Assembly (NCBI GenBank): GCA_034401795.1
Contig: CM067359.1
Location: 146,698,233-146,762,232 of the forward strand
Direction: 5' to 3'
Source of the DNA: Chaetoderma sp. LZ-2023a
Lineage: Eukaryota > Mollusca > Caudofoveata > Chaetodermatida > Chaetodermatidae
Length of the DNA stretch: 64,000 nt
Below the pieces are notes generated by a model that did not search any database, was not told where the DNA came from, and saw only the letters and a program-made list of their open reading frames with translations. The position numbers and the translations under genes are program-made. Position 1 is the first letter of the stretch; each line of letters starts with the position of its first letter. Shown piece by piece: positions 1-64,000 of this stretch.

Positions 1-570
1 TACCTGCTCGACCCACAGGATGGTTATGAAGCCATGGATGTGAGCGTCTACACTCCTCTCATAGGGAGCATGGCCGCTCGCACCTATGGTTCTGTTCCCT
101 CGGGAGCAGGTTTCATGATTCAGCCTGTGGGCCGGTTTGGAGCGGACGGCCACCCGTATAAGATTCCATGCTTAAGCGTGGAATCTCATACGGACGATCC
201 GGGGGGCGCTGGTGTGCATGTTACCCCACACACAAGCATGACCTTGATGCCCGGTCAGCCTATGGAGAATATTATGCTAGCCCTCGTGGGCCCGTATGCA
301 TTCCCTGGCCAGCCGGGTTCGTCTATAGCCTCCTCCTCGGCCCTACCTGCGAATGCCGTTGAGGATGATGAGGGCCCGCTGCTCGTCGGCAATTCGCAGG
401 TAGCCACGGATGAAGACTGGTCTGAAGCGTGCGCGTGGCTCCTCGCTGTCAGACCAGAGCTCTACGTGGACGAAACGGCCGCCAGTAACGCTCGGGCATG
501 GTTACAGGCAAAGCCGTTGGCCAACACGACAGATATGTTCTTGGCGGCAGAGGAGTCGATTAGACCAAAA
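1..570 (+). pseudogene. DIRS gag-like protein fragment (copy 1)
   Basis: An open frame enters from the left edge and continues through the ATG at 34. The product has no recognised enzymatic motif. It is recognised because copy 3 encodes nearly the same protein at about 59750-60330, including a shared 'GAGFMIQPVGRFGADG' segment, directly upstream of RT. Its position matches the gag-like ORF of DIRS elements, which would bind RNA or form the particle. The frame runs into RT-derived sequence near 570 through a deletion, so the last 20 or so residues before the stop at 631 are an out-of-frame chimera. Gag identity rests on position and homology between copies, not on a recognised domain. Confidence 0.6.
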
Positions 571-571
571 G

Positions 572-1745
572 GCACACAACCCAGAAAGTTTGACAGCAAA
601 TCTACAGATAGTTTTGAAAACTCACAGATTTAGGCTGGATAATCAACTTTCAGAAATCAGAGCTGACTCCATCCCAGAGGTTTGTTTACCTGGGTATGTT
701 CTTCAATCTGGAGATAGGATATGTTTATCCATCCCAGGAGAGAGTGCAAAATCTCCTCTCGTGCATTCAGTTGGTTTGCAACAGTCGTTATATTCTAGCA
801 CGAGTCTATCTGAGAATGTTAGGTCCTCAGGCAGCCTTACGCAGGCGGCCGATTCAATTGTTTCTCATGACTCAGTGGACGCAGAGTTCAGGATCACTGG
901 ACTCGCGCATTCAAGTGTTGGACCCTCTCATTCATCACCTTCAGAGGAAATCGCCTGGCGGGGGCGGGGGTCATGCTGACTCCTCCCCACTCTCAAGTAA
1001 CGATGTTTACGGATGCATCGATGGAGGGATGGGGAGCTTGCCTGGAAGAAGCCACTATATCAGGACTTTGGAATCTGGAACAGTCAAAGGAACATATCAA
1101 CATGCTAGAATTACGGGCTGTAATTCTAGGCCTGGAACACTTCTTAAAAGAAGTGGAGTGAAAATTTGTGATGATACGTTCAGACAACTCTACAGTAGTG
1201 AGTTATATAAACCGCCATGGTGGAACGAAGTCGGCCAGTCTCTGTATGATGACATGTAAGCTGCTTTGTTGGTGCATGGTTCATATGATCACCTTGAAAG
1301 CAGTTCATATTCCGGGAAAGCTGAATCTGTTAACAGACTCATTGAGCCGAAGGATGAGCATTCTGCCTGCGAAATGGAAACTAAATCAATGTGTGGCGGA
1401 TCACCTGTTCAATCATTGGGGAAAGCCCAACATATATTTGTTCGCAATGAAGAAGAATGCGAAGATGACAACGTACGTTTCTCCGATTCCAGATCCAAGC
1501 GCTATCGCAATAGATGCACTAGCTATCAGTTGGAATGGAATGTATGCATACGCATACCCTCCAACAATCCTAATTCCAAGGATTCTTCAGAAGATCAAGC
1601 AGGAGAATTTGCCAAGTGCTTCTGATCGCCCCGAATTGGCCAAGCTGACCATGGATTACGGATCTCCTGGATCTTCTGGTTTGCAATCCGGTTCCTCTGC
1701 CTCTGATGGACAATATTATCTTCCAGGGCAGGAGCCTTCACAATA
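572..1745 (+). pseudogene. DIRS reverse transcriptase tail and RNase H (copy 1), broken
   Basis: Only the RT part after the catalytic YIDD box is present, followed by the RNase H domain. The RNase H shows 'FTDASMEGWGA' (first Asp), 'MLELRAV' (Glu) and 'IRSDNSTVV' (Asp), then the connecting segment 'HIPGKLNLLTDSLSRR' and 'IDALAISW' that DIRS RT-RNase H proteins carry. Frames change near 640, 830 and 960, and a TGA at about 1159-1161 separates the RNase H Glu and Asp boxes. The catalytic RT palm is deleted, so this copy cannot encode a working polymerase. Confidence 0.8.
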
Positions 1746-2780
1746 ATCCGTCAATGTTTCAATTGACTGCATGGATGTTGTCAAAAAATCTGCGATTAAT
1801 GAGGGCTTTTCTGAGCAAGCAGCCAATTTTATGGCCAGAGCCAAAAGGGGGTCAACCTTCAGAACATATAATTATAAAATCAACATATTTGCAGAATGGT
1901 GCTCAAAGAGATGTATCAATCCAATGGGTAATTCAGGTAGGAGCTGATTTTCTCTGTCACCTGTATGATGCCTATATAGTCTTACGTCTAATTCTATTGC
2001 TGGATACAAATCAGCATTAATGACTGTTATTCCTTGCTTGGCAAAGAGGGGAACTGATGAAATAAGTGTTTTAAACACTCTTATTAAAGGTATGGGCAAT
2101 CTCAGACCGAGAAATCCTCCACTGACACGTCATGGACTCTTTCTCTAGTTCTTCAAGTTTGGAGTGATAAACCTTTTGAACCACTTAGTGCTATATCTGT
2201 AAAATTATTGACACTTGAAACTGTATTTTTAGTTGCGGCAGCATCAGCCAGATGCAGGAGTGGAATTCATGCCTTGTCTGCTGAACCTGACCATTATATA
2301 GTTACAGGTGAAGGCCTTAAGCTTCTACCAAGATTGAATTTCTTGGCTAAGAATCAATCTTTAAAATATCCGGGTAAGCCTATTATTTTACATGCCTTAA
2401 CCAAATATGATCCTGGTGCTAAAGCATGGTGTCCTGTCCATGCTTTAAATAAGTACAAGAAAAGAACTCAGGTTTGGCGGACGGACCCATGTTCCCTATG
2501 GTTGTCATATATTGGATCCCATGGTATGGCGTCAAGAGACACTATTTCCAGATGGATAGTAGAATGTATTCAATTCTGTCATAAGACAGCCACTGGAATT
2601 CAAGTAGATAGAGCCAAGGCTCATTATGTCTGTGGTGTGGTAACTTCCATGGCATTATTTAATGGTGTTTCTATTGAAGACATTATGTCAGTAGCCCAGT
2701 GGCACTGTGAATCAAGTTTTACCGACCATTACCTTCGTGACACTTCTAACCCGCTCGCCGTCTCAGTCCTCAGAAAATAA
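1743..2780 (+). pseudogene. DIRS tyrosine recombinase (copy 1), broken
   Basis: The N-terminal core-binding part starts in a frame overlapping the end of RT-RNase H ('EGFSEQAANFMARAKRG'). A frameshift lies near 1930 and another near 2130-2200. The catalytic half is open from 2208 to 2780. Box I reads 'ASARCRSGIHAL'. The His-x-x-Arg box reads H-Y-V-C at 2622-2633, so the second catalytic Arg is Cys (copy 3 has Arg). The nucleophile Tyr is kept in 'FTDHYLRDTSNPL'. The enzyme would cut and rejoin DNA to insert a circular cDNA, but this copy should be inactive. Confidence 0.85.
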
Positions 2781-3377
2781 ATAATGTAGAGGTATATATT
2801 TGTAATTAGTTTCCTCCTCTGCTATTTACAAATATCACATTTGTTGATAGGGTATCCCTACTATTAGCTGGTACATTTCTCTTCATCCGGTAGGGGAAGA
2901 GATGAGTGCCGCTCCCAAGACATCAGAGGTCAGTATATGTGACCATTTTGTTTTTTGTCTTTGTGATGGAGTCATATTTTTTATTTTTAAGATGGTGATG
3001 GTTAATGTCTCTTAATTGTGGTTCTTTCAGGGGTTTTTTTAATTAAGCAATTCTTCTTTTTCCAATGTCTAGTAATACTTTTCATCAAGTATTAGAGAAC
3101 ATGCTAGTCATTTAGAGCAACGTTTTTTCCTAACCTTCCTCAGAAAGAGGGTGTGTGTGGGTTGGGGGGGCGGGAGCGCATTTGCTTTTTGATCGATCTC
3201 TCTTCATCGGTCGATTATCCGATGCAAAATTCTATTCCTGGTTGTGTTTTCAGATACAATTTCAGATGTTTTTAAATCTCTTGAAAATTCAAAGAGCTAG
3301 TCTCTTCGAGGGTGTGCTGGTTTTCAGGACCTTGCCTCCCTCGTGCCAAATTGACTTTCAAATTCTGGCTTTTATCA

Positions 3378-3480
3378 AGAGTGTTAGGGAGGTAAGTATG
3401 GTCTCATAATGTGAAATAAGAAAATTTACCAAATTTCTTTTGCACTAGTGAGATGACATACTTACCTACCTAACAGGATC
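3378..3480 (+). repeat. DIRS internal complementary region (ICR), copy 1
   Basis: This stretch joins a copy of the complement of the left terminus ('AGAGTGTTAGGGAGGTAAG') to a copy of the complement of the right terminus ('GACATACTTACC'). DIRS elements are thought to use such a region as the bridge for circularising the cDNA. It lies about 600 bp after the YR stop. An ICR in this position is the strongest structural proof of the DIRS assignment. Confidence 0.8.
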
Positions 3481-3539
3481 CTGCCATCTCCACCCCACGG
3501 AGGCCTGGTCCTTTGGTTATTTGAATAGTTGCTTCTATG

Positions 3540-3747
3540 TCAGCCAATATTTAGTAACGGAAGTACCAGTATGCGCATGCGCAGTAGGTGGGGTCTGTCA
3601 TGTGCATGACTTGTGTACATCCACCTGCCCATTAGGGGCACCTAATTTTTTATAATTCTGAATATTATTGAACTTAGAGCCGGTATACTAGTATATCAAG
3701 AGTGTTAGGGAGGTAAGTATGTCATCTCACTCATGAAAAAGAAATTT
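3540..3747 (+). repeat. Right inverted terminal repeat of DIRS copy 1
   Basis: The segment is the reverse complement, with few differences, of the left end of copy 3 at 57897-58110. Shared landmarks are the CCAAT box, the GCGCATGCGC palindrome, 'CCCATTAGGGGCA' and the terminal 'GTGTTAGGGAGGTAAGTATG'. A right-end match to another copy's left end is expected for ITRs. Confidence 0.85.
3572..3583. promoter_or_regulatory. NRF1-like palindrome in DIRS ITR (copy 1)
   Basis: TGCGCATGCGCA is a perfect match to the animal NRF1 consensus as I know it. A CCAAT box (CAGCCAAT) lies about 25 bp away. The same pair occurs in the ITRs of copies 2 and 3, so it is conserved sequence rather than chance. Binding and promoter function are inferred. 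Confidence 0.55.
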
Positions 3748-4424
3748 GATAAATTTTCTTAATGTCTGCTACTCGTGAACCACCTGGCCAATTTCAATTA
3801 TGTGGCGACCTTGGATTTTGGTTGATTTTTTATCCGCCATGAATCAATCGTAAATTACCGTTTTTGGCTGACATCTTGTGTTTTCTGCAAATTTCTAAGA
3901 AAACCCTAAAAAGACTACTTATTAACCACTGGGCCAATTTTAATAAAACATAGATAAACCTTCACAGAAATTAGATTGGTAAATTTTTTCAGTGGTCATC
4001 TCGCTTTGTTCGGTTGTGCCAGTGGCCAATAATTTCAGGTGAGCAATACAGGCCCCTTGGGCCTCTTGTTTGGGTGAAAATCTTAGATTTTATAACAAAT
4101 TTACCAAAATTTTCAAATTGCTTGTTTCTGTCAACTTAACTGATTTCAAGCAAATTTGGCCAAAAGGATCCTATGATCATCGGCTCTAGAACTTTCATTC
4201 AGAATTTTGATTCATCAAATTTTTTTGGTTGAAAAATCTTAGATTTTATGAAAGATCTACTGGAAATGGTCAAAATGTTACTCCTCCATATCTGTTGTGA
4301 TGATACGTTCAGACAACTCTACAGTAGTGAGTTACATGTTTGGTGGCATTCAAAATTTTATACTAAATTTAACCGAATAAATTTAATCGGAAATTGTCAA
4401 AAAGGCTTCTTGTCAACTTAACTA
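3748..4424. repeat. Intergenic repeats: Helitron-like 3' end and 'AATTTTGATT' minisatellite units
   Basis: There is no gene here. The piece 3775-4072 ends with a GC hairpin (CAGGCCCCTTGGGCCT) followed by CTTGTTT, the ending seen on many mollusc Helitron-like repeats. From about 4075 onward are diverged units of a repeat around 170-180 bp long, typified by 'CAGAATTTTGATTCATCAAA' and 'CTTAGATTTTA', which recur at 7371-7610, 11500-15300, 27700-28350 and 29560-30150. Confidence 0.6.
4296..4335 (+). repeat. 40-bp stray piece of DIRS RNase H sequence
   Basis: About 40 bases are identical to copy 1 positions 1167-1206 apart from the last few, covering the RNase H 'RSDNSTVVSY' codons. The piece sits in the middle of an unrelated repeat unit, with no DIRS sequence on either side. 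It looks like filler DNA copied during break repair or template switching. Confidence 0.75.
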
Positions 4425-4888
4425 CAGTACGCCGCAAAAATACCTAACGAAAAACGCATTTTTTAATGCGCCAAAAGGAAAACAAAAACGCACCCATTTT
4501 TCAACACATAGTAAAACAAAATGCTATATAGAACGCGTTGTCTAGACAATTTCTGACGGGCCTAAACTCTTGTTTTGATGCGTCAGATTTGTATTGACGC
4601 ATTAATTTTTTTCTGATGAGCCGACTGAAATCTTTAAACGCGCTAATAATTTTTAATTCATGAGGTGGTGCTATATGTTTGACGCGTTTTAAAATGTTAC
4701 CCGCTGGAAATATGACTACACAAACTATTTATCTTGCGTGTGGTCATCCTGGCATTTACAACTAGTGAAGAGATCTCGGCACACGCGTAATTAGGGTTGT
4801 GTGGTTTTGGAAAAAGTGAAACCGGTGACGGTGTTGATTATAAAACTGGTTTTAACCGGATATCCAGTTTATTGGATGGTAATAGTAA

Positions 4889-4949
4889 AAAAAATTAATC
4901 TCATTCGCAGTACCACGAAAATAGACTGTTTTATGGTAGACTCGAATCC
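4889..4949 (+). repeat. Internal direct repeat, unit 1 (pair with 5674-5738)
   Basis: 'AATCTCATTCGCAGTACCAC' and its flanks recur at 5674-5738 with small differences, both within the TIR element at 4425-7368. This may mark a nested insertion or a local duplication. Confidence 0.7.
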
Positions 4950-6407
4950 ATTTGGTACCAGTTTTCGCATACAGGAAACAGAACATTTTGACAATCTTGC
5001 TAGACAATATCGTCATTGGTCCAAAGGTTGAGGCTTTGACTTATAAACATAAGTACCACGGTTCAAATCCTTGCTAATACTGAATACAATTTAATTCATA
5101 AAAATTGTTTTACAATAATATCTTTTATATATCTAGTCATTCCGATACATTGTTACTATGCACATTTTATTTCAGGTACTTCTGTTGGTATCATATGCAT
5201 TTCTTATGACATAGGAAGGAACATTTTTAATTTTTATTGTTATTTTTTCTTAATACTTTCTTGGCAAATGCGGTGTCCAAAACGATTTAAAATTAAAGCA
5301 TTTTAATATATTTATCAACCAGACCTTATGTGACACCTAACCAGACCTTCCTCTTGATTTATCAAGACGGAGTTGCTGTACCAAAGGCACGATAGAGGGT
5401 TTGGACAGCCTGTTTGTCAGACGTAATAGCATGGTTAAAACCTACATAATCAAGATCATCGATATATACGGGTAAAGGTGTTAAATGAAAAATAGATAAT
5501 GCACTAGTTTATATTTAGAAAACAATTTTTTGAGGTTTATACTGTTAATGATGTATCAGTTTTAGCCTGTAAGATATTGTTTAATAAGTTTAAATTAGTT
5601 TGCCTATAAGTACTTGATATTTTAGTTTTTAATTTTTATCAGTGATGTTGGTTAAATTCTCCTTATTAAAAATAAAAAATTTAATCTCATTCGCAGTACC
5701 ACGAAAATACTGTTTATTTTGTGGTCGACTCGAATCTGTAATACCTTCTTTAGTGAAAGCTGGTTAATATTTTAAAATAACCATTTATGCAGAATACTGT
5801 CTCCGTATCATTAAATGATATTGACATGCACTCTGATATTAAAATCCCTGTGAAAAATATGTTTATGAATGTGAACGCAGACATGCCTAAATATTTAGAG
5901 TGGACTCGCCCCTGCTACACATCAGAATGTCAAGAATTGAGTTTATTTATGATGCGAGGGGCGCTTAATATACAGACTAATTTTGCCAGCCAGAAGCAGC
6001 CAGAGTTGTTTTTATTAGCAGTCTCACTGTGAATCCAGCTGTTATGCCAGACTTAACCCATTTTATCCTAAGACAAGATTAGGTCTACATCTATATAAAT
6101 TAAACTAATATTAAATCACACATAGCTGATTATTTTGACAATTTTTTTACTGAAATATGTTGCTGCCTAAGGTAGCAACAACTTGACATCCATAATGTTT
6201 TCAAATAACTATAGCAGATATTCCATTGTGTAATACAAATAATACAGTTGGTACACATTAAATAAGAATGAATAGTCAATGATAAGCGTTAAATATGTGC
6301 AGTCTCGAGCAGTGTGTTTAAGATTGCTAGGCAAGTTGCTAGGCGACCAGTTTGGGCGCCTGTGAGATCTGTTGGATATTATTATATACAATACACATGT
6401 TTGCATT

Positions 6408-6455
6408 TGTGTGTGTGTGTGTGTGTGTGTGGGGTGGGGGGGGGGGGGGGGGGGG
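6408..6455 (+). repeat. (GT)n followed by a long poly-G run
   Basis: A dinucleotide run of about 11 GT units passes directly into a G-rich stretch with a run of about 20 G. It is simple sequence. Such runs are prone to length errors in assembly and can form G-quadruplexes. Confidence 0.95.
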
Positions 6456-6589
6456 AAGCTTGTGAACGGATGAGACCGGCTAGATTGGGAGGGAAAATAA
6501 CCCCCTTGTATTATTTTATTGATTTTCTATACATTAAGTAATGATATGAATGCAATTTTATGCATTGATGATATATTATTAAAACAAAT

Positions 6590-6712
6590 ATTTACAAAAC
6601 CGGTTGTTCATAAATATGCGGGTTTGTGGTTTTCAAATTGTGTCACTGGTTTTCGAACCAGCATGCTAACAGTACCGGTGATGGTTCCAGTACCGGTATA
6701 CCGCACAGCCCT
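6590..6712. repeat. CCGGT-rich repeat end finishing in 'CCGCACAGCCCT'
   Basis: The block is rich in ACCGGT/GGTACCGG words and ends 'GGTATACCGCACAGCCCT'. A related end in the same orientation, 'GGTATATCGCGCAGCCCT', occurs near 25156, where it interrupts a gene. The two suggest one element family. The other end was not securely found. Confidence 0.5.
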
Positions 6713-7370
6713 ATGCATGATTCCTTCTTTTTATAACACACACACACGCACGCACACAGTGTGATCTTACATATACGGATGCCTTCACAGTTTCTTTTTC
6801 ATAAACAACCAAAGAATTACGGTTTAAAATGTTAATACCATATATTCAGACAAAGGAAATTCCCGGAAAATCAGTAAGCAACAAATAAATATATAGCGCA
6901 CTCATATGCGGTTTTATTCCGGGAAAGGTGTTACATGTATTAGAAGTGAATGTATGGAATTGTATATGACTGAAATTTAGAGATAATTTAATATTTAGTA
7001 ATAGGTTTTGGATTATTTCTTACCTGTGGAGTAGACATAAATAGGCCGTGTCACGTTAACATAATTAATACGCGAAAGCGGTGACAGTAATGGCCCAAAT
7101 TTTAAACTTGTCTAGAAAATTTATGCTAGCCACCGAACATTTAAACGCGCCTAAATAGTTTGAACTCACTAAAATCTTCTTCAAAACGGGTCTCAATGTC
7201 TTTTTCCGACGCATCCACGCGCTAAATGAAATTCTTGGTGCACTAAATCTTCTTTTCCTAACGCATTAAAATCTTATAACTGACGCAGCGCGGGAACTGT
7301 CCCGTTTTTTGGCGCTATGGTCCTGTTTTTTCCGCGTTTTCTAGTAAAGTTATTTTTGCGGCGTGCTGTA

Positions 7371-7640
7371 ATTTCAAGCAAATATGGCCAAAAGGATCCT
7401 ATGATCATAGTTTCCAGAACTTATATTCAGAATTTTGATTCATCAAATTTTTGGGTAAAAATCTTAGATTTTATTACAAATTTACCAAAAATTGTCAAAT
7501 TGCTTCTTCACCTTACTACTTTGAGCAATTTCAACCAAAATTTGCTTAGCTGATCCTATCATCATAGGCGGCAGAAATTCCATTCAGAATTTTGATTGGT
7601 AGATTTTTCTCGTGAACATTTTTTTTCCCCATCTTGTTTT
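7371..7640. repeat. Continuation of the interrupted 'AATTTTGATT' repeat
   Basis: This resumes the repeat broken by the 4425-7368 element ('CAAATATGGCCAAAAGGATC' continues the unit seen at 4147-4170). It holds about 1.5 units and no gene. Confidence 0.7.
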
Positions 7641-9160
7641 AAAATGTAACGATTCATGTATATTTATTTAAATCCGAGGAGATACTGCGCAATCCACATA
7701 CATAAGGCGGTAGCTTTGAGTAGGTATGAGTGTAACGGCGTAAACTCGTCCTATAGTGCGATTTACATTTAAGAATAATCAACAGAATGCGCAGTTCAAA
7801 GTCAAACAACCTGGAATGCTGTTGCTTTATTTTCTTTAATTAGACTCAAAAAGGAAAAATTATTACACCGCCTGAAATTTCTAACTCTAGAATTAGATAG
7901 AATTATGTTCGCCGATTATTGCCTAACACACTATACTATTTCCATTTTGAGCAGTCATTTTGATAATGGAATGTAATCATGCAATTTCCCCGTTAGGTCA
8001 CAGATTGTCCGCGCTCCATGGTGTACGCTCATGTGTAACGAACCTTTCCTTTTTTAGATATGCCCCGCCCATCTCTAGCTAAACTCCACCCACACCTCGT
8101 TCGTGTTGCGATTGATCGATCTCTGAACACCCTAACTATCAATTTCCAAAAAACTACACAGGTAAACTGTTGAATATTTTGAAACTAATTTGACTGGGTG
8201 CTGTTGCTGCCTATTTATTCAATGGCAAAGAATTACAAAGACATACAATTCATACAATGTGTCGGACTCTGAGATTTGATGACGGTCTATATGGAACCCT
8301 TTGTGACGTAATGATTGTGGTGTCGTCGCTCACGCACTGAGCTGATTATGACGTTTTACGAGGTGACATGATGGATGGATACTCTGGAAAAGTTAATTAA
8401 GCTCCCATGATTAGCATCCAGTATTGGAATGAACCCTGACAATAAAATTGTGTAACTTTTATTTTGTCTGATTTATATCTCTGTCTCTCTTCCTCCATGT
8501 GTCCATGCCTGATTATTTGTCCAAACCATAGTTTCAAGAATCTTTATGCTCGGCCGAAGTAGCGTCATACTATCTGATGGCTCTGAGCATCTGTCTGATA
8601 GTCCATTTGATTCTTGTCCGAAAGGCAATGTTGTGATTAAATGATGGAAAAATCTGTCCCTATTCACCAGAGGTGTCTCCCAGGAAATGTAAACATTCAT
8701 CAAAATTTTCTTGTCCAGTCCAGATCTTGAAGAGATTTGAGCCTACCCTCACAATTTCTTTTCGAGCCCTATACGAAAAGGAGTTTGACTCAACATAGCG
8801 ATCGATATGGTACGAGGCATGCACCGAGAAATAAAATGTTAGTTTTTTGCTCAGCTTACTTGTTAGCCAGCTCACTTGTTAGTCAGCTGAGCTACAGTGA
8901 TCAGGCCCCATCCGGTGTCTGGCCATCTGGATGTCCGTCATCAACAATGGTAGGATGCTTGGTTATTTTTTAACAAATTTAGATCAACTGTTTCTATGCT
9001 CATCTAATTTATCCTTTATGAAAATAAGGCTGATTTGCTGACAAATGGCAGAGTCTTCCCCCTTGCAAATTTTCTGCATTAAAGTTATCCTGAAACAATA
9101 ACATTAGGAAAATATTTGAAACTCAGTGATGATCTTCTAAGTCGTCATTTTACTTTGATT
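7641..9160. other. No gene recognised; one dispersed repeat at about 8060-8420
   Basis: No ORF here matches a family I know. The stretch 8060-8240 matches 29070-29215 ('AACTCCACCCACA', 'GATTGATC', 'GTAAACTGTTGAATATTTT') and so is a dispersed repeat. 'AAACTCGTCCTATAG' near 7745 is shared with the small palindrome at 51275-51420. Confidence 0.5.
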
Positions 9161-9765
9161 TTTATCCCCCCGCCAAAAAAATGGGTGAAGTATTATGTGA
9201 TGGCGTTTACGAGCGGGCTGACTACCAATTATCGGATCACTTTGAAGCTTCATAGGATGATTGTCTAGGTCTGAGGAAGAAACCTATAGAAGTCGACGAT
9301 GATCCGAAATCCAAGATGGCAGCCAGCCACCGGCGGCCATCTTCAAAATTGTTTTCCACCGGCGGCCATCTTTAAAATTGGTTTCCGCATGAAAACTCCT
9401 ACTAATTATCGGACCGCTTTGAAACTTCATAGGATGATTTGAATAGGTCTGAGGAAGAAACCTATCAAAATCGATGATGAATCGAAATTCAAGATGGCCA
9501 GCAGTGGCCATCTTGAAAATTGGTTTCCAGATGGTAGCTCTATTACCATTTATCGGATTGCTTTGAATCTTCATATGGTGACTGGACTAAGTATGCGGAA
9601 GAAAGCTATCGAAATTGGCACTGCTCCGAAATCCAAGATTGCCCACAGCCACCAGCGGCCCTCTTGAAAATCGGTTTCTGCACGATAGTGCCATAACTGT
9701 TTAGTGGATCACTAGTCTAGGTCTGAGGAAGAAATCAGTATTTTCTAACAGTTCGCTTTCATTGG
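9160..9765. repeat. Minisatellite-type repeat with 'GGCCATCTT' units
   Basis: Three to four diverged units of about 130-190 bp are recognised by 'TTATCGGA', 'CTTTGAA.CTTCATA', 'AGGTCTGAGGAAGAAA' and 'CGGCGGCCATCTT'. It has no coding capacity. Its style matches the cores of the Helitron-like elements elsewhere in the window. Confidence 0.65.
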
Positions 9766-10094
9766 TTTGTCATCATGGCGGGGTATTATGCACCGTTTGT
9801 GCAGCTCTTGTGATGTTTGGGATTCTATTTGTTCTCGCTTTCGCGCAAAGTCCAGTATAAAACCATTCCTGTAACGCTATTGTTAGTCATTGTACTGTTT
9901 GCCTCCGAGATGCGTGTCTATCTCGATAGCGTGTAGTAAGCGTATAGTAGTTTGATTTTAATTGTGTATGCGTGAAACGTGCTAGGCTAGATAAGTCTTT
10001 ATAGCAATTTGACTGATAATTGCTGCTGGCGATAGCAGCAACAATTTTCCTTTAAATTATTTGCAAAATGTTGCAAAATTTACAACCCTGTTTG

Positions 10095-10671
10095 TTACCT
10101 TGATAAAAAAACTCTTTTTTTTCAATGTTAAGTTTTTGCATTTAGTAAAACTTCTCGGGTTATATTTCAGGATTGGTTAATCTTATTGAAACTAAACTTA
10201 GATACATTGTTACCTATAATGTTAGGATGTTGACACTGAAGTCACAACGTCGAAGGTCAAGATCATTCTGACCTCTACAAAACTGTATTATTTTTCAATG
10301 TTAAGTTTTTAAGCTTAGCAAATCTTATCATGTTATATTTCGAGATTGCTTAATCCTAATAGAACACACAACTTGGGTACATGGTTGCTTATACCAAGAG
10401 GATACAGGACGGTGACATGGAGGTCACCAGGTCAAATGTCAAGACCATTCTAATATTGCTATTTGACCTCTGCTTTTTCACAATTAAGTTTTTCCATTCA
10501 GCAAATCATTTATCTTTCATGATTGGTTAATCCTATTGGAACTAAAATTGAATACATGGTTACCTATAATGTTTGCAAGCACCATGATAACACGGAGGTC
10601 AAATGTCAATGCTGCTGTGAGAAACGGGAGACAGACGAGACATTTAATTCCGCGGGATTCTTGTGTTAATA
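10095..10671 (+). mobile_element. Helitron-like non-autonomous element abutting a host exon
   Basis: It holds about three units of 170 bp ('TTAAGTTTTTGCATT...TTATATTTCAGGATTGG...AAACTAAACTT...ATGGTTACC'). It ends 'GACAGACGAGACATTTAATT' then a small GC hairpin and CTTGT. The same unit type and ending close the 47050-49574 array, so they are one family. The end lies only about 20 bp from the acceptor AG of the exon at 10692. No ORF belongs to it. The Helitron assignment is inferred from the hairpin-CTTGT end. Confidence 0.6.
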
Positions 10672-10691
10672 ATATGTTTCATTTTCTCCAG

Positions 10692-10946
10692 GTTCACGCG
10701 CCAGTGGAGGACCTTTTTGCATTTCATGGAGCGCATGTGCAGTATAGCCCATCACTCGAACAGTACGCACAGCTACTTCTTCATCTAGTCAGCACACAAA
10801 CACTATCTGGCAACAAGGGTTTGCTTACTGATGTTAAAACATTGTTGCATCTCCTTGGGCAGCGCCAATATACCGAAGCAGAACAGGCACAAGGACATCC
10901 AACGAAGCAGTTTATCTTTGACCAAGATAAGGAGAAGATGCTCAAG
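10692..10946 (+). CDS. Host gene exon A, NO VEIN/sacsin-like protein (85 codons)
   Basis: Acceptor TTTTCTCCAG precedes and donor GTAAGG follows; the frame is open throughout and phase is 0 at both ends. The peptide begins VHAPVEDLFAFHGAHV and contains an amphipathic 'LLLHLVSTQTLSGN' stretch, consistent with a helical region. Joined to seven later exons it forms part of a large protein which I assign, from the overall order of motifs, to the family of plant NO VEIN and its animal relatives (sacsin-like ATPase at the N-terminus, DUF3883-type domain at the C-terminus). The molecular role of the animal members is not well established. Exons further 5' are not visible here. The next recognised exon is 17.7 kb away, so a missed exon of 3n length between them is possible. 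Confidence 0.7.
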
Positions 10947-10996
10947 GTAAGGTATATATGTAATGATTGACGCAGCATTTTAAATGGTCAGAAAAC

Positions 10997-11280
10997 AATC
11001 CTTTAACCATCACCACTCTGATGTCAAAATTTAAAATTTTCAAATTAAGTTAAAAGATGAATTGGTGTTAATTTTTCTACAAATTTGGTGGAAGATGGTG
11101 CTGTCGTAGAGGTGCTGTCATAGAGGTGCTGTCGTAGAGGTGCTGTCGTAGAGGTGCTGTCGTGGACAGTCGTAGACAGCAACATCGTCCACCAAAATTG
11201 TTGAAAAATGTACACCAGTTTCTCGTATACTGACACAGTAAAAGATAGAATATTGACATCAGTGTGGTAAGGGTTAATGG
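10997..11280. repeat. Palindromic element 'C' with a 14-bp minisatellite in its loop
   Basis: The outer arms are inverted copies ('CACTCTGATGTCAA' left, 'ATTGACATCAGTGTGG' right; 'ACAAATTTGGTGGAAGATG' left, 'CATCGTCCACCAAAATTGTTG' shifted right). Between them lie about six 14-bp units of GGTGCTGTCGTAGA (11107-11180). A second copy without the minisatellite is at 53385-53573. The repeats give meaningless repetitive ORFs. It is a small fold-back element. Confidence 0.7.
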
Positions 11281-11317
11281 TCAAGCCGGCCAAAACCATC
11301 CTCTACAGTGGTCTTAA

Positions 11318-11446
11318 GAAATGTCTATTTGCAGACCAAGAGAAGACATTTTTTTTTAATTTACCACGAATGATTGGCTCGATAACAGAGCCAGTCATTC
11401 CAGTGGTAAATTTTCAAAAATAGTCTCTTGGCCTGCAAATGGACAT
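11318..11446. repeat. Palindromic element family 'A', copy 1
   Basis: The sequence is a near-perfect inverted repeat of about 130 bp. One arm begins GAAATGTCTATTTGCAGACC, the centre is 'GGCTCGATAACAGAGCC', and the other arm ends 'GGCCTGCAAATGGACAT'. Further copies lie at 19681-19813, 21199-21335, 21429-21547 and 56616-56767, with fragments at 30745-30795, 34246-34340 and 34648-34707. Confidence 0.85.
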
Positions 11447-11499
11447 ACACTGGGTAAATATTCTAATTTTTTAAAACAATTTTGACCATTAATGGGTTA

Positions 11500-12278
11500 A
11501 CGATAAAGGTTGGTAAAGAAAATCAGAATGGCCAAGTGAGCTTATGCCGTGGCGACCATCCATCCGTCCATCCGCCTGTCCGTCAATTTTTGTTTAAAAA
11601 CGCTACTCATTAACCGCTTGCCGGATTTCAACCTAGGTCAGAATGGCCAAATGAGCTTGTGCTTTGGCGACCGTCCATCGTCCGTCCATCCGTCAACTTT
11701 TGCTTTCAAATGCTACTCACCTGCTTGGCGGATTTCTGCCTAATTTGCCTGGAAGGACCCTATCTGGGTAGGCTTCAGAACAGGTATACAGAATTTTGGG
11801 GTGAAAATCTTAGATTTTATGAAACGGTTAAAAGGTTACTCATTAACCACTTGTCAGATTTCACTCAAACTCAGCAGAAAGCACCGTAGGCTTCAGAATT
11901 TGTATACAGAATTTTGGCTGGTAAATTTTTCCATTGGCCATTTTAACTTTTCCAGAAATCCTTTAAAATGCTAGTGTTCCTTAATCAATGACTGATTTCA
12001 ACAAAAGTTGGGTGGGATGATCCTATGGTGATCAACTTTCCAGAGTTCTCATGAGTGTTTTGATTGGTTGATTTTTTTCTGTCACGTTGGACTTTCTTAA
12101 GTTTGTTAGAAATCCTTTAAAATGCTACTCGTTAAGCAGTGGACAGATTTCAATGAAACCTGGCTGGAGTATCCTATGGCCATATGCTTCCAAACTGGTA
12201 TGTACAGGAATTTGGTTGGTTAATTTTTTCAGCGGCCATCTTGGATTTTCCAAACATTTTCCAGAAGCCTTTAAATCG

Positions 12279-12349
<71 letters not shown>

Positions 12350-13510
12350 GCTGAATATCGAACAAGCTTGGGCGGAATGACCCTATCACTATAGGCTATA
12401 AGAAATCAAATGAGAATTTTGATTGGTCAATTTTTAACCCACCTGGCCGAGGCCATGTGTGCTTATGCCATGGCAGCCGGCCGTCGTTTGTTCATCCATC
12501 GTCTTTTCATCCATCCGTCCGTCCGTCAAATTGCTTCTCCTTAATGGGTTGACAGATTTCAACCAAATTTGCCTGGACGGATCCTATGCTGGTACCCTCC
12601 AGATGTTTTTTCTGAATTTTAATTGGTGAAAATCTGAGATTTTATGAAATATTTACCAAGAATTTTCAAAATGCTACTCTTCCTTGGCTACTTGACATAT
12701 TTCAACCAAATTTGGCTAGACTGATTCAATGGTGGTAGCCTCTAGAATATCGTTTGAGAATTTTGATTGACCCATTTTTTGGGTGAAAATCTTAGATATT
12801 ATGAAAAGTTTACTGGAAATTGTCAAAACGCTACTCCTCATTAACCGCTTGGTGGATTTCAACCTAGTTTGGCTGGAACGACCCTTTGGGTGTAGCTTTC
12901 AGAAAATATATACAGAATTTTGATTGGTCAAATTTTGCTGAAATTTTTTTAATTTTATGAAAATTTCCCAGAAATTTTCAAAATGCTACTTCACATTAGC
13001 TTCTTGATGGATGTCACCTTAATTTAGCTAGAGTGACCCTATGGGGCTAGGCTTCAGTACATATATACAGAATTTTGATTGGTCAATTTTTTCAGCAGCC
13101 ATGGAATTTTATGAAGAAAATGGCAGGAAATCGTTTAAATTGCTGCTCCTCATTAACTGCTTGGGTGATTTCAGGGCTATGGTGCCATGCTTCAGAACAT
13201 GTATACAGAATTCGGATTGGTAAATATTTTCCGGTGGCCATCTTGGATTTTCCCAAAGTTTTGGTGAATCCGTTAAAAGGCTACTCATTAACCAGTTGTC
13301 CGATTTCAGTAAAACTCAGCAGGAAGCACCATAGCCTTCAGAACTTGTATACAGAATTTTGGTTGGTAAATTTTTCCGTTGACCATCTTAAGTTTTCCAG
13401 AAATTCTTTGAAATGCTGCTCCTTAAGCAGTGGGACAGATTTCAGTGAAACCTGGTTGGAAGGATTCTATGGTCTTATGCTTCCAAACTTGTATACAGGA
13501 ATTTGATTGG
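11500..13510. repeat. Tandem array of 'AATTTTGATTGGT' units (Helitron-like cores)
   Basis: About ten diverged units of 150-190 bp follow one another ('CTACTC.TTAACC.CTTG', 'GATTTCAACC', 'GATCCTATG', 'CAGAATTTTGATTGGT', 'CTTAGATTTTATG'). Starts of the type 'CCAAGTGAGCTTATGCC' plus runs of CCATCCGTCC occur near 11533, 11638 and 12450, so several elements are stacked. No ORF has a recognisable product. Confidence 0.7.
12279..12351 (+). repeat. (CTA)n microsatellite
   Basis: About 24 uninterrupted CTA triplets lie inside a repeat unit at a place where the related unit at 15026-15076 also carries (CTA)n. The apparent poly-Leu/poly-Tyr ORFs are artefacts. Confidence 0.97.
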
Positions 13511-13514
13511 TTAA

Positions 13515-14580
13515 TTATGGTCCCCGAAAAAAAATTTGCGGGGAGCATATAGTCGCCGCTTTGTCCGTCCGGCCGGCTGTCCATTCGTTTACCATATATA
13601 AGTTTGTCCGGGGCATAGTTTCAAGACTTTTTCAGATATGATCACCAAACTTGGTATGTGGATGCATCTTAGGGAGAAGGTGTGCAGAGTATTAAAAGGA
13701 GGTCAGAAGTAGGTCATGCTGACCTACTTTTCATGGTCGACTGAATATCACAGAAAATGTTTGTCCGGGGCATAGGTTCAAGACTTTTTCACATATGGTC
13801 ACCAAACTTGGCATGTGGATGCATCTTAGGGAGAAGGTGTGCGGAGTATGAAAAGTAGGTCAAAAGTATGTCATGCTGACCTACTTTTCATGGTCGACTG
13901 AATATCACAGAAAATGTTTGTCCGGGGCATAGTTTCAAGGCTTTTTCACATATGGTCACCAAACTTGGTATGTGGATGCATCTTTGGGAGAAGGTGTGCG
14001 GAGTGTGAAAAGTAGGTCATGCTGACTGACCTACTTTTCATGGTCGACTAAATATCATCGAAAATGTTTGTCCAGGGCATAGTTTCAAGACTTGCACATG
14101 TACTCACAAAACTTGGTATGTGGATGCATCTTAAGGACAAGGTGTGCAGAGTAGAAAAGTAGGTCAAAGGTAGGTCATGCTGACCTACTTTTCATGGTTG
14201 ACTAAATATCACAGAAAATGTTTGTCCGGGCCATAGTTTCAAGACTTCTGCACATATGCTCACCAAACTTAGTATGTGGATGCATCCTAGCGAGGTGTGC
14301 CGAGTATGAAAAGTAGGTCAAATGTAGGTCATGCTGACTTACTTTTCATGGTTGACTGAATATCACAGAAAATGTTTGTCCGGGCCATAGTTTCAAGACT
14401 TTTTCACATATGATCACCAAACTTGGTATGTGGATGCATCTTCAGGAGAAGGTGTGCACAGTATGAAAAGTATGTCATGCTGACCTACCTTTCATGATCG
14501 ACTGAATATCACAAAATGTTTCTCGGGCCATAGTTTCAAGACTTTTTCACATATGGTCACCAAACTTGGTATTGATTCTT
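13515..14580 (+). mobile_element. Helitron-like element with seven 154-bp tandem units
   Basis: It starts with a hairpin (GGTCCCCG, A/T loop, CGGGGAGC) and a CCGTCCGGCC run. Seven units then start at about 13602, 13759, 13916, 14066, 14220, 14374 and 14518. Each has 'TTTGTCCGGG', 'CATAGTTTCAAGAC', 'CACCAAACTTGGTATGTGG', 'GGTGTGC' and an inner palindrome 'GTAGGTCATGCTGACCTAC'. No ORF is present. The overall form matches non-autonomous Helitron-like repeats of molluscs. Confidence 0.7.
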
Positions 14581-15020
14581 ACAGAAAATATCTCTGTTCA
14601 TTTTGAACATAGTTTTTATATGTATTTTTCATATGGTGCCAAGCAAAGTCTAAGTGTGTTTATTTAGAGAAACTTAGATTTTGCTTTTAGTAAGCTATCC
14701 TTAACAAATTGTTCATTAGGGCAAATCCCGCCAGACCAAAAGAATCATTCCTACTCCCCAAATTGTGGATTTAACATCATTACCCCAAACCAACAATATT
14801 TTGAGGATGGCCTAATATGGTGATATCTCATTGACAATTTCAAGTTCGTTTTCTCTGTGTCTGAGCCACAGTTCCAAACCTTTCCCTGAAGCATATGCCT
14901 TCGGGGTTATCCGTTCAGTTTCTCTGCAGAGTATGCCTTCGGGGAGCACACATCAATTTATTGATTTGCCTTGTTTTTTCAGCTGCCATCTTGGATTTTC
15001 CAAACATCTTCCAGAAGCCT
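14581..15020. other. No gene recognised
   Basis: The segment between two repeat arrays contains no recognised ORF or repeat apart from short local copies of 'GTATGCCTTCGGGG'. Confidence 0.5.
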
Positions 15021-15025
15021 TTAAA

Positions 15026-15026
15026 T

Positions 15027-15075
<49 letters not shown>

Positions 15076-15076
15076 G
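15026..15076 (+). repeat. (CTA)n microsatellite within a repeat unit
   Basis: About 17 CTA triplets sit at the homologous position of the 12279-12351 run; flanks on both sides match ('CCAGAAGCCTTTAAAT' before, 'AACAAGCTTGGG' after). Confidence 0.95.
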
Positions 15077-15637
15077 CTGTTGGGTATCAAACAAGCTTGG
15101 GTGGAATGACCCTATCACGATAGACTATAAGAAATCAAATGAGAATTTTGATTGGTCAATTTTTAGCCCACCTGTCCTAAAAGGCCGAGTGAGCTTATGC
15201 CATGGCGGCCGGCCATCATCTGTTCATCCGTCCATCCATTAAATTGCTTTTCCTTAACGGTTTGACCAATTTCAACCAAATTAGGCTAGCAGATTTTGGA
15301 GAAGCTGGGGAAAAAATTGCAGTGTTATCGAAATCAACGTTTTTTTGCTCCCCTATGGTCATATTATCACAGAAAAAAAGTCCTGACCAATATCCCTTGG
15401 GCAAAATTTTTCACGGTACATTGAAATTTTGGCGCTTTTTGCATTCTTGGAAACCCTAATTTTTTTGTGTAGTCAAAGGCAAGTCCTTTTTTCTGACAGT
15501 GTGTCTAGGATTACAGCACTGAAACTATATTTATCGGGTGTACCATATTCGCTTAGTCTGTCAATGATTCCTTTAGTTGTAGTCATGGTAACGTGAGAAA
15601 AAAAACAAGATGGCTGCGCGGATTATGGATAAATATT
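15077..15637. repeat. Further 'AATTTTGATTGGT' unit, then unannotated DNA
   Basis: To about 15290 the sequence repeats the 12350-12570 unit, including 'GTGAGCTTATGCCATGGC'. From 15300 to 15637 nothing is recognised. Confidence 0.55.
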
Positions 15638-16209
15638 ACTTTTGTCAGCAGCCATTCATTTGTCGCATACTTGCGATCAGAAACCCTACTAAAATGAATG
15701 AAATGGATAAAAAAATACCGAGTAAATAATTTCTATCAAGAATTTTAAAGACATATATTTCTTTAGGTGAATGCGGTATATTTTAAACAACGAGAACTGA
15801 GGATTCTGACAGATGTAAAAATCATTGACAAAGGATTATCCAAGAAGCACATCTTGTCTGCTATCTTTGCCCGTACACTAATCAAAATCTTGTTCATCAT
15901 CATCGCCAACATCTTCACATCCGACTTTTGTCAGCAGCCATTCATTTGTCGCATACTTGCTATCAGAAACCCTACTAAAATGAATGAAATGGATAAAAAA
16001 ATACCGAGTAAATAATTTCTATCAAGAATTTTAAAGACATATATTTCTTTAGGTGAATGCGGTATATTTTAAACAACGAGAACTGAGGATTCTGACAGAT
16101 GTAAAAATCATTGACAAAGGATTATCCAAGAAGCACATCTTGTCTGCTATCTTTGCCCGTACACTAATCAAAATCTTGTTCATCATCATCGCCAACATCT
16201 TCACATCCA
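15638..16209. repeat. 286-bp direct tandem duplication
   Basis: Units 15638-15923 and 15924-16209 are head-to-tail copies with, as far as I can see, one base difference in the middle (GCGATCAG against GCTATCAG) and one at the end. The duplicated unit carries the last codons and stop of the PIN-like pseudogene on the - strand. Either very recent or an assembly artefact. Confidence 0.9.
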
Positions 16210-18302
16210 GAAGGAACAACATTGTTGCTACACGTTTCTCCATGGCAACCACCACATGGAGCGACACAGTGTAATCCTGATTTGTCGCATGAACATTGCC
16301 TTGTTCCACATTGGGTTTTATTAGTAATTTTACAATTACTACGAATAAATTTCAGAACATTTGCAGGTGCAGCAGCGATATCTGTCATGACTGGGCGCGT
16401 AACCTTGGTTTCCAACTTCCAGCCCCATTCATACGGATTAAGGCACTTGTTATCTAGTTCAGCCCATTGGACAATTTGCAGATGAACACGGAGACTGGTA
16501 ATGAGCCGCTCGATCAGTTGGTGGAAGTCTCTCAGGCTCAATTTTATTACACCTTGCAATCATTGCTTGATAACGCATGTGTCTCAAGGATGTCAGTGAT
16601 TCAAAATCTTTCCCCTCCATAAAGGATACAGAAAACAGATATACCTGCATTACCGACGTCTTGGGGTGTCGGCTCAGTATCAGCCATTTCATAAGCTAGT
16701 AACTGTAGTTTGCTCTGTTTACACAAGACTTTCATTGCACGAGTTTTTCCTTGTCCAAAGGTAGATGAAGTTGTATCGCAACCACTCCATGCATGGATGA
16801 ACAGTATGTTGTCGTGCAATACTGGATTCATCACTTCATGTGCTTCGTGGAGGCTGTACATCTGCACAGTTTTATTCAGTCCATTTGTTTTTTTCTCGTT
16901 TACTAGAAATATATCAGCCATGTATGTTTTCCAGTGGTGAATTAGCATAATAAAAATGTGTGTGTCTTCCGCTACAACCATTACTGATTGACCGCTTTTC
17001 GAAAAGTCCAGAGCAGTTGATACAATCAAGGTGTCTGCATCACCATCAATACACTTAACGATATAATCCTTAGATTGTAAGAATATAACAAGAAGCTGTA
17101 TGAACTGTGTCTTATTCCTCATGTTGGAGAAAAATGCCTCTTGATTTTTGTGACACTTTGATATATCTGTGACAGTGATATCCGCGGACATTGTTCCAGA
17201 GCGCCTCAGATGTTCGTGGTCTTTTGTGGATGGTCTTTCGTATTCATCGAATACAACACAGCACTTTCCATATTTATTGCTGAGAAAGGTTTCATATTGT
17301 TCGACAATTTCTTGATACGTGACATTGTTTTTCCATCTAATATGATGGAGCAGCCAACCACCATCTATTACTGACATGGTATCTTTCGTAACATTAGTCA
17401 GTTCATGGCTGACATTGTGGAGCTCTTTCTTGATATCCCTGGCTAATTCTGATTTATCTGATTTTCGCATGAAATAGTTTTTGAACAGCGATGTAGGTAT
17501 GGAAGAAAGTTCATACTTAAAATAAGGTGTGACGTCTTCAGATTCTCGTTTTGCCAGTGCCGTACATCGCAAGAATAAAACACTCGGCTCAATCTGGATA
17601 GTTTTTTTCCCGACCTTGATACCGGGCTGGAGGTCATTCAATGTACGAACTTGTTGAGATCGTTTAATGTGAGCATTACTAAAGGCCACATCATCAAGTG
17701 ATTGCTGGATCTTCAAACCCACTTGTTCAGCCATGTCACAATTAATTCCATGATCATCAGATACCGTTAGCCAAGTTGCCAATGACCTTAGCGTGGACAT
17801 CTCGTTATCGAATGGGTTGTGCTGTTCAAACCAATCTAGAATCCTCTCCATGTCTACAAAATCTCGCTTGCACCTAGATTTAGCGAGTTCCGCATGTTGT
17901 TCACTTGTTGCATTTTGACGATTTGTTAAGCTGGTCATTGCCTCATGAACAGCTGCACAGTGATGCATGCTAAAGATCCATTGATTCCTAACGCTTTCAG
18001 ATATGCCACGACCATGTGTCAGACCTCCTCGAGCTTTCATTGATCGGATAAGAATCTGCTCTATGCATAGATCGGTCCATAATCCAGCCCAGCGCTTATC
18101 ACTCCTACAAACTGCATGGTGACCTGTAGAGAATTTATTGTACAACCATGGCTGTTTGATTGGGAGATCTCTCATCATTTGCAGGTAAAGTCTAGCACTT
18201 TTTACATAATTAATATACCCTGACGCCGCGAAAAGATTCAACAGCTTTCTAACAGCTGCAAGACTCTTTCGCAATGTATGAACTCTCTAATGATGCTTAG
18301 CA
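16164..18302 (-). pseudogene. C-terminal half of a PIN-like (FEN1/XPG-like) nuclease-family gene, broken
   Basis: The largest ORF (16601-18274, 557 aa) opens with 'LLNLFAASGYINYVKSARLY', passes 'RSDKRWAGLWTDL' and 'EQILIRSMKARGGLTHGRG', and then shows a string of acidic motifs in the order of FEN/XPG nucleases: VFDEYERP (Asp 343), IDGDADTL (Asp 410, 412, 414), VVAEDTHIFIML (436-444) and WSGCDTTSSTFGQGK (Asp 500). Frameshifts near 16605 and 16500 lead into the rest: 'HLQIVQWAELDNKCLNP' and a Cys-rich tail (QCGTRQCSCDKSGLHCVAPC). I recall many unnamed multicopy proteins with this layout in cnidarians and molluscs; the nuclease role is inferred. The third motif has His where relatives have Asp, so this copy may be dead even without the frameshifts. 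The N-terminal half is at 25156-27016. Confidence 0.72.
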
Positions 18303-18574
18303 AGATTCAAGATTCAATATTATTTATTTGCTTCTTGGATACCAATTTACATACTTTCAATACAGGTTGTCCGCCGAAGGCATTGCCTATAGTGGTGGCG
18401 GACACCTAACATTAAACATACATAGACAATTATACACACAGCATAGCATAGAATGTGAGACATACTTGTGAATGTACAGATACGGTACTGAGCTAAGTAG
18501 ACATAGAAAAAAGAACAAACGATACAATACATCTATGTTTTTCCTTTTAGTTATTGAGATTAGAGATTTATATT

Positions 18575-18625
18575 TGGAGGGGGTGGGGTGGGGGGTGGGG
18601 TGGGGGAGAGGAAGGGGGATGGGGG
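18575..18625 (+). repeat. G-rich simple sequence
   Basis: The GGGGTGGGGTGGGGGGTGGGG-type run lies within the LINE 3' region. It has G-quadruplex potential and no coding. Confidence 0.85.
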
Positions 18626-18736
18626 TCATGCATGCTAATTACCCCAGCTCAACCCATAGGGTGCTATTTAGTAGTAGCACTTGTTGAAGTGCGTCAGGAA
18701 GCAGTAGTCACGATAGCTGTAATAGTGCATTATGGT

Positions 18737-18822
<86 letters not shown>

Positions 18823-18829
18823 GGTGGTG
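18737..18829 (+). repeat. (GTA)n(GTG)n microsatellite
   Basis: About 25 GTA triplets followed by GTG triplets. On the - strand this is (TAC)n, giving a false poly-Tyr ORF. Confidence 0.97.
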
Positions 18830-19166
18830 GGTGGTTGTTATGATAGTAGCTATGGCAATGATACAGGAGTGTGTCATCTTAGTTATCTTGGCATTGTGTT
18901 TTCCAGATCTAGTATGTATTGAGTATGCTAGTTTTAATTATGTCTTTGTATGATTTTAGTGTTAGTATTTTTTCGCGTGTGTGTTTATCTATACTATTCC
19001 ATGCTTTGATGACACCAACTGAAATTCTACGTTTCCCTGTGTCTGTTCGTGTGTATCTAATGCGGAGATCATGCTTGTTCCTAGTGTTATATGTGTGGAT
19101 TTCGATGTTGTTCGATGTTATGTAGTACAGATACAAAATCCAATACTTGGCTGTACGTGACTCGCT

Positions 19167-19253
19167 TTCCAATTTTGCCTTGTGTTTAATAATACATAGA
19201 TCTAATGCTACCAGTTCTTCCGAATCGGAAATCTCATTGATTGGTATACATTC

Positions 19254-19313
<60 letters not shown>

Positions 19314-19400
19314 GAATGTATACCAATCAATGAGATTTCCGATTCGGAAGAACTGGTAGCATTAGATCTATGTATTATTAAACACAAGGCAAAATTGGAA
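19167..19400. repeat. Perfect 88-bp palindrome with a (TA)n centre
   Basis: Left arm 19167-19256 and right arm 19311-19400 are exact reverse complements (start TTCCAATTTTGCC, inner end ATACATTCGTC), separated by a pure (TA)n run. In the - direction the left arm continues the LINE reading frame, so the right arm is an inverted copy of LINE coding sequence. A long hairpin or cruciform is expected. Confidence 0.93.
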
Positions 19401-19405
19401 TATAT

Positions 19406-19453
<48 letters not shown>
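19401..19453 (+). repeat. (GATA)n microsatellite
   Basis: About 12 TAGA/GATA units immediately follow the palindrome. Confidence 0.95.
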
Positions 19454-19454
<1 letters not shown>

Positions 19455-19680
19455 CTGGACTGACTCAAATTGGAGAATATTTGAGAAACAAAATAAAATG
19501 TATTTATTTCTTGATGTAAACAGGTATGAATCATACACAATGCGAAAGAGTACACAGTAATTAATTTTCTAGTAAATATATAACATATATGTGTGGGTAA
19601 GCACTAAAGTTTACATGTAGCACAGTAGCACTGGATAAATCACCAACTTTCAGCCAAAAACTGCTTCTACAGTGGGTTGA

Positions 19681-19813
19681 GAAATGTCCATTTGCAGACC
19701 GAGAGAAGACTATTTTTGAAAATTTACCACTGGAATGGCTGGCTTGATAACTGAGCGAGTCATTCCAGTGGTAAATTTTCCCAAATATTTCTTCTCTTGA
19801 TCTGAAAATGGAT
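19681..19813. repeat. Palindromic element family 'A', copy 2
   Basis: The arms GAAATGTCCATTTGCAGACC and its complement are separated by 'GGCTTGATAACTGAGCG'. It lies just outside the 3' end of the hAT transposase gene. Confidence 0.85.
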
Positions 19814-19849
19814 ATTAAATTTACTTGAACAAAGTTACGTGTTACAGGG

Positions 19850-22557
19850 TTAATAATGGCTCAAATTGCATGATAGAAATGACAATTGGTTGACACGATC
19901 TGGCTTAAGGCACGCTCTCTTTGGCGTTACTATCTGTCCAGATTTACTAAACAAGCGTTCGGATGGGCAACTTGATGCCGTTACACACAGATATTTCCGA
20001 GCCAATTTTGCTGGGTTTGGGAAGCTTTTCTCATGTAGCTTCCACCAATTTAAGACATTTGAGTCCTCATCAGGCTCAAAACTGCCGAGGTAAGAGTAAA
20101 TCTCGTTCTCGATCGGACTTGACTTGCTTGAGCTCACATCAATGGATTTTGCTTTACTGAATAGGCTTGATAGAGTTTTCTTTGTAGGTGTCGTTTGGTC
20201 AGGAGTTGTTTTCACAAGATCAATAGGCGAGTCTGTCTGGTCCACAATACGTTTCTTTACATCACTAACATCACATTCAGAGAGGTATTTACACTTGAAT
20301 TTTGGGTCTAGGAAGCTACTCATTGACAGAAGGGTGCTTATACTATCACCTTGACTATTATATCTGTTTTCCATATCACCCTTTATTACATCTTTGATGT
20401 GGGATGTTAGAGAATGTTGGTCCTTCGATGTTTCTATGATTTCTGTAGCCAACAACTTTACCAGTGGTTTTATCGCAGAAACACTAACATACTGTTCTTG
20501 TGACAGAATGTCTGTAAAGTCACCCACCGTCTCCAAAGCAGCTGAAACGGCTTCGAGAACCTGGGTGTCCTGCCAAGATAGAGCAAGATGTGCCGTCTCT
20601 GTCATTGCTCAGGACGCGACGTAGTGCAGGCTCCTGTTCTACAATCATTTTAACCATGGCGAATTTGGAACCCCATCGAGTCTGGCAACCCTATAATAGA
20701 AATAAAGATTTAGAAGATATTTATAACGTAAGTGCTCGCAGCATTGCAGCAGTTAAGTTAAGCAAATGACATTTTGTATATTTTGAAATAAATCTGAATG
20801 GCAGGAGCTTCTCCCCCTAAAGGCAGAAACAGCATTCAATCACAATCATTTCAACATATCCAACAGCATCAAACAGCAATCAATCCATTTTATCGCATTT
20901 AACAATTCTGGGTTCAATGGGTTAGGCGGACACAATCTAGATTTACTCTTGCCAACATAAAGGCGGCCGTGGTAGTGAATGCAGATATTAGGTCAAACAT
21001 CTCATCTAACGTTGGTCTATAAATTGATTAAAAAACCATGCCAAATTAGAGGCGCTTAATTAATGAGTATAGTTCACAGGTCTACAAATGATTTTCTTAG
21101 CATACTGTTCGGCGGCTCGTCTCATCTAAGACTGGCGGACATATAATACCATTTAACACTCATGTCAGCCAAATACGGCGTTAGACTACTGTAGTCTTGA
21201 GAAGGGTATATTTTCCAACCAAGCGAAGACTATATTTAAAAATTTACCACTGGAATGACTGCCTCGATAACTGAGCCAGTCATTCCAGTGGTAAATTTTC
21301 AAATATAATCTTCGCTTGGTCGGTAAATTTGCATTGTTTGTGAGAAAATATAAATTTTCTTGAACAAATTTAATGCTTAATCCTTTAGTGATGATACCTG
21401 CCAAAACTGGCCTCTTTAGTGGTCTAGAGGACTGCCCATTTGCAGGCCAAGAGAAGGCTATTTTTTTTTAATTTACCACTGGAATGACTGGCCAGTCATT
21501 CCAGTGGTAAATTTTCAAAAATAGTCTCTTGGCCTGCAAATGGACATTCAAAAAGCAAATATTTAAATTGTCAGGAAATAATTTAGGCACTAAAGAGTTA
21601 AAAGAGTGGCATAAATTATCTTACCGTAATCAGCTGATGCTGTGGAAGTTTCCAGCTCGTCGAGAATGTGGATACAATTATCCGACAGCGTCCTAACGCA
21701 CGGGTTATCCTCTGATCAGTGAGCGATTTGTTTATCGCCAGGTGCAGGTTATGTCCAACACAACTTAAATTACTCCATTCTAAGTCATGCAGTGCCTTCT
21801 TTATATTAGCACCATTGTCATGCTAACAAGTTTGCTCGAGTCTAAACCCCAGTTAGCTAAGCAGTCTCAAGGTCTCACCAATATTGTCGGCAGTATGATA
21901 ATCAGGGAAATAGAGTGTTTCTAGAATTCGGGATTGTAATTTCCAGTCAGCATCTACGAAATGAATGGTTAGTCCCAAATATGGAACCATTCCCTCTGAT
22001 GACCAGAGGTCACACGTACATGAGTAATAATCCGCAGTTTTGACATCTGTCAACACACGATCGTGAATTTCATTATGTAACTCCGGAATGGCGGTTTCTG
22101 TGAAATATTTATGCCCAGGTAACTGATACCGGCTATCAAACTGAGCGATCATTCCCTTGAAATGACTTGTCAGTTGTATAAATAGGCACCATAGCCCCGG
22201 CAATATACTTAATTACACCTTTGGTTAACTGTCAGAAACGGGTGCTTGATTTTTCGTACAACTGCCCTTTCTGTAGTGTCTGTGTTATCTTAGGCTGCTT
22301 TGCCGGCCGATCACTACTTTCACCTGCGCTGTCATCTCGTTTACGCTTGGTTGGCTGTAACTGCGAATACGCTAACGGATGGTGTTTACTACGGTGAAAC
22401 CTCAGATTTGACATATTCCCACCACTAGCTGACACAGTTACACGGCACAATTTTCAAGTTGGTTTCATCTCATCAACTGCTTTACCATTTTCATCTGACA
22501 CAAACCCATAGTGAGCCCATATCGGCGATGTCGCTTTCGCCTTTGGAATTAACTCCA
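19850..22557 (-). pseudogene. hAT superfamily (ZBED-like) transposase, two exons, broken
   Basis: The gene starts with MELIPKAKATSPIWAHYGF at 22557 and shows a BED-type finger: the first Cys codon is now TGA (about 22453), followed by K-L-C and 'GGNMSNLRFHRSKHH'. The catalytic part has 'YSCTCDLWSSEGMVPYLGL' and, after a frameshift near 21840, 'HDNGANIKKALHDLEWSNL'. An intron (donor GTAAGA near 21631, acceptor TATTATAG near 20693) leads to exon 2, which has a frameshift near 20600 and then the dimerisation domain 'YLCVTASSCPSERLFSKSG'. The lesions make it inactive. It inserted within, or alongside other insertions within, the split PIN-like gene. TIRs and target duplications were not identified. 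Confidence 0.85.
21199..21547. repeat. Two adjacent family 'A' palindromic elements inside the hAT intron
   Basis: Copies at 21199-21335 and 21429-21547 each fold on themselves around 'GGCTCAGTTATC'-type or shortened centres. Both lie in the intron of the hAT gene, so they arrived after it, or in a relative before it spread. Confidence 0.85.
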
Positions 22558-23073
22558 TTTTACGGCCTAACCAGTAACGAAACACTATCACGAACTTGTA
22601 CAAAAACTTATAATTGATAAAAGCAATACGTAGTAATCAAGAACAATTTGAAATTGATAACAACTAAAAAAATCTTCCATCTATTATACTTAACTCAAGG
22701 AGGTTATGGGCTCGCTGTTTAGCTAAGTGTGATTATTATTAATCCGTATATAATACGCTGGCTAACTGACATTGTTTATACACAATGAACTGTATATCGC
22801 CATGTCGGCGTACGATCACTGAACCCACTAAAACGACCATTCGTTTCGGCACGGAAAATAATCAATTCACCGAGATCAAAGGTCAATAGCTTGCCGACGT
22901 CATTACATAAAGAATGTTCAATAATAAGAAGACAAATTCTTCTCAATTTGATTGGCTAATTTCCGGCATATGACCGTACGGACCAATGAGAAAACGAGAC
23001 TGGAATTAGCAGAGGGAAGTGCAAGAACACTACTTCTTGCAAATGGCCGACGGAGGAAAATATGTTTATGCAT
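22558..23073. other. No gene recognised
   Basis: Between the hAT start and the Tc1-bearing palindrome, no ORF or repeat was recognised; this may be hAT 5' sequence including its unrecognised end. Confidence 0.4.
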
Positions 23074-23127
23074 CACAGGCATTTGAAGTTTACCCGCCTA
23101 TTTCATATTATTAGCATATTTCATATA

Positions 23128-23129
<2 letters not shown>

Positions 23130-23182
<53 letters not shown>

Positions 23183-23196
23183 CACTTATTATAGTG

Positions 23197-23285
<89 letters not shown>
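23130..23285 (+). repeat. (TA)n microsatellite
   Basis: Nearly pure TA for about 150 bp. The poly-Ile-Tyr ORFs on both strands are artefacts. Confidence 0.97.
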
Positions 23286-23288
<3 letters not shown>

Positions 23289-24944
23289 CTGTGCAAAAGT
23301 TAAGCACCACCCTATTTTTACGCACATGCGAGGATATATTCATGTGCTATGAAGAAAGCAATAGCATAAACATTTATGTACCCATCCATCTTAGTGCAAG
23401 AGGTAATAATGCAACTAGAGGAATGCTGATTATGATGGTGGGGAAACACTGTATGTTTTTGTTTGAACTTGAAAACGAGGCCTGAATATGGTTACGTTGA
23501 CACAACTGACAACTATTGCCCTACAGTTGACACACGTGGCTAGATTGTCATTAATGGTGTCTGAAAACGAAGTTTAACATCTGTGCACGAGTTTGAGACT
23601 GTCATTATTAATACCGGGTATATCCACCTTGTGCCTGGATGACGGCCTGGACACGACGTCTCATGCTGGTCACCAACCGACTGATACGCCATTGTGGTAT
23701 TCGTTGGCATTCAAGATGGAGTGCGTCTGTTAATTCCTGTAGGTTCTGCACAGGAGGATCCCCCCTTCTCACCATGTTTCCCAGAATGTCCCAGATATGC
23801 TCAATAGGGTTCATGTCAGGGCTCCTTGCTGGCCATGGTAGGGTTTCGATGGCATTCTGGCGGAGGTATTCATGCACAGCTCTAGCACGATGTGGTCGGG
23901 CGTTGTCATCCATGAATATAGGGTGGGTTCCAGGTGCATGATTTACGAAATCAGGGACCACAACTCTATCCAGTATGGAATCTTGATATCTTTGTCCATT
24001 TAGTGTTCCAGGTACAGTCAACAGATCCAGCTTACAATCAAATGAGATGCACCCCCATATCATAACGGAACCTCCACCAAATGGAACTTCTTCCATGATG
24101 TTACGTTGGTCGTACGCCATGCGTCTGGACCTCCATACACGAGTTCGACCATCTGTGGCATGAAGCAGGAACCGACTTTCATCGGACCAGTGTACCCGTC
24201 TCCAGGATCTCATGTTCCAGTGTCTTCTTTCGTTGCACCACCTCAGACGCTCCTCTTTGTGGTGTGCAGTGAGGAGAGGACGTCTGACAGGTCTCCTAGC
24301 TTTCATGCCAGCAGCATACAGTCTCCTTTTGACGGTAGACATTGACACTCTATTGCGCGTTTCCCATTGCTGGCTGAGCACTCTGCTGTTGGTGAATGGA
24401 GATCTCCTAACAAGGCGTACTAGGGCTCGATCATCACGGCAGTAGTCTTCTTCGGTCTTCCAGATCTAGGCCTGTCCTTCACCTCGTTAGTTTGCCCATG
24501 TTTTGCAATCAAACGACTGATTACAGTATGGTTAATGTTCAGCTGTCTGCCAATCTCTCTGCAGGACATACCACCAGTGGTATGCATGCCTATGATTTGC
24601 CATTTCACACGATCACTTAACCTTCGTCTTGCCATAGCGGTTCACAATCGAGAGCTAATTCTCTCTGTACAAATAAACCACGGTCATGAACACAAAATTC
24701 CTAATCTTGTCGCCTAAATCTGTATGTAATGTTCTACACCTCAAACTGGACTTTTACATAACTGAACACGTGTGCTGTTTCCCGCCACGCGCGGACATCA
24801 AGCGGCGTGAAGTCATGCATGCATGTGCATTTCGTACTTGGAATTATGTCAGCTAACGCGGGGACAAAAAGTATGGCAGCCTAGTTGTACCATCATGTTT
24901 CTACGTTCTATTGTTTTTGCTGGTGCTTAACTTTTGCACAGGTG
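23286..24944 (-). mobile_element. Tc1-like DNA transposon, 1.66 kb
   Basis: The terminal inverted repeats CACCTGTGCAAAAGTTAAGC (23286) and its complement (ending 24944) match perfectly over 24 bp. TA-containing sequence lies outside both. One transposase gene is inside on the - strand. The length and TIR type fit Tc1 elements of IS630/Tc1/mariner. Confidence 0.92.
23608..24635 (-). pseudogene. Tc1 transposase with one frameshift
   Basis: The N-terminal piece (24420-24635) begins MARRRLSDRVKWQIIGMH and carries the helix-turn-helix 'MSCREIGRQLNINHTVISR'. The reading then shifts frame near 24435-24445 and stops. The remainder (23608 to about 24440) is open and has the catalytic triad: HWSDESRF, FMDDNARPHRA and NPIEHIWD, with 34 residues between the second Asp and the Glu (DD34E). 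The enzyme would cut and paste the element at TA sites. Apart from the single frameshift the gene looks complete, so the insertion is fairly young. Confidence 0.92.
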
Positions 24945-25006
24945 TATAGTAGTATATGAAATATGCTAATAATATGAAATAGGCGGGTAAACTTCAAATG
25001 CCTGTG

Positions 25007-25156
25007 TATACATTGATGCTTTTAATGCCAGCCCCGGGTTTGTATTTGTACGAAAAAAACGAAAATTTGACAATATTTATTTCTCCTAGGCGGTTTTTAA
25101 ACCGTCTGTATGATATCGGTTTTTAATATGGTATCGGTATATCGCGCAGCCCTATC
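25007..25156. repeat. Repeat end at the junction with the PIN-like gene
   Basis: 'GGTATATCGCGCAGCCCT' at about 25139-25156 is the same kind of end as at 6695-6712. On the - strand the gene frame passes KLED into this repeat and then stops. It marks the edge of the insertion that split the gene. Confidence 0.6.
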
Positions 25157-27016
25157 TTCCAGTTTGATTACTTGATTGGTTGTTAATCTATCTGGCTGTT
25201 GTATACATACAGAATTGGATAGTTCAGCATCTACAGGTAATAGATCAGAAATCAGCTTTGTCATAAGCACTTTTTCAACAAGAAAATGTGCATGTAAAGC
25301 CCTGGAAATTGTTTTTCCCGCCAAAATCTGATTAATGGTGTTTGGTCCATACACCTGCCCCATGGCTTCTTCAAGACCCGACCCTTTCATCACATTGCCA
25401 ATACTACCACATGCACTCATTAGAAGATGGAATCCACCAAGTTGACAAACCAACCGGTTGAGATCTTTTGCTTTAATAATTTCAACTGCTTTCTGCCAGT
25501 GGCTGGGCAAATGTGATTGATGCACAGTTTGCTTGACTGATCGTGAATGTATAAAAGCGTAGAGTACAGACAAGTCTCATCATTTGGGTTGAGGTTGATG
25601 AATGGAAGAATAAGTACTTGCCATTTCTCAGTACCATCATCAAGGGGCTTGTAGAAGTGCTGCATGAATCCAGAATAATTTGGCATTGGTCTACTCAATT
25701 CATTAAACACACGTGCTGATTGCCACAGCAGGTTGGCATAATATGATGCTGGTGGCATGATATAGGGTCGTTGGGGTTCCAGTATTGGTTTGAACTTTAG
25801 GGAGGAAAGTGATGTTAACATTGGCCCTACATATTGAACGATTGGTATCCTCTTGTCACCCACTAGTTCAGACACTGCCAATTTTACCATGCGTCTAACA
25901 TGCTGATCACAGTTTCTTCGGTATCCTTTTACAGCCGACATTGATATTGTACCCATACCATGAAACTGGTTGCCACCATAAAGTGTTCGGACATCATGGT
26001 CAGCATTATCCGAGGCCCACCGTGTGATTTCTGCATCGCTATTTGGTGACAATGTGCCGAGATTTTCCTCTTGTAAAATAGATTTCTTAAACAAAGTTAA
26101 TTCATCATATGAGATGGAAAATCCCAATCTGAACAACTCGTCTATCAGCCACCTTGAACCAAATACCCTCATTGCTACTCGGATAACATTCTTTTGAGTA
26201 CTCTCGCTGATGTATCTCATCTTTCAGTAGTTTAGCACACGTAGCAACTATTCTTTCAGTTTCTAGTTTGACATTTTCTCTCTTTTCGTAGTGCCATTTC
26301 TCATGTACTATGTAACTAGCCATATCATGGAAACATAATACATTGTAAACTTCTTCACCACTGGATATCTCTATCATCTTCTCGTATATTTCCGTATAGT
26401 CATTTTTTCTGACACCCCCTCATCATCCAATATTTCCGTGATAGTCATTTTTTCTGACACCCCCTCATCATCCAGCCAATGGCAAAGTGCTTCAAACCAG
26501 TTTTGCTTCTTTGAATCGGTTGGCCGACCGACTGGTACATTAGTAGTGTTCGCAAAACAGAAGAAATCTGTATAACATTTGCAATGATATTGGGCTGATT
26601 ATGCAACTAAATCTATGCAGTCATTTACTCTTAACATAATTTGATGAGCCCAGGTGTCATTTCATTTCATGCACTGATTCAAGACAGATTGTCTGAATGC
26701 AAGCAAAGTAACCTTTGACACTGAGTCTTTGCCTGGATGTTTACTGTCAAAGACTGCTGTTTTCCCACAAAAAGCAACCGCCCGTCCGGTCAAAAGGCTC
26801 CGTACTTGATCTTAATCTTTTTGATGTTGTTGCACCACTGTCACTATCTGTTCTACTTCTTCTCAGGTCAGCTTCTGGATCCCTAGTATAATCAGCCCGG
26901 CATCTCTTATAAACCTTTCGTTTATCATCTCCCATAACCTCCCGACAAACAACACAATTCCCCTCAGATAAGATACCCGGCATGGGAATGCAATTTTCAT
27001 CTAATTGATAACTCAT
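25156..27016 (-). pseudogene. N-terminal half of the PIN-like nuclease-family gene, broken
   Basis: Pieces in three frames follow in order: 26747-27016 (MSYQLDENCIPMPG, then NCVVCREVMGDDKRKVYKRC), degraded 26400-26800 (YHCKCYTDFFCF), 26105-26377, 25420-26220 (DELFRLGFSISYDEL, then SDNADHDVRTLYGGNQFHG) and 25156-25573 (LVCQLGGFHLLMSACGSIG, then GSGLEEAMGQVYGPN and ISRALHAHFLVEKVLM). I recognise these as the N-terminal landmarks of the same unnamed family whose C-terminal half lies at 16164-18302 in the same orientation. Frameshifts occur near 26800, 26215 and 25560, and stops lie near 26660 and 26600. The role of this half is unknown; the Cys/His residues near the start may bind zinc. About 60-70 residues expected between the halves were not found. 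Confidence 0.68.
26392..26475. repeat. Short direct duplication (about 45 bp)
   Basis: 'AGTCATTTTTTCTGACACCC' with flanks occurs twice in tandem inside the N-terminal half of the PIN-like pseudogene. Confidence 0.85.
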
Positions 27017-27690
27017 TGTTGAATGTATTAAAAACCCAATAGGAATTCAAGCATAGCACGTGTTCACAACCACGATATGATAGTGAATAAGTATATTAGG
27101 TAACTTTATTTCAACTTGATACACGCAAAAGTCATAATTGTCTTTTGATTTACATTAATTGCCAGTTTCTAAAGTTATCCTGGACCATGTATTATTATTA
27201 CAAATGATTAATTCTACGCGTAATCTGACCACAGACCGCGCTAAGTTGACTATATTTGTAAACGATGTATTGTCCTGAACAAATTTATTCGCTAACTTTC
27301 TTATTATAACGCAAAATATATTGATAGCAAAAAAGATAGTTATATTTTCATAAATACTGTGAATTGGCCTCTATATTGGTGATCATCAAAGAATTCTCCA
27401 AGGTTATTTTTGATATAGTTCAACAATTATTATTTTACATGATAGGGTATTGTATCTTCGAAATGTATGCCAATTTTCAGCACTCTAATCGTACGGAAAT
27501 GTCAGAAATTTGAATTTGCCCCCATGCACCCTATAATAAGGCACTGCAAGAAATTTGAAAGTAGGAAGATTTCAAAGTGGTGTAAAAATTTCCGCCCAAG
27601 ATATTGGCCAGGACTTTTTCTGGGATCTAGAGATAGTGAAGATCAAAAATGAGCAGGAATTGATAACATTGGAATTTTTTTTCCAGGTCG
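27017..27690. other. No gene recognised
   Basis: AT-rich sequence upstream of the start of the PIN-like pseudogene, so it could hold that gene's promoter, but no element could be pinned down. Repeat units resume at about 27700. Confidence 0.4.
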
Positions 27691-27699
27691 CCCAAAAAT

Positions 27700-28355
27700 G
27701 GGCTTATTCTACTAGTCTAAATTGGGCAGGAAGGATCCTATGCTGGTATCCTCCAGATGTTTTTTTCTGAATTTTAATTGGTGAAAATCAGATTTTATGA
27801 AAAATTTACCGTAAATTGTCAAAATGCTACTCTTCCTTAGCTACTTGACATATTTCAACCAAATTTGGCTAGACTCGTTCTATGGTGGTAGGTTCTAGAA
27901 CTATATTTCAACCAAATTTGACTAGACTGATTCTATGGTGGTAGGTTCTAGAACTTTTATTCAGAATTTTGATTAATCATTTTTTGGGGTGACAATCTTG
28001 GATTTTAGGAAAAATTTACCGGAAATGGTCAAAATGCTACTCCTCCATAGTTCCTTGACATAGTTCAACCAAATTTGGCTAGATGGATTCAATAGTTGTG
28101 GGCCCTAGAATATTTTTTCAGAATTTTGATTGATCCATTTTTTGGGTGAAAATCTTAGATTTTATTTTTAAAAATCTACCGGAAATTTTCAAACTGCTAC
28201 TCCTCAGCTACTAGACATATTCCAACCAAATCTGACAAGAAGCATTGTATGGTGGTAGGCTCTAGATCCTCCATTCAGAATTTTGATTGATCAATTTTTT
28301 GGGTTAAAATCTTAGATTTTATGAAAAATTTACCAGAAATTGTCAAAATGCTTGA
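27700..28355. repeat. Array of 'AATTTTGATT' units
   Basis: About four diverged units of roughly 130-180 bp ('ATTTCAACCAAATTTGGCTAG', 'GGTGGTAGG', 'TCTAGAAC', 'CTTAGATTTTATG') of the same family as 11500-13510. Confidence 0.7.
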
Positions 28356-28639
28356 TATAACAAATATTTTGTTGAATATTGTGAACGTAAATGGATTTGG
28401 ATTTTGCTTACGCCAGCAAAGTCTTCCAATCCAATTACATGTATGTTCAAAATATTCAACAAAATATTCAACAGTACCTTTTATTTTGTTATGGAAACAT
28501 GTTCCATTATTTCTGAGCTATACTGAATTGTGATTACTAATTGAGAAAACAAAATTGCAGTCTATTCATTCAAAGATATGCACAATTTTTTATTCATTTC
28601 CTTCATTCATTGAACATTTATGAAACTTGGTAATTACAG

Positions 28640-28823
28640 ATATTGCGAAACCATTCTGTTTGGCTGACACACCGTCGTGAATGGGTGGGCGTTGAACAAA
28701 ATCCTGTGATTGCTGATAATCCACAACTTCAGCGTATGTTTGAAGACAAGCCTCAAGTTCACTTCCTGTCTCCAGACCTTCTACAGATTGGTTCAGCTGC
28801 ACGAAATCAACGAGCAGCAAGAG
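28640..28823 (+). CDS. Host gene exon B, NO VEIN/sacsin-like protein
   Basis: Acceptor TAATTACAG and donor GTAAAG bound 61 codons plus one base (phase 0 to 1). The peptide opens ILRNHSVWLTHRREWVGV and continues with NPVIADNPQLQRMF. A segment of the form 'LRNHxVW...W' then a statement of residues leading to 'IADNxxLxxxF' fits the family region I have in mind, though this is recollection, not an alignment. It joins to exon C in frame. Confidence 0.72.
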
Positions 28824-29069
28824 GTAAAGAGCAATAAGGGTAAAGGGTTGGGTCAGTACAAAGTACTGACTACAGTACGAAGTGACCTGAGTCAAAATTT
28901 TAACAGCGGACAGTGTGACCAGGAGGATCCCACAGCTTTGGTCGTGGTCTAAAAAATCAGGAAAATCCTAGAAGAAATCATTACAATGTCACAAAAATGG
29001 GAATTTTCGAGTCTGTCATGTCTGTAATCTCTAATTTGTAATGAAGTATTTCAGTGTTAGCTATGCCCC

Positions 29070-29460
29070 TGCCAATTTTCAGCCCAGCTCCACCCACATT
29101 TTGCCTGTAGTTTGATTGATCAATCCCTGTACTCTCTGAATCTCAATTTCCAGAAAACTATATGTGTAAACTGTTGAATATTTTAAAACTAATTTGACTT
29201 GGTGATAGGCAGCATCAGCGACCGGTCAAATTAGTTTCAAAATATTTAACAACATGCTTATTAAATAGTAAAGCCATACAATTCGTACAACCTGGCGGAC
29301 TATTAAGCGTTTAAGACGGGCTAAATCGAGTCAGTCATGATGCAATTGATTATGACCTCATCCTACACATCACGTAGTTGATTTTGTCGTCGTATGATTA
29401 ACTGAGAAACCCCCATTGCTCTTGTTTGTTGATAGATCTAAATCCTGACAATATATATCA
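29070..29460. repeat. Dispersed repeat containing palindromic element 'B'
   Basis: 'CAGCTCCACCCACA', 'GATTGATCAATC' and 'GTAAACTGTTGAATATTTT' match 8064-8175. Inside, 29155-29260 folds on itself (AAACTAATTTGACT against GTCAAATTAGTTTC). Other 'B' palindromes lie at 33920-34022 and (part) 34605-34640. Confidence 0.7.
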
Positions 29461-29466
29461 TTTTTA

Positions 29467-30252
29467 ACTCACCTGGCCCTTCAGGCCAAGTGAGCTTATG
29501 CCGTGGCATCTGTCCGGCATCCGTAAACTTTTGCTTTAAAATACTACGCCTCCTTAACATGACTCCAGAACTTCCATTCAGAATTTTGATCCACCAATTT
29601 TTTGGGTTAAAATTTAGATTTTATTAGAACTTTACCGGAAATTGTCAAATTGCTTGTTCTTACTGTTTTGAGGAATTTCAACAAAATTTGTCTGAAATGA
29701 ATATGATGATATGCTCTAGAAGTTTTGATTCATCAAATTTTTGGGTGAAAATCTTAGATTTTATGAAAAATTTACCAGAAATACTCCTTAACAGCTTGAC
29801 CGATTTCAACCAGATTGGGTTAAAACAATTATTTAATGGTAAGCTCTGGAAGCTCCATTCAGAATTTTGATTGGTCTACTTTTTAGATGAAAAATTGAAC
29901 AGAATTGTCAAATTGCTTCTTACCATTTTGACCGATTGCAACCAAATTTGGCTGAAAGGATCCTATGGTTATCGGCTCTAGAACTAGATTTGTCAATTTT
30001 TGGGGGTGAAAATCTTAGATTTTATTACATATTTACCGGAAGTTGTCAAATTACTTCTTAATATTTTGACCAATTCCAACCAAATTTGGCTGAACGAATG
30101 ATAGGCTCTAGATCTTCCATTCAGAATTTTGCTTTGCCAATTTTCTGAAACCATTTAAAATGCTACTCCTTAATCGCTGGCCCAATTTACCATCTTACGG
30201 TGGTAGGCTTTAATGGTCCAGATGAGCGTCACAGGCCCCTGGGCCTCATGTC
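29467..30252 (+). mobile_element. Helitron-like non-autonomous element, both ends visible
   Basis: It starts AACTCACCTGGCC with the hairpin TGGCCCTTCAGGCCA, then GTGAGCTTATGCC. Three or more 'AATTTTGATT' minisatellite units follow, and it ends with the hairpin AGGCCCCTGGGCCT followed by CATGTC. It is the clearest full example here of the family whose pieces fill 3775-4072, 11500-15290 and 55040-56480. It is non-coding and intronic to the host gene. Confidence 0.65.
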
Positions 30253-30380
30253 ATTTCAAAAGTAAACCACCTGAACCAGTCATCACCATGAAACATATTC
30301 ATACAAATTTTACCTGCTATTCTTCAGTATATTGTGACCAGTAAGAACCAAGCCATATGTGCCTCTTGTTAATGTTTCAG

Positions 30381-30628
30381 CTCGAGCAGTGGTGTTGCCA
30401 GATTGGCTTCAGGTATTGCTAGATTTGTGTGGTATCAAGCCATTGAGTGCGTGTATACAGACAACAGAAGTAACTGAGATGTCGGAGCCGTGTCGAGAGT
30501 TGCAGATGTACATGCACCGCCTTACACCACATGTACAGGCATATCTAATAGCACAGTATGAAGACATATTCAGGAAGCAAGTCACTTTAGGCATAGTTGC
30601 GAAATTGCGTGCACTTGTTTTCATGAAG
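30381..30628 (+). CDS. Host gene exon C, NO VEIN/sacsin-like protein
   Basis: Acceptor AATGTTTCAG and donor GTGAGA bound 2 bases plus 82 codons (phase 1 to 0). The peptide starts RAVVLPDWLQVLLDLCGIK and continues with MYMHRLTPHVQAYLIAQYED. The helical, Leu-rich pattern resembles the middle-to-late part of the large NO VEIN-like animal proteins. The phase fits exactly with exons B and D. Confidence 0.75.
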
Positions 30629-30649
30629 GTGAGATGACATTCAACTGTG

Positions 30650-32243
30650 TATAATGGCTACAATTCAAAATTTATTTCATTCCACGTAAAGCCAGTCTCG
30701 AATAGCATTTGCAGTGCTCCCTTATCTTAATGGCAGCCAGAAATGGCTTACAGCGGTATCGAGGAATATCCATTTTTAGGCCATGAGAAGTCTATTTGTA
30801 GCTGGCCTTCCCTAAAAGTCCAAGTGAGCTGATGCCATGGCAACTGCTTGTCATCCTTCTGTCTGTTAAATCTTTCCTTTACATGACTTCAAGAACAACT
30901 GGACCAATTTCAACCAAAATTTAGCAGGAAGAATCCTTCAGTCAAAGAGATGCATGATTGTTTAACAGTCTGAGCCCTATCAAAAATTTACAAAAAAGTG
31001 CCACACTGCCTACAGACAAAAGCTAGAAACTTGCTTAGAACCCTAGCCTATAAGCAGTAGTGACGTGATAGCGGCAGTGCTACCATGCCATCTATATTAA
31101 GTATTTTTGGCAAAGTCACAGACCATTATATATAAAACTATATATCATTAAAAAGGGAAATAAAATTCCTTTTAGTACATATAAAATTTGTATGAATAAA
31201 ATATATTTTAGTTGGTCAACACGCCTCTCAAAATGGACACACCTTCTAGGATAAATACATTGGTCTATTTTTTTATTTTACGAATGCCATTGATAAATTT
31301 AATCACAATGGTATTAAAACTAACAGATACCAACGTTTCGTCACGGTTTTCATCCGATAAGATGTGAAAATGACAATTATATCATGGTAGCATAAAATGT
31401 CTCGAAATTCAGCTTCAAATTTTGGGGTGAGGCCTCGTTCAATGTTGAATAATTCCTTTATACATAACCGAACACATACCAGGGTTTCTGAGCGTTAACA
31501 GCGAATAAATGGCAAATTTGTTTGCTATGTAGCATTGCTGGTTGCAATCAGCCATTTAAAAAGCGAACGCAAATGTTTTACACTAAGATTCTATAGCATC
31601 AGACATTTTTTCGTAGTGGCGTCTCCAATAGGAATCGTTTATCATGAAAGATCGTGAGAGAGTGAAAAGAATTTGTAGAATCGTACCCATATCTAATATA
31701 CGAGTACCAAGCTCATTACACATTATTGGCAACACCATATCACGTGCTTTAAGATTGACACCTCTGATTGGTCGGGAATTCATGAATATTAATTTTTCCG
31801 GCAACACAATCAGCTCTTGCAAAATTGTAACATTTGTATGTTCAAATATGTCAATTTATGCATATTTCTTGTACACCCCAAACTAAAAACTAGACAGATG
31901 CCTAGATTAATGATATTGCCAATCAAGAAGTGGGATGCCGATATATTTGACAGCTTTCACATCTCAACTCGGCCTTATTACTGACGGTAATTTGAAGAGT
32001 AAGTTTTCTCGGAAATTGTAAACAAAGACATGCATCGATGATTGTGATTATCGGATTGTTTATCAATAACCTTATTATTATTATTTCACGACCAGAGGTA
32101 AACCTTACCACAATCTATAACTTTCTCAGTTAAATTAGACATTGAGTAACTGAAAACTTAGAAATAACAGCACATTTACTAATAATCATTGATGATTGGA
32201 ACTGACTAATAATTCCTTAGAAAACTAATATTGTACTATTGCC
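30650..32243. other. Intron sequence without recognised genes
   Basis: It includes a piece of palindromic family 'A' (30745-30795) and a Helitron-like start ('CCAAGTGAGCTGATGCC', 30820-30900). From 30950 to 32243 nothing was recognised. Confidence 0.5.
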
Positions 32244-33583
32244 CAGGGCCCCTATTCATGTCGCTTTCTTGGCCTAAGAACGTTCTTAGCGCTAAGAAAG
32301 TTCTTAGTTAAGAAAGTTGTGAGCGCTAAGAAAGTTGGAATTCATGGAGCGTTCTTAGTCTACTTCTTGGCTAAGATCACCCTAAGAGCCGGAAGTTGGG
32401 AATATTCTAATGCTACAACGACGGTGTGTGCACGCGCATGAGTGGTGTATGCATTACATATTTTAATATTTTGCTTTAGTCCACTCGTAGGCCTCCACCA
32501 ACACATAATTATGCACTGATGCAGTCAAATATATGCATGTTCTACTACTTACACGTGCATATTACACATGCACAGCCCAGCTCAGAAATAACTTAACATG
32601 TTTCCAAAACAAAATAAAATGTAGACCTAATGCTAAATCTGTCTTCAACATAATTGGATAAGAACTCATTTGTTCAAAATATTTGACAGCTATTCTTACT
32701 AACAACTACATCTTTTTTTCCTATAAATTTATGAGCTGTACTGTAGGCAAACATGTAGCCTATAAACATTTAAAGCCATACACGTGGCCTATATCTTCAT
32801 GTCCACGTACACGCATACACACAAGTATTCACGCACGCGCACACGCTAGCTCGCACGTATTTCTATAGTTTAGCGGTCTATAATGTTCCTCTAAATTGTA
32901 TCTCATTGATATGATGGTGTGCACGAGCTGTTGAATCATCGACAACAAAATATTATTCACGCGATAACATCGTACCAAAACGATCATGATTCACACGATG
33001 ACGTCTCTCCGTGATTCTCATGAGAAATTGAAAAAGAATTACTTTCCGTGGCGAAATTTAATACTATAAGTGTTTGAAAATATGTAAACAATATATTTTC
33101 TTTTATTTAAATTATACGAAAGCATAATTTTGCACTCTTTGCCCAACAAACGAATTAAAAAAGTGTTTGACGCTATAACTAGTCTTCAATATTTCAACAC
33201 TAAATGAATTGTGGGTCACACTGTGAGCTTGTCGCCGCGGTATGATGTCACAATTTACCGGCATAATGGTGAGAAAAGACAAAAAACATTCTGCTGCATA
33301 TACATGTACCAATCTACATTTGTTTCAAATAATTGGAAATATAAATATAATTGGTGTGGGTAGCGTAGCGTAGCTGAACATACACAAAACAAGAAGAAAT
33401 TTTCACTAAGAACTTTCTTAGTGGATTTACGCCATGGGGGGTACCTGTCATAAATTAAGAAAGATTTAAGAACATCCATAGGCCTAAGAACACGCCATGA
33501 ATACCGATTTTTACTAAGACGTCATTCTAAGCGCTAAGAACGTCTTCTTAGGTGCTAAGTACGTGCCATGAATACGGGCCCTG
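32244..33583. mobile_element. TIR DNA element, 1.34 kb, non-autonomous
   Basis: The ends are inverted: CAGGGCCCCTATTCATG on the left and CATGAATACGGGCCCTG on the right. Inside each end are dense AAGAACGTTCTTAGCGCTAAG-type words that make the ends self-complementary. The arms reach about 160-190 bp. No transposase ORF is present and no clear target duplication could be seen. The CTTAG/CTAAG-rich end style recalls small Harbinger-like or similar elements, but the superfamily is not assigned. Confidence 0.75.
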
Positions 33584-33919
33584 GTTACAAACATTCTATC
33601 ACCGTTTACTGTGTGGCCAGTATCCTCTGATCAAAGATATAGAGAACCGGGGCCCTGAAACAAACTTGCACTATCATGGAAGTGTGCCCAAAAACAAAAA
33701 CAATTATCACATTTGAACCTGAAATTCCAGAATTTCATGTTTACAGTCATTATAAAGGTAAGATGTTAAATATTTTGAATCCAATGTGAAGCTGGTGCTT
33801 CAAAATTTAAAATTTTCAAATTAAATTAAAAAGTGAACGGTCACAGATTGGATTCATCTATTATTTAACCCTTTCTCATTTTCTCAGGCAAATCCCTGAA
33901 AAACTATGATGCTTACAAT

Positions 33920-34022
33920 ATAAAATTTATTCTATTGAATATTTTGAAATTAATTTGACTGAAAGGCCTTGCTGCCTAAGGCAGTTTGCAGTCAAACTAA
34001 TTAAAAAATATTCACCAGTTTT
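33920..34022. repeat. Palindromic element 'B'
   Basis: TATTTTGAAATTAATTTGAC on the left and GTCAAACTAATTAAAAAATA on the right flank a core with CTTGCTGCCTAAGGCAGTTTG. It is a member of the family at 29155-29260. Confidence 0.75.
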
Positions 34023-34823
34023 CCTTTATGGTATCATCAAAATTAAATATGGGGAATTCATCGGGAAAAGGTTAATCTTACATTGTTTGCATGCAGATTT
34101 ACTTAGCAGGAGAAAGTGTGTGATTGTTTTAGAATCTATTGTCTGCTCACCTGAAAAAATAGGAACGATAAATTAGAAATAGGCAAATTCTAAGAGTTAT
34201 ATTAAGACTTTAACAATCAAATTTTTTCATGAAAATTTCAATTTTCTCATAGACAATGCCCATATGCAGGATAAGAGCCAGTCATTCCAGTGACACATTT
34301 TCAAAAATAATCTTCCTTTGGTCGAAAAAGTGACATTTTCCTAGACAACTGCAGAAGCGTTATGCTCTGACTCACATGTTAGATGGTTAACAATGTACAT
34401 GTATGGCGCAAGGTCATAGGGATATACTGGTAAGCACTATGACCCGACAATGGCTGTTATGGTCATACACCGCCCTCAGGTTTTAGTGCAGAAATGAAAT
34501 GAATAATATAATAAAGGGTGGCCATATATAGTCCAACAAGGGAGTATAACTACTAGTTACTGGATTAACCTTTTCAATCGACAAGAGCGAATAATGAATT
34601 TGTTACGAATTTTGAAACTAATTTGACTGAAAGCTGGCTAAGGCAGCACCAGTCATCCGGTAGTAAAGTTTCAAAAATAATCTCTTAGTCTGCAAATTGA
34701 CATTTTCGTTGAGAAAATTGAAATTTTCTTGAAGAAATTTAAGGCTTAAAGGGTTAAATAAACTACCCTTGAATGTTACATCTACAATTATTACCTGTAG
34801 ATTCTATGATTGCTTACATTCAG
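34023..34823. other. Intron with fragments of palindromic families
   Basis: Half-elements of family 'A' lie at 34246-34340 and 34648-34707 and a part of family 'B' at 34605-34640. No coding sequence was recognised. Confidence 0.6.
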
Positions 34824-35014
34824 GTAATGAAGTTAGAAGTTGTGTATTATGTGAAGCATTGCCCCGAGGCGACAGTGGCCAGAACTGAGAAATGTCTGCA
34901 GAAAGACAATGCATTCTACTTCCATGAACAGCACACAAAGTCATATGTGGACATTAATCGAGAAATTGCACGATTCTTTAGCGCTGGAGATGATGAGTGT
35001 TTTAAGGATTTACG
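34824..35014 (+). CDS. Host gene exon D, NO VEIN/sacsin-like protein
   Basis: Acceptor TTACATTCAG and donor GTAATA bound 63 codons plus two bases (phase 0 to 2). The peptide opens VMKLEVVYYVKHCPEATV and ends with 'YVDINREIARFFSAGDDE'. The pattern 'EIARFFxxG' followed, in the next exon, by 'NYLAEL' and 'LPxxEExWxV' is the same order as in plant NO VEIN before its C-terminal domain. This is the main reason for the family call. Confidence 0.78.
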
Positions 35015-37065
35015 GTAATATATATTTTTTCTCATACTCACAGACACAGTAGTAAAATAGCTCTGTTATTACCCAGGCATAATTTGTCAAATAACAGGAA
35101 GCTATGTTGCAGTCACCCATTCTCCAATAATTTTCAAAATATTGCACCAATGAAAAATTTAAAAATGACTGGTAGAGAGATGAAAGAGGAATGAATGCTA
35201 GGTATAAAATGTATGAGTAAATCTTCGCCCTTCTGGCTTGTCTGGGAGAACTCAATGTCTGATTTACATCTAGTGCTGATCTTAGTGGAGATCGAATCTA
35301 GAATACTAGGACTTCACGTCTACTAGAATGCTAGGCATTCACGTCTTCCACAATGGGAACAATTGCGTCATCAGTGGTTGGCTGCAGTTGTCTGCTTTGA
35401 CACTAATTACATCATTATGACATCATTTGGAACTGGTATCCATGTTCTCCATAGTTAACCACACAATGTCTTGCCCGCAACAGTGGGGTGTTGTCCACCT
35501 TTGGCTGTGGTTGTTCGCACAGTTAAGAAGTGTGGAAAGTAGGCATGGTTTATGCAATACTAAGATGAAAAAAACTGGTTTTTGCATCGCCTGCTTAGCA
35601 GAAAGCGAGACAGGGATTACTCATTCCAGCGGCGGCAGCATACTAAAAAATCTTGGTTACGGCTTTCAAATCAACGTATTTATCAATGAAACCTTACAGA
35701 AGTGTTCTATACATTTAATAGGGAGATGTAATCGGCATCATTACTGATATGACTGTGGAATTTTTACTATTTTCACGGTTTTGGACACTGAACTTTTGTC
35801 ATGTTTATTTGGTCACAGTTTTTAAATCACTCCACCTTAGTATTCAACAATGGATCTTCAGATTTCAAAGAAACTTCATAGATGTTTTCTATGCCCAACA
35901 GGCATGCAATTTGCATCATCACTGGTTTGAATTTGGGAATTTCCTATCTTTCACAAGTTGGTACTTGAAATATTTTGAATGTTTCTTTTGTTTAAAGTTT
36001 TTAGATCGCCTTATTGTTTAACGATAGGTCATCAGATTTCAATGAAACTTTACAGAAGTGTTGTATACAATACAGAAATGCGAGTTGCGTTGCTAGTGAA
36101 TTGATTTGGGGGAATATTTAATACGTTTTTCACAGTTTTGCACTTGGAACTCTTTCATGGGGTTTTTTTCAACAAAATTGTCCAGCTTTCTTATATAGTG
36201 TGCAGTGGTACTACCCGCGTCATTACATTTTGGGACATTTTTCCCAGATCAGACTAGCCGAAGTTTAGCAAAATCATGTTTGAGGGGTTGCAGTTGTTTG
36301 TTGTTGCCTTACTGAATATATATGTATTACGGATCATGGCACGTTTGCTTTGGCAATCCGCACTACCCATGTCTTTACAGGTTAAAACATTGCATGCTTC
36401 AGCATTCTTGTTTTTCGCTTCTATTTGCTTATTCCCCATCTTGTGCCATGGATTTTATGGGGTTTTGTGGTGTTAGGTTGAGGTTTATATAATGGCAAGT
36501 TACTAGCATATAGGTGCAAGTGTGGGGAGCCCTTTTTCCTGGAACACTCACTTGTACCACACTTCTAACGCCACAAAAACACATTAAACTATGGCACAAC
36601 ATGAGGAATAAGCAAATACAAATGAAAAAAAGGCAGATTTTCACCTTATTTTGTATAAAGCATGCCCACTTTGTGTGCATTAGCTTCCACAACATGTCTA
36701 CCAATAAGCCAACATAGCCTGTCGTAGCATGTATCTTCCTGGGCTATGATAGGGTCATCATAGTACTTCCAGATGATCCCACGACAACTCGCAGGAGCAT
36801 GAATATCATTAGATCCATTCTAATGGAGCCAATCTGCATCTTCCACACTTACTGGTAACCCACTTTGCATTATTGCAAATCGCAAGATAAAATGTATGAC
36901 TGGAGGTGCAAGATTTTTATTCCAGAACACTTATCATGGCGATAACCATTGTTATATAATTTTATTTCAATGTGGCTTTAACAGAGAATTAATTCTAAGC
37001 CTTCCACACAGGTCAGGTAACCTGCTGTCCTGCAAAACATGATGTGTCTGCTTATGGAATGCATT
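35015..37065. other. Intron; palindromic element at about 36400-36645, no gene
   Basis: Inverted copies 36404-36475 (GCTTATTCCCCATCTTGTGCC) and 36568-36642 (its near complement) form a fold-back. Loose tandem units with 'GATTTCAATGAAACTT' lie at 35830-36080. The ORFs in the region have no recognisable product. Confidence 0.55.
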
Positions 37066-37069
37066 CTCC

Positions 37070-37628
37070 TACTGTAGTCTTGAATGTGTTCTCTTAACTG
37101 TAGTCTTGAATGTGTTCTCTTACCTCTTCCCTTAACTATAGTCTTGAATGTGTTCTCTTACCTCTTCCCCTAACTCTAGTCTTGAATGTGTTCTGTCTTG
37201 AATGTGTTCTCTTGCCTCTTCCCTTAGCCACAGTCTTGAATGTGTTCTCTTACCTCTTCGCTTAACTATGGTCATGAATGTGTTCTCTTACCTCTCCTTA
37301 TCTATAGTCTTGAATGTGTTCTCTTACCTCTTTCCTTAACTGTAGTCTTGAATGTGGTCTCACCTCTTCCCTTAACTATAGTCTTGAATGTGTTCTCTTA
37401 CCTCTTCCCTTAGCTATAGTCTAGACTGTGTTCTCTTAGCTCTTCCCTTAACTGTAGTCTTGAATGTGTTCTCTTACCTCTTCTCTTAACTATAGTCTTG
37501 AATGTGTTATGTTACCTCTTCCCTTAACTATAGTCTTGAATGTGTTCTCTTACCTCTTCCCTTAACTGTAGTCTTGAATGTGTTCTCTTACCGCTTCCCT
37601 TAGCCATAGTCTTGAATGTGGTCTCTTA
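37070..37628 (+). repeat. Minisatellite, about 15 units of 37-39 bp
   Basis: The unit is 'CTTGAATGTGTTCTCTTACC' followed by 'TCTTCCCTTAACTATAGT'. Units vary by a few bases and some are shortened. The array ends directly at the acceptor of exon E, so its last unit supplies the pyrimidine tract. Confidence 0.95.
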
Positions 37629-37638
37629 TCTTTTCTAG

Positions 37639-37847
37639 TAACTATTTGGCTGAACTTGGTGACCTGCTGCTGTGTGAGGTTCCATCTATAGCGAGACTGC
37701 ATGAACTTCTTGAGAGACACGACGTTGGAGCAATTCCTGAAGGAGAGGAGTTATGGGAGGTGTCTCCCCCTGTTTATATACCACCACCTCGCTTGCCTAC
37801 ACCTCCGCCGCTGCCACCACCACGACCGGAGCAGCCACCATCTACAG
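37639..37847 (+). CDS. Host gene exon E, NO VEIN/sacsin-like protein with Pro-rich linker
   Basis: Acceptor ATCTTTTCTAG and donor GTAACA bound the exon (phase 2 to 1, 209 bp). With two bases from exon D it encodes an Arg and then NYLAELGDLLLCEVPSIARL, LLERHDVGAIPEGEELWEV and a proline-rich tail. The 'GEELWEV' segment parallels the 'LPDEExVW' stretch of NO VEIN; the Pro-rich part would be a flexible linker to the C-terminal domain. The exon lies directly behind a minisatellite. Confidence 0.78.
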
Positions 37848-38011
37848 GTAACAAAATTTGATGAAGCTTTGTAAAGATTATGTTGTGACGAGAATAAGCC
37901 AAACACAGATTAATCTGATTATCATGTGTACAGCTTTGTGTAGGTTCAGTGATCAGCATTTCAAATATTAGAATACTTATGCTTTCAGAATTCAAATTTG
38001 GTGTAGTTCCT

Positions 38012-38330
38012 GTTGTTGCTATTGCACCACAAACATCTGTACCGTTCAATCACTCATTGGTAAATCAATCACTGCATTTAGCACCAGAAAAAGATGTTTA
38101 TGCTCGCTTTCCATGTCACCCAATGCCTATACCATATCATTCTACCCTACATCAGCCTTGTGGTAGAGTAGACTCCCCCTTACAACCTGTATGCGACTGG
38201 CACCAGTCATGCCAGTCTGAATACACTCCTCAAGGACCTATGTCATAGTGCATGGTGTGCATGCGCAGAGGCGCCACAAGACAACATAGAATCACTCAAA
38301 TTTTCGTCTATCAGGAAGGTTTGACAAAAT
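38012..38330 (+). repeat. Left inverted terminal repeat of DIRS element B
   Basis: The sequence matches the reverse complement of 52380-52672: shared landmarks are 'CACCCAATGCCTATAC', 'ATATCATTCTACCCTAC', 'GGTAGAGTAGACTC' and 'CACAAGACAACATAGAATCAC'. The outermost bases ('ACATCTGTACCGTTCAATCAC') are matched by the first half of the ICR at about 52195-52245, which fixes the terminus near 38012. An ORF across it that could be spliced in phase to exon E is therefore terminal-repeat sequence, not a host exon. Confidence 0.82.
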
Positions 38331-38513
38331 CCAGTTGTACTTGTATACTTTGTTAAAGGTCGTTTTCACTTCAAGAGTATACTTACCTCCCTAATACTCT
38401 TTGATATTGCTAAATATTGGCTTTCACTCAATAAAACACTCAGATTAAAAAAGTAAGGTGCCTCTACAGTGCAGGTAGTCAGAAGTCAGTCAGGCGGATG
38501 CCAGCCCCACCAC

Positions 38514-38525
38514 GGCGCATGCGCC
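38514..38525. promoter_or_regulatory. NRF1-like palindrome in left ITR of DIRS copy 2
   Basis: GGCGCATGCGCC, with a CCAAT box on the other strand (ATTTATTGGCTGG) about 25-30 bp downstream. The same arrangement is found in the other copies; here the outermost bases are G/C in place of T/A. Likely promoter of the element, by inference. Confidence 0.5.
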
Positions 38526-39444
38526 GACTAGTACTTTCTCTTTGCTAATTTATTGGCTGGGAGTCCTATGCAATTTTTTTGCTTAAAAGTTTTCCTCTTT
38601 TTCTGAAAAGTTGTGCTAATTTCTAACTACTAGAGTCGCTTGTTGAGAATTTCTGAGCAGCAGAAAGGCGTGGTGACTTCAGTTATATTTTAGCGAGTTT
38701 GTCCCGTTGTAATGTGTTTCCGGGACTCGCATTTATTGTGATAAGCGCCTAAAATAACTGGTTTATTTCTAAATGGCGGTATGAAATACTAATCTGTCTG
38801 TGTGTTTATGTCCACAGGTATCTATCTATGATTGAAAAGGACAGCACGTCGTCAGAGGGGTTGTTTTTCTCTCCACCAAGGTTCCATTTCCTACTAACAT
38901 TGTTAGGTTATCTAACCAAAAATCCATGCCCAGTGAGTTGGAGGCCTCAGAAGAAGGTCTTCTCACTTTGCCCTCTTGGTCCACTTCCTTCCCCTTATAG
39001 GTGGAGAGAGTTAAGAGGTCATAGAGTTGGTGGAGCTTCCAGTTCATCAGATCGGATGGTTTGTCTATGCTAAAGACTCAGGTATTCTAGTTATGATATT
39101 AGGCACTTCAATTATATTTGAAAATATTTTTTTTAAATCTGCTGCCATTTTATCATTGTATATCTGATGTTTGTATAGTCTGTATACACTATCCTTTCCA
39201 GTTAAGATGCTCTGGATATGAATACAATTCGTCCTTACACCTGGATGTTTGTTTCGGATCGATTTAACTTCTTATTCTTCATAATCAGCCTTGCACTTTA
39301 TTAACATTTAAAGTTTTGCCCAACGCTGGTTTATTATCTTTGTAGGTGGTCTGTTGACCACTTTTCCGCTCATTTTATTTTGGTTTTGAGTTACTAATTC
39401 TATTAACTAAAATACTCATTGTGTTCATCCTCTGGCCTGTTTCA

Positions 39445-41430
39445 GAGACCTGGGTTTCCCTCATGTCGTCGCTTTTTGAAGGACCGATTCGTCCCGCACT
39501 TATGTTTCCAGTGCAGTCCCTGTGGACCGTTGCTTAAATGCGACATATGTAAACAGGGGGGGGGGGGGGGGGAACTTTTTGTCGTTACAGGCAAAGGAGA
39601 AGGTTGCTGAGGAGGAGAGAAGGTCTAAGAGAGAGGTACCTGGTAAGAACGGTAAGAGGAAGGCCTCGTCTTCTGTGGATATGGAGGCCTTCCGTGTTGA
39701 GATGTTGGGAGAGATGAAGAGGTCAATCAAAGATTTGGTTCCAGAGTTGCTCCGTGGCATGCTTCCTGGACCAAATCTTTTGTTGCTCTCTTCATCTGCT
39801 TCGGAGCAGATAATCCCCGCCTCTGAATCTGGTTTCTCTAGGGTTTTACCAGTTTTCGAAGATTCAGAGGTGGCCCCATTAGAGGGGATGGTCCAGGACA
39901 TTGGCATTTGGCTTGCTGCGCCGGTGGTCCATGGACGGGTGTCGCTGGAGCCTGGTGCCTGCTTATCAGGCCAGAATTTTCCACACGCCGCATGTACCAG
40001 TGCCTCCTATGGTACCTTTCCTGGCCAGTCCGGGTTAGTATTCTGACCCGGAGTCTAATCTTTCTGGCCAGGATGAAGAGGATTATCTGCTGGGTTCTCC
40101 TGATGCCGTGACCATGGGCATTGACGTCTGTGCACCCCTCGCGGGGAATACAGGCGACATCCATGGTTCTACTCACGCAGGAGTAGGGTTCACGGTGCAG
40201 AAGATGGCGCCTGCTCCTGGTCAAGCCAGCAAGTTTAGCATGCCTGCTCTTTCGGGCCTGCATGCTTTTCTGCCTTGCTAGGAGTGTCAGGTTATCCAGC
40301 CTCAAGCATGCCTGCGAACGCTCAGGAGGAAGACGAACGCCCTCGTCTTGTAGAGCTCTCGCAGGTAGCCACAGAGGAGGACTGGTTGGATGCTTGTCAG
40401 TGGCTTATAAGCGTCAGGCCAGACCTGCCTGTGGAACAGCCGGCCAGCCAGCGGGATCACCGCCCCGTGGTTGGCGGGTAGATCGGCTGTGAGCGCAATG
40501 CCATCTCTGCCACTGGCTGAACTTATTGTAGATATGTTCACGGCGGTGGAGACGTCCATCAAGGCGCATGGACGTCTCGCGAAGGCCCCTCGCGAGGTGG
40601 CGAGGCGTTGCCACGTCGTATCTGATGAGTATCAGAAATACGGCGTGGTGGCCTAACCCAAGCGTGGATGACCGCGCGGCTTTAGGCGAGGACATGCAGC
40701 CAGGCTCCCGGTCTGACACGGGAGCACTGTGCTCGAATGCTTTGCGTTCAGCCAATACCGCATTGCGCGATGCGGAGGAGAGTGGGAGAGCGTCTATTGC
40801 GGCGCTTTCTCATGACTCCCAGCTGTTACAGGGGGTAGTAACAGCATCCGCGTCGCGCCAGCCTAGCCCAGGAACGGTCCAGAGAGCCATCCAGGATGGA
40901 ATCAACCTGGCTCTGGATTGTTTGACCCGTGCTGTGACCAGGAGTGTCCGGGCGAGGCGCACGTTTGCACTTGACAACTTGTGCCCGTCTCAGGACCTGT
41001 ATAATAGGCTGCTGCGTACGCCTCTGGCAGGTCCTGGTCTCTTTGGAGGTGAGGGATGCAAGCATCTCCAGGAGACGGTCACTCTGGTCAATAACCAGAG
41101 GGCTTTGCGCGAGCAGTTTGAGGTGCTCCGCAGAGCGCGTTCGCGCAGCTCCCCCTGCGTATCATCCCCTGCAGGCACAAGGTGGCAGTGGCCAGGTCAG
41201 AGGCCAGCCACCAACGCAGCGTCGGCCTCGGCCATGCACGATTCGGCCAGCAGTGAGGGGGACGTAGGCTCCTCCGGCGCAGCCAGCCAGGCAGCCGTCG
41301 TGGTCATGGCACACGAGGATCTGGTCGTGGTAATTGTGCCTGATGGGTCGGTTATCATGGTGAGAACCACTCCGGTGCTTCTGGCCAAGGAGACAGTGCC
41401 ACTCTTGCACTCCTTACGTCCACCTCTCTC
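39445..41430 (+). pseudogene. DIRS gag-like region with Cys-rich finger, copy 2
   Basis: A pyrimidine tract and TTTCAG precede a Cys/His segment: FPSCRRFLKDRFVPHLCFQC, SPCG and KCDIC. The equivalent segment in copy 3 is at 59120-59225. A G-run follows, then TTACAG and a charged stretch 'MEAFRVEMLGEMKRSIKDL' shared with copy 3. Downstream, 'NLALDCLTRAVTRSVR', 'FALDNLCPSQ' and 'GEGCKHLQETVTLVNNQRAL' are also conserved. The protein would be the particle or RNA-binding component. Frame changes occur near 40046 and 40490-40570, and the borders after TTTCAG and TTACAG suggest spliced introns. Confidence 0.65.
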
Positions 41431-43401
41431 CCTAGGTGGTTCAGTTGGGTGTCAATTGGCCCACCACAAGCAAGAGTGGGAACGGTTAACTCAAGACCGT
41501 TTAGTCTTGCGATGGCTTTCAGTCGGGTATCATCCCAACAGGATTACAGGCCCACTGTCGCTGGTGCCAATCTGGACTCAAATTCCAAGGGATCCAGATC
41601 AGCGGTTGTGTATAGAAGAGATAAATTCTCTCATACTAAAAGGAGCAAGGAGACAAGATTGTCCGGGCTTCTATTCAACCGTGTTTCTAGTAGCAAAAAG
41701 TACTGGAGGGTGGAGACCAATTCTCAACCTCAAGCTATTGAACAAGTTCATAGACACACCCAGTTTCAAAATGGAGACAGTGAAATCGGTGTTGGCAGGG
41801 TTAGAGAGAGGGGGGGGGGGGGAGGATGTGGACAGCTTCAATAGATTTGAAGGATGCTTATTTCCACATTCCTATTGTGAGGAGTTTCCATCGCTTCCTG
41901 AGATTTGCATTCCAGGGCAGACAGTGGGAATTCAGGGTGTTACCCTTTCGGAATTTCTACGGCTCCTCGGGTCTTCACCAGGGTGGTTCTTGCGATAACA
42001 GCATACCTCCGCAGGAGAAGCATGGCAGTCCACATGTACATAGACGACTGGCTGTTAAAAGCACACAACCGAGAAAGTTTATCTGCAAATCTGGAGATAG
42101 TTTTGAAAACTCTCACAGATTTAGGCTGGATAATCAATTTTCAAAAATCAGAGCTGACTCCATCCCAGAAGTTTGTCTACCTGGGAATGTGCTTCGATCT
42201 GGAGATAGGATATGTTTATCCTACTCAGGAGAGAGTTCAGATACTCATCTCAGTAATACAGTCAGTGTGCAACAGTCGTCATGTCCTGGCACGAGTTTAC
42301 TTGAGAATGCTAGGATTGATGGTTTCTCATGACGCAATGGACTCAGAGTACAGGTTCTCTGGACTCAAATGTGCCAGTGCTGGAGCCTCTAATTCACCAC
42401 CTTCAATGGTGGTTGAAGACAGAATCTCCTGGCGGGGTGATGCTAACCCCTCCTCACCCTCAGGTAACAATGTATACAGATGCATCGATTGAGGGGTGGG
42501 GAGCTTGCCTGGAAGAATTCACGATATCAGGGCTTTGGAATCTGGAACAGTCCATAGAACATATAAATCTACTGGAATTACGAGCAGTAGTCCTGGGCCT
42601 GGAACATTTCTTACAGAAAGTTCAGGGCAAGAGTGTTCTAATCCGATCAGACAACTCAACAGTAGTGACTTACATAAACCGCCAGGGCGGAATGATGTCT
42701 GTATGATGACATGGAAGCTGCTTTGCTGGTGCCTGGATCACAGGATTACCTTGAAAGCAGTTCATATTCCGGGAAGGTTAAATCTGTTAGCAGACTCATT
42801 GAGCCGAAGGATGAGTGTTTTACCTACGGAATGGCAACTGAATCAATGTGTGGCGGAGTGTCTGTTCAGTCATTGGGGGAAACCCAACATAGATTTGTTC
42901 GCAATGAAGAAGAATGCGAAGATGACGATGTACGTCTCTCCGATTCCAGATCCAAGCGCTATCGCAACAGATGCACTAGCTATCAGCTGGGTGGGAATTT
43001 TTGCATACGCATTCCCTCCAGCAATCCTGATTCCAAAAATTCTTCAGAAAATCAGACAGGAGGAGTGCCAAGTGCTTCTGATCGCCCCAAATTGGCCACG
43101 CCGATCATGGTATACGGATCTGCTGGACCTTCTGGTCTGCAATCCTGTTCCTCTGCCTCTGATGGACAATATTATCTTTCAGGGCAAGGCCCTTCGCAAC
43201 AATCCGTCAATGTTCAGATTGACTGCGTGGATGTTGTCAAGGAATCTAGAATTAAGGAGGGCTTTTCTGAGCAAGCAGCCATGTTTATGGCAAAAGCCAG
43301 GAGGGGGTCACCCTCCAGAACATATAATTATAAAATCAACAGATTTGCAGAATGGTGCTCAAAAAGATGTATTGATCCAATGGATTCATCTATTCAGGTA
43401 G
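41430..43401 (+). pseudogene. DIRS reverse transcriptase-RNase H, copy 2, frameshifted
   Basis: RT motifs are 'WTASIDLKDAYFHIP' (catalytic Asp), 'GISTAPRVFTRV' and 'MYIDDWLL' (YIDD, 42037-42048). RNase H has 'YTDASIEGWGA', 'LLELRAVVLGLEHF' and 'IRSDNSTVV'. The C-terminal extension has 'HIPGRLNLLADSLSRR' and 'IDLFAMKKNAKM', and runs into the YR start. Breaks: a G-run with extra bases at 41809-41823, a frameshift near 41950, one near 42320-42330 and a TGA near 42704. The enzyme copies RNA into DNA and removes the template strand. Confidence 0.85.
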
Positions 43402-44236
43402 TAGCTGATTTCCTCTGTCACCTGTATGATGCCTATAATCTCAAGCCTAACTCTATTGCTGGTTATAAATCAGCTTTAATGACAGTTATCCCTTGCTTGG
43501 CTAATAGGGGAAGTGATGAAGTAAGTACATTAAATACTTTAATTAGAGGTATGGGCAATCTAAGACCAAGGAATCCCCCAGTGATTCCGTCTTGGAGTTT
43601 ATCACTAGTGCTTCAGGTACTAGGCGATAAACCTTTTGAACCACTTAGTTCCATTTCTATGAAAATGTTGACACTTAAAACTATTTTTAATTGCTGCGGC
43701 CTCGGCTAGGCGTAGAAGTGAAATTCATGCCTTATCAGCCGAGGCAGACCGTTTTGTGGTTACAGGGGAAGGCCTTAAGCTTCTACCTAGGATTAATTTC
43801 ATGGCTAAAAATCAGTCTGAAATATCCAGGTCAACCGATTTTTTTGCCAGCTTTAACTAGATATGATCCTAATTCTAAAGCATGGTGCCCGGTCCGAGCA
43901 CTGATCCGGTACAAAAAATGTACTCAGGAATAGCAGACGGACCCGTCAGCGTTATGGTTGTCATATATTGAACCCCATGGCAGGGCGTCTAAGGACACCA
44001 TTTCCAGGTGGCTTATTGAATGTATTCAATTTTGTCATAAATCTGCCACAGGTAAACAAGTTGATATGGCCAAGGATCACAGTGTCAAGGGCGTAGTGGC
44101 TTCTACTGCCCTATTTAATGGGGTCCCTGTGGATGACATTATGTCGGTAGCTCAGTGGCATTGTGAGACCAGTTTTACAGGCCATTACCTCTGTGACACC
44201 TCGAATCCTCTCGCCTTATCGATTTTGAAAAAATAA
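43185..44236 (+). pseudogene. DIRS tyrosine recombinase, copy 2, broken
   Basis: The frame overlaps the end of RT-RNase H by about 200 bases, as usual in DIRS. The N-terminal part has 'EGFSEQAAMFMAKARRG' and 'YNYKINRFAEWCSKR'; the catalytic part has 'SARRRSEIHALSAE' (first Arg) and 'FTGHYLCDTSNPL' (Tyr). The His-x-x-Arg box reads H-S-V-K (44078-44089), so the second Arg is Lys. A frameshift lies near 43690, another near 43815, and a TAG replaces Trp at 43931-43933. Inactive. Confidence 0.87.
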
Positions 44237-44584
44237 GTTAGGTGTACATATTTGATGAGGTTTCCTCATTTTTTATATATTTCGCATTTAATCAATGGAA
44301 ACATCCACTTATTTGGACTGCATCAGTCTTCACCAGTGGGGCGATGATGCCAGTGACAGCCGCCATTCTTCACAAGGTCAGTCTTGTTTTTGTGGTGTTC
44401 ATTGTTAATTGTGCTGTCACGTGACCCTTCGTTATTAATATGGTGATCGTACATGTTTTTATGTATGGTTCATTATTGAGAGTATACGAAAATGAAGCCT
44501 TATCGTTCTTTGTCCTATAGTACATGGCACTTGTACGTAGAGAGTGTATGGGACATCGAGGTCATGCAGTCTTCCTCCCAAGAA

Positions 44585-44618
44585 GAGGGGGGGGGTGGGG
44601 GGTGGGGGTGAGCGCATA
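44585..44618 (+). repeat. G-rich motif in the 3' region of DIRS copy 2
   Basis: GAGGGGGGGGGTGGGGGGTG passes into GAGCGCAT. The corresponding part of copy 1 (3148-3181) is also G-rich and also leads into GAGCGCAT, at about the same distance before the ICR. Confidence 0.75.
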
Positions 44619-44792
44619 TGGTCATCTCTCAACCGTCGGTTGTGTTAGTCGATGTTCAAATCTTTCCTGATTATGTTTCCGCACAATTTCAGAAGTTTCA
44701 GTGCCTTTAACGCAGAAAAAAGCGCATGGGGAAGAGCTGGTCTGTTGACCTCGCCTCCCTCCCGCTGAATTCCATGTCGAATTCTGGCAATA

Positions 44793-44890
44793 TCAAAGAG
44801 TATTAGGGAGGTGAAGTGAAATAAACAAAATCACGGATTTCTTTTTTCACGAGAGAGTTGATACTTACCTCCTAATACGGACCCGGCCTC
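44793..44890 (+). repeat. DIRS internal complementary region, copy 2
   Basis: The first half (AATATCAAAGAGTATTAGGG) is the complement of the left end; the second half (TTTCTTTTTTCACGAGAGAG) is the complement of the right end. It lacks 12 bases relative to the left terminus, including the splice-donor-like GTAAGTAT. Confidence 0.85.
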
Positions 44891-44934
44891 TCCGCCTCAC
44901 TGAGGCTCGGTCTTCAGGCTCTTGTAATGTTGCA

Positions 44935-45145
44935 TAGTGTCAGCCAATAAATTAGTCAGAAGAAGTACTAGTCGGCGCATGCGCCGTGATGGGGCTGGCA
45001 TCCGCCTGACTGACTTCTGACTACCTGCCCAGTAGGGGAACCTTACTTTTTTAATCTGAGTGTTTTATTGAGTGAAAGCCGATATTTAGCAATATCAAAG
45101 AGTATTAGGGAGGTAAGTATCAACTCTCTCGTGAAAAAAGAAATC
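44935..45145 (+). repeat. Right inverted terminal repeat of DIRS copy 2
   Basis: It is the complement of 38364-38580: 'GGCGCATGCGCC', 'GGGGCTGGCATCCGCCTGAC' and 'AATCTGAGTGTTTTATTGAG' all pair. It ends 'GGGAGGTAAGTATC' and GTGAAAAAAGAAATC. Confidence 0.92.
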
Positions 45146-45280
45146 ATGAGAAATCATGATTTTGAGAAATCAAAATTATTTTGTAGGATTACTAATCAAG
45201 CAACATGCCTAATATGAAGCCTTGTTGACTAAGGTATTTTTTATGAAATTATTTATTGTTTCTGATGATTTATTGTACAT

Positions 45281-45674
45281 ATGCAGGCATAGAACCCAGC
45301 GAAAATAGTAATATGTGCTTGATAACGTAATTTTGTATCTATATTGCGCACGAATAGATAACATGCAGGGCAAAATTTGACAAAATATGAGCCAAAAAAA
45401 GGCTTATACAGGTATATAACACGCAGTCATAGATCAGAAAGATTGCAAAACATTTTTCAGACGAATGAAAATTGGTACTGTAAAATGCTCATTAGTAACC
45501 GCGGCTTCTAATAGGACAAGGGCTGGAAATTCTTTAAATCCAAACCTCTGAGAAAGGGTGGCAACTTCTGTTTGGTATATTTCAAGAAAAAATTGAAAAA
45601 AAGATACAAAAAATAACACGAAATTAGAACACATTCTAAATTTTTGACACTGGAAATTCTTACCATCTTATGCC
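45281..45674 (+). repeat. Left arm of a 394-bp inverted repeat (partner 51582-51976)
   Basis: The arm starts ATGCAGGCATA, contains 'TTTTGTATCTATATTGCGCA' and 'AACCTCTGAGAAAGGGTGGC', and ends CATCTTATGCC. The partner at 51582-51976 is its reverse complement with scattered differences. The pair could be the ITRs of an element carrying the recombinase fragments between them, or the TIRs of an unrelated DNA transposon. Confidence 0.85.
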
Positions 45675-46740
45675 TATAGATGGTCTGCATATTTGGCAGT
45701 TACTATGCATTCTGTTTCATGCAAGGCTGTATCTGCATGCAATAATTTCCTCTTTTAATTTACTTTAGCAAGAAACATTTCAGTATAGGATATGTTATCA
45801 TATAAGGCTGGAAATAATGGACCATAGGCCTGTCAGCCGATCCTTGCATTTTTTTATTCCTATCCACTGTATATCAATTAAATCTTTCAGTATATCCATT
45901 CAATATACTCACTATGCCAATTAAATGTTCAGGATATAGACCCATTTCCTGAAAATGGCGAGTTTTCATTTATGTTTATGTAGTTTTAACTGTTTAATCT
46001 CTGGAGACCCTCAATCTTATTTTATGCCAGTGTTATGTAGATTCCTTCTTCTACATTATGCCCTGTCGATAGAATGGGAGTTATTGCTATATTACTATTA
46101 CATTCTTATTGCCTTTGTTCAGACATCTTTTTCAGGATTTCTGGCTATTCTGTTTTCAATGATAGTCTTATCTTTTTATAAATACTATATCCAGGATCTT
46201 TTGTAATTCGAGGGTTCATTTCATCTGATCCCAGGGGGCTTCCTTATTTTATTGGGAGATTATGGTCTAGTAGCTGTCTGTAGAGGAAGTTTTACAAGGA
46301 AATATAGATTTGGGCTTCTTCCCTTTATATATTTTTTCAAAGGATATCGAGGGGTTGGTGATCACTTTTTTATATCCCAGAGTTTTATCTTTCTGAACCC
46401 TAGTTCAAAATAGAATCTTTTCTCTGTTCATCTTTCTCTAGATCCTGGTATGTGGAAGATTTTATTGGTCTGGAAAGACCTTTCTCAGAATTTCATCCAC
46501 ACAGTTTGTTTTTCTTAAGGTTCATTTACCAGGTTCGTGGTTGGCAATTCCGGCCAATGCTTTAGAGTATGTCTCAGCTTCCCTCTTATTGCTGTGCTTG
46601 GTTTTCAGCTGCAGCAGGAATACTTCAGCATCAGTCAATCATTTATCTTTTCTTGGATGTCTATTTGCCGTAAGAATAGTTTCTTCATATATAATCTTGT
46701 CATCATTCCAAGCCCTTCTCATTTAACATTCTGACCTAGT
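45675..46740. other. No intact gene; possible RT remains of a DIRS-like element
   Basis: There is no reliable frame. Position before the YR remains and a short 'RSWYVEDF' segment near 46445 (compare 'RRSWYTDL' in copy 2) hint at decayed RT-RNase H sequence, but this is weak. Confidence 0.35.
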
Positions 46741-46929
46741 CTTAGTTAACTAAAAAATCTGTCAGGTTCTCTTTTCGAGTCTTCACTTGCTTAGAAGTAG
46801 GGTTAGACATGAGTTAGGGCTTCAATTTTCCATCAGTCTTCCCAGATCTTCTCTCCCAAGTCAGGGGCAAGTGTATTCATCCCAATCTGGAAACCTTCAG
46901 CCTATGCATGTGAAAAATTTCGATCGACC

Positions 46930-47040
46930 GGTCCCGGAGATCCAGTTTTCATCTAGATCTCGGGAAATTCTCGATTCCTTTAGGAGAGTTGACCAGACGC
47001 GTTTACAAGGGTCGCCTTAAAACTTTTGGAGATTGGTTTT
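46930..47040 (+). pseudogene. Tyrosine recombinase N-terminal remnant
   Basis: Two overlapping frames give 'SREILDSFRRVDQTRL' and 'RRVYKGRLKTFGDWFSNNG', the kind of sequence that begins the core-binding domain of DIRS recombinases (compare 'YNYKINRFAEWC' in copy 2). The frame is interrupted and then cut by the minisatellite-cored insertion at 47050. Confidence 0.55.
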
Positions 47041-47049
47041 CCAATAATG

Positions 47050-49574
47050 GTTTCATTTTAAGTTAAGTTTATATCTCAGCAATGCCCTATCCAATTGGAA
47101 CCAAACTTGGGTGCATGGTAATATACATCAAAAGGAAGCAGCCCGCCAATAAAAAGTCTAGGAGGTCACGATTACAGGGGTCAAAGGTTACAGTATAATC
47201 TTTGTTAATATTTTACGTTAGGTTTTTGCATTAAACAAAAGTTATTGCCTTATATCTCAGCAATGCCTGATCCAATTGGAACCAAACTTGGGTACACAGT
47301 GATATACATTGAATGGAAGCAGCCCACCGATAAAGCGGTCATGTTGTCAAGGTTATGGGGTCAAAGGTTACAGTATAATCTTTGTTAATATTTTACGTTA
47401 AGTTTTTGCATTAAACAAATGTTATCGTCTTATATCTCAGCAATGCCTGATCCAATTCGAACCAAACTTGGATGCATGGTGATTTACATTTAACGGAAGC
47501 AGCACACTGATGCAGACACCATGAGGTTACGGTTATGGGGGTCAAAGGTCACTGTATAATCTTTGTTAATATTTTACGTTAGGTTTTTGTGTTAAACAAA
47601 AGTTATTGTTTTATATCTCAGCAATACCTGATCCAATTGGAACCAAACTTGGATACATGGCGATATACATCAAAAGGAAGCAGCATGCTGATGCAGGCAT
47701 TATGCGTTCAGGGTTATGGGGTGTCAAAGGTCACGGTATAATCTTTGTTAATATTTTACGTTACGTTTTTGTGTTAAACAAAAGTTATTGTTTTATATCT
47801 CAGCAATGGCTGATCCAATTGGAACCAAACTTGGATACATGGAGATATACATCGAAAGGAAGCAGCACGCTGATGCAGGCATCATGCGTTCAGGGTTATG
47901 GGATCAAAGGTCACAGTATAATCTTTGTTAATATTTTACGTTAAGTTTTTGCGCTAAACAAAGGTTATTGTCTTATATCTCAACAATGCCGAATCCAATT
48001 GGAACCAAACTTGGGTACATGGCGATATACATCGAAAGAAAGCAGCACGCTGATGCAGGCATCACGAGGTCACGTTTATGGTGTCAACGTTCACGGTATA
48101 ATCTTTGTTAATATTTTATGTTAAGTTTTTGCGTTAAACAAAAGTTATTGCCTTATATCTCAGCAATGCCTGATCCATTTGAAACCAAACTTGGGTACAT
48201 TGGGATATACATTGAGTGGAAGCAGCCCGCCGATAAAGTGGTCATGACGTCAAGGTTATTGGATCAAAGGTCACAGTATAATCTTTGTTAATATTTTGCG
48301 TTAAGTTTTTGCATTAAACAAATGTTATTGTCTTATATCTCAGCAATGCCTGATCCAATTGGAGCCAAACTTGGATACATGGAGATATTCATTGAAAAGA
48401 AGCAGCATGCTGATGCAGACATTATGCGGTCAAGTTTATGGGGTGTCAAAGGTCACGGTATAATCTTTGTTAATATTTTACGTTAAGTTTTTGCATTAAA
48501 CAAAAGTTATTGTCTTATATCTCAGCAATGCTTGATCCAATTGGAACCAAACTTGGATACATGGAGATTTACATTGAAAGGAAGCAGCATGCTGATGCAG
48601 ACATCATGCAGTCAAGGTTATGGGGGGGGGGGTGGGGTCAAAGGTCACGGTATAATCTTTGTTAATATTTTACGTTACTTTTTTGCATTAAACAAAAGTT
48701 ATTGCATTATATCTCAGCAATGCCTGATCCAATTGGAACCAAACTTGGGTACATGGCGATATACATAAAAGGAAGCAGCATGCTGATGCAGACATCATGC
48801 GGTCACGGTTATGGAGTCAAAGGTCACGGTATAATCTTTGTTAATATTTTACGTTATTTTTTGGCGTTAAACAAAGGTTATTGTCTTATATCTCAGCAAT
48901 GCCTGATCCAATTGGAACCAAACTTGGATACATGGAGATATACATCGAAAGGAAGCAGCACACTGATGCAGGCATCATGCATTCAATGTTATGTGGTCAA
49001 AAGTCACGATATAATCTTTGTTAATATTTTACGTTAAATCTTTGCGGTTAGCAACTTTTCAGCTTATATTTCAGGACTGGTTACGCCTATTGCAACTAAA
49101 CTTGGATACCTGGTTACCTATAATGATAGGAAGCGTCATGATGATGTTGGGGTCACACGGTCAAAGTCACTGTGATCTTGATATAGAACTCTGTTATTTC
49201 AACATAAAGTTTTTGCGTTTAGCAAAACTTCTCAGCTTATATTTCAGGATAGGTTACGCTTATTGCAACTAAATTTGGATGCATGGTTACCTATAATGAA
49301 AGGAAGCATCTTGATGATGTTATGGTCACAAGGTCAAAGGTCGGCATCACTGTGACCTTGATACAGAACTTATTTCAACATTAAGATTTTGCGTTTGGCA
49401 AAACTTCTCATCTTATATTTCAGGATTGGTTAAGCCTATTGCAACTAAACTTGAATACCTGGTTACCTATAATCTTAGGAAGCGGCATGATAACATTGAG
49501 GGCTGAAGGTCAAAGGTCAAGGTAGCTGTGACAAACAGGAGACAGACGAGACATTTAATTTCACGGAATTCTTG
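47050..49574 (+). mobile_element. Helitron-like element with about 12 tandem 180-bp units plus 3 older units
   Basis: Units start at about 47071, 47252, 47432, 47612, 47794, 47974, 48154, 48334, 48516, 48708 and 48887, marked by 'TATATCTCAGCAATGCCTGA', 'CAATTGGAACCAAACTTGG', 'GGTCAAAGGTCAC' and 'ATAATCTTTGTTAATATTTT'. The last three units (from 49064) are of the 10095-10671 type. The end is 'GACAGACGAGACATTTAATT', a small hairpin and CTTGT. It splits a recombinase gene (46930-47040 and 49576-49640). Hormone-receptor half-sites AGGTCA in every unit come from the repeat. Non-coding. Confidence 0.75.
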
Positions 49575-49575
49575 T

Positions 49576-49640
49576 TTCTAGTAGCGACAGTTTCAGCCAA
49601 GAGAAGGTCCGAGATTCACGTGCTGTAAGCTGTAAAGTAT
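49576..49640 (+). pseudogene. Tyrosine recombinase catalytic-domain remnant
   Basis: 'LVATVSAKRRSEIHVL' is encoded and then a TAA follows. It matches the box I region of copies 2 and 3 ('LVAAASAKRRSEIHAL' in copy 3), with the catalytic Arg. It resumes a recombinase gene interrupted by the 47050-49574 element. Confidence 0.75.
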
Positions 49641-50214
49641 AGATTTGTCGTTTCTGTAGACGGTCTAGGTCTTCCCAAGAAGGGATGTTTGATCAAAATC
49701 TCAGTCTAACCATTATCCAACTAAACCGATAATTCTCAAAATCTATCGTCTTTTCGCCATTTATTACGTTCTGGTGTCCTGTCAGAGTTTTGAAGACATA
49801 AACTCTGTACTGTTTTTAAGGTAGCCAGACCTGTCTTGAGGGCTTGCCAGATGGATTTGCGATACATTTAGAATTTCGCATGAGCTTGTCTCCTCTGGCG
49901 ATATTCAGCTAGCTAGGGATGGCTACCTCGTTTGCTCTCTTCGTCAGCTCATCCTTGGATGACGTTTTGCAAGTCTTCTGGTTGCTGGGCCTGTGGATAG
50001 ACTACTCGGCTCCCAAACGCTAGGCGAATAGGTGCCACAGAATTTGCCTGGGTTTGATCCTTGCTCAGGTAAAAAATGTATAAATGTAAAAAATTTTAAA
50101 GAAGTTGCAGGCTGGAATTCAAGGTCTACCGTCTCTCTTCTTTATCTAAAGGATCAGAGTCCAGCAACATTTCTTTAGGAATGTAACTACTTTAACTCTT
50201 CTCGATCGCTGATA
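49641..50214. other. No gene recognised; probably decayed recombinase downstream sequence
   Basis: After the recombinase remnant the sequence has no open frame or recognised repeat. Confidence 0.35.
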
Positions 50215-50655
50215 TCACACTTGGAGAGCCGTTCTCAAGATGAAATCTGTGGTTTTCTGCAGTTCTTCCACACGCCCATACAGCTTTTCAAGAAAAGAGG
50301 TTGACAAAGGCCAGATCTCTTCTCTCAGCAGCTGATACGTACTGCAACACTGAAGTATGTGCTCTGTGGTCTGTTCTGCTTCTCCACAAGGACAAGCGAG
50401 CGATGTCGTACGGTGAAACCGCCTGTACATGTGTTGGTTTAGTCTGTTGTGTCCAGTTCTGAGACGAAAAATGGTCACTTGCTCTGGCCTCGAGAGATGA
50501 TGGTAGGCATCTTCTGATTGAGGTGTTCTATAGAGTGACTTGATGATAGTCTTCATCTCTGTATGGGTAACCATGTTTTCTGTCTGATTCTCTTCTGCAC
50601 CCATCCTTGCCATCTTGTCTGCTTCCTCATTTCCTTGGACTCCACAGTGTGTAAA
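50215..50655 (-). pseudogene. LINE RNase H and C-terminal fragment
   Basis: The frame starts 'HCGVQGNEEADKMARMGA' (the C-terminal RNase H signature of LINE polyproteins, at 50613-50655). It then continues to 'FRLRTGHNRLNQHMYRR' and the Cys-His segment 'CPCGEAEQTTEHILQCC', ending with a stop at 50215. This is the C-terminus of a non-LTR retrotransposon of a type with its own RNase H, not the type at 18302-19172. It is 5'-truncated. Confidence 0.82.
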
Positions 50656-51581
50656 CTACTTTAACTAAACAAGCCAAAGACCTCTTACCGTATTTTGTAT
50701 CTATATTGCGCAGTATTTTGCTCCATATGCATTAGTATAAACTTTTATGACATTTTTGGGCTCAGAATTTTGGGGCAGAACGGCCTCCCTGATGTACAAT
50801 TCAGCCCCAAAAAAGGTTGTCATCAAAGGGAAACCGCTCTTTCCTCTTGCCTGCCGTACTGCAATAACCAATATTGTGGGCTACATTGTGTGTAATAATT
50901 GTATTCTATGTAATATTTGTAAATCTTACATCTATGATTCTTAAATTATGAAATAAAACTCACTGACAAGTCATTGTATGTAAACCAACATAAAATGACC
51001 CACAACAATTTAAGAAATAAAATGAGGTTAGTTCCAAAAGGTCTTTTGTGATGGGAGGCATTCTACTGAACTTTGTCTGGACTAGGAGACCTCACAAATA
51101 AAAACAGATTTTGCAACGTCGCAAATGCCAATATTGCTAATTAATATATTACCTAATCAGTAAATGTATTCAGCAGTATATTTACTGGCAAGATTTTTGT
51201 TCACTTTAGCGATTTCGTCCTGGCTGACTTGGTTACATTACATTCTACCGTGTATTAATCGCCACATTAATCAGCTATAGGACGAGTTTATGCCATCACT
51301 CTCGGAGCTGTTCGAAGCTCCCCTTCTATTTGTGGATTGCGCAAGTCTCTAACCGGGTACTACTGTTAGCCTCTTCGCGCTACTTGGGTAACAACCTAAA
51401 CTCGTCCTATGGCCTAATAAATCACGTAATTTCTATTTTTTCCCCGACGCCATTTTATGTCAAACTTTGGATTAATTTTGATGAAATAAACAATGTTTAT
51501 TAAAATATACGCAATATTTAGTCGGTCCCAATTAATAATTTCACTCCCGCGATGATGGATATAAGGTATACATTAAACATC
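50656..51581. other. No gene; small palindrome at 51275-51420
   Basis: 'TTTTGTATCTATATTGCGCA' at 50692-50711 repeats a part of the 45281-45674 arm. At 51275-51420 'CTATAGGACGAGTTTATG' and 'CTAAACTCGTCCTATGG' face each other as inverted copies. Confidence 0.5.
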
Positions 51582-51976
51582 GGCGTAAGATGTTAAGAAT
51601 TTCTAGCATGAAAAATTTAGAATGTGTTCTAATTTTGTGTTATTTTTTGTGTCATTTTTTTTCAATCTTTTCTTGAAATATACCAATTCGAAGTCGCCAC
51701 CCTTTCTCAGAGGTTTGGATTTAAAGAATTTCCAGCCCTTGACCTATTATAAGCTGCGGTTACTAATGATGGTTTACGGTACCAATTTTCGTTCGTCGGA
51801 AAAATGTTTTGCAATCTTTCTGAACTATGACTGCGTGTTATATACATATATAAGGCTTTTTTTTACTCATATATTGTCAAATTTTGCCCTGCGTGTTATC
51901 TATTAGTGCGCAATATAGACACAAAATTACGGTATCAAGCACATCTCACTATTTTGGCTAGGTTGTATGCCTGCAT
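51582..51976 (+). repeat. Right arm of the 394-bp inverted repeat
   Basis: Reverse complement of 45281-45674, ending TATGCCTGCAT. Confidence 0.85.
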
Positions 51977-52189
51977 GATACGGATGAGTTTCTGTCTTTG
52001 TATTTTGTTTAGTTCTCCTTCCGAGGTGTCATTTTCCTTGTTTGGTAATCACAGTGTGATTGATATTGAGGCACAATTTGTTAATGTGATTAACAATAAG
52101 CTAGGATATTGATTTATTTTTATCTTTTCAAGGTTCTCAAATCTCCACCCACTGGAAGGTTTTAAAGTGGGTCACTGACCAAATCTACA

Positions 52190-52330
52190 GGTTTAGCAAG
52201 TAGTGATTGAATGGTACAGATGTTTCTGTTGTAATAACAACCCCCACAGACCCACCTTGTGGTATGGTCTGTAGTTTTATTAACAACTAAACATACTTAC
52301 CATTCAATCGCTACAACCCTGCCTCAACCA
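52190..52330 (+). repeat. Internal complementary region of DIRS element B
   Basis: 'TTTAGCAAGTAGTGATTGAA' with 'GGTACAGATGTTTCTG' pairs with the left end (38020-38060). 'CTGTAGTTTTATTAAC' with 'AAACATACTTACCATTC' pairs with the right end (52610-52672). Confidence 0.8.
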
Positions 52331-52379
52331 CCCCACATGGAAATGATTTGAGAATCTGTATTTTGTTTCATGCATCAAA

Positions 52380-52672
52380 ATTGAAAAGTGATTCTATGTT
52401 GTCTTGTGGTGCCTCTGCACATGCGGGCCCTGCGCTATGACTTATTTCATTGAGGCGTGTGTTCAGACTGGTGCCAGTCTCATACAGGCTGTAAGTGGGG
52501 AGAGTCTACTCTACCAGAAGCCTGGTGTAGGGTAGAATGATATCGTATAGGCATTGGGTGGCATGGAAAGTAAGTATAAAAAATTTTAAATGCAGTTTGA
52601 TTGATTTAGCAAGTAGTGATTGAACGGTAAGTATGTTTATAGAGGTTAATAAAACTACAGACCGTCCCACAA
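52380..52672 (+). repeat. Right inverted terminal repeat of DIRS element B
   Basis: Reverse complement of 38012-38330 and finishing 'GAACGGTAAGTATGTTTATA', again with a splice-donor-like GGTAAGTATG at the end as in copies 1 and 2. Confidence 0.82.
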
Positions 52673-53122
52673 CCCGGGGGTGGGGGGGGGGTGTTGGAGG
52701 GTATATGGAATCGGCAATCACAAAATTTTGGAGTAAATCCGTAAACCTAAAGTAAAAAAAGTGTATTTGTCTCATTGTGTGTTCACGCATGTGTGCGTCT
52801 GTCCACGGCTGTATCTCAAAAGCCAAGCTACTGATCTGGTTTTACTCAAACTTTAACACAAGAGCACGTGGTCCAGTATACTTGAAATTCACATGGAACT
52901 GCTCTTTACAGAAAAGAAAAAATCTGGGCAAAGACAACAACATAGTCAAGCTTTTGTGATCTCTGATTGTGCTTGATCCTGGCTATATCGTTTTCCTTGC
53001 CCTGAGATTGCGATACATGGAATTTATCGGTAAAAGGGTTTTAAAAAAACAGGTTGCGTCTGTTAGATTTTGACTGTGATTATTGAGTCATGTTGTATTT
53101 TGTTGCTGCTCATGTTTTGCAG

Positions 53123-53239
53123 GTGAGGCAGGTGCTGCTGCTGCAGCAGCATCCTCGCGAGACGGTATGAAATGTTGGCCACCACGATCAACGGATGTAA
53201 GAGCCAACGCACTTCCATCACTCAACCAACATCCCAAAC
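53123..53239 (+). CDS. Host gene exon F, low-complexity linker
   Basis: Acceptor CATGTTTTGCAG and donor GTAGGT bound the exon (phase 1 to 1). It encodes a Gly, EAG, a run of six Ala, and then DGMKCWPPRSTDV and ALPSLNQHPK. No domain is expected; it fits a disordered linker before a C-terminal domain. It is called mainly from the splice borders and the unbroken phase chain. Confidence 0.6.
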
Positions 53240-53384
53240 GTAGGTCAATCAGATAATTATTCATAGAATAGATTATTTCATTGATAAATTTTCAAAACTT
53301 GTCTTATCGTTGCGTGCAAATGGACATATCTCATGCTCACGACCGAGGCTATGTTTTGGCCGACATAAGCAAGAACCCGTACCG

Positions 53385-53573
53385 CTGTGATGTCAATATT
53401 CTATATTTTAATTTGTCATTAGCAAAGAAACTGGTGTACGTTTTTCAACAATTTTGGTTGACGATGTTGCTGTCCACGACAGAACCATCTTCTACCAAAT
53501 TTGTTGAAAAATGAACATCAGTTCATCTATTAGTTTAATTTAAAATTCTGACATCAGAGTACTAAGGTTTAAG
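53385..53573. repeat. Palindromic element 'C', second copy
   Basis: 'GATGTCAATATTCTATATTT' and 'CAACAATTTTGGTTGACGATG' face 'CATCTTCTACCAAATTTGTTG' and 'AATTCTGACATC'. It matches 10997-11280 but has no minisatellite in the loop. Confidence 0.75.
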
Positions 53574-53771
53574 TTATTAATCATTCTTACGGTATTCAGA
53601 ATTTGAGAGGATGTATTGCTTGTCTGACATGCCAGAGGCTGAAATGAATCTCTTGAGATGTCATCTTTTATTCACTGATGTCAGAGACTGGGAACAACTG
53701 TTCCCATCCTTTCGTGCATATTCCTATATTAACCTTGAATTTCATAGGTTATGTAGATCAGTCAACTTATT

Positions 53772-54590
53772 AGTCCCCTACCGGTAAACCCGAGGGACCT
53801 AGGTTTGCACTGTCTGTCTGTCCTGTCGCAGTTGGTTTTCCGCGCTTTTTTTCGCAGTCCATGAAGGTATTCAACTGAGAATTGGTACATTGCTTTAGTA
53901 TGAGAAGTTACAGACCAAGTTCGAGTTTGACGTATATGCCTCAATTTTTCAGGGAGTTTTTTTCCCACTCCAAGATATTTAAGGGAAAATCGGTGCAGCA
54001 CTTTAATGTCAGAAGTTACAGAGCCAGTTCGAGTTTCAGAGTTTCATAAATTTTTCATGAATTTATGCCCCTTTCGACTTAAGAAATATGAAAAATATCA
54101 GCTTTCCGCACATTTTTTCGCACTCCAAAATATATAAAGGAAAATCGGTGCATCGCATTAGTATATGGTGTTACAGAGCAAGTTCGAGTTTCAGCCATTT
54201 TCGTAAATTTTTCATGGCGTTATGACCCATTTCGACTTATGAAATATGAAAAATATTAGTTTTCCACACTTGTTTTCGCAATCTTTTAAGATATTCAACT
54301 GAGAACTAGAACGTTGCTTTGTTATGAGAAATTACAGACCAAATTCGAGTTTCAGGAGTTTGCATAAGAATTTGATGGAGTTACATCCCCTTTCGACATG
54401 AACTACGAAAAATATCCGTTTTCCACACTTGCACTCCTTCAAGGGATTCAGCTGAGAATTGGTAGGTTGCTTTATTATACGGAGTGAGCAAGTTCGAGTT
54501 TCAGCTTCTTCTGTCAATTTTTAATGCAGTCTTTGACTGTCAATCTCTAAAAATTTATATCACGAGGTAGGGGACATGTATTACAAAGCA
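53772..54590 (+). mobile_element. Helitron-like element with start hairpin GTCCCCTACC
   Basis: It starts 'GTCCCCTACCGGTAAACC' with the partner GAGGGAC, and a 'CTGTCTGTCTGTCC' run. Four or five units of about 120-140 bp follow ('GTTACAGA', 'CAAGTTCGAGTTTCAG', 'TTTTTCATG', 'CCCTTTCGACTT', 'TTTTCCACAC'). It ends 'ACGAGGTAGGGGAC'. No gene. This start/end pair is, from memory, common in molluscs. Confidence 0.65.
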
Positions 54591-54689
54591 ATACTTACAG
54601 AATGTTTGTTTTCAAAGATTTCTGCTTATTCTATGTAAGACCATATTTAATAATTACATAGCTTCTTTTATCATTTTCCACATTCACAG

Positions 54690-54937
54690 TTGGCCAGTCA
54701 ACTCTGCCATCCACTCTCTGGCCTCCCCCTGAAGCACCCACTTATGGGGAGGATATTCGCAAACTCCCTGCTGGCTTTCAGTTCAAACGTCCAGCTGATC
54801 CTGACAGCCATCCTGGTACAGGAAGTGCTGGCTCAGGTGGCTCTGACAGTCAACATTCACAGCATGGTGACAGAGGAAGTGGAGGGCCAGCTGTTGGCTC
54901 TAGCCATCCTGCTGGTCAGCCTGCATCCAGTAGACAG
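54690..54937 (+). CDS. Host gene exon G, Gly/Ser-rich linker
   Basis: Acceptor CACATTCACAG and donor GTATGT bound the exon (phase 1 to 0). After a joint Leu codon it reads GQSTLPSTLWPPPEAPTYG, GFQFKRPADPDSHPG and a Gly/Ser/His-rich stretch. It is typical of a disordered segment. The borders and phase fit between exons F and H. Confidence 0.7.
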
Positions 54938-55039
54938 GTATGTCACTTATACACACAGTTTCATTTTGCCATCTGCCTTGTACTTGAAAATTGTACCTAA
55001 AAATTGCAAAAAGGTATTGAAAGGCTCTTGAAATTAGTA

Positions 55040-56480
55040 TAGTAATCACCTTGTCTATCCGTCCATCTGGGCGTCCATCCCAGACTTTTTGTCTGTACCA
55101 TATTTTCAAGGGGTTCTCCACATATAGTCAGCAGACTTGGTACATATGGATGCATCATTGCCAAATGGTGGGTCATGTATCAAAAGTAGGTCAGCATGTC
55201 CGGTCTGTAGTTATAGATTATTCTTGTCCGAGCTGTAGGTTGAAGTTTTTTGTATACAGTAACCAAACTTGGTGTATGGATTCGTTGTAGGTTACTTTTG
55301 TGTCACATGTCAAAAGTAGGTCACCCTGCCCTACTTTTTCAAGGTTTACTGGCACATCATAGAAAATTATTTTTCTATCCCCTTTTTTGTCTCGACAATA
55401 TTTTCAAGAGTTCGACCATTTTGGATTTTGGCCAATTTTTTAGAAACATCTTTAAAAATCTCTGAGACTGCTTGGGGATCGATTCAAAGGTCATGAAAAA
55501 CCATCTAGGGCAAGGGCTGAACCAAGTTTTGTTCGAGGGAACGTGAATGGTTTGGTGGCTATCTTGGATGACCTAGTTTTCCTGAAAACGTCTTGTCCAG
55601 AACTGCTGAACGGATCGGGCCAAAATTTGAGAGATATGATTAGGCACAAAGGGCTATTAAAGTTTGTTCACGGGAAATTGGCACATCAACAAACATGGTC
55701 ACCGTGGACCAATCAAAATGTGGTGTCCTTGGCAGCCATATTGGATTTTTTTTTTATATATATATACTTTGAAGCCGAAATTGGTTTTATATATTAGGTT
55801 TTTATATATACTGATTTCAAATTTGCCAATTTTGAAACTGTCTGATAAATAGTTTGTAATCTTTGCTCATTTTCCCGACCCAGAGATGCTAGAAACTTTT
55901 ATACTAAAGCAATAGCAAATTTAAAATATCTATTTGAGAACAACTGGACCGAGTAATGCTCTGGTGGCCATCTTGGATGATCTAGTTTTCGCTAAAACAA
56001 ATTACCTGAAACCGCTGAACAAATATGGTCGAAATTTGGAAGGTATGTTTAGGCGCTACGTGCGATTAAAGTTTGTTCAAGGGTAGTTGACTGCTGAAAA
56101 ACATGCCTACCATTATCCAAACAAAATGTAGCGTATTTGGCAACCATATTGGATTTTTTTTTTAGATTTTGGAGCTGAAATTGGTTTTATATAGGTTTTT
56201 GGGTACGCTGATTTCAGATTTAATGGTTTCGAAACTGTTGAATATACGGGTTCCCAGTTGGTGGCCATCTTGGATTTTTCACACCAAAACCTCCCATAGT
56301 ATAGCAATACGAAATTTAAAATGTCTTCTTGAATACTGGACTGATTTTGACCAAATTTGGTAGTAAGCGTCCTTGGTCTTGTTGTCATTTTGGTCACAAC
56401 CTTAGGGTTCTACTTATAGGTGATGGCCTTTCTAGTTGCAATTCAGGTGAGCGATACAGGCCTGTTGTGCCTCTTGTTTA
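55040..56480 (+). mobile_element. Helitron-like element(s), 1.4 kb, intronic
   Basis: It starts near a CTATCCGTCCATCTGGGCGT run, holds two AGGTCA-bearing units (55100-55370) and diverged ~400-bp units ('GCCATCTTGGATGA', 'GCCATATTGGATTTTTTTT', 'TGAAATTGGTTTTATA'), and ends 'CAGGTGAGCGATACAGGCC' plus hairpin and CTCTTGTTT. No coding sequence. Confidence 0.65.
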
Positions 56481-56615
56481 ATTGACTGCTCCTGAACCAC
56501 TTGGCAAATGCTAGCTAAACATCACTGAAATGGCACTAAGGTGTAAGCTTCCTTCCGATCTTCCTTCACCCTTTAACACTCATATCAGCGAGAAACGGCT
56601 TCTACAGTGATCTTG

Positions 56616-56767
56616 AGAAATGTCAATTTGCAGACCACGAGAAGACTATTTTTGATAATTTATCACTTGAATGACTGGCTCGATAACCGAGCCACTCGAT
56701 AACTGAGTCAGTCATTCCAGTGCTTAAGTTTCAAAAATAGTCTTCTCTTGGTCTGCAAATGGACATT
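56616..56767. repeat. Palindromic element family 'A', longest copy
   Basis: The arms GAAATGTCAATTTGCAGACC and its complement surround a doubled centre ('GGCTCGATAACCGAGCC', 'ACTCGATAACTGAGTC'). Confidence 0.85.
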
Positions 56768-56877
56768 GTCTATGAGAAAATTGAAATTTTCTTGAACAAA
56801 CTTGAGTTAAGAATACAGCCTTTATTAAAATGTATGGTGTTTTGTTAATGTTGTTTGTATTATTACATGTATTTTAG

Positions 56878-56938
56878 GGAGGAGGTGGAGGACATGGAAT
56901 TGGTGAAAGGATAGAAGACCGGCAAGAACATTCACCAG
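56878..56938 (+). CDS. Host gene exon H, short Gly-rich exon
   Basis: Acceptor CATGTATTTTAG and donor GTAGAG bound 20 codons plus one base (phase 0 to 1): GGGGGHGIGERIEDRQEHSP. It continues the linker of exon G. The gene must continue beyond the window, where the C-terminal domain would be expected. Confidence 0.6.
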
Positions 56939-56984
56939 GTAGAGTTAAAACACTGAACATAAATCACACAAAAATACTTATTTT

Positions 56985-57896
56985 CACTTCAAGAGATATA
57001 CTTACCTCCCTAACACTCTATGATATTTCTTAAATATCGACCTTCACTCAATGACCCTAGATTAAAAAAGATAGGTGCCCTTAATGGGCATGTAGACAGG
57101 TGACAGTCAGCCGGATGCCGGCCCCACCCTCGCGCATGCGCAGACTGTCACAGCCTCTTTCTTGACTATTGGCCTATACCACATGCTTGTGTTTTGATAT
57201 CCACTTGCTGAGTTTTGCTCAATATTCTTTCTAAAGTTGTTCTAGAGTAATTAAAATCATGTCTGATAAGTTCAATTCGCCTGAGGCCACGCCAGGACCA
57301 GGTTATCAGGTGAACTCTAGTACAATTATGTTTTAATTACGTCTTAATTACGCTGTGTCACCTATTTCCGTGATGTGGTATAGATGTTGTGGGCGCTCAG
57401 AAAACTGGTAACTTTATTGTCTGGCGCCATTTAATGCTAATGTCTCTATGATTGTGACCACAGATTTCTGTAAGGAGGTTTGTTCACATCTAAAGAGGTT
57501 TGTCTCCACTATTTCCCTATAAATGTTAGGGAAAAAGACTGCCCAGAATGATATAGGCTCCCATAAGAGAGAGCTTGTCGTTCTTCCCCCTGGTCCCACC
57601 ATTCACTTTTAATAAATAAGTGAGTGGTGATAAAGAGTGGTTGTCTGGTGGAGCTCCCAAGAGCTGGACATGGTGGTGTGCCTTTGCTAAAGACTATGTA
57701 TGCTTTATGGCACATTCAAATATTTATAATTATTTGCTGCCAATACGTTTTCAGTCATACTGTTTATCTGTATCATTATAAAAGCATGAGCTATTACTGT
57801 GTTCACATTACTGTTTAGTGTGCTCATGTATTCAAACAATTCGTCTTACACCTGGATGTTGTTCGTCTGTTTTCTTTTTTGAAAATTAGGACGTCA
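56985..57896 (+). mobile_element. Left part of DIRS copy 4, interrupted by copy 3
   Basis: A left ITR (56985-57200; 'ACTTACCTCCCTAACACTC', 'GATGCCGGCCCCACC', CGCGCATGCGCA) is followed at 57259 by ATG TCT GAT AAG, and then sequence such as 'ATTCGTCTTACACCTGG', which has its counterpart in copy 2 at about 39228. At 57897 the left end of copy 3 begins, so copy 3 inserted into copy 4 (or copy 4 was cut there). The rest of copy 4 would lie right of the window. Confidence 0.75.
57131..57142. promoter_or_regulatory. NRF1-like palindrome in ITR of DIRS copy 4
   Basis: CGCGCATGCGCA at the same ITR position as in copies 1-3. 'CTATTGGCC' about 30 bp downstream is a CCAAT-type box on the other strand. 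Confidence 0.5.
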
Positions 57897-58051
57897 TATT
57901 TCACATCATGAGAACATACTTACCTCCCTAACACTCTTGATATACTAGTGTATCGGCTCTAAATTCAATAATATTCAGAATTATAAAAAGTGATGTGCCC
58001 CTAATGGGCAGGTGGAAGTACACAGTTATGCACATGACAGACCCCACCCAC

Positions 58052-58063
58052 TGCGCATGCGCA
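58052..58063. promoter_or_regulatory. NRF1-like palindrome in left ITR of DIRS copy 3
   Basis: TGCGCATGCGCA, perfect for NRF1. 'ATATATTGGCTGAAAG' (CCAAT on the other strand) follows about 25 bp downstream, and the first ATG at 58168 lies about 105 bp downstream, a plausible promoter-to-start distance. Confidence 0.55.
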
Positions 58064-59119
58064 TACCGGTACTTCCGTTTTCTAATATATTGGCTGAAAG
58101 GAACTTGTGAAAAATCTTCACAGGCTCTTTTTCGAGAATTTTCTCTATTTAAATCATCCTATTCCATCATGGCTGATGCTAAAGTGTTGGAGGAGTCCTC
58201 GTCATCTGCTAAGGTGATATTGTTCCATATATTTATCTAAGACTTGTAACTTTTATTTGTTACCAGTTTTCGTCGCGGCCGTTTCGGCGGTACTGCGTTT
58301 TCAGGCGCTGGGAATCCTTGTTAAATTTTTTCCCAGCGCCTAGGGCTATTAATCTCTTGTGCTTTGTGCTTACAGGCTCGACTTATGTATGAATAAGGAT
58401 TCCTGTTCTTCTCTCAAAGGTTGTTCACATCTCTTTTTTGACTTATCATCGTGATATGTCTAAGGGTTGGAGATATATTAAATTAATAAAGGAAATATCT
58501 CCTTCCTTTTGTCCCATCCCCCTCATCAGTTCTTCTGGAAGAGGAGTCTCGGCGGATGGATGGACGTGTTCTGCACAAGAGGATGGGTGCCTGTGCTCAG
58601 GCTAAGAGAGTTTATTAATTATGGCACATAATTATTTGAAAATAATCACAATTTTCTGCTGCCTTTTGTTATTGCACTGTATTCTTTCTTGTGTGTGAAT
58701 GGGTTCTCGAATATATGTAATTTGATATTATATTATTCGGAAGGTATGAATGTTTTTAATATCTAGATATTTCTTGCATTCTTTTCTGACGTCCCCTCTC
58801 CTTAAAGGAGCTTTTGCATTGAGGTTTGATGTCATAATCAACCAGAGTTTTTTCTCTTTCCTTGATGTCATAATTTTAGTTTAGCGAAGTCTGTGATGGT
58901 TTTATCACCTTTTATTATGATGGTGAAGAGATATCTAGATAGTCTTTCTTAATTTGGGATCCTGGTTGTGATTGGTTTTTATTAACTAGAGAAGTCAGCT
59001 GTCCCATCATGGTTGTCTGTAATAAAAGTGGATGTCTGTTCTTGTTTTGTACTAATAGTCAATTAACAAGGTTTTGCAAACTATAATACTCATTGTCTTC
59101 GTATCCCTTCCCTTTCAGA

Positions 59120-61270
59120 AGTCATGTCCATCTTGTCTGAAGCCTATGAAGGCTAGATTCTTCCCCCACCCTTGCCATCTGTGTTCAGCTTGTAGGCTAA
59201 CTAACAAATGTGTCATTTGTAAAGAGGGGATGGGGGGGGGGGGAGGATCTAACCTCTGAATTCTTCTGTTCGCAGGCTAAGCTGATGGCTGAGGAGGGCA
59301 AGAAGACTAAGAAGGATGGTAAGAATAAGGCCTCTAAGAAGGGTGAGCTTGAAGCCTTCAAGGTTGAGTTAGTGAGTGAGATGCGCAGGACTTTGAAAGA
59401 CCTGATGCCTGACATGCTTCGCGTCTTGTTGCCTGGCACAGGTGTTTCAACTTCCTGCGCGTTGACCTCAGTGCAGGTAGCCCCCGTCCCTGGATCATGC
59501 CCTACTAGCTCGGACAAAGTGTTTAGTGATCCAGGGGCGGCCGTCGTTGGACCCAGGCTTGATGTTCGCAGCGCCTGGTGTTCCAGCGGCGTGAGCAGCA
59601 TCAGGCTGGACCCGACCAGCGGGCCTGACCACGATCACTCGCGGAGTAACCTCATCATCTGCTTTCGAGCATTCTCCTGGTCAGTCTGGGTTAGTTTTCC
59701 TTACTAATCCAGAGTCTAACTTTCCTGACCAGGAAGATGATGAAGACTACCTGCTCGGTCCACAGGATGAGCATGAAGACATGGATGTGAGCATCTACAC
59801 CCCTCGCATGGGGAGCGCGACCGCTCGCACCTATGGCACTGTTCCCTCGGGAGCAGGTTTCATGATTCAGCCTGTGGGCCGGTTCGGAGCAGACGGCCGC
59901 CCGTATAAGATTCCACGCTTAGACGTGGAATCTCATACGGACGTTCCGGGCCGTGCTGGTGTGCATGAACCGACACACAAGTGCGGCCTTGGTGCCTGGT
60001 CAGTCTATGGAGAATGTTATGCCAGCCCTCGCGGGCCCGTATACATTCCATGGGCAGCCAGGTTTGTTTATAGCCTCCTCCTCGGCCTTACCTGCGAATG
60101 CCATTGAATATGACGACAATTCGCAGGTAGCACGGGTGAAGACTGGTCAGAAGCATGTGCGTGGCTCCTCGCTGTCAGACCAGAGTTCTCCGTGGACAAG
60201 ATGGCCACCGGTAACCCTCGGGCATGGTTACAGGCAAAGCCGGTGGCCAGCACGACTCTGTCTCTGCCGTATGCTGAACATATCTTAGATATGTTCTCGG
60301 CGGCAGAGGAGTCGATCAGACCGTAAGGTCGCCTCACGAAGGCCCCATGCGAGGTTGCTAGATGATGTTGAGTTACTGCTAGTCAGTATGCTCGATATGG
60401 CCTAGCGCCCAGACCGAGCGCGGACGACCGCGCCGCTCTGGGGAAAGATACGCGGCCGGGTTCCCGTGCTGACACGGGAACGTTGTGCTCGGGCGCTATG
60501 CGCTCGGCTAATGCCGCTTTGCTCGACACCGAGGAGAGTTCACGAGCAGCGATTAGTGCGCTGTCTCATGTCTCAGCTGCTATCTGGGGTTGTAGCAGCT
60601 TCGGTGCAACAACAGCCTAGTCCTGTGACAGTCCAGCGAGCCATCCAGGATGGCATCAACCTGGCGTTGGACTGTCTGACTAGATCAGTCACAAAGTCGC
60701 TGAGAATGAGGGGCACTTTTGCGTTGGACAATTTGTGCCCGTCTCAGGAGCTCAAGGCAACAAGCGCCAATGGCGGGCCCTGGTCTCTTTGGAGGTGAAG
60801 GTTGTCGGCACCTCCAAGAGACAGTGACTTTGGTGAACAACCAGAGGGCGCTGCGCACACAGTTTGAAGTGCTGCGCAGGGAACACGTGCATGTTCAGCC
60901 CTCGGCTGCTCGACAGCAGTACGCTCGTGGCGGTGCTGGCATTGTCAGAGGCCAGCAGGCCGGCAGGGTTCAGAGACCGCGTCGGCCGCACCAGCAGCAG
61001 CGTGCTGTTGTACATCAGCCAGCACCCCAAGCGCAGCCAGCCAGACAGCAGCCCGCGCACCGTGGTGCGCGAGGAGCGGTGCGTGGTAACCGGGCCTGAT
61101 GGGCAAAATTTTTTTCCGGTTACCACAAGTACCACTCGGGTGCTGTCACTCGTACCAGAGACACTCCCACTTCTCAAATTTATGGGCACCCCATCAACCC
61201 TAGGTGCACCAGTGGGAGGTCGTTTGACTTGCCACATTCAGACGTGAGAGCGGTTAATTCAGGACCGCTT
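59120..61270 (+). pseudogene. DIRS gag-like region with Cys/His finger, copy 3
   Basis: A strong acceptor (CCTTCCCTTTCAG) precedes KSCPSCLKPMKARFF, HPCHLCSAC and KCVICKEG, a compact zinc-binding pattern (C-x2-C, then H-x-C-x2-C-x2-C, then C-x2-C). A G-run and a second acceptor (CTGTTCGCAG) follow, then 'KLMAEEGKKTKKDGKN' and 'LEAFKVELVSEMRRTLKDL'. Later conserved blocks are 'GAGFMIQPVGRFGADG', 'NLALDCLTRSVTKSLR' and 'GEGCRHLQETVTLVNNQ'. It probably packages RNA. Frame changes lie near 59690, 60100, 60330 and 60580. Introns in this part are likely from the borders. Confidence 0.65.
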
Positions 61271-61319
61271 AGTCTTGCAATGGCTTTCGCACGGATACAG
61301 TCCAGAATGGATGAGGTCC

Positions 61320-62995
61320 GCCGTTGCATCTGTCTCTGGTACCGGTCTGGACTCAAATTCCAAGAGATCCAGACAAGCGGTTGTTCATAGAAGAGGAGAT
61401 AGAATCTCTAATTCTAAAGGAAGCAATTCAACCGGCACAAGATTGCCCGGGCTTCTATTCAACCGTGTTTCTTGTGGCAAAGAACACTAGGGGTGGAGAC
61501 CAATTCTCAACCTCAAACCTCTAAACAAGTTTATAGACACACAGAGTTTCAAAATGGAAACAGTAAGATCGGTGTTGTTGGGGTTAGAGAAGGGGATGTG
61601 GACAGCATCAATAGATCTCAAGGATGCTTATTTCCACATTCCAATTGCAAGGAGTTTTCGTCGGTTCCAGAGATTTGCTTTTCAGGGACGCCAATCAGAA
61701 TTTAAGGTTCTTCCATTTGGCATCTCGACGGCTCCAAGGGTCTTCACTCGAGTGGTACTTGCTATCACGGCATACCTCCGCAGGAGAAATATAGCTGTTC
61801 ACACTTACATAGACGATTGGTTTCTGAAAGTACACAACCCAGAAAGCTTGACAGCAAATCTGGAGATAGTTTTGAAAACACAGATTTAGGCTGGATAATC
61901 AACTTTCAGAATTCAGGGCTGACTCCATCCCAGAAGTTTGTTTACCTGGGTATGTTCTTCGATCTGGGGATAGGATATGTTTATCCATCCCAGGAGAGAG
62001 TGGAAAATCTCCTCGTGCATTCAGTTGGTTTGCAACAGTCGTTATATTCTAGCACGAGTCTATCTGAGAATGTTAGGTCTGATGGTTTCAATGGAACCAG
62101 TCATTCCTCAGGCAGCCTTACGCAGGCAGCCGATTCAATTGTTTCTCATGGCTCAGTGGACGCAGAGTTCAGGATCACTGGACTCGCGCATTCAAGTGTT
62201 GGACCCTCTCATTCATCACCTTCATTGGTGGATGGAGAGGAAATCTGGCGGGGTCATGCTGACCCCTCCCCACCCTCAAGTAACGATGTTTATGGATGCA
62301 TTGATGGAGGGATGGGAAGCTTGCCTGGAAGAAGCCACTATATCAGGGCTTTGGAATCTGGAACAGTCAAAGGAACATATCAACATGCTAGAATAGCGGG
62401 CTGTAATTCTAGGCCTGGAACACTTCTTAAAAGAAGTGGAGGGAAAATATGTTATGATACGTTCAGACAACTCTACAGTAGTGAGTTACATAAATTGCCA
62501 GGGCGGAACGAAGTCACCCAGTCTCTGCATGATGACATGGAAGCTGCTTTGCTGGTGCATGGATCATATGATCACCTTGAAAGCAGTTCATATTCCGGGA
62601 AGGCTGAATCTGTTAGCAGACTCATTGAGCCGAAGGATGAGCATTCTGCCTGCGGAATGGCAACTAAATCAATGTGTGGCGGATCACCTGTTCAATCATT
62701 GGGGAAAGCCCAACATAGATTTGTTCGCAATGAAGAAGAATGCGAAGATGACGACGTACGTTTCTCCGATTCCAGATCCAAGCGCTATCGCAATAAGTGC
62801 ACTAGCTATCAGTTGGAAGGGAATGTATGCATACGCATACCCTCCAACAATCCTGATTCCAAGGATTCTTCAGGGTGCTGATCGCCCCGATTTGGACAAG
62901 CCGATCATGGTTTACGGATCTGCTGGACCTTCTGGTTTGCAATCCGGTTCCTCTGCCTCTGATGGGCAGTATTATCTTCCAGGGCAAGACCCTTC
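61320..62995 (+). pseudogene. DIRS reverse transcriptase-RNase H, copy 3, frameshifted
   Basis: The RT core is well preserved in one frame (61554-61889): 'WTASIDLKDAYFHIPI', 'LPFGISTAPRVFTRV' and 'TYIDDWFLKV' (YIDD near 61807-61818). Before it, 'CPGFYSTVFLVAKN' is followed by a frameshift near 61490. After it, 'LGWIINFQNSGLTPSQKF' and 'YLGMFFDLGIGYVYPSQ' continue in another frame from about 61885. RNase H reads 'FMDALMEGWEACLEEATI' (first Asp kept; Thr before it is Met), then a TAG just after 'HINMLE', then 'MIRSDNSTVVSYIN'. The tail ends with a small deletion near 62875. Confidence 0.85.
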
Positions 62996-63900
62996 GCGAC
63001 AATCCATCAATGTTTCACTTGACTGCATGGATGTTGTAAAAAAATCCGCGATTAAGGAGGGCTTTTCTGAGCAAGCAGCCAATTTCATGGCCAGAGCCAG
63101 AAGGGGGTTAACCTCCAGAGCATATAATTATAAAATCAACAGATTTGCAGAATGGTGCTTGCCAAAGAGGGAAGTGATGAAATAAGTGTTTTAAATACTC
63201 TTATTAAAGGTATGGGCAATCTCAGACCGAGAAATCCTCCACTGACACCGTCATGGAGTCTTTCTCTGGTTCTTCAAGTTTTGAGTGATAAACCTTTTGA
63301 ACCACTTAGTGCTATATCTGTAAAATTATTGACACTTAAAACTGTATTTTTAGTTGCGGCAGCATCAGCCAAACGCAGGAGTGAAATTCATGCCTTGTCT
63401 GCTGAGCCTGACCATTATATAGTTACAGGTGAAGGTCTTAAGCTTCTACCAAGATTGAATTTCTTGACTAAGAATCAATCTTTAAAATATCCGGGTCATC
63501 CTATTATTTTACCTGCCTTAACCAGATATGATCCTGGTGCTAAAGCATGGCGTCCTGTCCGTGCTTTAAATAGGTACAAGAGAAGAACTCGGGTTTGGCA
63601 GACGGACCCATGTTCCCTATGGTTGTCATATATTAAACCCGATGGTAGGGCGTCAAGAGACACTATTTCCAGATGGATAGTAGAATGTGTTCAATTCTGT
63701 CATAAGACAGCCACTGGAATTCAAGTGGATAGAGCCCAGGCTCATAGTGTCCGTGGTGTGGTAACTTCCACGGCATGATTTAATGGTGTTTCTATTGAAG
63801 ACATTATGTCAGTAGCCCAGTGGCACTGTGAATCAAGTTTTACCGACCATTACCTTCGTGACACTTCTAACCCACTCGCCGTCTCAGTCCTCAAAAAATA
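62995..63900 (+). pseudogene. DIRS tyrosine recombinase, copy 3, with deletion and stop
   Basis: 'EGFSEQAANFMARARRG' and 'YNYKINRFAEWCL' are followed by a deletion of about 145 bp (near 63158) relative to copy 1. Then 'SVLNTLIKGMGNLRPRNPPL', 'LVAAASAKRRSEIHALSAE' (first Arg) and H-S-V-R (63743-63754; the only copy here with the intact second pair) follow. A TGA at 63776-63778 replaces the TTA (Leu) of copy 1; beyond it the frame continues to the Tyr in 'FTDHYLRDTSNPL' and a TAA at 63899. One base change and the deletion are the main lesions. Confidence 0.87.
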
Positions 63901-63902
63901 AA

Positions 63903-64000
63903 TAATGTAGAGGTATATATTTCTAATTTACAAATATCAGATTTGTTGGTAGTTGGTACTATTAGCTGGTACAGTTCTCTTCATCCGGTGGGAGAAGAGA
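63903..64000 (+). other. Start of the 3' region of DIRS copy 3
   Basis: Matches copy 1 from 2783 ('ATAATGTAGAGGTATATATTT', 'TTAGCTGGTACA', 'CTCTTCATCCGGT'), with a short deletion. Cut by the window end. Confidence 0.85.

Follow-up and report, generated by a model that had tools for sequence, protein, structure and literature searches.

The question raised by this locus is what kind of gene family has left two same-strand coding pieces, one with N-terminal and one with C-terminal landmarks. The window analysed is a 64,000-nt stretch of Chaetoderma sp. LZ-2023a (GCA_034401795.1, CM067359.1, positions 146,698,233–146,762,232, forward strand). An earlier note had taken the two pieces to be halves of one split, multicopy and often broken family with FEN1/XPG-like acidic motifs and a Cys-rich tail, possibly a mobile-element or defence component. 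Collinear alignment with copies from the same genome placed both pieces, in the order the note had given, inside a single DNA transposon on the minus strand, which spans 15282–27719 including later inserts, with its segments mapped and its ends common to other copies. We assign both pieces to one element because they are collinear with other copies and lie between common ends with a 3-bp target duplication.

The element is bounded by the inverted ends TAGACTAG...CTAGCCTA. Comparison of copy ends set the left terminus, TAGACTAGTAGAATAA, at 27704–27719 and the right terminus, with the last bases GCTAGCCTA, at 15282–15297 (both minus strand); the right terminus repeats, in inverted orientation and with one mismatch, the left end's first 8 bases. 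Flank comparison identified the target-site duplication ATT (minus strand; AAT on the plus strand) outside the left end at 27720–27722 and outside the right end at 15279–15281. Once joined, the flanks match an unbroken repeat unit at 12512–12624 (88% over 114 columns) within the tandem repeats surrounding the element, which provides the empty site for the window copy. An exact 3-bp duplication was found in 10 of the 13 copies with both ends read, namely 6 of 9 in subfamily 1 (window copy included) and all four in subfamily 2, and the remaining three lack an exact duplication, their flanks being identical at two of three bases. The target sequences are mixed (att, tag, ctg, gtt, tat, gag, tgt, cta, ata and att).

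The genome contains at least 91 coding matches to the family, and counting from the match rows showed that stop codons interrupt 73 of the 91. Left ends number 76 and 70 for the two subfamilies, with none in reversed controls; the value of 76 was obtained over the whole genome with a 34-base left-end query, allowing up to 3 mismatches, and its reversed control gave 0. For the C-terminal half, dN/dS is 0.12–0.20 between subfamilies and 0.41–1.86 within them, reflecting purifying selection between subfamilies and near-neutral decay inside each. A host or defence gene family could likewise be multicopy and encode a putative nuclease, but the common inverted ends, the target duplications, the empty site, the stops and the near-neutral evolution within subfamilies make this reading very improbable, and we reject it for these copies on the ends, the duplications and the decay. 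Nothing was seen in favour of a defence role, while mobility, which the note had inferred, is borne out by the common ends, 3-bp duplications, empty site and copy number.

The window copy was split by later insertions, which carry Tc1/mariner- and hAT-type genes. Insert A (19258–25154, no strand assigned) holds a Tc1/mariner-type ORF at 23611–24465 and a hAT-type ORF at 19853–20608 (both minus strand), and segment mapping against other copies put the loss of element sequence at this insert at about 21 bp. A 139-bp remnant of the element (19119–19257, minus strand), 95–98% identical to copies L025, L028 and L034, separates insert A from insert B (18300–19118, no strand assigned), which has a repeated TTGAATC at its end adjoining the element. 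Alignment with other copies also showed that 285 bp of the 3' part are duplicated in tandem (15638–16208, minus strand, comprising 15638–15922 and 15924–16208); this segment is single in copies L021, L022, L024, L026 and L028. As judged from its sequence, the window copy is dead, with damage in both putative catalytic centers.

The first of these centers lies in the N-terminal piece, which begins with an ATG at 27016 (minus strand) and extends, frameshifted, to about 25155. Its initial part (26600–27016, minus strand), frameshifted and internally shortened relative to other copies, carries CxxC motifs of a putatively zinc-binding kind. The putative DDE transposase follows in two frames, one (25423–26220, minus strand) with the first Asp motif, DNADHD, at about 26008–26010, and the other (25155–25576, minus strand) with the GGFH and GSGLEE motifs; the second motif, FDQPL, is unreadable in the window copy. 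Among aligned copies, the DDE-like motifs were retained in 8/9 (D1), 12/15 (D2) and 14/16 (E) rows with the first queries, and in 8/10, 14/14 and 17/17 with the second. At the motif level, we consider the core a putative DDE transposase, and reading frames inside single copies join it to the stretch ahead of the C-terminal domain and to part of that domain. Given that the support for the DDE core consists of motifs, one could argue that these arose by chance and that the PIN-like domain acts as the transposase. This we regard as quite improbable, considering that the motif positions are kept in most aligned copies, that D2 and E are also present in a second, distant family of this genome, and that Academ is placed among the DDD/E superfamilies (PMC9587614).

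The C-terminal half (P0001) is a 560-aa ORF at 16604–18283 (minus strand), with a pre-nuclease region followed by a nuclease-like domain. It contains, all on the minus strand, IDGG at about 17368, FDE at 17251 and the three motifs reported previously, DGDADT (residues 413–418, 17047–17030), EDTH (residues 439–442, 16969–16958) and SGCDTT (residues 500–505, 16786–16769). The Cys-rich tail was likewise confirmed: eight cysteines forming a CXC-like C-terminal end are read at 16164–16559 (minus strand), in a frame different from that of the 560-aa ORF, and Pfam TCR matched below cut-off, at no better than E 0.27, in two of the 13 members.

Seven acidic residues of the family protein follow the FEN1 order, with a spacing of 39/67/2/25/2/61 in the transposon protein versus 52/72/2/19/2/52 in FEN1, the first interval differing (39 vs 52 residues). 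The likeness to FEN1/XPG 5' nucleases extends to a Lys and an Arg that follow the second Asp and to a G.G.K-like end of the last motif; a difference is that this domain belongs to a mobile element, where it comes after a putative transposase. We quantified the acid order with a pattern whose original, stricter form matched 1 of 66 FEN1 proteins, 9 of 25 distinct copies and none of the 200,000 shuffles made from each of two copies, and which was then relaxed at three places. The loosened form recognised 61 of the 66 FEN1 proteins, those same 9 copies of the 25, and none of 150,000 shuffles for each of two copies, where the FEN1 set comprised the host protein and 65 of 80 archaeal loci, 15 being excluded for short ORFs. 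Applied to 152 ORFs of ≥250 aa from the collected loci, it matched 78, of which 73 are labelled FEN1, one lies in L116 (itself one of the 80 archaeal loci) and four are transposon ORFs representing three distinct copies. The window copy, having lost one of the seven acidic sites, fails the pattern because EDTH stands where EDTD is expected. In the distant family, all seven sites are acidic, as in the first (P 2.8e-9).

Searches for more general similarity were negative. Comparison of the family profile with FEN1 by hhalign gave non-significant probabilities of 0.5–1.0%, and shuffled profiles equalled the score in 7/100 and 6/100 cases. A single-sequence AlphaFold model of the nuclease-like region was poor (mean pLDDT 39.3, pTM 0.31), hmmsearch against PDB sequences returned no supported match (the best hits, to annexin A4 at E 0.29, were judged to be chance), and Pfam and PHROGs searches yielded nothing above cut-off. 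Below the Pfam cut-off, NYN_YacP, a PIN relative, appeared in 1 of 13 members (E 0.073). Scanning the genome contigs with host FEN1 as a query gave no match, and scanning viral contigs for relatives of the family produced nothing useful. Of the note's reading, the FEN1/XPG-like order of acidic motifs is supported, and the PIN/FEN1 fold stays putative; the nuclease reading leans on the ordered-motif test and on conservation in the second family because the profile comparison is non-significant and the model is poor. These same two shortcomings favor the possibility that the domain resembles FEN1 in motifs only and is a structural or DNA-binding part devoid of nuclease activity. We consider this improbable in view of the order and near-FEN1 spacing of the acids, the seven acidic sites in two families and the dN/dS of 0.10–0.16 for the nuclease-like region between subfamilies.

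To which class does the element belong? The AcademX nuclease is of the XPG type, and AcademX has a Cys8 zinc finger. In print, AcademX is described as nuclease-encoding, with target duplications 3 or 4 bp long (PMC10045372, citing Kojima 2020), and curated bivalve Academ elements have a mean length of 5,565 bp (PMC10294476), close in size to copy L024 at 5,757 bp; against this, PMC3627910 gives Academ's extra protein as a RecQ helicase, not a nuclease. Compared by published description, the 3-bp duplication, inverted ends and nuclease-like domain resemble those of AcademX. We conclude with fair confidence that the window copy derives from an autonomous DNA transposon of the cut-and-paste type, now decayed, whose most likely place is in the AcademX lineage. 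Unlikely, though less so than a domain of purely motif-level resemblance, is a transposon outside Academ with the same domains, a separate superfamily with its own FEN1-like nuclease. This would be consistent with kinship judged here from descriptions rather than reference proteins, and with the one copy of the distant family examined, in which a different, candidate 20-bp inverted repeat occurs about 5.4 kb apart with no 3-bp duplication beside it; duplication length, nuclease and size, on the other hand, fit AcademX and bivalve Academ (PMC10045372, PMC10294476). Kolobok targets TTAA, and we rejected that identity on the mixed 3-bp sites of our element. Some Kolobok transposons, which carry accessory nucleases or a helicase, resemble our element in combining a DDD/E transposase with an accessory nuclease (putative here), but their nucleases are of other types, namely lambda-exonuclease-like, DEDDh and His-Me finger (PMC9587614). 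If the Academ assignment is right, the family itself is most likely new and its general kind, nuclease-bearing Academ transposons, is already in print (PMC10045372), so that the earlier statement of no assigned biology would no longer hold.

An intact copy would encode a single polypeptide, about 1,450 residues long, comprising N-terminal zinc modules, the DDE core, the nuclease and the Cys8 tail. The RNase-H-type DDE core would cut at the inverted ends and join these to target DNA with a stagger of 3 bp, the C-terminal domain would act as a FEN1/XPG-type PIN nuclease, and the Cys8 tail would bind DNA. Our best guess, a tentative one, is that the nuclease either cuts those 5' strands that are not transferred or trims 5' flaps at the junctions. 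With similar reserve, we suggest that a FEN1-type PIN nuclease, fused to a DDE transposase in one polypeptide, may act on the second strand or on flaps during transposition, and that two or more distant families of this genome share this layout.

Such copies are likely to stay listed as uncharacterised genes because no model in the Pfam copy used recognises the family protein; here, a repeated unannotated protein family is explained as transposon debris. The exact ends, duplications and residues are now available for probing the role of a FEN1-like nuclease in a cut-and-paste transposon. In Tn7, TnsA and TnsB are separate proteins that share the work; if the fusion reading is true, then by analogy a single protein would do here what these two do separately.

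A search of the 2.44-Gb assembly with P0001, the 560-aa C-terminal ORF of the window copy, returned at least 91 matches with identities of 57 to 100%, a lower bound in which some places are entered as two pieces; by our own count of the rows, 73 of the 91 contain an internal stop codon. Twenty matched places were retrieved with their flanks and aligned, and the fetched copies form two groups, with protein identities to the window copy of 84-91% and 63-71%. The window copy extends on the minus strand from 27719 to 15282, starting with TAGACTAG and finishing with CTAGCCTA, as do other copies, and an uninterrupted copy (L024) measures 5,757 bp in alignment coordinates. Both ends were readable in 13 of the 21 copies inspected, including that in the window. 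An exact 3-bp target duplication flanks 10 of these 13 (6 of 9 copies of subfamily 1 and all 4 of subfamily 2), and in the remaining three the flanking triplets are identical at two of three bases. The left end of subfamily 1 (34 bases) has 76 matches in the genome with up to 3 mismatches and that of subfamily 2 (30 bases) has 70, with 0 for the reversed controls of both. Common ends, 3-bp target duplications and copy number thus bear out the mobile, multicopy family proposed in the earlier note.

The window transposon is flanked on both sides, at about 12000-15300 and 27715-30200, by tandem arrays whose repeat units are about 155-157 bp long. The transposon is inserted into these arrays, and its flanks are part of them. 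Joined minus one copy of the 3-bp duplication, the flanks match an unbroken, empty-site-like stretch at 12512-12624 (88% over 114 columns, with a gapless junction), and they have further, weaker matches in other places. Alignment with other copies identified three surviving segments on the minus strand, 27719-25155, 19257-19119 and 18299-15282. As to what is missing between the two halves, the same comparison indicates that about 21 bp of the element was lost at the first gap (19258-25154), a later insert carrying a Tc1/mariner-type transposase ORF of 285 aa (23611-24465, minus strand; Pfam HTH_Tnp_Tc3_2 at E 1.6e-17 and DDE_3 at E 4.1e-11) as well as a C-terminal hAT-type transposase ORF of 252 aa (19853-20608, minus strand; Dimer_Tnp_hAT, E 3.1e-20). 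The second gap (18300-19118) has a repeated TTGAATC at its end. A 285-bp part of the 3' region is tandemly duplicated in the window copy and single in L021, L022, L024, L026 and L028. A perfect, spacer-free 234-bp palindrome at 19167-19400, with two 117-bp arms and a TA repeat at its centre, overlaps the surviving piece at 19119-19257; a fold-back duplication may have produced it, or it may be an artefact of the assembly. Elsewhere in the window, three plus-strand stretches (1-2780, 39480-43709 and 59201-63778) are retrotransposon-like and, we presume, DIRS-like in appearance. Pfam reverse transcriptase domains are located at 41902-42489 and 61491-61886, and the recombinase-like ORFs at 2088-2777 and 63134-63775 gave no Pfam match at E 0.01.

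Reading of the window ORFs confirms two gene pieces on the minus strand. P0001 (16604-18283) contains DGDADT, EDTH and SGCDTT and is followed in a different frame by the Cys-rich tail, while the N-terminal piece has its ATG at 27016 and is broken by frameshifts. None of the five pieces searched gave a Pfam match above cut-offs. ORFs of single copies connect the parts of the protein: one frame in L028 (3083-3925) covers the D1 region, D2 and E, frames in L035 and L029 run from D2 beyond E toward the nuclease-like domain, and a frame in L034 starts just past E and enters that domain. The DDE-like motifs DNADHD, FDQPLW, GGFH and GSGLEE are retained in most aligned rows, with 46 residues between D2 and E. 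The D1 Asp, D2 Asp and Glu were present in 8/9, 12/15 and 14/16 rows with the first queries and in 8/10, 14/14 and 17/17 with the second; D2 is unreadable in the window copy. The putative DDE core is assigned at the motif level only, as are the candidate N-terminal CxxC modules and Cys8 tail; the Pfam TCR (CXC) model reached E 0.27 at best, in 2 of 13 members.

The FEN1/XPG-like character of the C-terminal domain, also suggested earlier, holds for motif order and spacing but not for profile similarity. A search pattern built from the FEN1 acids plus the Lys and Arg that come after them hits 61 of 66 FEN1 sequences, 9 of 25 distinct copies of the transposon (that in the window is not one of the nine) and 0 of 150,000 shuffles for each of two copies; because its design was guided by the family and it was relaxed once, it is supportive rather than blind. 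In contrast, hhalign with a family alignment of 40 rows, 25 of them distinct, against 66 FEN1 sequences gave a probability of 0.5-0.7%, or 0.5-1.0% with family 2 included, and shuffled controls scored as high as the real profile in 7/100 column and 6/100 block shuffles. The AlphaFold model made from the window copy by itself was poor, with a mean pLDDT of 39.3. In EDTH the window copy has His at one FEN1-like Asp, which is Asp in the other 24 of the 25 distinct copies. The seven acids are spaced 39/67/2/25/2/61 in the family, compared with 52/72/2/19/2/52 in the host's own FEN1. The latter (L041, 119-1258, minus strand) is a single open frame of 380 residues, and its coding part therefore seems intronless.

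Family 2, a distant relative with the same motif layout, was found as the gene downstream of a family-1 copy in L032. Its C-terminal part (L122) and four more copies (L123-L126) carry HEEADSR-like, LDSD and SGCDS-like motifs, and the Cys tail of L122 resembles that of family 1. A 144-residue L122 query gave at least 150 matches in the genome, from a capped search that scored 150 of 2,800 candidates and entered some places twice. In a MAFFT alignment including four of the five family-2 copies, the majority residue is common to both families in 78 of 267 columns (29%). Acidic residues occupy all seven of the acidic sites in the two families, as they do in only 19 of the 267 columns overall (hypergeometric P 2.8e-9), and 7 of 9 catalytic-equivalent positions are identical (P 0.003); these P values are a guide only, because the sites were chosen by eye before counting. 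In one family-2 copy, the arms of a 20-bp inverted repeat, AATTATGACGTCACAAACAT, lie about 5.4 kb apart, and no 3-bp duplication was found beside it in this one copy.

Family 1 probably belongs to AcademX, a lineage of the Academ transposons. An XPG nuclease and Cys8 are features of Academ. In published accounts, target duplications are 3 or 4 bp in AcademX and 9 or 10 in AcademH, lengths seemingly tied to the encoded nuclease or helicase (PMC10045372), Academ is counted with the DDD/E-transposase superfamilies (PMC9587614), and curated bivalve elements average 5,565 bp, with amplification specific to bivalves (PMC10294476). According to another source, Academ's additional protein is a RecQ helicase (PMC3627910), which fits the helicase lineage rather than the window family. 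Among the papers searched, titles and abstract openings show no experiments on an Academ nuclease. The outcome alone, ends and 3-bp duplications, is observed, and we infer every enzymatic step behind it: most likely, the putative DDE core would cleave at the inverted ends and make an insertion staggered by 3 bp, the non-transferred strand would be cleaved, or 5' flaps trimmed, by the FEN1-like domain, and DNA would be bound by the Cys8 tail and the N-terminal modules.

Selection was estimated by NG86 for the C-terminal half in 8 selected copies of subfamily 1 and 5 of subfamily 2. Between subfamilies, dN/dS is 0.12-0.20 (0.10-0.16 in the nuclease-like region), and within subfamilies 1 and 2 it is 0.41-1.23 and 0.65-1.86, respectively. 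For the N-terminal half (five copies against three, with three query pieces) the between-subfamily value is 0.16-0.39. The ratios are rough because between-subfamily synonymous distances, about 0.7-1.9, are close to saturation. Such a pattern is that expected of a coding transposon that is under selection while mobile and decays once it has landed.
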